Of a stretch of DNA of 39,905 nt, positions 1-39,905 are shown piece by piece (the first letter of the stretch is position 1; every line of letters begins with the position of its first letter). The stretch covers positions 1 through 39,905 of the forward strand of contig JAMPXK010000020.1 of NCBI GenBank assembly GCA_023701245.1, written 5' to 3'. The notes below the pieces were generated by a model, which was not told the origin of the DNA, ran no database searches, and saw only the letters and a list, made by a program, of their open reading frames with translations. The position numbers and the translations under genes were made by a program. The DNA is from Elusimicrobiales bacterium (GTDB lineage Bacteria; Elusimicrobiota; Elusimicrobia; Elusimicrobiales; UBA9959).

Positions 1-496
1 CTATGGAGAGTTCCGCGCTGACCATTCTGTACGTGCCGCCGGCGTCGGCCCCGGCGGGCGCCGCCGCGGCGGGCTCGGCCGGCACGCGCTCCGGCACCGA
101 GGGGATGGCGCTTTTCTGGAAGGCCTTCAGCAGCGAATTGGCCAGGGCGTTGAGCAGGATATTGCCTATCTCCAGCAGGGTGACGCTCTCCCGGTCCGGG
201 CCGAAGGAAACGTAAAGTTTTTCTTTCACGAAGCAGAGGTTGATATGCTCGGCGTCGGCGCGGCCGAACAGCAGCAGCGTGGAGATGGCCGGCGCGCCCT
301 TCACCGTCACCCTTACGGCGTCCGGGGCCTTGTGGCCGGCGCAGTAGGCCCGCAACGCCTGCGGCAGCGGTGCGGTGAAGACCTTGAGCCCGGTCAGCGT
401 CCAGGCGCCGTTGGAGACGGTGTTGAACTTGCCGAGGCATTTGCAGATGCCTTCCCGGGCCAGCCTGGCTATATCGGTTTCTGTGGCGTTGTTCAT
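1..496 (-). CDS. CheC/CheX-like chemotaxis phosphatase-type protein (3' end off window)
   Basis: The reading frame begins at the ATG at 496 (minus) and stays open past base 1, so at least 165 residues are seen and the C-terminus is missing. The helix EIGNILLNALANS at residues 109-121 carries the Glu-x2-Asn pair (E109, N112) characteristic of CheC/CheX/FliY phosphatases, which dephosphorylate CheY-P. The residues just before and after the pair fit the family motif only loosely. An Ala/Pro-rich linker follows at about 132-152. It lies 13 bases behind a stand-alone CheY-like gene on the same strand, so the two probably form a receiver/phosphatase pair. The family is fairly clear; the exact subfamily and target are not. 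Confidence 0.65.
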   Translation of the reverse strand, partial: MNNATETDIARLAREGICKCLGKFNTVSNGAWTLTGLKVFTAPLPQALRAYCAGHKAPDAVRVTVKGAPAISTLLLFGRADAEHINLCFVKEKLYVSFGPDRESVTLLEIGNILLNALANSLLKAFQKSAIPSVPERVPAEPAAAAPAGADAGGTYRMVSAELSI

Positions 497-509
497 TGTC
501 TTGCCGGGC

Positions 510-863
510 TTACCTCAGGGCCGCCAGGGCGTTGGAGATGTCCTCGCGCGAGAACGGCTTGAAAACGGCGCCCGCGGCGCCCTTGAGCGACAGCTGTTTA
601 TTGACTTCGTCCTGGTCCACGGCGGTGACCATGATGATCTTGGCCGCGCGGTCCGCCCGCAGCATTTCCCCCAGCACCACCAGGCCGTTCTTGCCGGGCA
701 TGATGATGTCGAGCAATACCACTTCCGGGCGCAGGTCTTTGAAGGCTTTCAGGGCGCTCTCCCCGTCTTCCGCCTCGCCCACCACCTCGTGCCCGAGGGT
801 TTCCAGCATGACCCGCAGGATCTCCCTGGTGCCGGCGTTATCGTCTACGATAAGGACTCTCAT
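510..863 (-). CDS. Single-domain CheY-like response regulator
   Basis: 117 residues, a receiver domain with no output domain. D7/D8 form the acidic pocket, D52 in LLDIIMPGKNG is the phosphoacceptor, T80 and K102 (FKPF) complete the active site. The frame is open further upstream, but the ATG at 863 is chosen because the protein then begins directly with the beta-1 strand MRVLIVDD and is preceded by an AGGGGG ribosome site. The CheC-like gene follows after 13 bases. It probably signals through protein contact rather than DNA binding. Confidence 0.9.
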   Translation of the reverse strand: MRVLIVDDNAGTREILRVMLETLGHEVVGEAEDGESALKAFKDLRPEVVLLDIIMPGKNGLVVLGEMLRADRAAKIIMVTAVDQDEVNKQLSLKGAAGAVFKPFSREDISNALAALR

Positions 864-943
864 GTATACCCCCTGGAACCGCCCCCATAGCCTAACAGGC
901 GGCCGCCGGTTTGTCAAGGCGGCCCGGCAGCGTGAAAAATAGG

Positions 944-949
944 TAAAAT
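944..949 (+). promoter_or_regulatory. -10 element of a probable leaderless transcript (PAP2 gene)
   Basis: TAAAAT lies 6 bases before the ATG at 956, inside the 11-mer TAGGTAAAATA that recurs exactly before the gene at 13534. Transcription would start at or next to the A of the ATG. No Shine-Dalgarno sequence and no clear -35 are visible. Confidence 0.5.
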
Positions 950-955
950 AAGCGC

Positions 956-1729
956 ATGAAAGCTTTTCTTGTCAGACTGCTGCTGGCGGCGCTGCTGCTG
1001 CCCTCCGCCGCCCGCGCCGCGGCCCCGGACATTTACTGTGCGCGCGATCCCTTTACCGGCGCCGCAGGCCTGAACTTCGCCGACAGCCTGCCGCTGCCGG
1101 GGGCCCCGGAAGTTGCCGACCACAGGATCTATTACATAGCGCCCTGGGAGGTGGAAACCTCGGTAGTGCCGGCCCCGCCCGCGCCCGGCTCGCCCGCGGA
1201 CCTGCAGGACCTGGCCGAGCTCAAGCGCTGGCAGGCCGAGCGCACTCCCGCCCAGTGCACCGCCGCCTGGCTGCAGAAAGACGCCGGTTACGAGGCTTTT
1301 TACGGCGCGGTAAGCCCTTTCGCGCGCCCCACCCCGGAAGAGGTCGCCAAGGTTTTCAAGCGGGTGCGGGTGGACGTGGGGTCGGTGGTGTACCTGCTCA
1401 AGGAAAAATACGAGCGCCCCCGCCCCTTTCTGCGCGACCTGAACATAATTCCCTGCCTGGAAAAAGAGGAGGGGCACGCCTATCCCAGCGGGCACTCCGC
1501 CGCGGCCTGGGTGTTCGCCCATATGCTTTCGGACCTGGTCCCCGCGGCCGCTGGCACCTACAACGCTTACGCCGCGCAGGCGGCCCTCAACCGGGTCATA
1601 GGCGGCGTGCACCATCCCACCGACATAGAGGCCGGGCGGCGCCTGGCCGGCGCCATTTACGCGGCCCTTAAGCGGGATAAGGATTTCCGGTCCGACATGG
1701 ACCTGCTGCGCCGCAGCCTGCGCCGCTAG
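956..1729 (+). CDS. PAP2-type class A non-specific acid phosphatase, exported
   Basis: 257 residues. Residues 1-22 are a signal peptide (hydrophobic LLLAALLL, then Ala-rich cleavage region), so the enzyme acts in the periplasm. All three phosphatase signature blocks are visible: K149-x6-R156-P157, PSGH at 177-180, and R213-x5-H219-x3-D223. In this family the second-block His is the general acid and the third-block His forms the phosphohistidine. The single-domain soluble layout resembles PhoN-type acid phosphatases that hydrolyse phosphomonoesters, rather than polytopic lipid phosphatases. The yjbQ gene follows after 16 bases, probably co-transcribed. Confidence 0.88.
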   Translation: MKAFLVRLLLAALLLPSAARAAAPDIYCARDPFTGAAGLNFADSLPLPGAPEVADHRIYYIAPWEVETSVVPAPPAPGSPADLQDLAELKRWQAERTPAQCTAAWLQKDAGYEAFYGAVSPFARPTPEEVAKVFKRVRVDVGSVVYLLKEKYERPRPFLRDLNIIPCLEKEEGHAYPSGHSAAAWVFAHMLSDLVPAAAGTYNAYAAQAALNRVIGGVHHPTDIEAGRRLAGAIYAALKRDKDFRSDMDLLRRSLRR

Positions 1730-1745
1730 GCGCGCCGGGGGGTGT

Positions 1746-2144
1746 ATGGTACATAAATTCAAGGTAAAGACCTTGGCTCAGGCCGAGATGGCGGATATTA
1801 CGCGCCAGGTGGCGGCGCTGGCGGGCGAGCACGGCCCCGCCGGCGGCGTGTGCCACATTTTCGTGCCGCACACCACCTGCGGCCTGGCCATAAACGAGAA
1901 CGCCGACCCGGACGTGAAACGCGACATCATCGCCAAGCTCGACGACGCCATAGGCGAGGATTTCGACTACCGGCACGGCGAAGGCAATTCCCCCGCGCAC
2001 ATAAAGTCGGTGCTGGTGGGGCCCTCGCTGTCCGTTTTCCTGGAGAACAAGGCCCTGCAGCTGGGCACCTGGCAGGGCATCTACCTGTGCGAATACGACG
2101 GCCCCCGCACCCGCGAGGTGTGGGTCAAGTTCCTGAAAGACTGA
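1746..2144 (+). CDS. yjbQ: YjbQ/UPF0047 family protein
   Basis: 132 residues, the usual family length. The conserved block HTTCGLAINENADPDV (about 42-57), plus the GNSPAHIKSVLVG and GTWQGIYLCEYDGPR segments, match the UPF0047/YjbQ family. Members adopt a compact fold with a metal-binding His cluster, and some show secondary thiamine-phosphate synthase activity in vitro; the physiological role is unsettled. A G-rich GGGGGG ribosome site precedes the ATG. No signal peptide, so cytoplasmic. Confidence 0.92.
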   Translation: MVHKFKVKTLAQAEMADITRQVAALAGEHGPAGGVCHIFVPHTTCGLAINENADPDVKRDIIAKLDDAIGEDFDYRHGEGNSPAHIKSVLVGPSLSVFLENKALQLGTWQGIYLCEYDGPRTREVWVKFLKD

Positions 2145-2173
2145 ACTTCTTTAAAATATCCCGCCGCGCCCCC

Positions 2174-2203
2174 TTGACACGTCAAGGGGGGCGGGGGTAT
2201 ACT
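2174..2203 (+). promoter_or_regulatory. Sigma-70 promoter with a dyad over the -35
   Basis: TTGACA (2174-2179), 18-base spacer, TATACT (2198-2203); start expected near 2210, giving a leader of about 32 bases to the gene at 2242. The -35 is embedded in a perfect inverted repeat, CCCCCTTGAC (2169-2178) and GTCAAGGGGG (2181-2190), separated by only 2 bases. That is better suited to a DNA operator than to an RNA hairpin. Confidence 0.65.
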
Positions 2204-2241
2204 ATTGGCGCAACCGTTCTCCCACTTTAAGGAGATGCTTT

Positions 2242-3351
2242 ATGAGACTGAGCGCCTTAATATTTTTCCTGACCTTAAGTCCCGCCTTCGCCGCCGACAA
2301 CGGGCTGGACCCCATGGCTTTCAACGGCTTTTCCGACACCGCCAAGGGCCTGTCCGTTACCGAGGTGGGCCAGCCGGCGAAGATGCAGGTGCCGCTGCGC
2401 CCGGTCTACGTGGAGCAGCCGGTGGTGATACAGCAGGCCAATAACGGCAAATACCGCCCCTACATCCCGTCCCTGGACCGGGTAAAAGCCGTTTTCCTGG
2501 CGCCCTGGGACCCCCACCGCGACGCTGGCAAGGGCTACGGTTTCATGGAGATAGAGGAGATCATGGCGGCCATAGACAAGACCGCCGCCGAGCTCAGCAA
2601 GATGGGCGTGAAGGTGATCATAGTGGGCAATCCCGGCCCCGAACTGCGCGCGTCGCTGGCGGCTATCCAGGCCAACGGCGCCAACATGGCCAACGTGGAG
2701 ACCTTCGCCAAGAAGGACTTCCACCAGAACCACGTGTGGTTCCGCGACTACGGCCTGCTGCCCATAAAGGACATGACCACCGGGCGCTGGGACAATATCA
2801 GCATGATCATCCGCGGCAAGCCCCTGGACGACCTGCTGCGCTTCGCCTCGGAGCGCTTCGGCCTGCGGACCATAGACAGCCTGGACGTCAGCGAGACCGG
2901 CGGCCAGCTGCGCGGCGGCAATATCCTGATGGACGGGGCGGGCCGGTGCTTCTCGGCCGGGTTCAAGCACCCGCTCTATGAGAATACTTTCAAGTGCACC
3001 AAGACCGTAACGTTCCCGTGCCGCTCGGACGTCTGCCACGTGGACGAGTACGTGACCTTCCTCAAGAACGACACGGTGGTGACCAACAAGGCGGAGTTCG
3101 TGCCGGCGCTGCGCGAGGCCGGCTACCGCAATATCAGGATGGTGCCCGACGACATCCACCTGTCGCTGGCCAACGTGCTGATAGTCAACAACACGGTGTT
3201 CATGATGTATCTCGACGAAGTGCGCGACAAGATGCTGGCGGCCAAGGCGGTGTTCGAAGCGGAAGGCTACAGGGTGGTGCCCATAAATTCGGGCGGCGCC
3301 GGGCGGCAGTACGGCGCGGTACACTGCCTGACCAAGGAGATCCCGGAGTAG
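2242..3351 (+). CDS. Exported agmatine/peptidyl-arginine deiminase family protein (PF04371-type)
   Basis: 369 residues with a signal peptide at 1-18 (ends SPAFAA). Visible catalytic elements of the guanidine-modifying PAD_porph family are W166-F-R168-D169, GGQLRGGN with the Gly-Gly-Asn turn, H266-V-D268, and the nucleophile C362 in GAVHCLTKEIP near the C-terminus. Family members convert agmatine to N-carbamoylputrescine or citrullinate peptidyl-arginine. Agmatine deiminases are normally cytoplasmic, so the signal peptide argues for an extracytoplasmic guanidine substrate, perhaps peptide arginine as in Porphyromonas PPAD. The substrate is not determinable here. AAGGAG precedes the ATG, and a strong terminator follows the gene. 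Confidence 0.82.
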   Translation: MRLSALIFFLTLSPAFAADNGLDPMAFNGFSDTAKGLSVTEVGQPAKMQVPLRPVYVEQPVVIQQANNGKYRPYIPSLDRVKAVFLAPWDPHRDAGKGYGFMEIEEIMAAIDKTAAELSKMGVKVIIVGNPGPELRASLAAIQANGANMANVETFAKKDFHQNHVWFRDYGLLPIKDMTTGRWDNISMIIRGKPLDDLLRFASERFGLRTIDSLDVSETGGQLRGGNILMDGAGRCFSAGFKHPLYENTFKCTKTVTFPCRSDVCHVDEYVTFLKNDTVVTNKAEFVPALREAGYRNIRMVPDDIHLSLANVLIVNNTVFMMYLDEVRDKMLAAKAVFEAEGYRVVPINSGGAGRQYGAVHCLTKEIPE

Positions 3352-3374
3352 GACGTGCGGGAGGCGTAGAAGGT

Positions 3375-3407
3375 ACCGCCGGGGCAGTCCCCGGCGGTCC
3401 TTTTTTT
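3375..3407 (+). terminator. Rho-independent terminator of the deiminase gene
   Basis: A 10-bp perfect stem, ACCGCCGGGG (3375-3384) with CCCCGGCGGT (3389-3398), a 4-base loop, then CC and seven T. It ends just before the stop codon of the convergent DoxX gene and has no T-run in the opposite direction. Confidence 0.9.
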
Positions 3408-3409
3408 GT

Positions 3410-3847
3410 TTAGAACCGGCCTTTGAAGACCAGCTGGTCCAGGCTGAAGCGTCCGGCGCCGGTGAAGGTCAGGGCCAGGAAGAAGAACATGGCCTCGGCG
3501 GCATGCGAGGCCTCCTGGAGCCCCTGGCCCATGGCCAGGTGCATTACCGAGGCTACCAGCATGTTGAAGGTGAGGGCCGCCGCGGCCGGCCGGGTAAGCA
3601 GGCCCAGCAGTACCAGCAGGCCGCCGCCGCATTCCGCGGCCGCCGCCATGAAACCCCAGGCCGCCGGGGCGAAGGTTATGCCGAAGTTTCCAATGGCGCC
3701 GCCCAGCTTCAGCCAGACTTCGCCGCCCGCCAGGACCTTGGGCAGGCCGTGGACGTAGAAGAAGAAAAAGCCTATGCCCAGCCGGGCCAGCAGCAGGCCG
3801 GTGTCCTTGCCGTGCGCCAGCAGTTTTTCGTGCAGGTCTTTGATCAT
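3410..3847 (-). CDS. DoxX family membrane protein
   Basis: 145 residues with four hydrophobic segments (about 17-36, 56-76, 78-100, 117-135), typical of DoxX/MauE-like four-helix inner-membrane proteins. The segment LLLARLGIGFFFFYVHGLPKVLAGG is a recognisable DoxX N-terminus, and ECGGGLLVLLGLLTRPAA is the usual helix-2 region. DoxX proteins are linked to quinone or thiol redox, but the role is often unknown. GGAGG precedes the ATG. The gene lies 15 bases behind the nucleoside kinase and is likely its operon partner. Confidence 0.85.
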   Translation of the reverse strand: MIKDLHEKLLAHGKDTGLLLARLGIGFFFFYVHGLPKVLAGGEVWLKLGGAIGNFGITFAPAAWGFMAAAAECGGGLLVLLGLLTRPAAAALTFNMLVASVMHLAMGQGLQEASHAAEAMFFFLALTFTGAGRFSLDQLVFKGRF

Positions 3848-3862
3848 AGTGCCTCCGTCGGT

Positions 3863-5161
3863 TTACGCGTCCCAGTACGCTTCCTGCAGGCTGTCTTCCC
3901 GCTCGGGCAGGCCGCGCGACAGGCGCGGCGAATTCTGCGCCAGCACTTCGTAGCTTACGCGGTTGGCGTACTTGGAGATCTGCGAAAGCGAAGAGTAGGT
4001 GAGCGACTCCACCGCGTTCTTGGGGGAGCGGGGCACCTTGGTCTGGTGATATTTGCGCGCGCCCACGTCGTGCAGCAGCGCGGCCAAGGCGCCGTCGCCG
4101 GCCCCGTTGGTGTTCTTTATGATCCTGGGCCCGCCCAGGAACGGGTTGATGTGGGTGTAGCACTTCACCGGCTTTTCGCAGTCGCTCTTGCGCATGGGCC
4201 GGCTGAACTCGTACATGTTGTAGTCCACTATGGACTTGGTGTGCAGCTTGTAGGTGGTCTGGCGGGCGTGCTTTTCGTCCACGTAGCCGGCCAGGTACAG
4301 GCCGTGCTCGCCCACGGTCAGCAGCGCCAGGTCCGCCAGCTGCAGGGCGTCGTCGGCGGCCAGCAGGGGGTCCTTTATGCCGGTCAGGGCCAGGGCCTCC
4401 AGGTCGTTCATGGCCACGCAGGTCACGTACTTCTTTATGAAATCCCGGAAGAAATAGCGCTTGGGTTCTATCAAACCGCTGGTGCCCAGCGTCATCACCA
4501 CCGGCACCCGCGCCTTGAGCGCCATTTCGCAGGCGCGCACCGTGGAATCGAAGATGGGGTCCTTCTGGTCGCGCAGGAGGTAGGCGGAGATCAGCAGCGC
4601 CGAGGCCTTCTCTATGACTTCCGCGGGAATGCTTTCTGGGCGCAGGTCGTTCATGCAGCCTTTGCTGATGCCGAAAGTGCGCTCCCGGTCCGGCGTAACG
4701 AAGCACATGGCCCGGCCCATGGGGTTGTCCGAGGGCTGCAGGTAGGAGAGGTCTACCTTGGAACTGGTGTTGCGGATGTACTTGAAAGCGTAGTCGCCCA
4801 GGGTGATGTTGCGGCTGATGGCGCCCAGCGCCACGGAGCGCTCGTCGGAGAGCACGGAATAGTTGTGCAGGGTGTTGCCCACCGAACCGCCGGCGTATTC
4901 GCCCAGGATCTTGCCCTGGGTCTTGAGTTCCTGGTAGATCTCCTCGGCGGCCGCGTCGCCCAGGATCTGGGATTCGCCCTTTTTAAGGTCGTGGCGCTGC
5001 AGGAATTCGGGTTCCACCGCGCATTCTATGTCCACCAGCAGCTGGTCTATGCCTACCAGGTAAAAAGGCTCGGTCTGCACAAAAGAGGGGTCCGCGCTTT
5101 CGCGGCCCTTCTCGGTGACGGGGAAATAATGCTCGCTCTTGCGTTTGCCGGGGAATTTCAT
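3863..5161 (-). CDS. gsk: Inosine-guanosine kinase (PfkB/ribokinase superfamily)
   Basis: 432 residues; E. coli Gsk has 434. It phosphorylates guanosine and inosine to GMP and IMP with ATP in cytoplasmic purine salvage. The N-terminus MKFPGKRKSEHYFPV and C-terminus SPRLSRGLPEREDSL nearly match the E. coli protein as I remember it. Other landmarks are AGGSVGNTLHNYSVLSDERS (substrate side), LTLGTSGL-type beta strand, and the catalytic anion hole NTNGAGDGALAALL near residue 350. The start at 5161 is fixed by this N-terminus. A TATCAT hexamer ends 6 bases before the ATG. Such similarity to a mostly gammaproteobacterial enzyme suggests horizontal transfer (inference). Confidence 0.93.
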   Translation of the reverse strand: MKFPGKRKSEHYFPVTEKGRESADPSFVQTEPFYLVGIDQLLVDIECAVEPEFLQRHDLKKGESQILGDAAAEEIYQELKTQGKILGEYAGGSVGNTLHNYSVLSDERSVALGAISRNITLGDYAFKYIRNTSSKVDLSYLQPSDNPMGRAMCFVTPDRERTFGISKGCMNDLRPESIPAEVIEKASALLISAYLLRDQKDPIFDSTVRACEMALKARVPVVMTLGTSGLIEPKRYFFRDFIKKYVTCVAMNDLEALALTGIKDPLLAADDALQLADLALLTVGEHGLYLAGYVDEKHARQTTYKLHTKSIVDYNMYEFSRPMRKSDCEKPVKCYTHINPFLGGPRIIKNTNGAGDGALAALLHDVGARKYHQTKVPRSPKNAVESLTYSSLSQISKYANRVSYEVLAQNSPRLSRGLPEREDSLQEAYWDA

Positions 5162-5167
5162 AGGTAT

Positions 5168-5173
5168 ATGATA
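5168..5173 (-). promoter_or_regulatory. -10 element of a probable leaderless gsk transcript
   Basis: On the minus strand TATCAT is followed by 6 bases and the ATG at 5161. It sits within the short dyad GGTAT-cat-ATACC. No Shine-Dalgarno sequence is present. Confidence 0.4.
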
Positions 5174-5270
5174 CCAATTTGCGACTTTTAAGATTTTAAC
5201 TTCGCAAAAATTTGATAATTATTTGAATGGCGCTTCTCTGGTTCCTCTGTTATATTATTAACACGGGCTT
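5174..5270. other. AT-rich divergent intergenic region (gsk / giant secreted protein)
   Basis: The region between the two divergent genes is strikingly AT-rich for this genome. It contains an inverted repeat TTTGCGA (5178-5184) and TCGCAAA (5202-5208), 17 bases apart, and a TATATT/TATTAT -10 candidate at 5251-5258 for the plus-strand gene, whose leader would be only about 6 bases. No Shine-Dalgarno sequence precedes the ATG at 5271. No gene is seen here. Confidence 0.4.
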
Positions 5271-8200
5271 ATGCTTAGACTCTCTATCCTGCTCAGCGCC
5301 CTGGTCTTTTCTTTTGGCGCTGCAGCCCCCTTGTCCGCCCTGGACCCCACCCTGCCGGTAACGGCGGTTGTAAGCCCCGTTGACTCTTCCTATCACAGTT
5401 CCCTGGCCTCCATAACCGGCACCGCCGCCGACGACGTCTCCGTTTCGGCGGTTGAACTTAAAATAGTCCGCGAGGCCGACGGCTATTTCTGGGACGGCGC
5501 GGCTTTCGTGGCCGGAGAGACCTGGAACACCGCCTCTTTCGCCGACCCCAACTGGAGCTATGCCGTGCTGCCCGTCTGGGTGAACGGCTCTTCCTATACC
5601 GTCATCTCGCGCGCGCAGGACAGCGGCCTGAATTATTCGGAAACTTATTCCACGGCCGTCTTCAGTTTCGACACCGGCCTGCCTGTCTCTTCGGTCACGG
5701 TCCCGTCCAACGGTTCCGCCCCGGCGCTTTTCAGCGGCATCAGCGGCACCGCCGCGGACGGCGAGTTCGGCGTGGCCCAGGTCTGGGTGAAACTTATCCG
5801 GGCCTCGGACAATATGTACTGGAACGGCGCCACCTCGCAATGGACCGTGCCGCAGTCCTGGAACCTGGCCATTGGCACCGTTGCCTGGAACTGGGCCGGC
5901 CCGCCCCAGGCCGCCATGACCATAGGGGGAACATATTTCGCGGTAGCGGCCGCCAAAGACAGGGCGGGCAATGACCAGGTCTCCGAACTGGGCGCCAGCA
6001 CTTTCACCTTCTCCGGCGCCACGCGCCCGCCCGGCTGCGCCGACGCCATCAGCGTAAAGAGCGGCGGCAGCGGCAGTTACTTTTATATACAGGATGCCCT
6101 GGACGCCATGTCCAAGGAGCTGGCGGGCGACACCTGCATAGTGGTGGCCAATGACGGCTCCTATTCAGAGGAAGTCACGGTGCAGGGTTTCAACAACAAC
6201 GGCTACCGCCTTATCATCATGCGCGAACCGGCCGGCGGTTCGCCGCAGGTCACCCCGCCGGCCTCTTCCACGGCCGTCTTCCGCATTATGAACGCCAGCG
6301 TGACCCTGGCCGGTTTCGACGCCATCCCGTCGGGCCCCACCCCGTACGGCGTCTACGCTTCCTCCGACAATGTGATCCTCTCCAGCGTCTCCGTGGTCTC
6401 CGCCGGCAGCATAAACCTCGCCGGCATCAGGCTGGCCGGCCTCAGCCAGGTGCTGGACTCCGCCGTGACCGGGGATTTCAGCCACGGCATCAGGCTGGAC
6501 GGCGGCCTGAACCTGGTGGCCCGTACCTCGGCGCTCAACAATAGCGCCTCTTACGCCACCCTGTACCTTTCGGGGTCCTCTTCCAATACCGTTACCGGGA
6601 GTTCCTTCTCCAACCTGGGCGGCAGCGCCGTGGAACTGCTGAACAATTCCAACCGCAACCTGGTGGACCTCAGCACCATAACCGCGGATTCCACCGGCAT
6701 TGCTTTCCACGCCGACGATTCGGACCTGAACACCCTCACGCGCAGCTACGTGGCCAACCCTTCCGGCTACGGCGCTTTCCTGGGTTTCGGGGCCGATTCC
6801 AACAATCTCAGCTCCAGCACGCTGGTTTCCGGGGCCAGTTCTTATTTCGCGCTGAAACTGGTGAGCGTTTCCTCCAACAGCGTGGCGTACAACCGGATCC
6901 TTAACCCGGCCGGCGTGGCCTATACCGACGTTACCGGCGCGGCCAATTCCGTGGCGCACAGCACCATCTCCGGCGGCGGCCTGGTGTTCGGCGCGGCTTT
7001 CCTGGACGATACTTACGGCGCTTCGGTGACGGATTCGTTCGTGAGCGGCGGCGCCGGCCTTTTTGTGCGCTACTCCACGGGCGCCGCCGTGTCCAATAGC
7101 GTACTGGTGTCCACCATTCCCTCCTACGCCGCTCTGCGGCTGGACTCCGGCGTGAAATTTACGGCTTTCGGCAATACGGTGGTCTCCACCGGTACCGGCA
7201 TACTGTTCGGAGCCGGGAACCTCGGGGCGCTTGTTGTGGCCTCCAATACGGTAGCCGGCGCGGCGACCGGGCTTCGGCTGGGGCTGCCGGGCGCGGGGGC
7301 TTCGCTGGAGATCTCCAGCCTTACCTTCCGGAACATGGCCGGCGCCTCCACCGGGGTGGAATTCACGGCCGGGCAGTTCGTATCCACTTTTACCGGTTTC
7401 GCTTTCAACAGTTCTTCTATGAGCGTAAACGTGAACGCCCTGGCGCTGACGGCCGGGTCGCGCGTGACAATGCGCAATTACGCGGGCCCGCGTTCCGGCC
7501 CGCCCTACGAGACCGACCCCTCGGGTTACGTGGACTGGGACGGGGCGGACATTACGGCGCCCACCGCGGCCATCCTGGCTCCCGTCAACCTCGCCTATCT
7601 CAATTCCCTGCCGCAGCTCAGCGGCACCGCGAACGATAATGTGGCCGTGGCCAGCGTTACGTTAAGCGTCCTCGACCTTCAGGCCGGGCTTTACTGGAAC
7701 GGTTCCGTCTGGGGCGCCGGCCACGCCTGGCTGGACGCCTCCTTGTGGCCTTCGTCCTGGACCTATACCAATGTCCCCGCGTGGGTGGAGGCCTCCTCCT
7801 ACGTGGTGACCGCCAGGGCCATGGACCTTGCCGGCAACTGGTCGGTGGTCTATGCCACCAATGTTTTTACCTATGATCTTACCGCTCCCGCCGCCGCCAT
7901 AACCTCGCCGGTCACCGGCACTTACGAGGCTTTCGCTTCGGTGGACGGCACAGCCTCGGACGCCCGCGGCGTGGCGCTGGTGCAGGTGGGCGTGCTGCGC
8001 GAGAGCGACGGGCAGTACTGGGATGGCTCTGCCTGGGCCGCGGGTCCGCTGTGGAATAATTCCACCGGCACCCTGACCTGGAATTATAACGGCATCACCG
8101 CGGCCGCGCTGACCAGCGGCACCACCTACCTGTTCACCGTCCGCGCCTTTGACCTGGCCGGCAATGTTTCCGATCCTGCCCTGGCGGCCAGCACTTTCAC

Positions 8201-11200
8201 GTATGTTCCTGTGCCGGTAGGAGTGCTGAGCCCCGGCGTCTTCAGCGGCATAGGCGTAAGCTCGCTTACCGTGAACTGGAGCACCACCCACAGCACCGCG
8301 GCCGTGTACCAGGTGCGCCTGTCCTCGTGGGCCGCGGAGTCGCCTTACCTGCATTCCGGCTCCACCCATACCGCGTCCCTTACTTTCACCGGGCTTACGC
8401 CGGACACCAGCTATTACGGCTTCGTTTCCACCATGCCCGGCGCCGGTTTCATCGCCAGCGGTTCCGGCATTACGCTGGCCTCCGCTCCGACCGGGGTGGA
8501 CTTCTCTTCCGTGGCCTATACCAGCGCTACGCTGGTCTGGGCCGCAGGCGCCAACCCGGCCTGGACCGTCTACGAATTCGAACTTTCCACCGCCCCGGAT
8601 TTCTCGGGGCTGACCGCTTATTCCTCAGGGGCCGTTACCAGCGCCGCCTTTACCGGGCTGGCGCAGTGGACGCAGTACTACGGCCGCGTGCGCGCCGTTA
8701 ACGGCGCGGGCTTTGTTACCCCCTACGTGTCCGCGCCCTTCCCGGCGCTGACCCTCTTCATGGTGCCGGACGGTACCGTGACGGGGCTGGCGGGTTCCGT
8801 CCAGGGCGTCAGTTCCATAACCTGGACCTGGAACTCCGGCTCCGTGTCCGACGCAGACCTTTACGCCTACTACTCCAATGCCGGGGTCTTTATAGGAACC
8901 TCCGCTTTCGGCCCTTCCGGTTCCTACGAGCAGACCGGGCTGGGGCCTAACGCCCCGGCCATGCTGCGCGTGGCCGGCCGCAACGCTTTCGGCCAGGGCC
9001 CGCTGGCCGTTTCCGCCACCGTGTACACCCTGGCCGCCTTGCCCGCCGCCCCGTCTTTCACCGGAGTGGGATATTCCAGCGTTACTCTTAATTGGACGGC
9101 GGGGGGGAACCCTGCCGGCACCGTTTACGAATACGAGCTCTCCGCCTCCGCCGTCTTCAGCGGCTTCGTCTCCTCCGGCACCGGCACCGGCCTGACTAAG
9201 GCCTTCACGGGGCTGCTGCAGGGCGCCACTTACTACGGGCGCGTCCGGGCGGTCAACCATGATGCCCTGCCCACCGCTTATGTTTCTCCCGGCTCGGCCG
9301 CCGTTACGCAGGTGCTGCGCCCCAGCGGCCTGGTATCGGGTTTGGCCGGAGCCGCGCTGGGCGTCAGCTCTGTTTCCTGGTCCTGGAACGCCGGCACCCT
9401 GGCCGCGGCTGATTACTTCGTGGTCTATTCCGGAGCCGGGGTGCAGCTTACCACCGCCGCTTTCGCCCCTTCCGCCCTTTACGCCCGGGAAGGGCTGGGC
9501 CCCAACAGCCCGCACATGGTGCGCGTGGCCGGGCGCAATGACAACGGCTACGGCCCCCTGGCCGAGTCGGCCACCGTCTACACGCTGGCCCTGCCGCCAG
9601 CAGCCCCGGCGGCGAGCCTGGTGGCCGTTTCCAGCGCCGAGCTCGCGCTGGGCCTCAATGGCAACCCCGCCGGCACTGAACTGCAGCTGTGGCGCTCGGA
9701 CAACAATATTTCCTTCACCAGCGTTTACGAGGGCGCGGTACTGGCCTATACGGACCCCGCCCTGGCGGAGTGTTCCGCCTACTATTACAAAGCGCGCGCC
9801 CGCAACGGCGCCGGGGTCTATTCCGGCTTCGGCAATACCCTTACCTTTACCACCATGGCCTCTACCCCGGCAGCGCCCGGCGGTTTCTACGCCGAAGCGC
9901 TGGACGGCGCGCGCGTGCTGCTGGCCTGGGAGCCTTCCCCGTCCCCCGGCGTCGCCTTTTACGCCCTCTATTACGACAACGCCTCCGGCACGGTGGATTA
10001 CGACGCCCCGCTGGCCGTGTTCTCCTCTACCGTGACTTCCTGGACCACGCCCGCGCTGGCGGCCGGCAGCACCTATAAGTTCGCGGTGCGCGCCGGCGGC
10101 AATTGCGGCACGCAGGAGAAGAACACCGACAGGCTGGCTTCGGCGCAGGCCGTAGGCGTGCTCAGCGGCGTGCGCGCGGCCATAAAGGTGCCGCAGACCG
10201 GCAAGCGCGTGAAAGGCAACCGGGTGACCGTGGTGGCGGAGCTGACCCTGGGCCTGCCTTCGCAGGTGGCGCAGGTGCGCTTCCAGTACGCGCCTTCGGG
10301 CACCGGCTCCTGGACCGACATCCCCGCGGCCAACCCCAACCATCCCAACCCGGACCTGGAAAGCCCGTATTTCGTGCACATGGACGCCGACGCCCTGGGC
10401 GCCGGCACCTACGACCTGCGCGCCGTGGCCACCGACATCTACGGTGCGGCTGACCCCGCCGCTCCCACCGTCACCATAGTGGTGGACCCGGTGGATTTCG
10501 ACACCAGCGAAAGCGTGGTATCCGGAGAGCAGCGCAAGGAACAGAAGGTGAGCAATACCGTTACCAGCACCGTGCTGGCCGGCGACGACGCCACCGCGCT
10601 GGTCACCAAGGTCATCATCCCCTCGGGCGCGGTCAACGTTTCCACGGTAGCGGTGACCCTGATCCCCAATCCGGCGGCCGTACCCGTTCCGCCCGCCGGG
10701 GTGGATTCCCTGAACCTCGCCCTGAAGGTGAACCTGTCTAACGGGCAGACGCAGCTGGCCGGAGGCCAGGCGGCCGCCCTTACCTTCAGTTACAAGGACG
10801 ATGACAACAACGGCATAGTGGACGGTACCCTGGCCCCCGTGGACCGCCTGCGCGTCTACTCCGCCCCGGATTCGGGCGGCGCCTGGACCAGCCATTCCAC
10901 CAGCGTGGACAAAGTCAAGAAGACCATTACCTGCAATACCACACATTTCAGTTTCTTCTCGGTCTTCGCGGCCCCGGCCGCCAGCCTCAGCGAGATCAAG
11001 GTCTACCCCGTGCCGTGGCAGCCCGGGGCCGGCGGCCTTTTCGACGCGGCGGGCGTAACCTTCAGCGGTCTGCCCACGGCGGCCAAGATACGGATCTACA
11101 CCATTACCGGCGAACTGGTGCGCCTGATGGAACTGGCGGCGTCCGACGCCGGCATAAAGATCTGGGACGGGCGCAATTCCGAGGGTCATAAGGTGGCCAG

Positions 11201-11270
11201 CGGCATTTATCTCGCTTTCATAAAGTCGGGTTCCGACGAGCGCACGGTTAAAGTGGCGGTGGAAAGATGA
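5271..11270 (+). CDS. Giant secreted Ig/beta-helix/FN3 protein with FlgD-like C-terminal domain
   Basis: 1999 residues. Signal peptide 1-23. Then two Ig-like repeats (about 24-250) sharing an aromatic YWNGA/YFWDGA motif, a right-handed parallel beta-helix (about 256-745) with Asn/Ser-rich rungs, two more Ig-like repeats (about 760-980), a run of about seven fibronectin type III-like repeats (about 980-1620), a further Ig-like and a beta-rich region (about 1630-1900), and a C-terminal domain at 1906-1999 (KVYPVPWQPG ... SGIYLAFIKS). That last domain looks like the FlgD-like Ig/type IX sorting domain. The four-base overlap with the PorV-family gene supports surface export. Role unknown: adhesin or polysaccharide-active protein are possibilities, but I see no convincing catalytic motif. 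Confidence 0.85.
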   Translation: MLRLSILLSALVFSFGAAAPLSALDPTLPVTAVVSPVDSSYHSSLASITGTAADDVSVSAVELKIVREADGYFWDGAAFVAGETWNTASFADPNWSYAVLPVWVNGSSYTVISRAQDSGLNYSETYSTAVFSFDTGLPVSSVTVPSNGSAPALFSGISGTAADGEFGVAQVWVKLIRASDNMYWNGATSQWTVPQSWNLAIGTVAWNWAGPPQAAMTIGGTYFAVAAAKDRAGNDQVSELGASTFTFSGATRPPGCADAISVKSGGSGSYFYIQDALDAMSKELAGDTCIVVANDGSYSEEVTVQGFNNNGYRLIIMREPAGGSPQVTPPASSTAVFRIMNASVTLAGFDAIPSGPTPYGVYASSDNVILSSVSVVSAGSINLAGIRLAGLSQVLDSAVTGDFSHGIRLDGGLNLVARTSALNNSASYATLYLSGSSSNTVTGSSFSNLGGSAVELLNNSNRNLVDLSTITADSTGIAFHADDSDLNTLTRSYVANPSGYGAFLGFGADSNNLSSSTLVSGASSYFALKLVSVSSNSVAYNRILNPAGVAYTDVTGAANSVAHSTISGGGLVFGAAFLDDTYGASVTDSFVSGGAGLFVRYSTGAAVSNSVLVSTIPSYAALRLDSGVKFTAFGNTVVSTGTGILFGAGNLGALVVASNTVAGAATGLRLGLPGAGASLEISSLTFRNMAGASTGVEFTAGQFVSTFTGFAFNSSSMSVNVNALALTAGSRVTMRNYAGPRSGPPYETDPSGYVDWDGADITAPTAAILAPVNLAYLNSLPQLSGTANDNVAVASVTLSVLDLQAGLYWNGSVWGAGHAWLDASLWPSSWTYTNVPAWVEASSYVVTARAMDLAGNWSVVYATNVFTYDLTAPAAAITSPVTGTYEAFASVDGTASDARGVALVQVGVLRESDGQYWDGSAWAAGPLWNNSTGTLTWNYNGITAAALTSGTTYLFTVRAFDLAGNVSDPALAASTFTYVPVPVGVLSPGVFSGIGVSSLTVNWSTTHSTAAVYQVRLSSWAAESPYLHSGSTHTASLTFTGLTPDTSYYGFVSTMPGAGFIASGSGITLASAPTGVDFSSVAYTSATLVWAAGANPAWTVYEFELSTAPDFSGLTAYSSGAVTSAAFTGLAQWTQYYGRVRAVNGAGFVTPYVSAPFPALTLFMVPDGTVTGLAGSVQGVSSITWTWNSGSVSDADLYAYYSNAGVFIGTSAFGPSGSYEQTGLGPNAPAMLRVAGRNAFGQGPLAVSATVYTLAALPAAPSFTGVGYSSVTLNWTAGGNPAGTVYEYELSASAVFSGFVSSGTGTGLTKAFTGLLQGATYYGRVRAVNHDALPTAYVSPGSAAVTQVLRPSGLVSGLAGAALGVSSVSWSWNAGTLAAADYFVVYSGAGVQLTTAAFAPSALYAREGLGPNSPHMVRVAGRNDNGYGPLAESATVYTLALPPAAPAASLVAVSSAELALGLNGNPAGTELQLWRSDNNISFTSVYEGAVLAYTDPALAECSAYYYKARARNGAGVYSGFGNTLTFTTMASTPAAPGGFYAEALDGARVLLAWEPSPSPGVAFYALYYDNASGTVDYDAPLAVFSSTVTSWTTPALAAGSTYKFAVRAGGNCGTQEKNTDRLASAQAVGVLSGVRAAIKVPQTGKRVKGNRVTVVAELTLGLPSQVAQVRFQYAPSGTGSWTDIPAANPNHPNPDLESPYFVHMDADALGAGTYDLRAVATDIYGAADPAAPTVTIVVDPVDFDTSESVVSGEQRKEQKVSNTVTSTVLAGDDATALVTKVIIPSGAVNVSTVAVTLIPNPAAVPVPPAGVDSLNLALKVNLSNGQTQLAGGQAAALTFSYKDDDNNGIVDGTLAPVDRLRVYSAPDSGGAWTSHSTSVDKVKKTITCNTTHFSFFSVFAAPAASLSEIKVYPVPWQPGAGGLFDAAGVTFSGLPTAAKIRIYTITGELVRLMELAASDAGIKIWDGRNSEGHKVASGIYLAFIKSGSDERTVKVAVER

Positions 11271-12256
11271 AGACTACAGGCGCCCTGCTTCTGGCCGCGT
11301 TCCTGGCCTCGGGCCAGGCGGCGCAAGCCGCTTCCGACAACGGCACCGTGTCGGGCGCCTTCCTGCGTCTGCCCACGTCCGCCTCCGGCGCCGGCATGGG
11401 AGACTCCGGCGTGGCGGTTTCCGCCGGTTCACCCGCCATCTTCATGAATCCCGCCGGCCTGGCGTCCGTAAAAGGCGGCTTCGCCTCTTTCTCGCACGCG
11501 GCCTGGGCGGACACGCTTACTTTCAACGTGCTCAGCGCGGCCGTGCGCACGCGCTACGGCGGCGTGGCCGGCGTGGGCCTGCGCTACCTCTCCTACGGCA
11601 AGATGAACGCCCTGGACAATACCGGCGCGCCCGCGGGCAGCCTCTCGCCGCGCGACCTGGCCGCCGAGGGCGGCCTGGGCTGGGACCTGGACAACGCCAC
11701 TTCGCTGGGCATCTCCGTTAAATACATCAGCTCCCGCATCAAGCGCACCGCCACCGCCTACGCGGCGGACGCGGGCATTACCCGGCGCGCCGGCGGCGTG
11801 GTGTTCGGCGCGGCCCTGCAGAACGCCGGCAGCGGGCTGAAGTTCGGCACGGAAGAATACCCGCTGCCGCTCAACCTCCGGCTGGGCGTGGGCGTGCCCT
11901 ACAGCCGCGACATGCTGGGCGTCTTCGACATCAATATCACGCGCGGCTCCACCCCGTGGCTGGCCTTCGGCGGCAAGTACACCTACCTGCTGCAGCGCGA
12001 CCTGGCCCTGGTGCTGCGCGCCGGCTACAATACCGCCGCCATCGACACCGGCGGCATCAACGGCTTCGCGCTCGGTTTCGGCCTGTCCATGCCTTCCACC
12101 GCTTTCGACTACTCCCTGCGGACCATGGGCGAACTGGGGCCCACGCACCACATCGGCGTCAGCTTCAAGTGGGACGTGGTCTACCACGAGCAGGTGGACC
12201 AGTACGGCCCGGCGCCCGCGCCGCGCCCCCGCCAGCGCGTTGTGCGCTACCGCTAG
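11267..12256 (+). CDS. PorV/PorQ (UPF0164) family outer-membrane beta-barrel protein
   Basis: 329 residues, signal peptide 1-21. The N-terminal block GAFLRLPTSASGAGMGDSGVAV ... SPAIFMNPAGLAS (two adjacent segments) is typical of PorV/UPF0164 barrels: an early Gly-rich loop and the MNPAGL motif, followed by alternating amphipathic strands with aromatic girdles. PorV is the outer-membrane shuttle that binds type IX cargo C-terminal domains. The ATG overlaps the stop of the giant CTD-bearing gene (ATGA), giving translational coupling and a likely cargo/partner pair. The tail (residues 312-329) is Pro/Arg-rich. A general FadL-like lipid role cannot be excluded. Confidence 0.82.
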   Translation: MKTTGALLLAAFLASGQAAQAASDNGTVSGAFLRLPTSASGAGMGDSGVAVSAGSPAIFMNPAGLASVKGGFASFSHAAWADTLTFNVLSAAVRTRYGGVAGVGLRYLSYGKMNALDNTGAPAGSLSPRDLAAEGGLGWDLDNATSLGISVKYISSRIKRTATAYAADAGITRRAGGVVFGAALQNAGSGLKFGTEEYPLPLNLRLGVGVPYSRDMLGVFDINITRGSTPWLAFGGKYTYLLQRDLALVLRAGYNTAAIDTGGINGFALGFGLSMPSTAFDYSLRTMGELGPTHHIGVSFKWDVVYHEQVDQYGPAPAPRPRQRVVRYR

Positions 12257-12271
12257 CCGCCGCGGCTTTTT
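12255..12271 (+). terminator. Short terminator-like hairpin after the PorV-family gene
   Basis: A 5-bp stem, AGCCG (12255-12259) with CGGCT (12263-12267), a 3-base loop, then further T. It overlaps the stop codon region and is weak by stem length. Confidence 0.45.
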
Positions 12272-12290
12272 ACCGTCCCCTCCTGTTTGG

Positions 12291-12296
12291 TAAGAT
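12291..12296 (+). promoter_or_regulatory. -10 element of a probable leaderless transcript (GIDE gene)
   Basis: TAAGAT ends 8 bases before the ATG at 12305. No Shine-Dalgarno sequence is seen. Confidence 0.4.
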
Positions 12297-12304
12297 AGGC
12301 GTTA

Positions 12305-13090
12305 ATGAACGGCGACCCTTTTCTCCCTCTCTTCGGTCTGGCCGGCGGCCTGGTGCTGCTGGCCATCGGTTTTTTAAAACGCTATAAGGCCGGCCGCCTG
12401 GCCGCCTACACCCGCGTTCCCACCGGCCAGCTGCGCCCGGCCGAGCGCCAGCTTATCAGCGGGCCCGCCTTCGGCCTGGGCCCGCTTACGGCCCCGGTCT
12501 CCAAGCGGCAGTGCATCTTTTACCTGGAGAAATCGGAACGCCTGCAGGTCAGCCACGGCCGCCGGGGGGGCAGCCGCACCAGCTGGGTGCCCGCCGGCAT
12601 GACCGCCCGCGGCGGCTTCCGCGTGGACGACGGCAGCGGCGGCGTGCTGGTGTTCCCTACCGCCGCCAGCCCGGATTTCAGCCGGCCCGCGTTCGACGAC
12701 GGCAACACCGCCCTGCTGGCCGCGGACGGCGCCGTAAGGCAGACCGAGCAGGTGCTGCTGGAAGGTGACAATGTAACCGTGATAGGCACCCCGGTCACGC
12801 TTACCGAAGTGCTGGCCGCCGCGCGCGGCGGTTCGGAATTCAATATCCCCACGGAGCTGATGGCCTCGCTGGTAAAACTGGAGCGGGAAGGCGGGGCCGC
12901 CACGCCCTGCTTCTTCGGGAGCGGCGCGGAAACCGTGGCGGACCTGGCCTACGCGGACTACGCCGCCGACGTTTCGGCCACGGCCCGGCTGCTGCTGCAG
13001 GCCGGCGGCATGCTGGCCGTGCTCAGCGCGGCCGCGCTGCTTTACAGCCTGGCGGGTGGCGGCCCGGCGCAGGGCGACGTGAATTTCTGA
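12305..13090 (+). CDS. GIDE-domain membrane protein
   Basis: 261 residues. One membrane segment near the N-terminus (about 6-23) and another near the C-terminus (about 227-250) flank a soluble domain. That domain follows the GIDE/BAM pattern: a short charged stretch, then a Gly-Pro rich strand, [18 protein letters not shown], a W-containing turn, [33 protein letters not shown]. The pattern is shared with mitochondrial MUL1 and bacterial membrane proteins of unknown function; there is no RING domain here, so no ligase activity is implied. FKBP follows after 22 bases. Domain call is by pattern only. Confidence 0.65.
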
Positions 13091-13112
13091 CACTAAAACT
13101 TACGGAGGGAAC

Positions 13113-13460
13113 ATGGCTGAAGAGATAACGCTTAAATCCGGGCTGAAATACATAGACATCGAAACGGGCGAGGGCCCCGCCGCCGTTAGCGGCAAGGACG
13201 TGACCGTGCATTACACCGGCACCTTCCCCGACGGCAGGAAATTCGACAGTTCGGTGGACCGCGACGAGCCCTTTACCTTCAGGCTGGGCGCCGGCCGCGT
13301 GATAAAAGGCTGGGACGAAGGCGTAGCCGGCATGCGCATAGGCGGCAAGCGCAAGCTTGTAATTCCCCCGGAGCTGGGGTACGGCAAGCGCGGCGCGGGC
13401 TCGGTGATCCCGCCGGACTCGGTGCTGCATTTCGAGGTGGAACTACTGGGCGTGGACTGA
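13113..13460 (+). CDS. FKBP-type peptidyl-prolyl cis-trans isomerase
   Basis: 115 residues, a single minimal FKBP domain with no signal peptide. Typical elements are [18 protein letters not shown], the active-site aromatic strand [18 protein letters not shown], and [18 protein letters not shown] ending in [10 protein letters not shown]. It catalyses prolyl isomerisation in cytoplasmic protein folding and probably has chaperone-like action. ACGGAGGGAAC gives a good ribosome site, in contrast to its neighbours on both sides that lack one. Confidence 0.95.
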
Positions 13461-13478
13461 CCCTGTCCGGCGCCCAAA

Positions 13479-13500
13479 GCCGCCGGGCGGCCCCGGCGGC
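13479..13500 (+). other. GC-rich hairpin between the FKBP and yceH genes
   Basis: A 9-bp perfect stem, GCCGCCGGG (13479-13487) with CCCGGCGGC (13492-13500), 4-base loop. There is no T-run, so an intrinsic terminator is uncertain. Confidence 0.4.
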
Positions 13501-13521
13501 CGCGGTGCCCGTCAATTTAGG

Positions 13522-13527
13522 TAAAAT
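13522..13527 (+). promoter_or_regulatory. -10 element of a probable leaderless transcript (yceH)
   Basis: TAAAAT ends 6 bases before the ATG at 13534, in the same 11-mer TAGGTAAAATA found upstream of the gene at 956. No Shine-Dalgarno sequence is present. Confidence 0.5.
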
Positions 13528-13533
13528 ATCCGC

Positions 13534-14187
13534 ATGCCTTTAGAACTTACCCCGGAAGAAGCGCGGGCGCTGGGCGCGCTGGTGGAAAAGTCGCTTACCA
13601 CGCGCGAGCAGTACCCGCTTACCTTCAACTCCCTGCTCAACGCCTGCAACCAGAAGAGCAGCCGCGACCCGGTGATGACCATGGGCCTGGATTCGCTGGG
13701 CGTGGCCGTGCAGGCCCTCATTCAGAAGGGTTTGGTGGAGCGCCAGCAGGCCCCCGGCGAACGCGTCCCCAAGTTCCGCCACGACATCGGCAAGCTGCTG
13801 GGCAGCGACGACGCCAAGGTGATAGGCATAATGACCGTGCTGCTGCTGCGCGGCCCCCAGACCCCCGGCGAGATAAAGAACCGCACCGACCGCCTGTGCG
13901 AATTTACCGGCACCGCGGAAGTGGAGGGCCTGATGCAGGGCCTCTGCGCCGCCGCCGAACCTTTTGTGGCCCGCCTGCCCCGGCAGCCCGGGCAGAAAGA
14001 AGCCCGCTACCAGCACCTGTTCTGCGGCGCCGTCCCGGCCGCCGAGACCCAGCCGCCGCTGGCCGCTCCGGGCGCGCAGCCGGCCCAGGCCGCCGCCAGC
14101 AAGGTGGCCCTGCTTGAAGCCCGCGTGGCCGCGCTGGAACTGACCGTAAAAGAACTGCAGGAACGCCTTGGCCCCAAGCCCGGATAG
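13534..14187 (+). CDS. yceH: YceH/DUF480 (UPF0502) family protein
   Basis: 217 residues, close to the 215 of E. coli YceH. The N-terminal block LTPEEARALGALVEKSLTTREQYPLTFNSL (given here only as a landmark, residues 5-34), then ACNQKSSRDPVM and FRHDIGKLL are diagnostic. Two winged-helix units are followed by an Ala/Pro-rich linker (about 168-188) and a C-terminal coiled coil, LEARVAALELTVKELQERL. Function unknown in the family; DNA binding is plausible from the fold. Confidence 0.93.
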   Translation: MPLELTPEEARALGALVEKSLTTREQYPLTFNSLLNACNQKSSRDPVMTMGLDSLGVAVQALIQKGLVERQQAPGERVPKFRHDIGKLLGSDDAKVIGIMTVLLLRGPQTPGEIKNRTDRLCEFTGTAEVEGLMQGLCAAAEPFVARLPRQPGQKEARYQHLFCGAVPAAETQPPLAAPGAQPAQAAASKVALLEARVAALELTVKELQERLGPKPG

Positions 14188-14208
14188 AGCAGCGCCGCCT
14201 CAACCACG

Positions 14209-14985
14209 ATGATGAAAAAACTCGCCGCCCTGGTCCTGCTGTTCTTTGCCGCCGCCGCCCCGGCCGCGGCGCAGGCCGTTATAGAGCGCGAGATCGCCTG
14301 CCCGGTCTGCGGTACGGAATTCTATACCAAGCTGGACCTGGCCTCCCCGCAGTACGACATGCGCCTGGACCTTAAGCCGGTGGGCGACGCCACCGGTCCC
14401 TGGCGCCTGCCGGAATGTCCCAAATGCGGTTTCATCCTCTTCAAGTCCGGCCTTTCCAAAACGGAGCTGGCCCGCTCCCGGGCTTTTGTGGGCTCGGCGG
14501 AGTATAAGAAGGCGCTGACCCGCAGTTCCTACTACCGCGCCGGGCTTATCTACGAGCGCCTGGAGAAACCGCCTTTCACCATCGCCACCAATTTCCTGAA
14601 AGCCTCCTGGCAGGAAGAGGCCTTTCCCGAACTCCTGGCCGAAGACCAGGAACTGGCCCTGCGCTATTTCACCGACTTTCTGCGCCTGGCCAAAGAGCAC
14701 GACGAGGAATGGGAGAACGCCAGCCTGATGAAGGGGGAGCTGCTGCGCCGCCTGGGCCGCTTTGGTCCCGCAGGCGCGCATTTTAGCTCGCTCAAGGATA
14801 TGAAGGAGTTCAAAGGCAATTTCCTGGGCGACATAGTGGCTTACCAGCTTAAGCTCTGCGCCCGCGAGGACTCCGCTCCGCACAACATGCAGGACGTGCG
14901 CGACTTCAAAAAAGCCCCCTGGCAGCGCGCCTGGATAGGCCTCAAGCGCTTCTGGGAAGACCTGAAAAGCGCGTTCGACAAATAG
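14209..14985 (+). CDS. Exported DUF2225-like zinc-ribbon/helical-repeat protein
   Basis: 258 residues. A signal peptide (1-23; AAAAPAAAQA) is followed by a CPVCG ... CPKCG zinc-ribbon pair, about 45 residues apart, separated by a stretch with R-D/L-K that resembles DUF2225. The remainder is helical with repeats like those of TPR-type proteins (YYRAGLIYERLEK; ALRYFTDFLRLAKEHDEE). DUF2225 proteins are usually cytoplasmic, so the signal peptide is odd. Function unknown. Two ATG codons are in tandem (14209, 14212); either could be used. A terminator follows. Confidence 0.65.
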   Translation: MMKKLAALVLLFFAAAAPAAAQAVIEREIACPVCGTEFYTKLDLASPQYDMRLDLKPVGDATGPWRLPECPKCGFILFKSGLSKTELARSRAFVGSAEYKKALTRSSYYRAGLIYERLEKPPFTIATNFLKASWQEEAFPELLAEDQELALRYFTDFLRLAKEHDEEWENASLMKGELLRRLGRFGPAGAHFSSLKDMKEFKGNFLGDIVAYQLKLCAREDSAPHNMQDVRDFKKAPWQRAWIGLKRFWEDLKSAFDK

Positions 14986-15004
14986 GGCCCCGTGGCCCGC
15001 TTTG

Positions 15005-15034
15005 AGCCGCCGGTTTCCCGGCGGCTTTTGTTTT
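15005..15034 (+). terminator. Rho-independent terminator
   Basis: AGCCGCCGG (15005-15013) pairs with CCGGCGGCT (15018-15026), 4-base loop, followed by TTTGTTTT. It separates the DUF2225-like gene from the sulfur cluster promoter only about 15 bases further on. Confidence 0.85.
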
Positions 15035-15046
15035 GCCCCGGCCGGC

Positions 15047-15076
15047 TTGACAACTAGTTTAGAATATGCTAAACTA
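15047..15076 (+). promoter_or_regulatory. Promoter and operator of the arsR-tusA-qmo-like operon
   Basis: TTGACA (15047-15052), 17-base spacer, TAAACT (15070-15075); the ATG of the repressor gene is 7 bases further, so the mRNA is probably leaderless. A perfect inverted repeat, TAGTTTAG (15055-15062) and CTAAACTA (15069-15076), 6 bases apart, fills the spacer and -10. Placement and symmetry suit an ArsR-family dimer that blocks RNA polymerase, that is, autoregulation (inference). Confidence 0.8.
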
Positions 15077-15082
15077 CTATAC

Positions 15083-15385
15083 ATGAATAAAGCCATGCTC
15101 GCCAAAGCGGATATGATAGCCGGGATGCTCTCCTGTATTGCGCATCCCTCCCGCCTTATGATAATTTGTATGCTGTTGAAGAGGGAAATGTTCGTGCACG
15201 AGCTTATAGAGAAGCTGGGCACGAGCAAGGGGAACATCTCGCAGCACCTGCGCGTCCTTGCCGACCGCGGCCTTATCCAGAAGCGCCGCGACGGCAACCG
15301 CATCTTCTATAGCATCAAAGACCCCAACCTGGCCGACCTTATAGCCAGGATCAAGAAGCTCTATTGCCCCAATTTCGAACTTTGA
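15083..15385 (+). CDS. ArsR-family repressor of the SqrR/BigR persulfide-sensing type
   Basis: 100 residues, one winged helix: HPSRLMIICMLLKREMFVHEL, recognition helix region SKGNISQHLRVLADRGL, wing QKRRDGNRIFYSI, and a C-terminal helix ending LYCPNFEL. Cysteines are C18, C29 and C95. C29 (in IIC) and C95 (in LYC) fall where SqrR/BigR keep their two redox cysteines; the 66-residue separation equals that of Cys41-Cys107 in Rhodobacter SqrR, from memory. The ELCVC-type metal site of classical ArsR proteins is absent. The ATG at 15083 is chosen because the promoter lies immediately upstream; an earlier in-frame start would lie upstream of the promoter. It should repress its own operon and release DNA on per/polysulfide. 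Confidence 0.8.
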   Translation: MNKAMLAKADMIAGMLSCIAHPSRLMIICMLLKREMFVHELIEKLGTSKGNISQHLRVLADRGLIQKRRDGNRIFYSIKDPNLADLIARIKKLYCPNFEL

Positions 15386-15402
15386 TACGTCAGGAGGATA
15401 CT

Positions 15403-15648
15403 ATGGACCTTAGCCAAGTGAAAGCAGCTAAAACGGTGGACGCGCGCTCTATGGCCTGCCCCGGCCCGCTTCTGGAAGCCAAGAAGGGCATAGCCGGCGT
15501 GCCGGTTGGCGGCGTGCTGGAGATCCAGTCTGGCGACAAGGGCAGCCGCGAGGACATCCCGGCCTGGTGCGCCAAGTCCGGCCACGAATACCTGGGAGTC
15601 CTGGAACGCGACGGTTACGACTCCCTCTTCGTCACCCGCAAGAAATAA
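15403..15648 (+). CDS. tusA: TusA-family sulfur carrier protein
   Basis: 81 residues. The family hallmark CPGP is present with C19 as the persulfide-carrying cysteine (ARSMACPGPLLEAKKGI), followed by the conserved Gly/Asp turn VLEIQSGDKGSREDIPAWC. A second cysteine (W-C-A-K) is also where TusA relatives often have one. TusA proteins pass sulfane sulfur between cytoplasmic partners (for tRNA thiolation, molybdenum cofactor, or dissimilatory Dsr/Hdr pathways). The context with DsrE2 and Hdr/Qmo subunits favours a dissimilatory or detoxifying role. It follows the repressor by 17 bases with an AGGAGG ribosome site. Confidence 0.9.
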   Translation: MDLSQVKAAKTVDARSMACPGPLLEAKKGIAGVPVGGVLEIQSGDKGSREDIPAWCAKSGHEYLGVLERDGYDSLFVTRKK

Positions 15649-15723
15649 TTACCCGTTGATGGACCGGGCGACAGGCCCCCGAACTTGCAGTGGCGGCGCC
15701 ATAGATAGCGCAGACGGACGCTC

Positions 15724-16101
15724 ATGCCAAAAAAAATATTGATCATCACCACTAATCACAGTTCCTACCCCGGGGCCGACGCCGTGGGGCAGGCCAGGCT
15801 GGGGTACGGCGCCAATACCTATATAATCCGCGTCCCCGACCCCGTCATGTTCCCAGAGGACTTCTACCTCCGGGCCTACGCCAAGGGCATAGCCGGCATC
15901 ATCATCATGTCCTCCGGCTCCGACTGCCCCTACGAGGGCGCCTACGAGCGCCTCTCCAAGCGCATAGCCAGGGTCTATGAAAAGATGAAAGCCAAAGGCA
16001 TAGCGGCCAACCGCCTCAAGCTCACCACCATCTGCACCGTGTGCCGCGCCGCTTTCCTCAAAGAAATTTCCGAAATGGAAAAGGCGGTGGCCGCCATATG
16101 A
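15724..16101 (+). CDS. MvhD/FrhD-like hydrogenase-iron-sulfur-subunit family protein
   Basis: 125 residues. The fold landmarks of MvhD are visible: YPGADAVGQARLGYG, IIRV at about 34-37, DFYLRAYAKGIAGIIIMSSGSDCPYEGAYERL, and a C-terminal LTTICTVCRAAFLKEI. MvhD links HdrA to an electron donor through a [2Fe-2S] cluster, and the same domain ends QmoB. Only three cysteines remain (C68, C104, C107). The CxxC expected before the SYxGAD motif is replaced by NHS and the CSGRV cysteine by PDPVM, so the canonical cluster is probably altered. Ribosome site weak; stop overlaps the next ATG (ATGA). Confidence 0.75.
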   Translation: MPKKILIITTNHSSYPGADAVGQARLGYGANTYIIRVPDPVMFPEDFYLRAYAKGIAGIIIMSSGSDCPYEGAYERLSKRIARVYEKMKAKGIAANRLKLTTICTVCRAAFLKEISEMEKAVAAI

Positions 16102-17387
16102 ACGATATCGAAAAAATAGAAGTAGACGCCCTCGTGGTAGGGTCCGGCATAGCCGGCCTCCAGAGCGCCCTGGACCTGGCCGACCAGGGCTATTCCGTGG
16201 CCATAGTGGAAAAGAACCCCAGCATCGGCGGCAAGATGATCTCGCTGAGCAAGGTGTTCCCCACGCTGGACTGCGCCAGCTGCATCACCACCCCGCGCAT
16301 GGCCAGCGTTTCCCACCATCCCCGCATCCAGACCCTCACCTACAGCACGGTGGACGCCATAAAGCGCGAAGGCAAGACCTTCACCGCCGCCGTTACCCGC
16401 AAGCCGCGCTACATAGGCGAAAAGGAATGCATCTCCTGCAAGCGCTGCGAAGAAGTGTGCCCGGTGCTGCTGCCCGACGAGTACGAGCAGGGCATGGGCG
16501 CCAAGAAAACCATCTCCATCCCCTTCACCAACGCCATTCCGCAGTTCCCGGTCATGCATCCGGAGCATTGCATACGCTGCGGCGCCTGCGCCAAGGCCTG
16601 TCCCAAGGATTGCATAGAGTTCCTGCAGGAGCCCGCGCCCGTGGAGATAAAAGCAAAGGCGGTAATACTCGCCACCGGCTACGAGACCACGCCCATGACG
16701 GCCAAGAAACAGTACGGCCTGGGCGCGCTGCCCAATGTGCTGTCGCCCATGGCCGCCGAGCGCCTGCTGGCGCCGCACGGCCCTTACGGCCGCGTGCTGC
16801 GCCCGTCCGACGGTAAAGTGCCAGGTTCCATCGCCTATGTGCAGTGCGCCGGTTCGCGCGACAAGAGCATAGGCGTGCCCTACTGCAGCCGCGTCTGCTG
16901 CATGTACGCCATCAAGCAGGCCATCCTGCTGTCGGGCTCGCTGCCTATAGCGGACATCACCATCTATTACATGGACATCCGCGCCTTCGGCAAGGGCTAT
17001 GAGCAGTTCTACAACAACGCCCGGGCCATGGGCATAAACTTCGTGAAGGCCAAGGTGGCGCGCGTCACCGAGGACGCGGAGCATAACCCCATAGTGCGCA
17101 TAGAGCGCCAGGAGGGGACTTCCGCGCCCGAAGAAGTGAAGCACGACCTGGTGGTGCTCTCCCAGGGCCTGGTGCCCGGCTGCGACGGGACCGCCTTCGG
17201 CCTGGGAGTGCAGAACAACGACTTCGGCTTTGTGCAGCTTTCCGACGAGATGGTCTCTTCCGCCGTCACCGCCGGGGCGGGAGTGTTCGCCGCCGGCACG
17301 GTGAAGGGCCCGCGCGATATCCCGGACTCGGTGGTGGACGCCGGCGCGGCCGCCATGGAAGCCGTCAGCTATATGAGGAAACTGTGA
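16098..17387 (+). CDS. HdrA/QmoA-like FAD and iron-sulfur subunit
   Basis: 429 residues. Residues 9-47 form the FAD-binding Rossmann motif (GSGIAG at 15-20; IVEKNPSIGGKM). C59-x2-C62 in LDCASCITTPRM is the HdrA cysteine motif. Two ferredoxin-type clusters follow: C111-C114-C117-C121P and C158-C161-C164-C168P. Later HdrA landmarks are YVQCAGSRD, YCSRVCCMYAIKQA and the terminal FAD segment GVFAAGTVKGPRDIPDSV. Such subunits move electrons between flavin and iron-sulfur centres. The lack of an N-terminal HdrA extension resembles QmoA, but the internal ferredoxin domain resembles full HdrA. The ATG overlaps the upstream stop. Confidence 0.82.
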   Translation: MNDIEKIEVDALVVGSGIAGLQSALDLADQGYSVAIVEKNPSIGGKMISLSKVFPTLDCASCITTPRMASVSHHPRIQTLTYSTVDAIKREGKTFTAAVTRKPRYIGEKECISCKRCEEVCPVLLPDEYEQGMGAKKTISIPFTNAIPQFPVMHPEHCIRCGACAKACPKDCIEFLQEPAPVEIKAKAVILATGYETTPMTAKKQYGLGALPNVLSPMAAERLLAPHGPYGRVLRPSDGKVPGSIAYVQCAGSRDKSIGVPYCSRVCCMYAIKQAILLSGSLPIADITIYYMDIRAFGKGYEQFYNNARAMGINFVKAKVARVTEDAEHNPIVRIERQEGTSAPEEVKHDLVVLSQGLVPGCDGTAFGLGVQNNDFGFVQLSDEMVSSAVTAGAGVFAAGTVKGPRDIPDSVVDAGAAAMEAVSYMRKL

Positions 17388-19177
17388 TGGACGAGAAACT
17401 AACCGAAGCTTCGTCTAAAGACAATTACCGGCAGGAGCCCAGAGTGGGCGTGTACGTCTGCCATTGCGGCGGAAACATCTCCGACATCATAGACGTAAAG
17501 GCCGTGGCCGCGGCGCTGGCCAAGTACCCGGGCGTTACGGTGGCGCGCGAGTACGCTTTCATGTGCTCCTCCAACGGCCAGGACCTGATAGCCGAAGATA
17601 TAAAGAACCTGGGAGTGAACCGCACGGTGGTGGCCGCCTGCTCGCCCAGCCTGCATGAACTAACTTTCCGCAACGTACTGCAGCGCGCCGGCGTGAACCC
17701 CTACCTGCACGAGCACATCAATATCCGCGAACAGGCCAGCTGGGTGCACAAGGCGGACCACGACGGCGCCACCGCCAAGGCCATAAAGCTGGCGCAGGCC
17801 GGCGTGGAGAAAGTGCTGCGCAAAGACGCGCTCAACGCCATAAGGGTGGCCGCGGAGCCGCGGGTGGCCGTAATAGGCGGCGGCGCCGCCGGTATGCGCG
17901 CGGCGCTGTCGGCCGCGGGCAAAGGCCTGGAGGCCGTGATCCTGGAAAAGGGCCCGCGCCTGGGCGGCAAACTGCTCGAGCTCGGTAAAATGTACCCTTC
18001 CGGAGAGGAAGGCCCGGCCGCGGCCAAAAAGCTGGAAGACCTGGTGCTGGCGGAACCTAAAATAACCGTCCACACCGGCGCCGAAATAGATTTCGTCAGC
18101 GGTTTCGTGGGCAATTTTGTGATCAACTTCAAGAAGCCGGACGGGAACATGGCCCAGGTGAAAGCCGGCGCCCTAATAATGGCCACCGGTTATGAACACT
18201 ACAAGCCCTATAAGGGCGAGTTCGGCTACGGCGAGGACGCCAATGTGGTCACCCTGCCGGAATTCATCGGTCTCCTGAAGAACGCTCCCGCCGGGCGGCT
18301 GGAATACGGCGGCCGGGAGATAAAGAGCCTGGCCATGATACACTGCGTAGGTTCGCGCCAGGTGGAAGGCGTGCATAAGCCGCAGGCCGACGGCAAGGTC
18401 AACGACTACTGCTCCCGCGTCTGCTGCACCGCCGCGCTGCATACCGCCAACCAGCTGAAGGACAAATATCCCGGCGTGCGCGTTTACGATATTTACCGCG
18501 ACATCCGCACCTACGGCATGAAGCACGAGGAATATTACGACAAGGCCTCCAGGGACAACGTGCTGTTCATCCGCCATAACGAGGCCGACCAGCCGGCCGT
18601 GACCTCCGACCGCTCCGGCCACACCGTGAAGGTGAAGGACGTGCTCACCTGGGGCGAGGAACTGGAGCTGAAGGCGGACCTGCTGGTGCTGGTCACCGGC
18701 CTGATGCCCGCCGACATAAGCCTTATCAAGTCCCAGCTCAAGCTGCCGTCGAGCGCGGACCGTTTCCTGCAGGAAGTGCACCCCAAGCTGCGCCCCGTGG
18801 AGCTGGCCAATTCAGGCATCTTCGTCGCGGGTACGGCGCAATACCCCATGGACGTCACCGAGGCCATGGCCTCCGCCGGCACCGCCGCCGCCAAGGCCGG
18901 CATCCTGCTGGCCGAACCGGATATCCCGCTGGAACCTTTCGTGGCCGTGGTGGACGAGCACAAGTGCACCGGCTGCGGCCTGTGCCCGCCGGAGTGTTCC
19001 TACGACGGCGCCCTGACCATGGGCGAAAAGAACGGCAAAAAGATAGCGGTAGTGAACCCCGCGCTCTGCAAAGGCTGCGGCGCCTGCGTGGCCGTCTGCC
19101 CGGAGCGCGCCATAGACGTGGCCGGCTGGACGCTGGACCAGTTCGACGCGATGGTGGACGCCATCGCCAAGGAATAG
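17387..19177 (+). CDS. HdrA/QmoB-like flavo-iron-sulfur subunit
   Basis: 596 residues. The HdrA N-terminal domain (VGVYVCHCGGNIS ... AACSPSLHELTFRNVLQRAGV) precedes an FAD Rossmann motif (VAVIGGGAAGMRAAL near 160). The middle holds HdrA landmarks IHCVGSRQ, YCSRVCCTAALHTA and YRDIRTYGMKHEEYY. The C-terminus has two [4Fe-4S] ferredoxin motifs: CTGCGLCPPEC and CKGCGACVAVCP. The CxxC of HdrA after the FAD motif is absent, as I recall for QmoB. It lacks the C-terminal MvhD domain of QmoB, supplied here by the separate gene at 15724. The ATG at 17387 overlaps the previous stop (TGATG); a GTG three bases earlier is possible. Confidence 0.85.
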   Translation: MDEKLTEASSKDNYRQEPRVGVYVCHCGGNISDIIDVKAVAAALAKYPGVTVAREYAFMCSSNGQDLIAEDIKNLGVNRTVVAACSPSLHELTFRNVLQRAGVNPYLHEHINIREQASWVHKADHDGATAKAIKLAQAGVEKVLRKDALNAIRVAAEPRVAVIGGGAAGMRAALSAAGKGLEAVILEKGPRLGGKLLELGKMYPSGEEGPAAAKKLEDLVLAEPKITVHTGAEIDFVSGFVGNFVINFKKPDGNMAQVKAGALIMATGYEHYKPYKGEFGYGEDANVVTLPEFIGLLKNAPAGRLEYGGREIKSLAMIHCVGSRQVEGVHKPQADGKVNDYCSRVCCTAALHTANQLKDKYPGVRVYDIYRDIRTYGMKHEEYYDKASRDNVLFIRHNEADQPAVTSDRSGHTVKVKDVLTWGEELELKADLLVLVTGLMPADISLIKSQLKLPSSADRFLQEVHPKLRPVELANSGIFVAGTAQYPMDVTEAMASAGTAAAKAGILLAEPDIPLEPFVAVVDEHKCTGCGLCPPECSYDGALTMGEKNGKKIAVVNPALCKGCGACVAVCPERAIDVAGWTLDQFDAMVDAIAKE

Positions 19178-19178
19178 T

Positions 19179-19472
19179 ATGGCCGACGCTAAAAAATTAG
19201 CCGAACAGCTGAAAAAGCTCAATGAACTCCGCGGCCCGGTGACGCAGGCGCTGCGAGACAGGGTCGCCGCCCAGAACAAGGCGCAGAAGGCCGTTCTCGA
19301 CGCGCTCGGCAGCGGGCCCAAGACCGTGCCCGAACTCGCCGCCGCCAGCGGCCTCTCCCACGACAAGGCGCTCTGGTACGTGGCCGCCCTGCGCAAGTAC
19401 GGCAAGGTGGAAGACGTGCCCGGCAAAGGCGACTACCCCAAATACACGCTGAAGGGAGGGGCCGCGAAATGA
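19179..19472 (+). CDS. Small winged-helix-like protein in the Qmo/Hdr operon
   Basis: 97 residues, mostly Lys/Ala-rich helices. A coiled N-terminal helix (1-45) precedes a winged-helix pattern: AVLDALGSGPKTVPELAAAS, SHDKALWYVAALRKYGKVE, then a strand pair DVPGKGDYPKYTLK. It starts 1 base after the QmoB-like stop, and its end overlaps the QmoC-like start by 4 bases, so it is an integral operon member. DNA binding or a structural adaptor of the complex are both possible; I do not recognise a named family. Confidence 0.7.
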   Translation: MADAKKLAEQLKKLNELRGPVTQALRDRVAAQNKAQKAVLDALGSGPKTVPELAAASGLSHDKALWYVAALRKYGKVEDVPGKGDYPKYTLKGGAAK

Positions 19473-20563
19473 AGGTGAACCCCGAACTGATAGACGAGAT
19501 AAAGAAGTACGGCGCTTTCGACATTTCGGCGTGCTTTAACTGCGGCAACTGCACCGCCGTCTGCCCGCTGGCCAAAGAGGACATTTCCTTCCCGCGCAAG
19601 CTCATCCGCGCCGGCCACATAGGCCTGGAGGAAAAACTTTTTTCCGGCGCCGAGCCCTGGCACTGCTATTATTGCGGCGAATGCTCGGCCACCTGCCCGC
19701 GCGAGGCCCAGCCCGGTGAATACATGATGGCCCTGCGCCGCTACCAGATCGCCAAGTACGACATCACCGGCCTGTCGAAGATCTTTTACCAGAACGGCTG
19801 GCTGCAGACTTGCCTGGCGCTCGGCCTGCTGGGGGCTTTCTACTGGCTCTACAGCGCCTACACCGGGGACTTCGGCGCCCTGGCCGGCAAGATAGAATTA
19901 GCTTTCCCGGTCTATGTTACCGTCGCCCTCGGCGGCTACCTGCTGAACATGTACCGCCACAATATAGTTAAACCGCTGGGCGGCATAAAGCTGTCGTTCA
20001 AGCCCGCGCATATCTGGGAGACCTTCCTGCACGGTTTCACGCAGAAGAACTTCCTGGGCTGCGAGGAAACCGACTGGTGGCGCTGGGTTTCCCACCTGCT
20101 GGTAATGACCGGCTACACGCTTACGCTCGTGATCTCCAACCTGCACCTGCTGGAACCGCTCAACAAGCACTACGGTTTCTTCAGCCCGGCGAGCCTGCTG
20201 GTGTGGTACGCGGGGCTGGCCATTATAGTAGGCGGCGGCTCCATGTCGCTGCGGCGTATGTTCAAGAGCGCGGAGTCCAGCAAGTTCTCGCACCCGAGCG
20301 ACTGGCTGTTCGTGGTCACCATGTTCCTTATAGGCGCCAGCATGCTGGCCACGCAGTACGTGAACGTGACCCAGGGGCCGGAGAGCGCGCTGCTCAACGG
20401 GCTTTACCGCTTCAATATCGCCGTGGAAACGGTGTGGATACTGCTCATAGTGCCGTTCACCAAGTGGATACACATCTTCTTCCGCCCGCTCGCGGTCTAT
20501 TTCCAGCACGTAAAAAAAGAGGCCGAAGCCGGCACGGCTTTCAGTCTTTCATTGGGTAAATAA
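19469..20563 (+). CDS. QmoC-like subunit: HdrC ferredoxin domain fused to membrane cytochrome b
   Basis: 364 residues. The N-terminal HdrC-type domain binds two [4Fe-4S] clusters: C22-C25-C28-C32P and C66-C69-C72-C76P. About six hydrophobic segments follow (near 110-132, 140-160, 204-224, 240-258, 278-298, 315-337), resembling the NarI/HdrE-type cytochrome b module with His residues that could bind heme. QmoC exchanges electrons with the menaquinone pool, so this subunit anchors the upstream flavoproteins to the inner membrane. The start overlaps the previous gene (ATGA). No HdrB-type CCG domain is present in the cluster, which favours Qmo-like over Hdr chemistry. Confidence 0.85.
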   Translation: MKVNPELIDEIKKYGAFDISACFNCGNCTAVCPLAKEDISFPRKLIRAGHIGLEEKLFSGAEPWHCYYCGECSATCPREAQPGEYMMALRRYQIAKYDITGLSKIFYQNGWLQTCLALGLLGAFYWLYSAYTGDFGALAGKIELAFPVYVTVALGGYLLNMYRHNIVKPLGGIKLSFKPAHIWETFLHGFTQKNFLGCEETDWWRWVSHLLVMTGYTLTLVISNLHLLEPLNKHYGFFSPASLLVWYAGLAIIVGGGSMSLRRMFKSAESSKFSHPSDWLFVVTMFLIGASMLATQYVNVTQGPESALLNGLYRFNIAVETVWILLIVPFTKWIHIFFRPLAVYFQHVKKEAEAGTAFSLSLGK

Positions 20564-20572
20564 GGAGAAACT

Positions 20573-21124
20573 ATGGCTGACATCAAAGAACTGGAAGCGC
20601 AGGTAGCGGCCCTCAAGGCCGACGTGGAGATCCTCAAGGCCAATGCCCCCGAGGACAAGCTTTCCATGGTGGTCATGAGCGGCGACATGGATAAGCTGCT
20701 GGCCTCGTTCATTATAGCCACGGGCGCGGCGGCCATGTTCGAGAAGGTGGTGATGTTCTTCACCTTCTGGTCCATCCCGGCCCTGAAGGACCCCAAGAAG
20801 ACCATTTCCAAGGACATGGTCTCCAAGATGTTCGAAGTTATGCTGCCCAACGGCGCTGCCGGCACCAAGCTCAGCAAGATGAACATGGGCGGCATGGGCA
20901 AGGCCATGATCAAGGCCATCATGAAGAAGCATAACGTGATGAGCCTGGAGCAGCTTATGAAGACAGCGGCCGATTCCGGCGTGCAGATCTATGTCTGCCA
21001 GATGAGTATGGACCTGATGGGCTACAAGATGGGCGAGATGATAGATTACCCCGGCCTCAAGAGCGCGGGCGTGGGCAAGTTCCTGGGCGAGGCCGGCAAC
21101 AGCAAGGCCACCCTGTTCATCTGA
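20573..21124 (+). CDS. DsrE2-like sulfur-transfer protein (COG2210 type)
   Basis: 183 residues. A short coiled coil (about 4-24) precedes the DsrE/F/H-like fold: KLSMVVMSGDMDKLLASFIIATGAAAM (positions 29-55), a hydrophobic strand VVMFFTFW, a Met/Gly-rich loop (about 100-112), and VQIYVCQMSMDLMGY with the single cysteine C142 in the position of the persulfide cysteine. DsrE2 is typically encoded beside TusA and rhodanese in sulfur oxidisers and may be membrane-associated. AAGGAG precedes the ATG; the gene is 9 bases behind the QmoC-like gene. Confidence 0.85.
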   Translation: MADIKELEAQVAALKADVEILKANAPEDKLSMVVMSGDMDKLLASFIIATGAAAMFEKVVMFFTFWSIPALKDPKKTISKDMVSKMFEVMLPNGAAGTKLSKMNMGGMGKAMIKAIMKKHNVMSLEQLMKTAADSGVQIYVCQMSMDLMGYKMGEMIDYPGLKSAGVGKFLGEAGNSKATLFI

Positions 21125-21149
21125 TTTCGGTAAATTCAACGGAGGAAAA

Positions 21150-22370
21150 ATGAAAAAATCTGTAAAACTGTTAGCGTCGGCCGCAGTTCTGGCCGGCCTC
21201 GCCGTGAACGGTTACGCCACCAACGGCGATAACCTCATAGGCGTGGGCCCCGCCTCGCGCGCGATGGGCGGCACTGGTATAGCCGCCCCGCAGGACGCCA
21301 TCAGCGCCATCTTCACCAACCCGGCCGGCCTCAGCCAGCTGTCCGGCTCCCAGTTCAACTTCGCCGGCACCTACTTCGCCCCCAAGGTGGAGGCCACCGT
21401 GGTGCAACCCGGAGGTTTCGGCGGCAACTGGAAAGCCAAGAGCCAGGACGCGGCCTATGCCGTGCCGGCCATCGGCCTGTCCACCCCGGTCAACGACAGG
21501 ATGACCTTTGGCATAGCCGCTTACGGCGTGTCCGGCATGGGCGTGGATTACCGCGGCAAGGACCCGAGCAAGACCAATACCAAGGTGTCCGTCATGAAGT
21601 TCGTTCCGGCCGTGGCCTGCAAGCGCGGCGCCCTGTCCTACGGCCTGGGCCTGGACATAGACTACCAGGCGGCCGACTTCGGCGCCGGCCTGTCCCATAA
21701 CTACGCCCTGGGCGCGCGCCTGGGCGCTGGTTACGAGTACGGCGCATGGAACTTCGGCCTGACCTACGTGACCCCGCAGAACGTCAAGCACGAGCGCATC
21801 TACGACTTCGACGGCACCGGCGGCCCCTCGCAGACCTTCAACGGTTTCGACGACCTGAAGCTGGAGAACCCCGCGCAGTACGGCGTGGGGGCCTCTTATA
21901 AGGGCCTCGACAAATGGGTGCTTTCCGCCGACGTGAAATACATAGATTGGGCCAACGCGGACGGCTACAAGGACTTCGATTGGGAGTCCCAGACCGTATT
22001 CGGCCTGGGCGTCCAGAACAAGACCACCGACAAGCTCACGCTGCGCGCAGGCTGGAACTACGGCAAGAACCCGGTGAAGAAGCACGACGCTTTCGACATA
22101 GCCGGCGGCGCGGCCACCACCATGGTGCAGGGCAAGGCCATGAGCAAGTTCGGTTACGAGTATTTCCGCGTCATCGGTTTCCCCGGCATAGTTGAACACC
22201 ATGTGACGCTGGGCGCCGGCTACGAGTTCTCTCCCAGGTTCACCCTGAACCTGGGCTACAAGAAAGCCCTGGCCAAGACCATGAGCCAGACGGACAGCAC
22301 CGGCACCGTCTCGCTGAAGTCGGAGCTGTCCGAGGACGCTTACGACATGGGCCTCACCTTCAAGTTCTAA
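21150..22370 (+). CDS. OmpP1/FadL-family outer-membrane transporter
   Basis: 406 residues, signal peptide 1-23. The family N-terminus is evident: NLIGVGPASRAMGGTGIA, then DAISAIFTNPAGLSQL, which forms the plug-like N-terminal segment of FadL barrels; the rest is amphipathic strands ending in FKF, a typical C-terminal aromatic signature. FadL proteins admit hydrophobic molecules. Position at the end of the sulfur operon, 25 bases after dsrE2, with GGAGG before the ATG and a terminator after it, suggests a hydrophobic substrate such as organic sulfur or elemental sulfur. This substrate idea is inference. Confidence 0.85.
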   Translation: MKKSVKLLASAAVLAGLAVNGYATNGDNLIGVGPASRAMGGTGIAAPQDAISAIFTNPAGLSQLSGSQFNFAGTYFAPKVEATVVQPGGFGGNWKAKSQDAAYAVPAIGLSTPVNDRMTFGIAAYGVSGMGVDYRGKDPSKTNTKVSVMKFVPAVACKRGALSYGLGLDIDYQAADFGAGLSHNYALGARLGAGYEYGAWNFGLTYVTPQNVKHERIYDFDGTGGPSQTFNGFDDLKLENPAQYGVGASYKGLDKWVLSADVKYIDWANADGYKDFDWESQTVFGLGVQNKTTDKLTLRAGWNYGKNPVKKHDAFDIAGGAATTMVQGKAMSKFGYEYFRVIGFPGIVEHHVTLGAGYEFSPRFTLNLGYKKALAKTMSQTDSTGTVSLKSELSEDAYDMGLTFKF

Positions 22371-22387
22371 GAACTTGAGGCATAAGA

Positions 22388-22415
22388 AAGGCCCCGCGCA
22401 GGCGGGGCCTTTTCT
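22388..22415 (+). terminator. Rho-independent terminator of the sulfur operon
   Basis: AAGGCCCCGC (22388-22397) pairs perfectly with GCGGGGCCTT (22402-22411), 4-base loop, then TTTC. The same core GGCCCCGC/GCGGGGCC recurs at 26893-26912. The A-run on the left means it may also serve the convergent minus-strand regulator gene. Confidence 0.9.
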
Positions 22416-22435
22416 TTATGCGGGGCGCCGGGGAG

Positions 22436-22801
22436 TCAGGCCAGCGCTTCGTTCACGGTGTTCAGCAGGGCTTCGAGGTTGAACGGCTTTGAAAAGCAGC
22501 CGGATAGGCGGTAACGTTCGGCCAGCCGGTCCAGTTCCGCTGTTTCCAGGGAGCCGGAGATCATGATGATCTTGCCTCCGCCATCCACTGCCGCGCGTAC
22601 GGTCTCTATCAGTTCCGTGCCTTTGCCGTCGCCAAGCTCGTAGTCGGTTATCATCAGGTCGTAGGAAGCGGAGGCCAGCAGCGCCCGGGCCTCGTCAGCC
22701 CCGCCAGCCAAGGTAAGAGCGTTGCCGGTGCCGCCAAAGATCCGGGAATAGATACGGCGCAGCGCTTCGTCGTCATCCACGATCAGAATGTTCTTGGGCA
22801 T
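22436..22801 (-). CDS. Single-domain response regulator under ECF-type promoter
   Basis: 121 residues, receiver domain only. D9/D10 acidic pair, D53 in MITDYELGDGKG as phosphoacceptor, S82 in the switch position, K105 in SKPFN. The ATG at 22801 is chosen because MPKNILIVDDDE starts the first strand and GGAGGA precedes it; the frame is open further upstream. It is transcribed divergently from the ECF sigma gene, and its promoter has the same GACTAAAC/CGTC elements, so the sigma factor probably controls it. Confidence 0.88.
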   Translation of the reverse strand: MPKNILIVDDDEALRRIYSRIFGGTGNALTLAGGADEARALLASASYDLMITDYELGDGKGTELIETVRAAVDGGGKIIMISGSLETAELDRLAERYRLSGCFSKPFNLEALLNTVNEALA

Positions 22802-22829
22802 AAGTCCTCCGGCACCCTTCTCGATCATA

Positions 22830-22858
22830 GACGCGCGGCCGGTCAAAAAGGTTTAGTC
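22830..22858 (-). promoter_or_regulatory. ECF-type promoter of the response-regulator gene
   Basis: Reading the minus strand: GACTAAACC (22858-22850), 16-base spacer, CGTC (22833-22830) followed by TATGA. Spacing and both elements match the two plus-strand copies at 22885 and 24491. The expected leader of about 20 bases contains the GGAGGA ribosome site. Confidence 0.75.
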
Positions 22859-22884
22859 TGTTTCTTAATATAATAAACGCGGGG

Positions 22885-22919
22885 GACTAAACTATTCGAC
22901 CGCGGCCGGCGTCAGTATA
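22885..22919 (+). promoter_or_regulatory. ECF-type promoter of the sigma-factor operon (autoregulatory)
   Basis: GACTAAACT (22885-22893), 16-base spacer, CGTCAGTATA (22910-22919). The AAC core of the -35 and the CGTC -10 are classic ECF features. The copy at 24491 has the same 9-base -35, same spacing and the same 10-base -10. Confidence 0.82.
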
Positions 22920-22934
22920 AGTGTGGAAAACTTA

Positions 22935-23510
22935 ATGGAAACAGAAAAAAAGACCGGGCCGGAAGGGCTTGAGGGGAAAGATCCCGAAAACGCCTTCGCC
23001 CTGCTCATAGAAGAGCATCAGCGCCTGGTCTACGCCGTGGCCCTGCGGCTGACGGGCAATACCACCGCCGCCGAGGACATAACCCAGGAGACTTTTATAG
23101 CCGCCTGGAAGCACCTTAAGGATTTCCGCGGTGAAAGTTCTTTGAAGACCTGGCTGCTGCGCATAGCGGCCAACAAGGCGCGCTCTTACTGGCGCTGGAA
23201 GAAGCTGCGCAACTGGGTAGGCCTGGGAAAAGGAGAGGGGGCGGAAGACGCCCCGGCCCTGGAAGACCTGCTGCCGGACAGGGCCGGCGACAGGCCCGAG
23301 CAGGCGGCCCTGGCGGCCGACCTGGAGCGCCGGGTGCAGGCCGCTATAGCCCTGCTGCCGCCCCGCCAGCGCGAAGTGGCCGTCCTGCGGGCGCAGGAAC
23401 TGACCATGGCGGAGATAGCCTCCGCGCTGGGTATGGCCGAAGGTACGGTGAAAGCCCACTGGTTCGAGGCCCGCAAGAAGCTCGAGGTCTCTCTGGGGGA
23501 ATACTTATGA
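22935..23510 (+). CDS. ECF (extracytoplasmic function) RNA polymerase sigma factor
   Basis: 191 residues. Region 2 includes FALLIEEHQRLVYAVALRL and DITQETFIAAWKHLKDF; the hydrophobic/Trp-rich TWLLRIAANKARSYWR is region 2.3-2.4. Region 4 is LPPRQREVAVLRAQEL and the recognition helix segment MAEIASALGMAEGTVKAHW. A linker of about 45 residues is acidic. No Shine-Dalgarno sequence is evident; the promoter start should fall near 22923-22925, so a GTG at 22923 in frame could be used on a leaderless mRNA. The stop overlaps the next ATG. It likely activates its own operon, the divergent regulator and the gene at 24559. Confidence 0.93.
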   Translation: METEKKTGPEGLEGKDPENAFALLIEEHQRLVYAVALRLTGNTTAAEDITQETFIAAWKHLKDFRGESSLKTWLLRIAANKARSYWRWKKLRNWVGLGKGEGAEDAPALEDLLPDRAGDRPEQAALAADLERRVQAAIALLPPRQREVAVLRAQELTMAEIASALGMAEGTVKAHWFEARKKLEVSLGEYL

Positions 23511-23800
23511 ACGACGACAAAGAGAAAAAACTGATCTCGCTCATGGCGGTACGCCGCCACGATGCGTTCTGGCAGCGCCAGGAAAAAAAGATCCTGGCGG
23601 CCGCCGCCGGCCGGCCCTCCCACAGGAAGGCCTGGCTGCTGGCCCCGGCCGCCGCCCTGGCCGCCCTGCTGTTCTTCACGGCCAGGCCGCAGACCCCCGC
23701 GCCTGCGCCCGAGAACCTGGTGAGCACGGCTTTCCTGGAGCATTTGGACATGCTGGACGATATGGACGTGCTGGAAGCCGTCCCGGAGAACGAATTATGA
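23507..23800 (+). CDS. Small membrane-anchored protein, candidate anti-sigma factor
   Basis: 97 residues. A charged cytoplasmic N-terminus (1-42) precedes one membrane segment (about 43-60, LLAPAAALAALLFFTA) and a periplasmic tail with the acidic-hydrophobic motif FLEHLDMLDDMDVLE. Topology and the four-base overlap with the sigma gene fit an anti-sigma factor. However, there is no HxxxCxxC zinc motif. In proteobacteria a comparable operon order (ECF sigma, DUF3619-type small protein, DUF3106) is known. Function assignment is from context. Confidence 0.6.
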   Translation: MNDDKEKKLISLMAVRRHDAFWQRQEKKILAAAAGRPSHRKAWLLAPAAALAALLFFTARPQTPAPAPENLVSTAFLEHLDMLDDMDVLEAVPENEL

Positions 23801-24051
23801 AACGCAGAAAGATCATAGCGGGCCTGGTGCTTGCGCTGGCCGCCGGAGTTATGGCGGCCATAACGGCCCCGGCCGAGGTTATAGACAATCTTGATTTCTT
23901 CAGCGATTTCGAGCTGTTGAGCAATTTGGAAGTGCTGGAAAGCGAAACTGACGGCGCGGCGGTGGAGACTTCCACTGGTACGGCTTCGGTTACGGTGGAC
24001 ACGTCCACGGGAACGGTAAAAGCTTCCACCACTACAGCGGAGGGGTTATGA
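23797..24051 (+). CDS. Small exported/anchored acidic protein of the ECF operon
   Basis: 84 residues. An N-terminal hydrophobic segment (about 5-25) acts as signal peptide or anchor. It is followed by DNLDFFSDFELLSNLEVLES, similar in pattern to the acidic motif in the previous protein, and a Thr/Ser-rich tail with two TSTGT repeats (about 59-80). It overlaps genes on both sides by 4 bases, so all are translationally coupled. Not a family I can name; possibly a diverged copy of the previous protein's periplasmic part. Confidence 0.6.
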   Translation: MKRRKIIAGLVLALAAGVMAAITAPAEVIDNLDFFSDFELLSNLEVLESETDGAAVETSTGTASVTVDTSTGTVKASTTTAEGL

Positions 24052-24491
24052 AAACTATTAAATACATCCTTATACTGGCCGTTTTCATGTGCGCGGCCCT
24101 GCCCGCCGGGGCCGCGGAAGATACCGGCCAGGCCGCCCGGGCCGCCGCCTGGGAAAAACTGCCTGACGCCGAAAAGGCGCGTGTGCTGGCCAATTATGAG
24201 CGCTGGAAAAAGCTGGACCCGGAAAAAAAGGCCGAGCTTACCTCTAAATTCGAGCGCTTCCGCATGCTGCCCGAGCCCCGCCGGCAGGAGCTGCGCGCCC
24301 GCTGGGCACGCTTCCAGGCCATGCCGGAGGACGCCCGCAACAAGCTCATAAAGAAATTCCGGAAGTGGCAGAAGCTCTCCAAAGAACGCCGCGAGGAGCT
24401 GCGCCGCGAGTACCGGCAGGACCGCAAGAACGAGCGCCGCGGCGGGGGCGGGTCCGGCTCCGGCGGCGGGGGGCGCGGCGGGCGCCGCTAG
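24048..24491 (+). CDS. DUF3106-like exported protein with Gly/Arg-rich tail
   Basis: 147 residues. Signal peptide 1-22, then repeated units of about 20 residues spaced by Trp/Phe: YERWKKLDPEKKAEL, FERFRMLPEPRRQEL, WARFQAMPEDARNKL, FRKWQKLSKERREEL. This is the DUF3106 pattern and resembles the periplasmic CpxP/Spy-like helical repeats in look. The C-terminus (about 128-147) is RRGGGGSGSGGGGRGGRR, very basic. It ends the ECF operon; the stop codon overlaps the next ECF promoter by 1 base. A periplasmic stress or metal-binding role is plausible but not shown. Confidence 0.8.
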   Translation: MKTIKYILILAVFMCAALPAGAAEDTGQAARAAAWEKLPDAEKARVLANYERWKKLDPEKKAELTSKFERFRMLPEPRRQELRARWARFQAMPEDARNKLIKKFRKWQKLSKERREELRREYRQDRKNERRGGGGSGSGGGGRGGRR

Positions 24492-24525
24492 ACTAAACTT
24501 TATAACGTGCCGCGGCGTCAGTATA
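24491..24525 (+). promoter_or_regulatory. ECF-type promoter upstream of the charged envelope gene
   Basis: GACTAAACT (24491-24499), 16-base spacer, CGTCAGTATA (24516-24525), identical in both elements and spacing to the promoter at 22885. The leader to 24559 contains GGAGGAG. Confidence 0.82.
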
Positions 24526-24558
24526 TAGAGCGGCGAACGCCGCCATCAAGGAGGAGTT

Positions 24559-25062
24559 ATGAAGACCAAGATAATAATGACCGCCGCCCTCAGCCTGGTT
24601 TCCGCATTTTTAATGACGGCCGCCGTGAGCGCCGAGGACGCGGTGAAAGAGCAGGACCAGCTGCAGACCAAGGATCAGCTCAAAACCCAGGACCAGCTCA
24701 AGACCCAGGACAAGCTGCAGACCGGGGAAAAGCTACAGGTAAAAGAGCAGCTGCGCCTGAAGGACGGCGAAGGCGCCGGTGAAGGCGAAAAGAAAGAGAT
24801 CAAAGAACAGGCCCGCAACCGCGAAATGGCGGGCGCCGACAAGGCCAAGGGCGAGGCCGTGCGCGAGATGACCGAGAACGCCGGCGAAGAGAAGGCCCTG
24901 AAGAACGCCGAGAAGGCCAAGAAGGGCGAAGGCGAGCTCAAGCAGGAGCGCAAGCAGGAGAAGAAGCAGCTCCGCAAGAAAGAGCATGCCGGCGACCGCG
25001 GTTCCCGCGGCGAGCGGCGCGGCGGCGGGGCCGGTTCCGGCGCAGGCAAGCGCGGCAGATAG
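24559..25062 (+). CDS. Highly charged exported protein with DQLKTQ repeats
   Basis: 167 residues. Signal peptide 1-25, then a run of near-heptad repeats (about 30-68): DQLQTK, DQLKTQ, DQLKTQ, DKLQTG, EKLQVK, EQLRLK. A Lys/Glu/Ala-rich helical region follows (about 75-140), then an RGG-like tail (RGSRGERRGGGAGSGAGKRGR pattern, last 21 residues). Composition predicts a long coiled or single alpha-helix in the periplasm. The tail resembles that of the DUF3106-like neighbour, and the gene has its own ECF promoter. AAGGAGGAG precedes the ATG. No known family recognised. Confidence 0.75.
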   Translation: MKTKIIMTAALSLVSAFLMTAAVSAEDAVKEQDQLQTKDQLKTQDQLKTQDKLQTGEKLQVKEQLRLKDGEGAGEGEKKEIKEQARNREMAGADKAKGEAVREMTENAGEEKALKNAEKAKKGEGELKQERKQEKKQLRKKEHAGDRGSRGERRGGGAGSGAGKRGR

Positions 25063-25082
25063 GGAGTCGATACTGTCAGCGA

Positions 25083-25111
25083 CCGTCGCCCCCCGGGCAT
25101 GGGGGCGGCGG
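25083..25111 (+). other. Strong GC hairpin in the leader of the following gene
   Basis: Arms 25083-25093 and 25101-25111 pair over 11 positions (one G-U), with a 7-base loop. It lacks a T-run, so it may be an imperfect terminator or leader structure ahead of the gene at 25131. Confidence 0.45.
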
Positions 25112-25130
25112 CGCATTTATAAGGTGACCT

Positions 25131-25994
25131 ATGCGATCAATGATATTCCTGGCAGTTTTTTTTGTCTTTTCCGCTCGGGCCGGAGCCTATACGGACGTGG
25201 GCGGCCGCTACACCGCTGGCCCAGGCGGTTATGCCGGGATCAACGCCTTCGCCGAATGGGGCGAAGACGATCATTACTTCCGCCCTTCGCTCAACACCTA
25301 CAAAAGCGACCTGGCCGACAGGTTCTCCACTTACTCCTTTGGCGCCGGCTTGGACCGCGAGCGCTGGAGCGGCGGCGCTGAACTCTCCCTGACCCCGGAG
25401 ACAGGCGGCTACAAGAACCTGGGCGTTTATGCCGACTTCACCTGTAACCTGCTGGCGGTCCCGGCCGCAGACGCCGCGCTGCAGGATGCCACTCTCGGCG
25501 TCTTTGCCGGGCTTACCATGCATGAAGACCTTTACGCGTCCTCCACGGCCACGGTTTCCGTGGGGCGGCGCGGCACTTCCTCTGTTACTCTGACGGACGC
25601 CTTCAAGCTGAACCAGACCGACTACGGCGTTACCGCCGCCGTGAAAATATACGGCGTGCGGGCCAGCGGCCGCTTCACCAGGACGGCCTACAGCAAAGAC
25701 ATTACCGAAGATGCCCGCGAGCTGCCCCTCGACATTGGCGGCATAGGGACCAGCGGCTTCCCGGACACGGCGGTTTCCGCAAGGGTACGCGTTCCCGGCC
25801 TGCCCGTGGCCCCAGAAGCCGGCTATGCCCGCACCAATTACCTGCTGGACCAGCCTTCTTCGGAAAGTTTCACGCTTGGACTGTCTTTCAAAGTGAAGAA
25901 GGCGGAGATCTCCGCCGGTTGGGAGGGGTTTAATCCCGGCGGCGGCCAGCCCAAGAGCGATTACTGGTCGCTGGGGCTTACCCTGCCCTTCTGA
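25131..25994 (+). CDS. Outer-membrane beta-barrel-like protein of unknown function
   Basis: 287 residues with a signal peptide (1-19, ending ARAGA). The rest alternates polar and hydrophobic residues in 8-12-residue strands with Gly/Tyr turns and ends in SLGLTLPF, a terminal Phe typical of outer-membrane barrels recognised by BAM. A second in-frame ATG lies at 25140. Its position behind the ECF-controlled genes suggests an envelope-stress-related protein, but a strong hairpin separates them. No family recognised. Confidence 0.65.
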   Translation: MRSMIFLAVFFVFSARAGAYTDVGGRYTAGPGGYAGINAFAEWGEDDHYFRPSLNTYKSDLADRFSTYSFGAGLDRERWSGGAELSLTPETGGYKNLGVYADFTCNLLAVPAADAALQDATLGVFAGLTMHEDLYASSTATVSVGRRGTSSVTLTDAFKLNQTDYGVTAAVKIYGVRASGRFTRTAYSKDITEDARELPLDIGGIGTSGFPDTAVSARVRVPGLPVAPEAGYARTNYLLDQPSSESFTLGLSFKVKKAEISAGWEGFNPGGGQPKSDYWSLGLTLPF

Positions 25995-26063
25995 ACAGCC
26001 GGCCCTGAAACTTTCCGCCCCGCAGCGCATCTAAATTATCCGGGCAGAAAACCCGGAAAAAAT

Positions 26064-26072
26064 TGGTATATT
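26064..26072 (+). promoter_or_regulatory. Extended -10 promoter of the peroxiredoxin gene
   Basis: TGG-TATATT (26064-26072) forms an extended -10. The leader of about 35 bases contains GGGGGAG before the ATG at 26112. Confidence 0.5.
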
Positions 26073-26111
26073 ACCCTTGGCGCCCCAAGCGCCCATAGGG
26101 GGGAGACTAAA

Positions 26112-26870
26112 ATGAAAAAACTGATAGTACTGCCGCTGCTCGCGGCAATGTTCGCCGTTCAGCCAGTGTTCGCGCAGGGCATGCCGCTTATAGGCGACGA
26201 CGCCCCGGCCTTCAAGGCCGTTACCACGCAGGGGCCGGTGGATTTCCCGGCCGACTACAAGGGCAAGTGGGTGATCCTGTTCAGCCATCCGGCCGACTTC
26301 ACGCCCGTCTGCACCACGGAGTTCATGACCTTCGCCAAAATGGTGCCGGAGTTCAGGGCCCTTAACACCGAAGTCATAGGCCTGTCCATAGACAGCATCT
26401 ACAGCCACGTGGCGTGGCTCAGGATGATAAAGGAAAAGATAGAGTACAAGGGCATGAAGAACGTGGAAGTTACCTTCCCGCTCATCGAAGACATTAAGAT
26501 GGAAGTGGCGAAGAAATACGGCATGGTGCAGCCCAATGCCTCAGGCACCCAGGCCGTGCGCGCCGTGTTCTTCATCGACCCGGCCGGCAAGATCAGGGCG
26601 CTGATCTACTACCCGCTTTCCGCGGGCCGCAACTTCGACGAAATAAAGCGCCTGATCATCGCCATGCAGACGGCCGATAAGTACAAGGTGGCCACCCCGG
26701 CCGACTGGCGCCCGGGCGAAGAAGTGATAGTGCCTCCGCCCAATTCCTGCGGCGTGGCCAAGACGCGCGTGGACACGCAGAAAGATACCGGCATACACTG
26801 CTACGACTGGTTCATGTGCTTCAAGCAGCTGCCCAAGGAAGAGCCTAAGGCCGAGGGGAATAAACCTTAA
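26112..26870 (+). CDS. Exported Prx6-type peroxiredoxin
   Basis: 252 residues. Signal peptide 1-21 (VQPVFAQ), then a Prx6/1-Cys core: P60-A-D-F-T64-P-V-C67 is the peroxidatic site (PxxxTxxC), R150 the conserved activating Arg, and AVFFIDPAGKIRAL the later strand. The C-terminal extension has C213, C230 and C236, which may act as resolving cysteines as in archaeal Prx6 enzymes. It reduces H2O2 and organic peroxides. The periplasmic signal is unusual for this class and would need an exported electron donor. A terminator follows. Confidence 0.88.
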   Translation: MKKLIVLPLLAAMFAVQPVFAQGMPLIGDDAPAFKAVTTQGPVDFPADYKGKWVILFSHPADFTPVCTTEFMTFAKMVPEFRALNTEVIGLSIDSIYSHVAWLRMIKEKIEYKGMKNVEVTFPLIEDIKMEVAKKYGMVQPNASGTQAVRAVFFIDPAGKIRALIYYPLSAGRNFDEIKRLIIAMQTADKYKVATPADWRPGEEVIVPPPNSCGVAKTRVDTQKDTGIHCYDWFMCFKQLPKEEPKAEGNKP

Positions 26871-26890
26871 GCGAGAAAAGCCAGTAAGAG

Positions 26891-26920
26891 AGGGCCCCGC
26901 TCAGGCGGGGCCTTTTTCTT
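26891..26920 (+). terminator. Rho-independent terminator of the peroxiredoxin gene
   Basis: GGCCCCGC (26893-26900) pairs with GCGGGGCC (26905-26912), 4-base loop TCAG, then TTTTTCTTTT. The stem equals that of the terminator at 22388. Confidence 0.92.
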
Positions 26921-26933
26921 TTGCCGGATTTAA

Positions 26934-26939
26934 TAGAAT
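26934..26939 (+). promoter_or_regulatory. -10 element of a probable leaderless transcript
   Basis: TAGAAT ends 6 bases before the ATG at 26946. No ribosome site is visible. Confidence 0.45.
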
Positions 26940-26945
26940 AGGTTA

Positions 26946-28115
26946 ATGCCCGCCGACCGCGACAAGTCACTGCTCTGGCGCAAGGCCGCCGTGATAGGCA
27001 GCCTCTGGGCCGCCTCTGAAATTGTGCTGGGCAGCTTCCTGCATAATAGCCGCATTCCCTTTTCCGGCCGCCTGCTTACCGGCATAGGCGTGGCCGTAAT
27101 GGTGGCCGGGCACCGGCTGTGGCCAGAGCGCGGCCTGCTGTGGCGCGCCGGCCTGGTGTGCGCCGCCATGAAGTCAGTGTCGCCCAGCGCCGTGCTGCTG
27201 AGCCCCATGGCGGCCATCTTTACCGAAGGACTGCTGGCCGAGCTTTCTGTGCGGCTGCTGGGCGGGAACCTGGCCGGCTACCTGCTCGCCGGCGGGCTCG
27301 CCATGAGCTGGGGGCTGATCCACAAGGTGGGGCGCCTGCTGCTGCTTTACGGCTATGACGCGGTGGCGGCCTATGCCGGCGGGCTGGAGAAGATAATGTC
27401 CCTGCTGGGTTCGCGGGCCGGGGTCCCGTCGGCGGTGCTGGCGCTGCTGGGGATCTACTTCGTGGCGGGCATGGCCGCCGCGCTGCTGGGCTTGCGGGCG
27501 GCGCGCCCCGGGCCCACCGTAGAGTGCCAGGCCACCGACGGCGGGAAATATACCGCCCGCGGCGCCGGGCCGGGCTACAATTCCGTTTATGTGTTGCTGC
27601 TGCACCTGCTGGCGCTGGCGGGGCTTATGGCTTCGGGGCGGCTGCCGCTGCCGGTCGCCGCGGCGGTTTCGCTGGCCTATGGCCTGGCCTGCGCCAGGTT
27701 CTACTCCAGGGCCGGGCGGCTGCTGCGGCGTTGGGGCATGTGGGCGGGGGTGCTGGCGGTTTCGCTGGTAGCCGGCTGGCTGCTGGCGGACCTGGCCTCG
27801 GGTTTGAGAATGGCCGCGCGGGCCTTCTCGCTTACGCTGGGCTTCGCGGCCGTGGCCCAGGAACTGCTGAACCCGGCGGTGCGCCGGGCTCTGGAAAAAA
27901 TGGCTGGTCCTGTCTTCTTCGAAACCCTGGAATACGCTTTCGGCTCGCTGCCGCAGGTGCTCTCCGCCCTGCCTTCAGGCCGGGACCTGCTGCTGCGGCC
28001 CGCCGCCTCGCTGCGTACTTTACTGCTGCGCGCGCCGGGCCTGCTTCAGGATTCCTTTAACCCCAATTTCCTGAAAGCCCAGATGGCAGGGCACCAGCCG
28101 GTAAAGGCCGACTGA
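26946..28115 (+). CDS. Polytopic membrane protein of unknown function (S-component-like N-terminal half)
   Basis: 389 residues with about nine hydrophobic segments. The N-terminal half (about 10-195) resembles substrate-binding S components of energy-coupling-factor transporters in length and pattern (small loop RIPFSGRLLTGIG, Met/Pro-Met AILSPMAAIFTEG), but I cannot name a vitamin. A soluble loop at 186-206 is followed by more membrane segments (about 211-305) and an amphipathic C-terminus. No ABC ATPase gene is nearby. The 3' end overlaps the convergent DUF2892 gene by 70 bases. Confidence 0.65.
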   Translation: MPADRDKSLLWRKAAVIGSLWAASEIVLGSFLHNSRIPFSGRLLTGIGVAVMVAGHRLWPERGLLWRAGLVCAAMKSVSPSAVLLSPMAAIFTEGLLAELSVRLLGGNLAGYLLAGGLAMSWGLIHKVGRLLLLYGYDAVAAYAGGLEKIMSLLGSRAGVPSAVLALLGIYFVAGMAAALLGLRAARPGPTVECQATDGGKYTARGAGPGYNSVYVLLLHLLALAGLMASGRLPLPVAAAVSLAYGLACARFYSRAGRLLRRWGMWAGVLAVSLVAGWLLADLASGLRMAARAFSLTLGFAAVAQELLNPAVRRALEKMAGPVFFETLEYAFGSLPQVLSALPSGRDLLLRPAASLRTLLLRAPGLLQDSFNPNFLKAQMAGHQPVKAD

Positions 28116-28237
28116 AGCAAATTCAAACCCACGAATACCGTCAGCCAGACGAAACGGCCGTCCACATAGAGCGTCAGTGTAACGCTCAACAGCACCATCA
28201 CGCCCGCCAGCAGTCTCAACGCGTCGTTCAGTTTCAT
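28046..28237 (-). CDS. DUF2892/YgaP-type small inner-membrane protein
   Basis: 63 residues with two membrane helices (about 8-24 and 29-47) and the family motif FVGLNLLQSAFTGWCPAIWAFRKLGL, matching the YgaP transmembrane domain. Such proteins often occur in RND efflux or rhodanese operons. The ATG lies 1 base after the RND stop, so it belongs to the efflux operon. Its 3' end overlaps the convergent gene at 28115. Confidence 0.85.
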   Translation of the reverse strand: MKLNDALRLLAGVMVLLSVTLTLYVDGRFVWLTVFVGLNLLQSAFTGWCPAIWAFRKLGLKES

Positions 28238-28238
28238 G

Positions 28239-31200
28239 TTATTCTCCCGTAGCTCCGAGTAATTCTTCGTCCGAGTCGGCTTCCGGCTCGGGGCGCGCGG
28301 GGCGCAGTTTATGCTCCTGGTCCTTGAAGGCCAGGAAGTACAGCACCGGCACCGCCACGCGGCTTAAAAGCGTGGCCGCTATCTGCCCGGCTATCAGCGA
28401 GATGGCCAGCCCCTGGAAGATAGGGTCGAACAGGATCACGCCGGCGCCCACTATTACGGCCAGCGCCGTAAGCAGCATGGGGCGGAAGCGCACCACGCCG
28501 GCCTCTATCACGGCCTCCCGCAGCGGCATACCCTCGCGCACCTTCAGGTTGATGAAGTCCACCAGGATGATGGAGTTGCGCACCACGATACCCGCCGACG
28601 CTATGAAGCCTATCATTGACGTGGCGGTAAAGAAGGCGCCCAGCCCCCAATGCGCCGGGATAATGCCTATGAGCGCCAGGGGGATGGCCGCCATAATGAC
28701 CAGCGGGGTAACGAAGTCCTCGAACCAGGCCACCACCAGGATGTAGATAAGCACCAGCACCATGGCGAAGGCCAGGCCCAGGTCCCGGAACACCTCGTAG
28801 GTGATATGCCACTCGCCGTCCCACTTTATGGCGGTCTCGGCGGCGCTGGCCGGCTGGCGGGTGAAGTACTGGTTGATCTTGGCGCCGCGCGCCTTGGCCA
28901 GTTCGTCCACCTTGCTCTTCAGGTCCAGCACGGCGTAAACCGGGCTTTCCGTCCCGCCGGCGATGTCGGCCGTCACGTAGGCCACGCGCTGCAGGTTCTT
29001 GTGGTAGACAGGCTGGTGCTCCAGGCCGGTCTCGGCCCGCACAAAGCTGGCCATGGGGATGGCCGTGCCGTTGGGCGAGAAGAACTTTATCTCCTTGAGC
29101 GTTTCCAGGCGGCGGCGCTTCTCCGGCGCCAGGCGCAGCCGGATGTCCACGGCTTCGGGTTCGTCCTGCACATGGGCGGAGTCTATGTCTGACCCGGTCA
29201 GGGACAGCGCGGCGGTCTGCACTATGTCGGCCGCGGCCACGCCGTTCAACGTGGCTTTCTGCCGGTCCACCACCAGGCGGGTGATAGGCTGGTCTTCGGG
29301 GATATAGGAATCCACGTCCACAATGCCCTCGGTCTTCTTCAGCAGGTTCTTGATATCCTCGGCGAGGGCGCGCTGGTTCTTGGGATTAGGGTCGAACACT
29401 TCCACCAGCATGGTGGACATGACCGGCGGGCCGGGGGGTACTTCCGCCACCTGCACCCGGGCGCCGTAGCCGTCCGCTATTTTCTTGAGCGGGGCGCGTA
29501 CGGCCAGGGCTATGTCGTGGCTCTGGCGCTTGCGGGCGTGCTTGTCCGACAGGTTCACCTGGATGTCCGCCTGGTAAGGCTCGCGGCGCAGGAAGTAATG
29601 CCGCACCAGGCCGTTGAAGTTGTACGGGGCGGAGGCGCCGGCGTAGACCTGCAGGTCGCGCACTTCGGGCACGGCGGCCAGGAGGGCGGCCATTTCCTTG
29701 GCGGCCCGTTCGGTGCGCTCAATGGACGAACTCTCGGGCATGTTGATGATCACCTGGAACTCGTTCTTGTTGTCGAAAGGCAGCGTCTTGAAGATCACCA
29801 GGCGCCCGGCCACCATGGCCAGGGCACCGGCCAGCAGCGCTACGGTGAACCACAGGAATTTCCTGCCATTGGCCGGCTCGTAGATAAGCTTCTTCATGAG
29901 CGCGCGGTAGTTGCGGTCCAGGTAGCCTTCCTTATTGTTATCGCAATGCTTGAGCGGCCACTTTTCCACCACCTTGGCGTACAGCCACGGCGTGAAGGCA
30001 AAAGCCACGAACAGCGAGAACAGCATGGCCACCGAAGCGCCTATGGGAATGGGGCGCATGTACGGGCCCATCAGCCCGCTCACGAAAGCCATGGGCAGGA
30101 TGGAGGCGATGACCGTCCAGGTGGCGAGGATGGTAGGGTTGCCTACTTCGTCCACGGCGTTGAGGATATTGCGGAACAGGGAATTCTTCTTATTGGCCGC
30201 GCAATGGCGGTTGATGTTCTCCACCACCACAATGGCGTCGTCCACCAGGATGCCTATGGAGAAAATGAGCGCGAACAAGGTGATGCGGTTCAAAGTGTAC
30301 CCGTAGAGATAGTACACCAGCATGGTCAGCGCCAGCGTTACCGGGATGGCCACCAGTACCACGGCGGCCTCGCGCAGCCCCAGCGTGAGCGCTATGAGCA
30401 GCGTTACGGACAGCGTGGCCAGCAGCATGTGGTAAATGAGCTCGTCGGACTTGGCTTTGGCCGTTTCGCCGTAGTTGCGCGTCACGGTCACGTTCACGCC
30501 GTCGGGGATCTCGCGGCCCTTCATCTTTTCCACCTTGGCCATGATCTCGCGCGAGACCTCGGTGGCGTTGGCGCCGCGGCGCTTGGCCACGGAAATGGTC
30601 ACTGCGTCCTTGCCGCCGGTCAGCTTTACCGGCGAGGCGGGGCCGGCCAGCATGGTGACGGAGCGTTCGTCCTCGTCGGGGCCGTCCTTCACATCGGCGA
30701 TCTCCGAAAGCCGCACGGGGCGGCCGTCGTACACGCCTATCACGATGTTCTTCAGGTCGTCGGCGCTGCGTATGAAGGCGTCGGTCTCGGCCAGCAGCTT
30801 GGTGTCGCCGTTATTGTAGTGGCCGGCGGGCAGCGAGGCGTTGGACATCTTGATGACCCCGGCGAGCATGGGCGGGGTGAGGCGGTGGCGGGCCAGGGCG
30901 GCCGGGTCGAAATGCACTATGAACTGGCGCTTATGCCCGCCTATGATGCGGGTTTCCGAAACGTTGGGCACCGAGTTGAGTTCGGTCTGGATGCGCGCGG
31001 CGGCGCGGCGCAGGGCGTAGCCGTCGCGCCCCTCGCCCCACAGGGTGAGGGCCAGCACCGGCACGTCGTCTATGGCGCGGAATTTAATGAGCGGCTCGCC
31101 GGCGGCCTTGGGGAACAGGTCCTTATTGTCGAGCGTCTTGGTGTAGATGAGGTTGGCCGCGTCCTCGGGAGCGGTGCCCACCTTGAAGCGCACCGTGAAC

Positions 31201-31499
31201 ATGGCGAAGTTGGGATACGCTATGGAGTAGATGTATTCCACGCCGGGGATCTCCCACAGCTTGCGCTCGCCCACTTCCACCAGGTGCTTCTCTATTTCCG
31301 CGGGGGCGGCCCCGTAGAAAGGCACCATGATATCGAACATGGGCACGTTGATCTGGGGTTCCTCTTCGCGCGGCAGCTTGAAGGTGGAAAAAACGCCCAG
31401 CAGGATGAAGGTGATGATGAGGATGGGGGTGAGGCGCGAGCCTATAAACCCCGCGGCCATGCGGCCGGCCAGTCCGTATTTGTGTTCGGTGTTCTGCAT
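28239..31499 (-). CDS. RND-family efflux transporter (AcrB/HAE-like)
   Basis: 1086 residues, the full length for RND pumps. TM1 near 21-42 is followed by the large periplasmic porter domain; TM4 carries ILVDDAIVVVENINRH with the conserved Asp pair for proton relay. A second periplasmic loop (about 580-880) and TM7-TM12 (ending in FLAFKDQEHKL) are intact. The R-E-E-E-P start of the first loop (LPREEEPQINVP) is typical. It exports drugs, solvents or metals in a tripartite complex with a TolC channel. The TolC gene lies 12 bases upstream, but no adaptor gene lies in the operon. Confidence 0.93.
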   Translation of the reverse strand: MQNTEHKYGLAGRMAAGFIGSRLTPILIITFILLGVFSTFKLPREEEPQINVPMFDIMVPFYGAAPAEIEKHLVEVGERKLWEIPGVEYIYSIAYPNFAMFTVRFKVGTAPEDAANLIYTKTLDNKDLFPKAAGEPLIKFRAIDDVPVLALTLWGEGRDGYALRRAAARIQTELNSVPNVSETRIIGGHKRQFIVHFDPAALARHRLTPPMLAGVIKMSNASLPAGHYNNGDTKLLAETDAFIRSADDLKNIVIGVYDGRPVRLSEIADVKDGPDEDERSVTMLAGPASPVKLTGGKDAVTISVAKRRGANATEVSREIMAKVEKMKGREIPDGVNVTVTRNYGETAKAKSDELIYHMLLATLSVTLLIALTLGLREAAVVLVAIPVTLALTMLVYYLYGYTLNRITLFALIFSIGILVDDAIVVVENINRHCAANKKNSLFRNILNAVDEVGNPTILATWTVIASILPMAFVSGLMGPYMRPIPIGASVAMLFSLFVAFAFTPWLYAKVVEKWPLKHCDNNKEGYLDRNYRALMKKLIYEPANGRKFLWFTVALLAGALAMVAGRLVIFKTLPFDNKNEFQVIINMPESSSIERTERAAKEMAALLAAVPEVRDLQVYAGASAPYNFNGLVRHYFLRREPYQADIQVNLSDKHARKRQSHDIALAVRAPLKKIADGYGARVQVAEVPPGPPVMSTMLVEVFDPNPKNQRALAEDIKNLLKKTEGIVDVDSYIPEDQPITRLVVDRQKATLNGVAAADIVQTAALSLTGSDIDSAHVQDEPEAVDIRLRLAPEKRRRLETLKEIKFFSPNGTAIPMASFVRAETGLEHQPVYHKNLQRVAYVTADIAGGTESPVYAVLDLKSKVDELAKARGAKINQYFTRQPASAAETAIKWDGEWHITYEVFRDLGLAFAMVLVLIYILVVAWFEDFVTPLVIMAAIPLALIGIIPAHWGLGAFFTATSMIGFIASAGIVVRNSIILVDFINLKVREGMPLREAVIEAGVVRFRPMLLTALAVIVGAGVILFDPIFQGLAISLIAGQIAATLLSRVAVPVLYFLAFKDQEHKLRPARPEPEADSDEELLGATGE

Positions 31500-31511
31500 G
31501 TGGTTCTCCGT

Positions 31512-32831
31512 TTACTTCGCCAGGCCGGCGGACATTTCCGCTACGGCCGCGCTGTCGAGGGTTTCCGACGCCAGCAGCAGCCCGGCGTGGTAGAGGTTGA
31601 GTTTGTAGAGGGTTTCGTAGTAGGCGGCTTCGGCCTGCAGCACCGCGGCCTGGGCGCGCAGCACTTCCAGCACGCTCTGGCGGCCCTGGCGGTACAGCGG
31701 GCGGAACAGCTCCAGCGACTGCCGGGCTTTCTCCACGGTCTCTTTGGCCACCGGCAGCGTTTCGCGGGCGGCATTATAGTTGTTCAGCGCTTCGGCCGCT
31801 TCCAGGCCGGCCTGGCGGCGGGCCTCGGCCGCGCGGCTGGCGGCCATGCTGGCCTGGGCGCGCGCCGCGTCCTTGCGGGCGAAATAGCCGGGGTCGCCCA
31901 GCGGGATGGTGAGGCGCAGGCCCAGCATGCGGTTGTCGCGGAACTCGCTCAAGCTTTCGGAATTGGTTTCCCAGGAGCCGAAAGCTTCTACCACTGGCAG
32001 CACGGAATTGGCCTGCATGGCCTCGCCGGTCTTATAGATCTCGGCCGCTTTTTCCAGGGCCAGCACGTCGCGCCGGGCGCCGGCGGCGGCGCGGGCGGGG
32101 TAGTTGGTTTCCTTAAGTTCGCCGTCCGCCCCCACTTCAGCCGCGGAGTCCAGGCCCAGCGTGCTGGCCAGGCGCTGCCGTTCCAGCTCCAGGCCTTTGT
32201 CCCAGTTTACTTTGTAGCCGCGCAGGGTAGAAAGAATGGCCTCCGCGCCGTAATAGTCGGAACCCAGCACCATGCCCTTGTCCTTCAACATCTGGGCCGT
32301 CTTCAGCTCGGCCTCGGCCGCGCGCACGGTTTCCCCGGCCAGGCCGGCCAGGCGTTCGCGCAGCAGCACGGTGAGCCACTGATAGGTGATCTTGAAAGTG
32401 ACGCCCGCCTTGGCCCTTTCATAGCCGTGCTGGGCGGCCTCGGCTCTCAGCCGGCCCATTTTTACCGAATTGCTCACGGCAAAACCCGTGAACAGCGGCA
32501 CCCCGGCCTCTATGCCGGCCATGTAGTTGCGGGCCGGGTCGGGATCGTTGATGGTGGCCATGGAAGCCATGGAGAAAGTGCCCTGCTTCATGGCCGTGGC
32601 GAAAGCGTAAACCGGGTCGGTGCCGTCCGTGTACATGCCTTTGAGCTTGAAGCCGCCCAGGCGGGCAAGGCGCGCCTGGGAAAGGCCGGCCCGGGCGCCG
32701 GTAACGGCGGCGGCCTGTTCTTTAAGGAGATTATCGGCCTTAAGGCCCTTTTCTACGGCTTCGCCAAGAGTAACCCCGGCAGTTGCCGGGGTTGCGGCGA
32801 ACAGGATAAAAGCGGTCAGAACTTTCTTCAT
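31512..32831 (-). CDS. TolC-like outer-membrane efflux channel
   Basis: 439 residues, signal peptide 1-18 (ATPATAG). Internal duplication and long coiled helices (about 190-225, 320-400) are typical of the outer-membrane efflux protein family: ARLARLGGFKLKGMYTDG, PVVEAFGSWETNSE, ALNNYNAARETLPVAKETVE, LYRQGRQSVLEVLRAQAAV. It forms the trimeric exit duct of the RND pump encoded next. GGAGG precedes the ATG at 32831. Confidence 0.9.
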   Translation of the reverse strand: MKKVLTAFILFAATPATAGVTLGEAVEKGLKADNLLKEQAAAVTGARAGLSQARLARLGGFKLKGMYTDGTDPVYAFATAMKQGTFSMASMATINDPDPARNYMAGIEAGVPLFTGFAVSNSVKMGRLRAEAAQHGYERAKAGVTFKITYQWLTVLLRERLAGLAGETVRAAEAELKTAQMLKDKGMVLGSDYYGAEAILSTLRGYKVNWDKGLELERQRLASTLGLDSAAEVGADGELKETNYPARAAAGARRDVLALEKAAEIYKTGEAMQANSVLPVVEAFGSWETNSESLSEFRDNRMLGLRLTIPLGDPGYFARKDAARAQASMAASRAAEARRQAGLEAAEALNNYNAARETLPVAKETVEKARQSLELFRPLYRQGRQSVLEVLRAQAAVLQAEAAYYETLYKLNLYHAGLLLASETLDSAAVAEMSAGLAK

Positions 32832-32895
32832 TACTGCCTCCAGTTTTTTCCCCTACACATATGAGATGCGGGAGGGGGGCAAAAAGTTTCAGGCT

Positions 32896-32926
32896 AAATA
32901 AAAAAAGCCCCGGCGCCGGGGCTTTT
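32896..32926 (-). terminator. Rho-independent terminator of the methyltransferase gene
   Basis: 32903-32926 is a perfect 24-base palindrome (half: AAAAGCCCCGGC). In the minus direction it is followed by TTTTTTATTT. It separates the methyltransferase from the TolC-RND operon. Confidence 0.88.
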
Positions 32927-32943
32927 CGGGCCCGGGCGGCCTG

Positions 32944-33708
32944 TCAGGGGGCCTGCCAGACAATGATCGCCTTGCGGGCCAGGGTGCGCTGCGTTATGAC
33001 CCCGCCGCGGGCCGTTCTCATCAGCAGAGGTCCCAGCCACTTATAGTCCGGCCGAGCCCCGTTCACTTTCATAGCCACTTCTATTTCTTTCAGGGTCTCC
33101 GCCGGAGTCATGGCCTTGGTCCAGCCGTCGCGTATATACTTGAGTTTGAACTTGCGGCCCAGCGCTTTTAATACGGGCAGCACCAGGTCCGCGCCCGGCG
33201 GCGCCTTGTAAGCCAGGCCGTGATGGCGGTAGATCTTTTCCAGGAACGCGTTGCGCCGTACGCCCGCCCAGCCGATATAGACGCACTGGGCGGCGGAGCG
33301 CTCCATCTTTAAAACTTCCGCCTTGTCGTGCACGGCCATGGTCATGCTGGCCAGGGCTATGTCGAATTTTCCGGCCGTGACGCGGCCGGGCAGGGTCTTC
33401 CATTTGGAAACTATGGCCCGCGCGTTCTTTATGCCGTGCGCGCGCGCCTGCGCCCTGAAGACGCGTAGCATGCCAGGGGAACCGTCCACCCCGGTCACGT
33501 TTTTGGCCCGGGCCGCCAGCGGCAGGGCGTAATTGCCGGTGCCGCAGCCAATGTCCAGCAGGCGTTTGCCGGCGAACTTTATTCCCAGGCCTTCGGCTAG
33601 CTTGATGATGCGGCGGGACTTGGTGATCATTTCCCGCTCGAAAGGCTGCGGGTAATTGGCGGCGCGGGAATTCCAGTAGAACTTTTCGTTGGCGGGAGTG
33701 GCTTTCAT
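32944..33708 (-). CDS. Class I SAM-dependent methyltransferase
   Basis: 254 residues. Motif I is LLDIGCGTGNYALPLA (near 50-65), followed by VTGVDGSPGMLRVFRA (motif II acidic residue) and FDIALASMTMAVHD (motif post-II). The N-terminus FYWNSRAANYPQPFE is typical of small-molecule or ubiE-like methyltransferases. The C-terminal part is divergent, so the substrate is unknown. The frame is open upstream, but the ATG at 33708 is chosen because a TATAAT lies 7 bases before it and the methyltransferase similarity begins there. Confidence 0.85.
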   Translation of the reverse strand: MKATPANEKFYWNSRAANYPQPFEREMITKSRRIIKLAEGLGIKFAGKRLLDIGCGTGNYALPLAARAKNVTGVDGSPGMLRVFRAQARAHGIKNARAIVSKWKTLPGRVTAGKFDIALASMTMAVHDKAEVLKMERSAAQCVYIGWAGVRRNAFLEKIYRHHGLAYKAPPGADLVLPVLKALGRKFKLKYIRDGWTKAMTPAETLKEIEVAMKVNGARPDYKWLGPLLMRTARGGVITQRTLARKAIIVWQAP

Positions 33709-33715
33709 ATAAGGA

Positions 33716-33721
33716 ATTATA
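33716..33721 (-). promoter_or_regulatory. -10 element of a probable leaderless methyltransferase transcript
   Basis: On the minus strand a consensus TATAAT is followed by 7 bases and the ATG at 33708. No Shine-Dalgarno sequence is visible. Confidence 0.55.
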
Positions 33722-33732
33722 TTAAATGCCGC

Positions 33733-33936
33733 TTGTTGATTTGCCCCTTCCTGTCTGACAGACTGAGGCCAGGTGGGGAGCGAAAAGTAGGCCGCGCCGC
33801 GTACGATCCGGTAGCCGAGCAGGTGGAAGAAGAAGCCAATGTGGACGCCATCCTGCAGCAGCTCAAGATGGTAGGCGAGTCCAAGGGCTCGCTGATGTAC
33901 ATAGACCGTCACGTAGGCAAGCGCAAGGCCGCTTAA
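33733..33936 (+). CDS. Possible small protein (67 residues), unknown
   Basis: The open frame (nominal TTG start at 33733, no good ATG or ribosome site) has GC-rich third positions and the ATA/GTA usage of neighbouring genes, especially from about 33790 on: EEEANVDAILQQLKMVGES and a basic end DRHVGKRKAA. A terminator follows its stop codon. Start is uncertain; the first 15-20 codons may be non-coding. I do not recognise the family, and a pseudogene remnant is possible. Confidence 0.4.
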   Translation: MLICPFLSDRLRPGGERKVGRAAYDPVAEQVEEEANVDAILQQLKMVGESKGSLMYIDRHVGKRKAA

Positions 33937-33963
33937 GCCAAGCCGCGCGGTCTCGCGCGCGAG

Positions 33964-33999
33964 CCGGGCCCCGGGGCGTACCCGCGGGCCCGGTTTTTT
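33964..33999 (+). terminator. Rho-independent terminator
   Basis: Arms CCGGGCCC (33964-33971) and GGGCCCGG (33986-33993) extend inward by CGGG/CCCG with one bulge; six T follow (33994-33999). It ends the small upstream gene and insulates the riboswitch promoter 10 bases further. Confidence 0.88.
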
Positions 34000-34005
34000 A
34001 CGATG

Positions 34006-34014
34006 TGGTATAAT
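34006..34014 (+). promoter_or_regulatory. Extended -10 promoter of the cobalamin receptor gene
   Basis: TGG-TATAAT (34006-34014) is a consensus extended -10; no -35 is evident. Transcription should begin near 34021, at the first base of the riboswitch. Confidence 0.65.
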
Positions 34015-34020
34015 TCTAAT

Positions 34021-34140
34021 GTTCCGGCGGAGGAACCCGGTAAGAATCCGGGGCTGCCCCGCAACGGTGATGTCCGTCCCTGACGGAATTAGCCCGGTCT
34101 ACCGCCTGAACTGTCGCAGCCTGCGAGGGACGGCCTTTTC
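34021..34140 (+). ncRNA. Cobalamin (B12) riboswitch
   Basis: The conserved core GGAACCCGG-taag-AATCCGGGGCTGCCCCGCAAC region (34032-34064) and B12 box AGCCCGGTCTACCGCC (34091-34106) are present. GGCGG (34026-34030) pairs with CCGCC (34102-34106) to close the core; TCCGTC and GACGGA (34073-34086) form a small stem. The short form, starting right at the core, resembles compact AdoCbl-type variants. CCGTCCC (34074-34080) is also complementary to GGGACGG (34127-34133), giving a competing helix followed by CCTTTTCC, a plausible expression platform. Exact ends are approximate. Confidence 0.85.
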
Positions 34141-34192
34141 CACCCGGTGGAGGAGCCGCCTTTTTGGCGCGGCAACTCTCGCGGGAGGAAAA

Positions 34193-36037
34193 ATGAGAAC
34201 AGCGATAGCGGCGTTCCTTATACTTATACCGGCCCTTTTAGTTCCCCGGGCCAATTCACAGCAGAACGGCGAGGTTTACCTTGCCATAAGCAAAACGGCC
34301 CTAAAGGCACTGCCCAGGCCGGCCGACGCCGGGGATATTTATATTACCGGCCCGCTCGCCGGCGCCACGGGCTCCGCGGCCGACCTGGTAGACTCGGCCC
34401 TGCCGGTGCTGCTGCGGCGCGCCAACGGCGCCGGCGGCCTGGCCACGGCCGGGCTGCGCGGCTTCCAGGCCAAGCAGACCGCGGTGTTCTACGACGGCCT
34501 GCGCGTGCCGGCCGACCTTACCGGCACGGTGGACCTGTCCGCCCTGCCGGCCGGGGGTCTGGAGCGGGTGGAGATACTGCCCGGCGCCTGGTCTTCCGTG
34601 CAGGGGGCCGACGCCGAGGGCGGGATCATGAATTTCATCAGCCGCAAACCCGCCGCGGGCGTTACAAGGGCGGACCTCTCCTCCGGCCTGGCCTCCTATG
34701 GCGGCAACTCAACGGCGCTGGCCTTTATGAACGGCAGGCGTTTCGCCAAAACTTCCTTTACCGCTTCCAGGGACGCTTCCGACGGCTTCCAGCAGAACTC
34801 CGCCTGGCGCAAGGAATCTTTCGGCGGCCGGGCCGAGATGCCGCTGGGCGGCGGCGCGTTCTCCGTCAGCCTGCTGCGCAACAATTCCCGCAACGGCGTG
34901 CCCGGCGGCACGCCGGCGGCAATAGAAGATTGGAACGGCAGCAGGGAGCGGACCGCCAATTCCCTCACGGACCTGCAGCGCTCTAGCCTCGGCCTCGGCC
35001 AGGCCGCGTTCGAGGTCCCCTTGGGCGGCGGCGCCGGCCTGTCCCTTTCCGGCGGGTCCGGCGTCAACCGGCTGTTCTCTCACACCAGCTGGGGCGACGA
35101 ACTCAGCCGCGTGCTGACGCATAACGCGCGCCTGGCCGTTTCTTTTGCCGGCCGGGGCGAGGCCGGCGTGGAATACGACAAAAGCCTGCTCAAGTCAGAC
35201 ACCTACGGCGATCATTTCAGGCAGAACGCCGGCCTGTTCGCGCAGTGGGCGCTGGAGCCGGCTAAAGGGCTTACCTTTATTCCGTCGCTGCGCTATGACC
35301 GCAACGTGGCCTATGCCCACCAGGCCAGCCCGAGGCTGGCGGTGGTGTACGCCCCGGACTATGTGTGGAAGTTCTCCGCCCAGACCGGCCGGGCCTGGCA
35401 GGCGCCCACCTTCGCCGACCTTTACAATCCGTGGGTGCCGGCGGCGGACCGCTCGCCGGACCTGAGGCCGGAACATTCCTGGCAGACGCAGGCGGCCGCG
35501 GCCGGCAATTTCGCCTGCGGCGTCTGGGCGCGCCTGGCCGCCTACTACGCCGACGTCAGGGACCGCATAGCGCTCGACCCTGCCAAGAGCTGGGCCGCCT
35601 ATAACCTGGACTCGGCTTTCAACAGAGGCGTTGAGGCGGGGCTGGGCTACAAAAGCTCCGCTTTCAGCGCCGGGCTGGGTTACGCTTACAATATCAGCAA
35701 AGGCCGCGGCGCCGCCGGCGGCTACAAGCCGCTCGCCTTCAGCCCCAAGCACCGCTTCACGCTGGACGCCATGCTGAAAACCGCCTGGTTCGACGTGGGT
35801 ACCAAGGCCTATTACAGCGCGCGCCAGTATACGGCGGCGGACAGCGGCGGGCTCAAGCTCCCGTCTTATTTTACGGCGGACCTGTACCTTTCCCGCAAGC
35901 TCGACAGGTTCGAAGTGTTCGCCGGCGCGGAGAACCTCCTGGACGAACACTACGCCCAGACCGCCGATACCATAAACGGGTATTACCCGCTGCCCGGCCG
36001 CGTGCTTAAATGCGGCCTAAGCGTCAGGTTCATCTAA
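34193..36037 (+). CDS. btuB: BtuB-like TonB-dependent cobalamin receptor
   Basis: 614 residues. Signal peptide 1-22. The plug domain follows (about 60-160): LRGFQAKQTAVFYDGLRVP and LERVEILPGAWSSVQGADAEGGIMNFISRKP-like segments (residues approximate). The rest is a 22-strand-type barrel ending in LKCGLSVRFI with a terminal aromatic. It imports corrinoids across the outer membrane using TonB energy. The B12 riboswitch upstream makes a cobalamin substrate likely. The ATG at 34193 is chosen over an earlier in-frame ATG at 34019 because that one would translate the riboswitch; GGGAGG precedes 34193. No BtuCDF genes follow. Confidence 0.9.
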   Translation: MRTAIAAFLILIPALLVPRANSQQNGEVYLAISKTALKALPRPADAGDIYITGPLAGATGSAADLVDSALPVLLRRANGAGGLATAGLRGFQAKQTAVFYDGLRVPADLTGTVDLSALPAGGLERVEILPGAWSSVQGADAEGGIMNFISRKPAAGVTRADLSSGLASYGGNSTALAFMNGRRFAKTSFTASRDASDGFQQNSAWRKESFGGRAEMPLGGGAFSVSLLRNNSRNGVPGGTPAAIEDWNGSRERTANSLTDLQRSSLGLGQAAFEVPLGGGAGLSLSGGSGVNRLFSHTSWGDELSRVLTHNARLAVSFAGRGEAGVEYDKSLLKSDTYGDHFRQNAGLFAQWALEPAKGLTFIPSLRYDRNVAYAHQASPRLAVVYAPDYVWKFSAQTGRAWQAPTFADLYNPWVPAADRSPDLRPEHSWQTQAAAAGNFACGVWARLAAYYADVRDRIALDPAKSWAAYNLDSAFNRGVEAGLGYKSSAFSAGLGYAYNISKGRGAAGGYKPLAFSPKHRFTLDAMLKTAWFDVGTKAYYSARQYTAADSGGLKLPSYFTADLYLSRKLDRFEVFAGAENLLDEHYAQTADTINGYYPLPGRVLKCGLSVRFI

Positions 36038-36064
36038 ACTGTTGACCGGGCCCGCGTAAGCTGT

Positions 36065-36095
36065 TAGAATATAGTTATTGGCATATGCCAATAAC
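36065..36095 (+). promoter_or_regulatory. Promoter and 22-bp palindromic operator of the DUF134/NifX pair
   Basis: TAGAAT (36065-36070) is the probable -10. 36074-36095 is a perfect palindrome: GTTATTGGCAT followed by its exact complement. It covers the expected start at about 36077-36080, 5 bases before the DUF134 ATG region (36101). This placement implies repression, probably by the encoded helix-turn-helix protein (inference). Confidence 0.7.
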
Positions 36096-36100
36096 CAGCC

Positions 36101-36421
36101 ATGCCCAGGCCCTGCAAAAAAAGAAAGATCACCGCCCGCCCGCGCGCTTATTACTTTAAGCCGCGCGCGGTGCCCCTTTGCGAGCTGGAAGAGACGGTGC
36201 TGGGGCTGGACGAGCTGCAGGCGCTGGAGCACGCCGACCTGGCCCGCAAGGACCAGCGCGCCGCCGCGGCCGCCATGAAGGTCTCCCGGCAGACTTTCGG
36301 CAACATACTCGCTTCCGCCAGGCGGAAGCTGGCCGACGCCGTGGTGAACGGCAAAGCCCTTAAGATAGAAGGCGGGCCCGAGGAACTGGCCCGCCCCCAT
36401 TGCGGAGGAGAACACAAATGA
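36101..36421 (+). CDS. DUF134 family putative DNA-binding protein
   Basis: 106 residues. The N-terminus MPRPCKKRKI and the segment YYFKPRAVPLCELEETVLGLDELQALEHADL are diagnostic of DUF134. A sigma-region-4-like helix-turn-helix follows: QRAAAAAMKVSRQTFGNILASARRKLADA. These proteins usually sit next to NifX/NifB-type dinitrogenase-cofactor family genes, as here. The stop overlaps the next gene (ATGA). It probably binds the palindrome that covers its own promoter. Confidence 0.88.
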   Translation: MPRPCKKRKITARPRAYYFKPRAVPLCELEETVLGLDELQALEHADLARKDQRAAAAAMKVSRQTFGNILASARRKLADAVVNGKALKIEGGPEELARPHCGGEHK

Positions 36422-36783
36422 ACATCTGCATCCCGGTTGAGAACAGCGACGGCCTGAAGTCGGTGGTTTACGGCCATTTCGGCAGCGCCCCCTTCTTCGC
36501 CATCTGCGAAATAGAGAGCGGCAAGGTGGAATTCCTGGACAACGGCAACCAGCACCACGAGCACGGCCAGTGCAACCCGCTCGGCGCCATAGCCGGCAAG
36601 AGCGTTTCCGCCATAATAGTGGGCGGCATAGGCGCGCGCGCCCTGCAGCACCTCAATGCCGGCGGCATCAAGGCCTACCGCGCCCCCCAGGGCCCGCTGT
36701 CCCAGGCCCTCGACATGTTCAAGAAACAGCAGCTGCCGGAGATCCTCCCCTCCGACTGCTGCCAGGGGCATGGCTGCCACTGA
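36418..36783 (+). CDS. NifX/dinitrogenase iron-molybdenum cofactor family protein
   Basis: 121 residues. The family fold MNICIPVEN ... VYGHFGSAPFFAICEIE ... AIIVGGIGARALQHLNAGGIKAYRA is clear. An insertion HHEHGQCNP and a C-terminal DCCQGHGCH are rich in His/Cys and could bind metal. No nitrogenase genes are present, so the role is likely metal-cluster handling rather than FeMo-co. GGAGGAG precedes the ATG at 36418, and the gene is translationally coupled to the DUF134 gene. Confidence 0.9.
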   Translation: MNICIPVENSDGLKSVVYGHFGSAPFFAICEIESGKVEFLDNGNQHHEHGQCNPLGAIAGKSVSAIIVGGIGARALQHLNAGGIKAYRAPQGPLSQALDMFKKQQLPEILPSDCCQGHGCH

Positions 36784-36817
36784 CCAGCAGCCTGCTTAAA
36801 GGAGACGGACCCGCATT

Positions 36818-37957
36818 ATGAGTAAAAGAGTTAAAGTCCTGACCGCCGCGGCGGCGCTGGCGGCGCTTGTAATAGCGGGTTCGCTGCTTTCCTCGCGTCT
36901 GTGGGGGGAAAAGCAGTCGAAAGCCAACCTCTCCGGGCCGCTGGTGTATTCGCAGGGGATGACCGCCGCCGAATTCGCCGCGGCCAATGATCTGCCGCTG
37001 GAAGTGGTTACCGCGTCCTTTGGCAGCCGCGAAGGCGGTTTTCCCTACTATGACATGAAAGCCCTGCCGCCCGACGGGCTGCGGGCCTCGGTGGAGCGCG
37101 AGCTGGCCTTGTATAACGAGGCCGCCTCCAAGAACTGGCTGAAGATAATCCTGAAATTCGTGATGTGGGCAGCCTTCCTTCTGGTGGTGTTCCCGCTGCT
37201 GCGCCGCGGCCTGGTGAAAGGCGCCCTGCGCAACTGGCTCTACTTCGCCGGCGTGCTCATTTTCGGCGTGGCCCTGGGCGCCGACCCCAGCCCCATGGGC
37301 ACCGTAAAGGACGCCGTAGTGCTCTACGGGCAAAGCGGCGCAATATTCCCGCCTCGCCTGAAGGCGCTGGGCATATTCCTGCTGCTGGTGGTGCTGGCCA
37401 ACAAGTTCATCTGCTCCTGGGGCTGCCAGCTCGGCGTGCTGCAGGACCTGTACTTCCGGCTTGGCCAGGCCGCGGGCCTCAAGCGCTGGCGGCTGCCTTT
37501 CACGTTCACCAATACGGTGCGCGTGCTCTTCTTCGTAGCGCTGGCGCTGGGCGCCATGATGGGCAGCGACATCATAGCCCCGGTGGACCCTTTCAAGATC
37601 TATAGCCCGCTGGCCCTCACCATCTGGGGCGCCGGGTTCGTGACCCTGCTGCTGGCGGCGTCCTTGTTCCTGTACCGGCCCTGGTGCCATTTGCTCTGCC
37701 CTTTCGGGCTGGTGGGCTGGCTCGCCGAAAAGATCAGCGTGTACAAGGTGAAGGTGGATTACGCCAAGTGCACGGCCTGCGGTGCCTGCGAGCAGGCCTG
37801 CCCTTCCACTGTAATGGGCGCCATACTGAAGCGCGACCGCGTAATACCTGACTGCTTCTCCTGCGGCGACTGCCTGGCGGCCTGCCCCGCCGGGGCCGTC
37901 TCTTTCTCCGCCGGCCGGCGCCAGCGGCCGCCCGCGGACAAATTTAAAAAAAGTTAA
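36818..37957 (+). CDS. NapH/CcoG-like membrane 4Fe-4S ferredoxin protein
   Basis: 379 residues. An N-terminal helix (about 8-25), a periplasmic loop (about 26-105), four further hydrophobic segments, and two CxxxCP-type motifs FICSWGCQLGVLQD and YRPWCHLLCPFGLVGW on membrane loops are typical of NapH-like proteins. Two C-terminal ferredoxin clusters follow: CTACGACEQACP and CFSCGDCLAACP. It likely transfers electrons from quinol to a periplasmic or assembly partner. It lies 34 bases after the NifX-like gene, so the three genes form one operon. The AAAGGAGACG ribosome site is somewhat distant (about 13 bases). Confidence 0.88.
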   Translation: MSKRVKVLTAAAALAALVIAGSLLSSRLWGEKQSKANLSGPLVYSQGMTAAEFAAANDLPLEVVTASFGSREGGFPYYDMKALPPDGLRASVERELALYNEAASKNWLKIILKFVMWAAFLLVVFPLLRRGLVKGALRNWLYFAGVLIFGVALGADPSPMGTVKDAVVLYGQSGAIFPPRLKALGIFLLLVVLANKFICSWGCQLGVLQDLYFRLGQAAGLKRWRLPFTFTNTVRVLFFVALALGAMMGSDIIAPVDPFKIYSPLALTIWGAGFVTLLLAASLFLYRPWCHLLCPFGLVGWLAEKISVYKVKVDYAKCTACGACEQACPSTVMGAILKRDRVIPDCFSCGDCLAACPAGAVSFSAGRRQRPPADKFKKS

Positions 37958-37960
37958 AAT
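37955..37960 (+). promoter_or_regulatory. -10 element of a probable leaderless transcript
   Basis: TAAAAT overlaps the upstream stop codon and ends 6 bases before the ATG at 37967, the same spacing as at 944 and 13522. Confidence 0.5.
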
Positions 37961-37966
37961 ATCCAT

Positions 37967-38239
37967 ATGAAGTTCCGGGCGGTAAAAACATTGTTGTGCC
38001 TCGCCTTCGCGGCCGTAGCCGCGGGGGCCTGGGACCTGCACATGCTCGGCCCCGCCCACGAGGCGGCCGACAATTGCCAGGTCTGCGCCGTGGCCGGCGC
38101 GCCGGAACTTAACTCCGACTGCGGCAGCGAATTACTTGTCCGCCCCGATAATTTTGTAGCGACAGCGGCCGCCCTCCCCGGGCTGCCGGCAGAAACTCCG
38201 TTCATAGCGGCCTTCCTCGGCCGCGCTCCTCCCCGCTAA
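37967..38239 (+). CDS. Small exported protein with CxxC motif
   Basis: 90 residues. Signal peptide 1-20, then HEAADNCQVCAVA (CxxC) and a second single Cys (DCGS), with an Ala/Pro-rich C-terminus. The CQxC start resembles DUF2946-type small proteins found with outer-membrane metal transporters; this is a weak resemblance. It precedes a probable zinc-uptake operon. Its stop codon is part of a hairpin. Confidence 0.6.
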   Translation: MKFRAVKTLLCLAFAAVAAGAWDLHMLGPAHEAADNCQVCAVAGAPELNSDCGSELLVRPDNFVATAAALPGLPAETPFIAAFLGRAPPR

Positions 38240-38261
38240 AAAGGTACCTGCTACCTTTTTT
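38238..38261 (+). repeat. First of two tandem inverted repeats
   Basis: AAAAAGGTA (38238-38246) and TACCTTTTT (38252-38260), 5-base centre CCTGC. It could terminate the upstream gene or act as an operator. Confidence 0.7.
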
Positions 38262-38277
38262 ACCGATCATTCAACCT

Positions 38278-38305
38278 CCCAAAAGGCAGCTGCTGCCTTT
38301 TTGGG
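38278..38305 (+). repeat. Second tandem inverted repeat, a covarying copy of the first
   Basis: AAAAGGCA (38281-38288) and TGCCTTTT (38294-38301), centre GCTGC, flanked by CCC/GGG with one bulged T. It differs from the first by a T-A to C-G pair swap; dyad centres are 42 bases apart. Confidence 0.7.
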
Positions 38306-38331
38306 GGGCAGTTAACATACCAAGGAGATTT

Positions 38332-39471
38332 ATGAAGAGAAATATTATTTTATCGCTAGTTTTAGGACTTTGCGGCATCGCCGCCGCCCAGGAAGCCGGA
38401 ACGCCGCCGCAGGGCATGCGCGGCACGCCGGCCAACCTGCCGGACATAAGCCTGGTAGGCGTTATAGACGGGCATACCAGTTCCAATAAGACGGATGACA
38501 CCCGCGACAAGCTGGAGTTCAAGGAAGTAGAAACCGCGTTCCAGGGTTATCTCTACCCGGAAATGAAGGCCGAAGTCTTCCTGGCCCTTCATAAGGAAGG
38601 GGAGGAATACCACAGCGAGATCTGCGAAGCCAAGGTGTCTTTCCTGCGCTTGGCAGATGGCTTGTCCGCCCAGGTGGGTAAAGTTAACGCAGAGTTCGGC
38701 AAGATGAACAAAACCCACAATCATACACGCCCCATGGCCGACCAGCCCGCCGCGCTCACCAACTTCCTGGGCACCCACGCCTTCAACCCGCAGGGCGCGG
38801 GTCTGAAGTACCTGCTGCCGCTGCCTTTCTACGCGCAGGTGCAGGCCGGGGCCTGGAACGCCGCCGCACACGAGGATCATGTGGAGGCGGGCAATACCGC
38901 GGACGTGCTGGACGTGGACGGCAGCACCGTGACCGCCGTGCTGGCCCCTGAGGAGACCGAGGAATTCTCGCCGGCGGGCAAGGTATACACCGCGCGCCTC
39001 AATATGGCCTTTCCGCTTTCTTCCGGCGCCGAACTGGAACTGGGCGTGAGCGGCCTGAAGGGCAAAGGCAGCCACTGGGCTGAGCATCAGGATAATATAA
39101 AGCTCACCGGGGCGGACTTTACCCTTAAGTTCTGGCCCTCCACCTACAAGCGCCTGACGCTGCAGGGCGAATACCTGCGCCTGGTGCGCGAAGTGCCGGT
39201 GGGCAAGCTAAAGCGCGACGGCCTGTACTTCCTGGCCAACTATCGCCCGTCCAAGTACTGGGACTTCGGCGCGCGCTTCGACTACGCGGAGAACGCCTTC
39301 CCTACCATAACCTATGAGCGGGACTATTCCCTTATAGCCACCCGCCGCCTTACCGAGGTCACGCTGCTGCGCGCGCAGTACAAGCACATCAATCTCTCCG
39401 GCGAGAAGGCCGACGAGGGCTGGGTGCAGCTGATCTTCGGCCTGGGCCCGCACAGCCATGAACTGGAATAA
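38332..39471 (+). CDS. Outer-membrane protein of a probable zinc-uptake operon
   Basis: 379 residues, signal peptide 1-19. The sequence alternates amphipathic strands with Gly/Asp turns, has His-rich loops (HNHTR, AAHEDHVEAG) and a terminal SHELE. The reading shows a porin-like or receptor-like barrel without a TonB plug. It is followed 10 bases later by a zinc-binding protein gene, suggesting metal passage or binding at the outer membrane. AAGGAG precedes the ATG. Family not recognised beyond this pattern. Confidence 0.6.
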   Translation: MKRNIILSLVLGLCGIAAAQEAGTPPQGMRGTPANLPDISLVGVIDGHTSSNKTDDTRDKLEFKEVETAFQGYLYPEMKAEVFLALHKEGEEYHSEICEAKVSFLRLADGLSAQVGKVNAEFGKMNKTHNHTRPMADQPAALTNFLGTHAFNPQGAGLKYLLPLPFYAQVQAGAWNAAAHEDHVEAGNTADVLDVDGSTVTAVLAPEETEEFSPAGKVYTARLNMAFPLSSGAELELGVSGLKGKGSHWAEHQDNIKLTGADFTLKFWPSTYKRLTLQGEYLRLVREVPVGKLKRDGLYFLANYRPSKYWDFGARFDYAENAFPTITYERDYSLIATRRLTEVTLLRAQYKHINLSGEKADEGWVQLIFGLGPHSHELE

Positions 39472-39481
39472 GGACAAAGCC

Positions 39482-39905
39482 ATGAAAAAAATATTCTTGA
39501 CCGCCGCCGCGCTGGCCCTCTGGGCCGGCGCCGCGCGCGCGGAAATAAAAGTAGTGACCGCCTCCACCGACCTGAAGTATGTCTGCGAGCGGCTCGGAGG
39601 CTCCGAAGTTAAAGCGGAGAGCCTCGCTTCCGGAGACCAGGACCTGCACATGGTGGAGCCGCGCCCCAGCATGGTCTTCAAACTGAAGAAGGCGGACCTG
39701 GTGGTGCGCGTGGGACTGGACCTGGACATGTGGATGGACAGCCTTATAAACGCGGCCAAGAACAAACAGCTGTTCTACGGCGCGCCGGGTTACGTGGACG
39801 CCTCGGCCGGGGTGCCGCTATTGGAGAAGCCCGAGGGGAAAATAGACGCCTCCATGGGCGACATCCACATATACGGCAACCCGCATTACTGGCTGGACCC
39901 GGCGA
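39482..39905 (+). CDS. ZnuA/TroA-like metal ABC transporter substrate-binding protein (3' end off window)
   Basis: At least 141 residues, cut by the window edge. Signal peptide 1-20. The first metal His is in DLHMVEPRPSMV (H57), then LVVRVGLDLDMWMDSL and GNPHYWLDP (H135), both hallmark blocks of the cluster A-I zinc/manganese-binding proteins. It delivers metal to an ABC importer whose other genes should follow beyond the edge. AAGGAC is a weak ribosome site. Confidence 0.88.
   Translation, partial: MKKIFLTAAALALWAGAARAEIKVVTASTDLKYVCERLGGSEVKAESLASGDQDLHMVEPRPSMVFKLKKADLVVRVGLDLDMWMDSLINAAKNKQLFYGAPGYVDASAGVPLLEKPEGKIDASMGDIHIYGNPHYWLDPA

Follow-up and report, generated by a model that had tools for sequence, protein, structure and literature searches.

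A TusA-linked Qmo/Hdr-like operon of an Elusimicrobiota genome as a candidate sulfane-sulfur:quinone oxidoreductase

Which reaction is served by an operon that joins small sulfur carriers to a redox module of the Qmo/Hdr type, when neither AprA nor DsrA is found with it? We addressed this question for a 39,905-nucleotide stretch of DNA (the window) from an Elusimicrobiota MAG that is 92.8% complete. The original prediction had noted a Qmo/Hdr-type module without HdrB and a window without AprAB or DsrAB, and had proposed looking for Apr and Dsr in the genome. Results agreed with it: aprA was detected in none of 32 genus genomes at E ≤ 0.001 and dsrA in none of the 32 over cut-off (five weak matches, none in the window's genome), so that the absence of both extends to genome and genus. 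No HdrB (CCG-domain) protein was found in the cluster either, and the sole CCG-domain protein found in the genome adjoins a GlcD-type gene and is of the lactate/glycolate-oxidase type.

Layout of the operon and distribution of its genes

All nine genes of the predicted operon-like run were found on the + strand in the order claimed, ArsR–TusA–FlpD–QmoA–QmoB–wH–QmoC–DsrE2–FadL, with a promoter on the 5′ side and a terminator on the 3′ side. The statement that most junctions overlap by 4 bases did not hold: the eight intergenic gaps from ArsR to FadL are 17, 75, −4, −1, 1, −4, 9 and 25, which gives −4 at only 2 of the 8 junctions (3 of 8 with an alternative GTG start of QmoB at 17384). The sigma-70-type promoter (TTGACA-17-TAAACT, 15047..15075, +) matches 10 of 12 consensus bases. 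Promoter scanning by itself performed at chance level (4 found vs. 2.5 expected, sd 1.5); the site is kept in 13/13 Elusimicrobiota loci compared, in some with small changes, and the mean column identity among these 13 loci is 0.83 at the promoter vs. 0.42 for the 50 bases furthest upstream. The terminator expected at the operon end was located as a hairpin with a T run (22390..22417, +; fold energy −31.1 kcal/mol, z −5.15), which a simple terminator scan missed. The gene set occurs in 17 of the 32 genus genomes and in an eighteenth, G010, where it is split over contigs. Concerning plasmid carriage, QmoB had no match in PLSDB at E ≤ 1e-50. A search of a viral fold library returned mostly helix-turn-helix or unnamed matches.

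Instead of the odd locus pictured originally, the set proved to be one member of a widespread family. For this we used the loci of the best 80 of at least 580 confirmed QmoB relatives, a sample that is not a census and consists mostly of MAGs, in which misbinned contigs are possible; 27 of the 80 had flanks too short for the synteny count, which left 53 judgeable loci. TusA, FlpD, QmoA, QmoB and wH are present together on 49 of these (the core loci; the count refers to presence on the locus, with order and strand checked separately by domain position), and 48 of the 53 keep the order TusA-FlpD-QmoA-QmoB-wH; in L066 FlpD precedes TusA. This gene order, on whose conservation elsewhere the original prediction had staked itself, is beyond chance. 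The four judgeable exceptions are L103, which has TusA and split genes but no wH, and L119, L129 and L138, which have neither TusA nor wH. As labelled in their records, the 49 core loci from the best 80 relatives span about 16 phyla, archaea included. L075 (Delta proteobacterium NaphS2) and L079 (Desulfofundulus thermobenzoicus DSM 14055) are not titled as MAGs and have a form with HdrB, not QmoC.

Predicted control and redox components

The first gene encodes an ArsR-family repressor of the SqrR/BigR/YgaV-like type (15083..15385, +), above the curated cut-offs of HTH_5 (3.2e-14) and NF033788. In the PDB it matches YgaV and SqrR best, and Cys29 and Cys95 align with cysteines of both, at positions that we take to be Cys41 and Cys107 in SqrR numbering; against the BigR equivalog it scores 78 bits, below the cut-off of 155. 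The Cys29/Cys95 pair is kept in 13/13 compared Elusimicrobiota clusters, and so is the operator palindrome AGTTTAG-N6-CTAAACT (15056..15075, on neither strand in particular), which overlies the promoter spacer and −10. The operator is a single site in the window's genome and is found as one site apiece in 21 of the 32 genus genomes. In genome G012 the same operator and an ArsR paralogue precede an octaheme-type cytochrome, a cytochrome b561, two sulfur transporters and a rhodanese domain; G019 and G026 share the layout of this second sulfur cluster, judged by ORF order. The conserved operator and the paired cysteines support the sulfane-sulfur control proposed originally, as a prediction from sequence. 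An ArsR match lies somewhere on 15 of the 49 core loci (best 80 of at least 580 relatives), and the repressor is thus not general to the family.

Two putative sulfur carriers are encoded. TusA (15403..15648, +; PF01206 8.5e-19, above the curated cut-off) has Cys19, a residue kept in 74 of 75 aligned TusAs, and reaches 32 bits against the NCBIfam TusA equivalog, below its cut-off of 78. The DsrE2-like protein (20573..21124, +; DsrE_2 PF13686 1.9e-45, above the curated cut-off) has Cys142, kept in 48 of 50 aligned sequences, and reaches 60 bits against the NCBIfam DsrE2 equivalog, below its cut-off of 210; a DsrE2 or DsrE-like protein is present on 46 of the 49 core loci from the best 80 of at least 580 relatives. 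The last gene, for a FadL-family outer-membrane barrel (21150..22370, +; FadL/Toluene_X PF03349 2e-25, above the curated cut-off), recurs in 10 of the 12 sister clusters examined. FadL is not general to the family, being on 3 of the 49 core loci of the same best 80. Among the titles listed by a literature search, none reported FadL as a known S8 porin, and a role in S8 entry is what we infer.

The third protein (15724..16101, +; PF02662 1e-16) belongs to the FlpD/MvhD family as predicted, with 61.6 bits vs. a cut-off of 22.3; the name MvhD-like needs correction to a cysteine-rewired variant. The canonical FlpD cysteine positions (C10, C13, C64 and C68 in window numbering) are filled in two hydrogenase-subunit chains compared, whereas here only C68 is kept, C10 being T, C13 S and C64 S, and a C104-x2-C107 motif is present. 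Such a CxxC was seen in 59/60 FlpDs of TusA-type loci vs. 0/13 non-TusA FlpDs, the latter drawn from 10 loci, mostly of Chloroflexota. Among the operon proteins no known persulfide-reducing active site was recognized; our placing of the sulfur-handling site on FlpD is a guess.

By profiles, the QmoA-like flavoprotein (16098..17387, +) has an HdrA core with an inserted ferredoxin and no N-terminal domain, and the QmoB-like flavoprotein (17387..19177, +) has the HdrA N-terminal domain, an FAD domain and a C-terminal diferredoxin. The best NCBIfam match of both is HdrA2 (NF040770; 449 and 481 bits, below the cut-off of 1100). A GltD/NfnB-like NAD(P)H module is carried by 7/7 long QmoAs scanned; the window QmoA is short. 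In a QmoB tree (quick SH-aLRT run, with 2 truncated and 1 overlong QmoBs omitted) the TusA-type loci form one side of one branch with support 99, apart from canonical-type Qmo; the 67 TusA/wH rows include 2 duplicates and a few sequences from loci that are truncated or lack wH (L103). Canonical-type QmoBs, with only two rows, fall outside all others: L174 has a QmoC over cut-off at its locus, and L176 was assigned on account of a QmoB of 737 aa that matches FlpD weakly (12 bits), its QmoC being under cut-off at 201 bits. AprB-like neighbours of L174 and L176 are a guess from ORF size and a ferredoxin match. The Planctomycetota locus L060 branches by the window among Elusimicrobiota, where misbinning is possible. 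As canonical contrast we took the Desulfobacterales MAG G346, because NaphS2 has no QmoC over cut-off; G346 and G341 (Desulfofundulus) each hold both the canonical type and the TusA type, which are thus not simple replacements of each other.

The 97-aa protein wH (19179..19472, +) always follows QmoB in the 49 core loci, and in the 53 judgeable loci (best 80 of at least 580 relatives) it never occurs without TusA. Its sequence gives only a sub-threshold DprA_WH match; the winged-helix fold claimed originally is borne out by AlphaFold, and its role is better described as that of a probable complex subunit, since six Bacteroidota loci encode it as a fusion with QmoB. Foldseek puts ArsR-type regulators, including SqrR, at the top of its matches; given the constant position and the fusion, a local transcription regulator is less likely, although DNA binding is possible. 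DsrD (PDB 1wq2) comes 50th in this ranking, after numerous other winged helices, with a TM-score by target of 0.71; it was absent from the 59 sequence matches at E up to 10, and wH as a DsrD homologue is unsupported by sequence.

The QmoC-like protein (19469..20563, +) combines two [4Fe-4S] motifs with a membrane cytochrome b-type part and scores 129 bits against NF038018 (122 in the genome search), under the NCBIfam cut-off of 300, vs. 512 and 428 bits for two QmoCs of G346. It keeps two of five histidine positions of two canonical QmoCs compared (H209 and H335), while H192, H232 and H316 are replaced by Q, N and N; since 32 of 37 relatives retain H316, its loss is nearly peculiar to the window QmoC. 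These residues make one heme likelier and a membrane route less certain, and H275 could also be a ligand. On the 49 core loci (best 80 of at least 580 relatives) the module behind wH is either a full-length QmoC (34) or HdrB or HdrD (15), never both, and 10 of the 15 HdrB/HdrD loci have also a short HdrC-like match; such exclusivity would be expected if quinone and a disulfide are alternative exits for the electrons. The menaquinone pool named in the original prediction found weak backing. MenA, the UbiA-family gene of the window's genome, is over cut-off, whereas MenD was over cut-off in 0/21 genomes and no member of the MqnA/MqnD family was detected in the window's genome; with neither route found, the identity of the quinone is uncertain. 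UbiA-family genes occur in 21/21 genus genomes, which says little alone.

Proposed reaction and its alternatives

We propose, with somewhat more confidence than doubt, that the operon encodes a membrane-attached, TusA-dependent sulfane-sulfur:quinone oxidoreductase under sulfane-sulfur control by ArsR. S8 or polysulfide would be the source of sulfane sulfur, which the FadL barrel might let in and which DsrE2 and TusA would carry as cytoplasmic persulfide, and TusA would dock on the QmoA-QmoB pair, in which one ancestral HdrA may be split between two chains. The rewired FlpD would probably be the sulfur-handling or TusA-docking site for two-electron persulfide chemistry (TusA-SSH → TusA-SH + HS−, or the reverse), which flavins and [4Fe-4S] clusters would join to QmoC, itself exchanging electrons with quinone through a putative heme b. 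The wH protein might be a fixed subunit or might activate the complex in the way that DsrD activates DsrAB, and ArsR would sense persulfide via Cys29/Cys95 and leave the operator, so that the operon would be made only with sulfane sulfur. We know of no biochemistry for any family member found. In this host the balance tips slightly towards reduction, in which sulfane sulfur would serve as electron sink. A simple reductase is made less plausible by the standard potentials, at which menaquinol donates electrons poorly to sulfane sulfur.

The best-surviving alternative, which we judge unlikely but deserving of weight, is an sHdr-like oxidation of sulfane sulfur delivered by DsrE/TusA to sulfite or thiosulfate, with electrons passing to quinone, or to NAD where QmoA is long. 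Such an oxidation is energetically easier with menaquinone. Both DsrE/TusA delivery and SqrR/SoxR-type control are described as features of oxidative systems in the available parts of PMC10451225 and PMC11582611. The cluster has no HdrB, however, the sole CCG protein found being of the lactate/glycolate-oxidase type, and AprA was not found in 32/32 genomes, which leaves no Apr route for sulfite. Moreover, the operator shared by G012 (and, by ORF layout, G019 and G026) stands before a PF11783 octaheme cytochrome, which looks reductive as we take this family to include tetrathionate reductase.

It is rather improbable that the complex serves sulfide or persulfide detoxification and thiol balance, not energy, as a cytoplasmic counterpart of Sqr or a protective persulfide reductase. 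In 5 loci a pyridine-nucleotide-disulfide reductase, presumably resembling CoA-disulfide/persulfide reductases, lies within about 7 kb of QmoB (one of the five was scanned). The part of PMC10451225 at hand describes BigR-type ArsR regulators that can guard against sulfide; yet a many-cofactor membrane complex would be costly for this purpose, and channelling by DsrE2/TusA suggests flux. A biosynthetic sulfur or selenium relay (tRNA thiolation, Moco, selenophosphate), with the Qmo module as source of reductant, seems very improbable: TusA has such roles in E. coli, according to the partial sources consulted, and the window TusA weakly matches the selenium-linked YedF of NCBIfam (22 bits, cut-off 110), but presence in only 17 of 32 genus genomes, with the split set of G010 as eighteenth, is unlike a housekeeping pathway, and the genes are tied to a promoter of sulfur-sensing type. 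Least credible is a canonical QmoABC with an unrecognized AprAB-like partner, since apart from the common QmoA-QmoB-QmoC core a canonical identity is rejected by the QmoC score (129 vs. 300 bits), aprA in 0/32 genomes, a QmoB outside the canonical-type rows and a separate, altered FlpD.

The sulfane-sulfur:quinone oxidoreductase that we favor could, more tentatively and with doubt somewhat outweighing confidence, represent a third cytoplasmic sulfane-sulfur route next to Dsr and sHdr, in the form of a discrete and perhaps ancient family of TusA-coupled persulfide oxidoreductases common to bacteria and archaea. The same joint reading holds that the sulfur-handling site would lie on FlpD, its hydrogenase-type cysteines swapped for C68 and CxxC, that a winged-helix subunit would be built in, and that the ends would be exchangeable, with QmoC, HdrCB/HdrD or the NAD(P)H module of QmoA leading to quinone, disulfide or nicotinamide, perhaps with flavin-based bifurcation. 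If so, carrier-bound sulfur would be open to electron exchange in some organisms without AprA and DsrA (an absence seen in this genus), by way of a complex that would be labelled Qmo or Hdr in standard annotation. TusA, CxxC-FlpD, QmoA, QmoB and wH would provide a defined marker gene set, the role of type II Qmo might become easier to understand, and CxxC-FlpD would be a specific place to look for sulfur handling. NaphS2 and Desulfofundulus thermobenzoicus DSM 14055, both with the HdrB form, may be culturable hosts.

Relation to known systems

Canonical QmoABC, the partner of APS reductase, likewise comprises two HdrA-derived flavoproteins and a QmoC cytochrome; the window set differs by the added wH and TusA, another QmoB clade, a QmoC below the curated cut-off and AprA not being found. 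An FlpD/MvhD-like domain lies at the QmoB C-terminus in T. dismutans, as given in the available part of PMC4911364, whereas the altered FlpD of the window is a separate gene. In type II QmoAB(C) of Neukirchen and co-authors (2023), QmoA and QmoB are closer to HdrA than to canonical Qmo, and the function is stated as open (PMC10504309, accessible sections); its reference proteins are those of Vulcanisaeta moutnovskia and Ammonifex degensii, and our comparison is by description. The window pair may share this kinship, its best NCBIfam match being HdrA2 and the canonical-type rows lying outside all others in the QmoB tree. In those sections TusA, wH, CxxC FlpD and DsrE2 are not among the defining features of the class, no definition of a Qmo class by TusA/wH/CxxC was found in the literature searched, and the published class may overlap with the TusA-type family.

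HdrL, an HdrA with NAD(P)H domains and MvhD, is proposed as a sulfur–carbon electron link in the part of PMC12142623 at our disposal. By that description it resembles the long QmoA of other lineages (HdrA with an NAD(P)H/FAD domain, MvhD nearby), unlike the short window QmoA, and its described tie is with formate dehydrogenase instead of TusA, wH or QmoC. The YTD cluster of sulfur disproportionators shares TusA and a DsrE-like protein and has YedE and hypothetical proteins, with no Qmo/Hdr module listed in the available portion of PMC12998232. DsrD, an allosteric activator of DsrAB in the sections seen of PMC10504309, is like wH a small winged-helix protein encoded with a sulfur enzyme; the two have no detectable sequence kinship, and the QmoB fusion of some Bacteroidota is a feature of wH. 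The window ArsR matches both sensing-cysteine positions of the SqrR/BigR/YgaV repressors while staying under the BigR equivalog cut-off, and sensing is here a prediction. The sHdr system is likewise Hdr-derived, with TusA/DsrE carriers and SqrR/SoxR-type repressors; in place of its HdrB, the window set has the QmoC membrane subunit.

Gene order within and beyond the Elusimicrobiota

Gene calls and profile matches recovered all nine genes of the cluster (15047-22370, forward strand) in the order given by the original prediction: ArsR, TusA, FlpD (MvhD-like), QmoA, QmoB, wH (a 97-aa winged-helix protein), QmoC, DsrE2 and FadL. Folding of the DNA supports the terminator proposed at its end. Most junctions had been described as 4-base overlaps, which proved wrong, the successive gaps being 17, 75, -4, -1, 1, -4, 9 and 25 bases. 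The window is contig C71 of a 2.55-Mb genome (G000; 96 contigs, 92.8% complete). It also carries an ECF sigma factor gene with two short ORFs close behind (22923-24051), possibly an anti-sigma system. At 5271-12256 the window encodes a 1999-aa protein that combines a beta-helix, fibronectin III repeats and an FlgD-like Ig domain. The adjoining ORF matches PorV below threshold, and the large protein may be a surface protein secreted through a type IX-like system.

Within the phylum, 34 of 340 genomes gave a QmoB match at E<=1e-60; within the genus, 17 of 32 did so, and in a further genome (G010) the cluster is split over two contigs. Twelve loci of the same genus or family were read (L045-L056), and all keep ArsR, TusA, FlpD, QmoA, QmoB, wH and QmoC in order, with ArsR about 3 kb away from the rest in L054. 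DsrE2 is whole in 11 and in pieces in L054; FadL lies inside the stretch in 10 and was not found in L052 and L054. Of the 12 sister loci, 8 further carry an extra DsrE-like PF02635 protein beside DsrE2, and in 5 a gene for a CGGC-domain protein separates QmoC from DsrE2; each family was scanned in one example. In two loci from another family of the same class (L057, L058) we found QmoA/B/C-like genes of approximately 35-38% identity, and no match to TusA, wH or DsrE2 within the stretches read.

To cover other phyla, named genomes were scanned with an alignment of 12 QmoBs (query A1) and the best 80 of 580 relatives were kept, the closest named one being QmoB of Elusimicrobia bacterium GWD2_63_28 (88% identity), which places the host in the Elusimicrobiota. 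Gene order could be judged in 53 of these 80 loci, with more than 4 kb before and more than 1.2 kb after QmoB. TusA, FlpD, QmoA and wH accompany QmoB in 49 of the 53 (hereafter core loci), and the order TusA-FlpD-QmoA-QmoB-wH is kept on one strand in all of these except L066, where FlpD comes first. This five-gene order recurs in 48 of 53 judgeable loci among the best 80 of 580 relatives. The remaining four are L103, with TusA, without wH and with several genes split, and three loci with neither TusA nor wH; wH without TusA occurred in none of the 53. Record titles and taxonomy labels assign the core loci to about 16 phyla, Hodarchaeota and Nitrososphaerota among them, with records titled Deltaproteobacteria not counted as Myxococcota. 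DsrE2 or a DsrE-like protein is encoded in 46 of the 49.

In the QmoB tree (92 rows) a single branch (SH-aLRT 99) separates the 67 rows of TusA/wH loci from the rest, and none of 500 label shuffles was as clustered. Two canonical-type QmoBs, from a Desulfobacterales MAG (G346) and Desulfofundulus (G341), lie far outside that group; both genomes also carry the TusA type. The Desulfofundulus locus L176 is a mixed Qmo locus: it has QmoA, a 737-aa QmoB, an ORF that weakly matches QmoC-type Fe-S sequences, and a QmoC to which the model for TusA-type QmoC gives 316 bits. The QmoB of L060, a Planctomycetota MAG contig, is 71% identical to that of the window, and the tree places the two side by side within the Elusimicrobiota, reflecting either recent transfer or a misbinned contig.

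A conserved operator and a second sulfur cluster

Upstream of ArsR, 13/13 loci show a -35 box, the palindrome AGTTTAG-N6-CTAAACT and a -10 box, the palindrome being altered by one base in L052 and by one in L054. Mean column identity across the 13 loci was 0.83 over this region vs. 0.42 for the 50 most distal upstream bases, and such conservation supports a putative promoter/operator before the cluster. Cysteines aligned with C29 and C95 are present in all 13 repressors; a polysulfide response via two cysteines common to SqrR and BigR is described for SoxR (PMC10451225).

Allowing at most one mismatch, we found exactly one operator site in each of 21 of the 32 genus genomes and none in the other 11; the backward pattern, used as control, matched in 2/32. 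Of the 17 genomes with the cluster, 16 have the site approximately 2.3-2.5 kb upstream of QmoB; the exception is G019, with a Qmo contig of only 3.4 kb and its operator site elsewhere. In genome G012 the operator stands before a second sulfur cluster (L200, 5279-9625). Family scans identified there an ArsR paralogue (60% identical), followed by an octaheme-type cytochrome (PF11783), cytochrome b561, two YeeE/YedE-type sulfur-transport proteins and a rhodanese domain. Judged by how their ORFs are ordered and how long they are, G026 (L202, 6348-10659) and G019 (L203, 1861-6182) share this layout. FadL stands directly before the site in G026; in G018 the site is followed by ArsR and FadL. Because it precedes the sulfur cluster in G012 (by layout also in G019 and G026) and ArsR with FadL in G018, the operator is a marker of sulfur genes. 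Expressed in E. coli, a pair of YedE proteins is reported to import zero-valent sulfur (PMC10812762).

Subunit features

All 13 non-TusA FlpDs carry cysteines at window positions 10, 13, 64 and 68. TusA-type FlpDs keep C68 in 59/60, the other three in 1, 12 and 16 of 60, respectively, and a fifth canonical cysteine in 39/60. The motif C104-x2-C107 is gained in 59/60 of them vs. 0/13 non-TusA FlpDs. Seen in this sample at TusA loci alone, the altered FlpD is the best candidate for the sulfur side of the complex.

QmoA matches HdrA from the FAD domain onward and keeps the inserted ferredoxin; QmoB, with an N-terminal domain, FAD domain and C-terminal diferredoxin, matches it in two stretches. 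These domain matches suggest that the pair represents a single HdrA split over two chains. QmoA exceeds 800 aa across much of the larger sub-clade; the 80 loci contain 33 ORFs of this length, one of them in L132, a locus without TusA. Fer4_20 and a pyridine-nucleotide module like GltD/NfnB are present in 7/7 long forms scanned. A pyridine-nucleotide-disulfide reductase, scanned for L063 (1396-2745), is encoded near the cluster, with similar ORFs in L075, L078, L101 and L109.

The AlphaFold model of wH (mean pLDDT 88) gave mostly winged helices in Foldseek, with ArsR types leading and DsrD at rank 50. A wH profile matched the QmoB C-terminus in six loci of Bacteroidota, none of which had entered the profile (E 4e-11 to 9e-15); four of the six are core loci. 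L095 and L106, also from Bacteroidota, have a separate wH gene.

The end module of the 49 core loci is full-length QmoC (34) or HdrB or HdrD (15), never both and never neither, and 10 of the latter 15 show a short HdrC-like match behind wH. In L070, L071 and L077 an HdrD-like protein replaces QmoC behind wH; that of L070, the one scanned, has Fe-S motifs and CCG domains. Eight cysteines and H209/H335 of QmoC are kept in 37/37. Positions 192, 232 and 316 are His in both canonical QmoCs compared and Q, N and N in the window, position 316 being His in 32/37 relatives. A single heme is likelier than two in the window QmoC.

Proposed quinone link, direction and known relatives

The original prediction had noted no AprAB or DsrAB in the window, and this absence extends beyond the window: aprA was found in 0/32 genus genomes and dsrA over cut-off in 0/32, with five weak matches, none in G000. 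HdrB was not found in G000, as the sole CCG protein found adjoins a GlcD-type gene. MenA is encoded there beside a polyprenyl synthase (contig C48, L220, 6201-8047; 108 bits vs. the TIGR00751 cut-off of 102). MenD exceeded the cut-off in 0/21 genomes, with weaker matches in 10, and a search of G000 gave no member of the MqnA/D family. MenA without these points to unusual or incomplete quinone synthesis. The host likely has a quinone of some kind.

Taken as a whole, TusA/DsrE2 carriers, a switch of the sulfur-sensing type and a quinone-linked electron module would join persulfide chemistry to the membrane. The sulfur-side core (TusA, FlpD, QmoA, QmoB, wH) would be conserved with interchangeable electron partners, because QmoC is exchanged for HdrB/HdrD and an NAD(P)H module is added elsewhere. 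As to direction, redox potentials favour oxidation, which we hold to be nearly an even chance. Reduction, to which we lean slightly, is favoured by the octaheme-cytochrome cluster that shares the operator and by the failure to find AprA.

In the open-access literature searched, neither the TusA-FlpD-QmoAB-wH set nor the wH subunit nor a CxxC FlpD was described, and a prior description elsewhere is possible. The kind itself is already known, since a second, HdrA-like Qmo type with its role left open is reported in PMC10504309.
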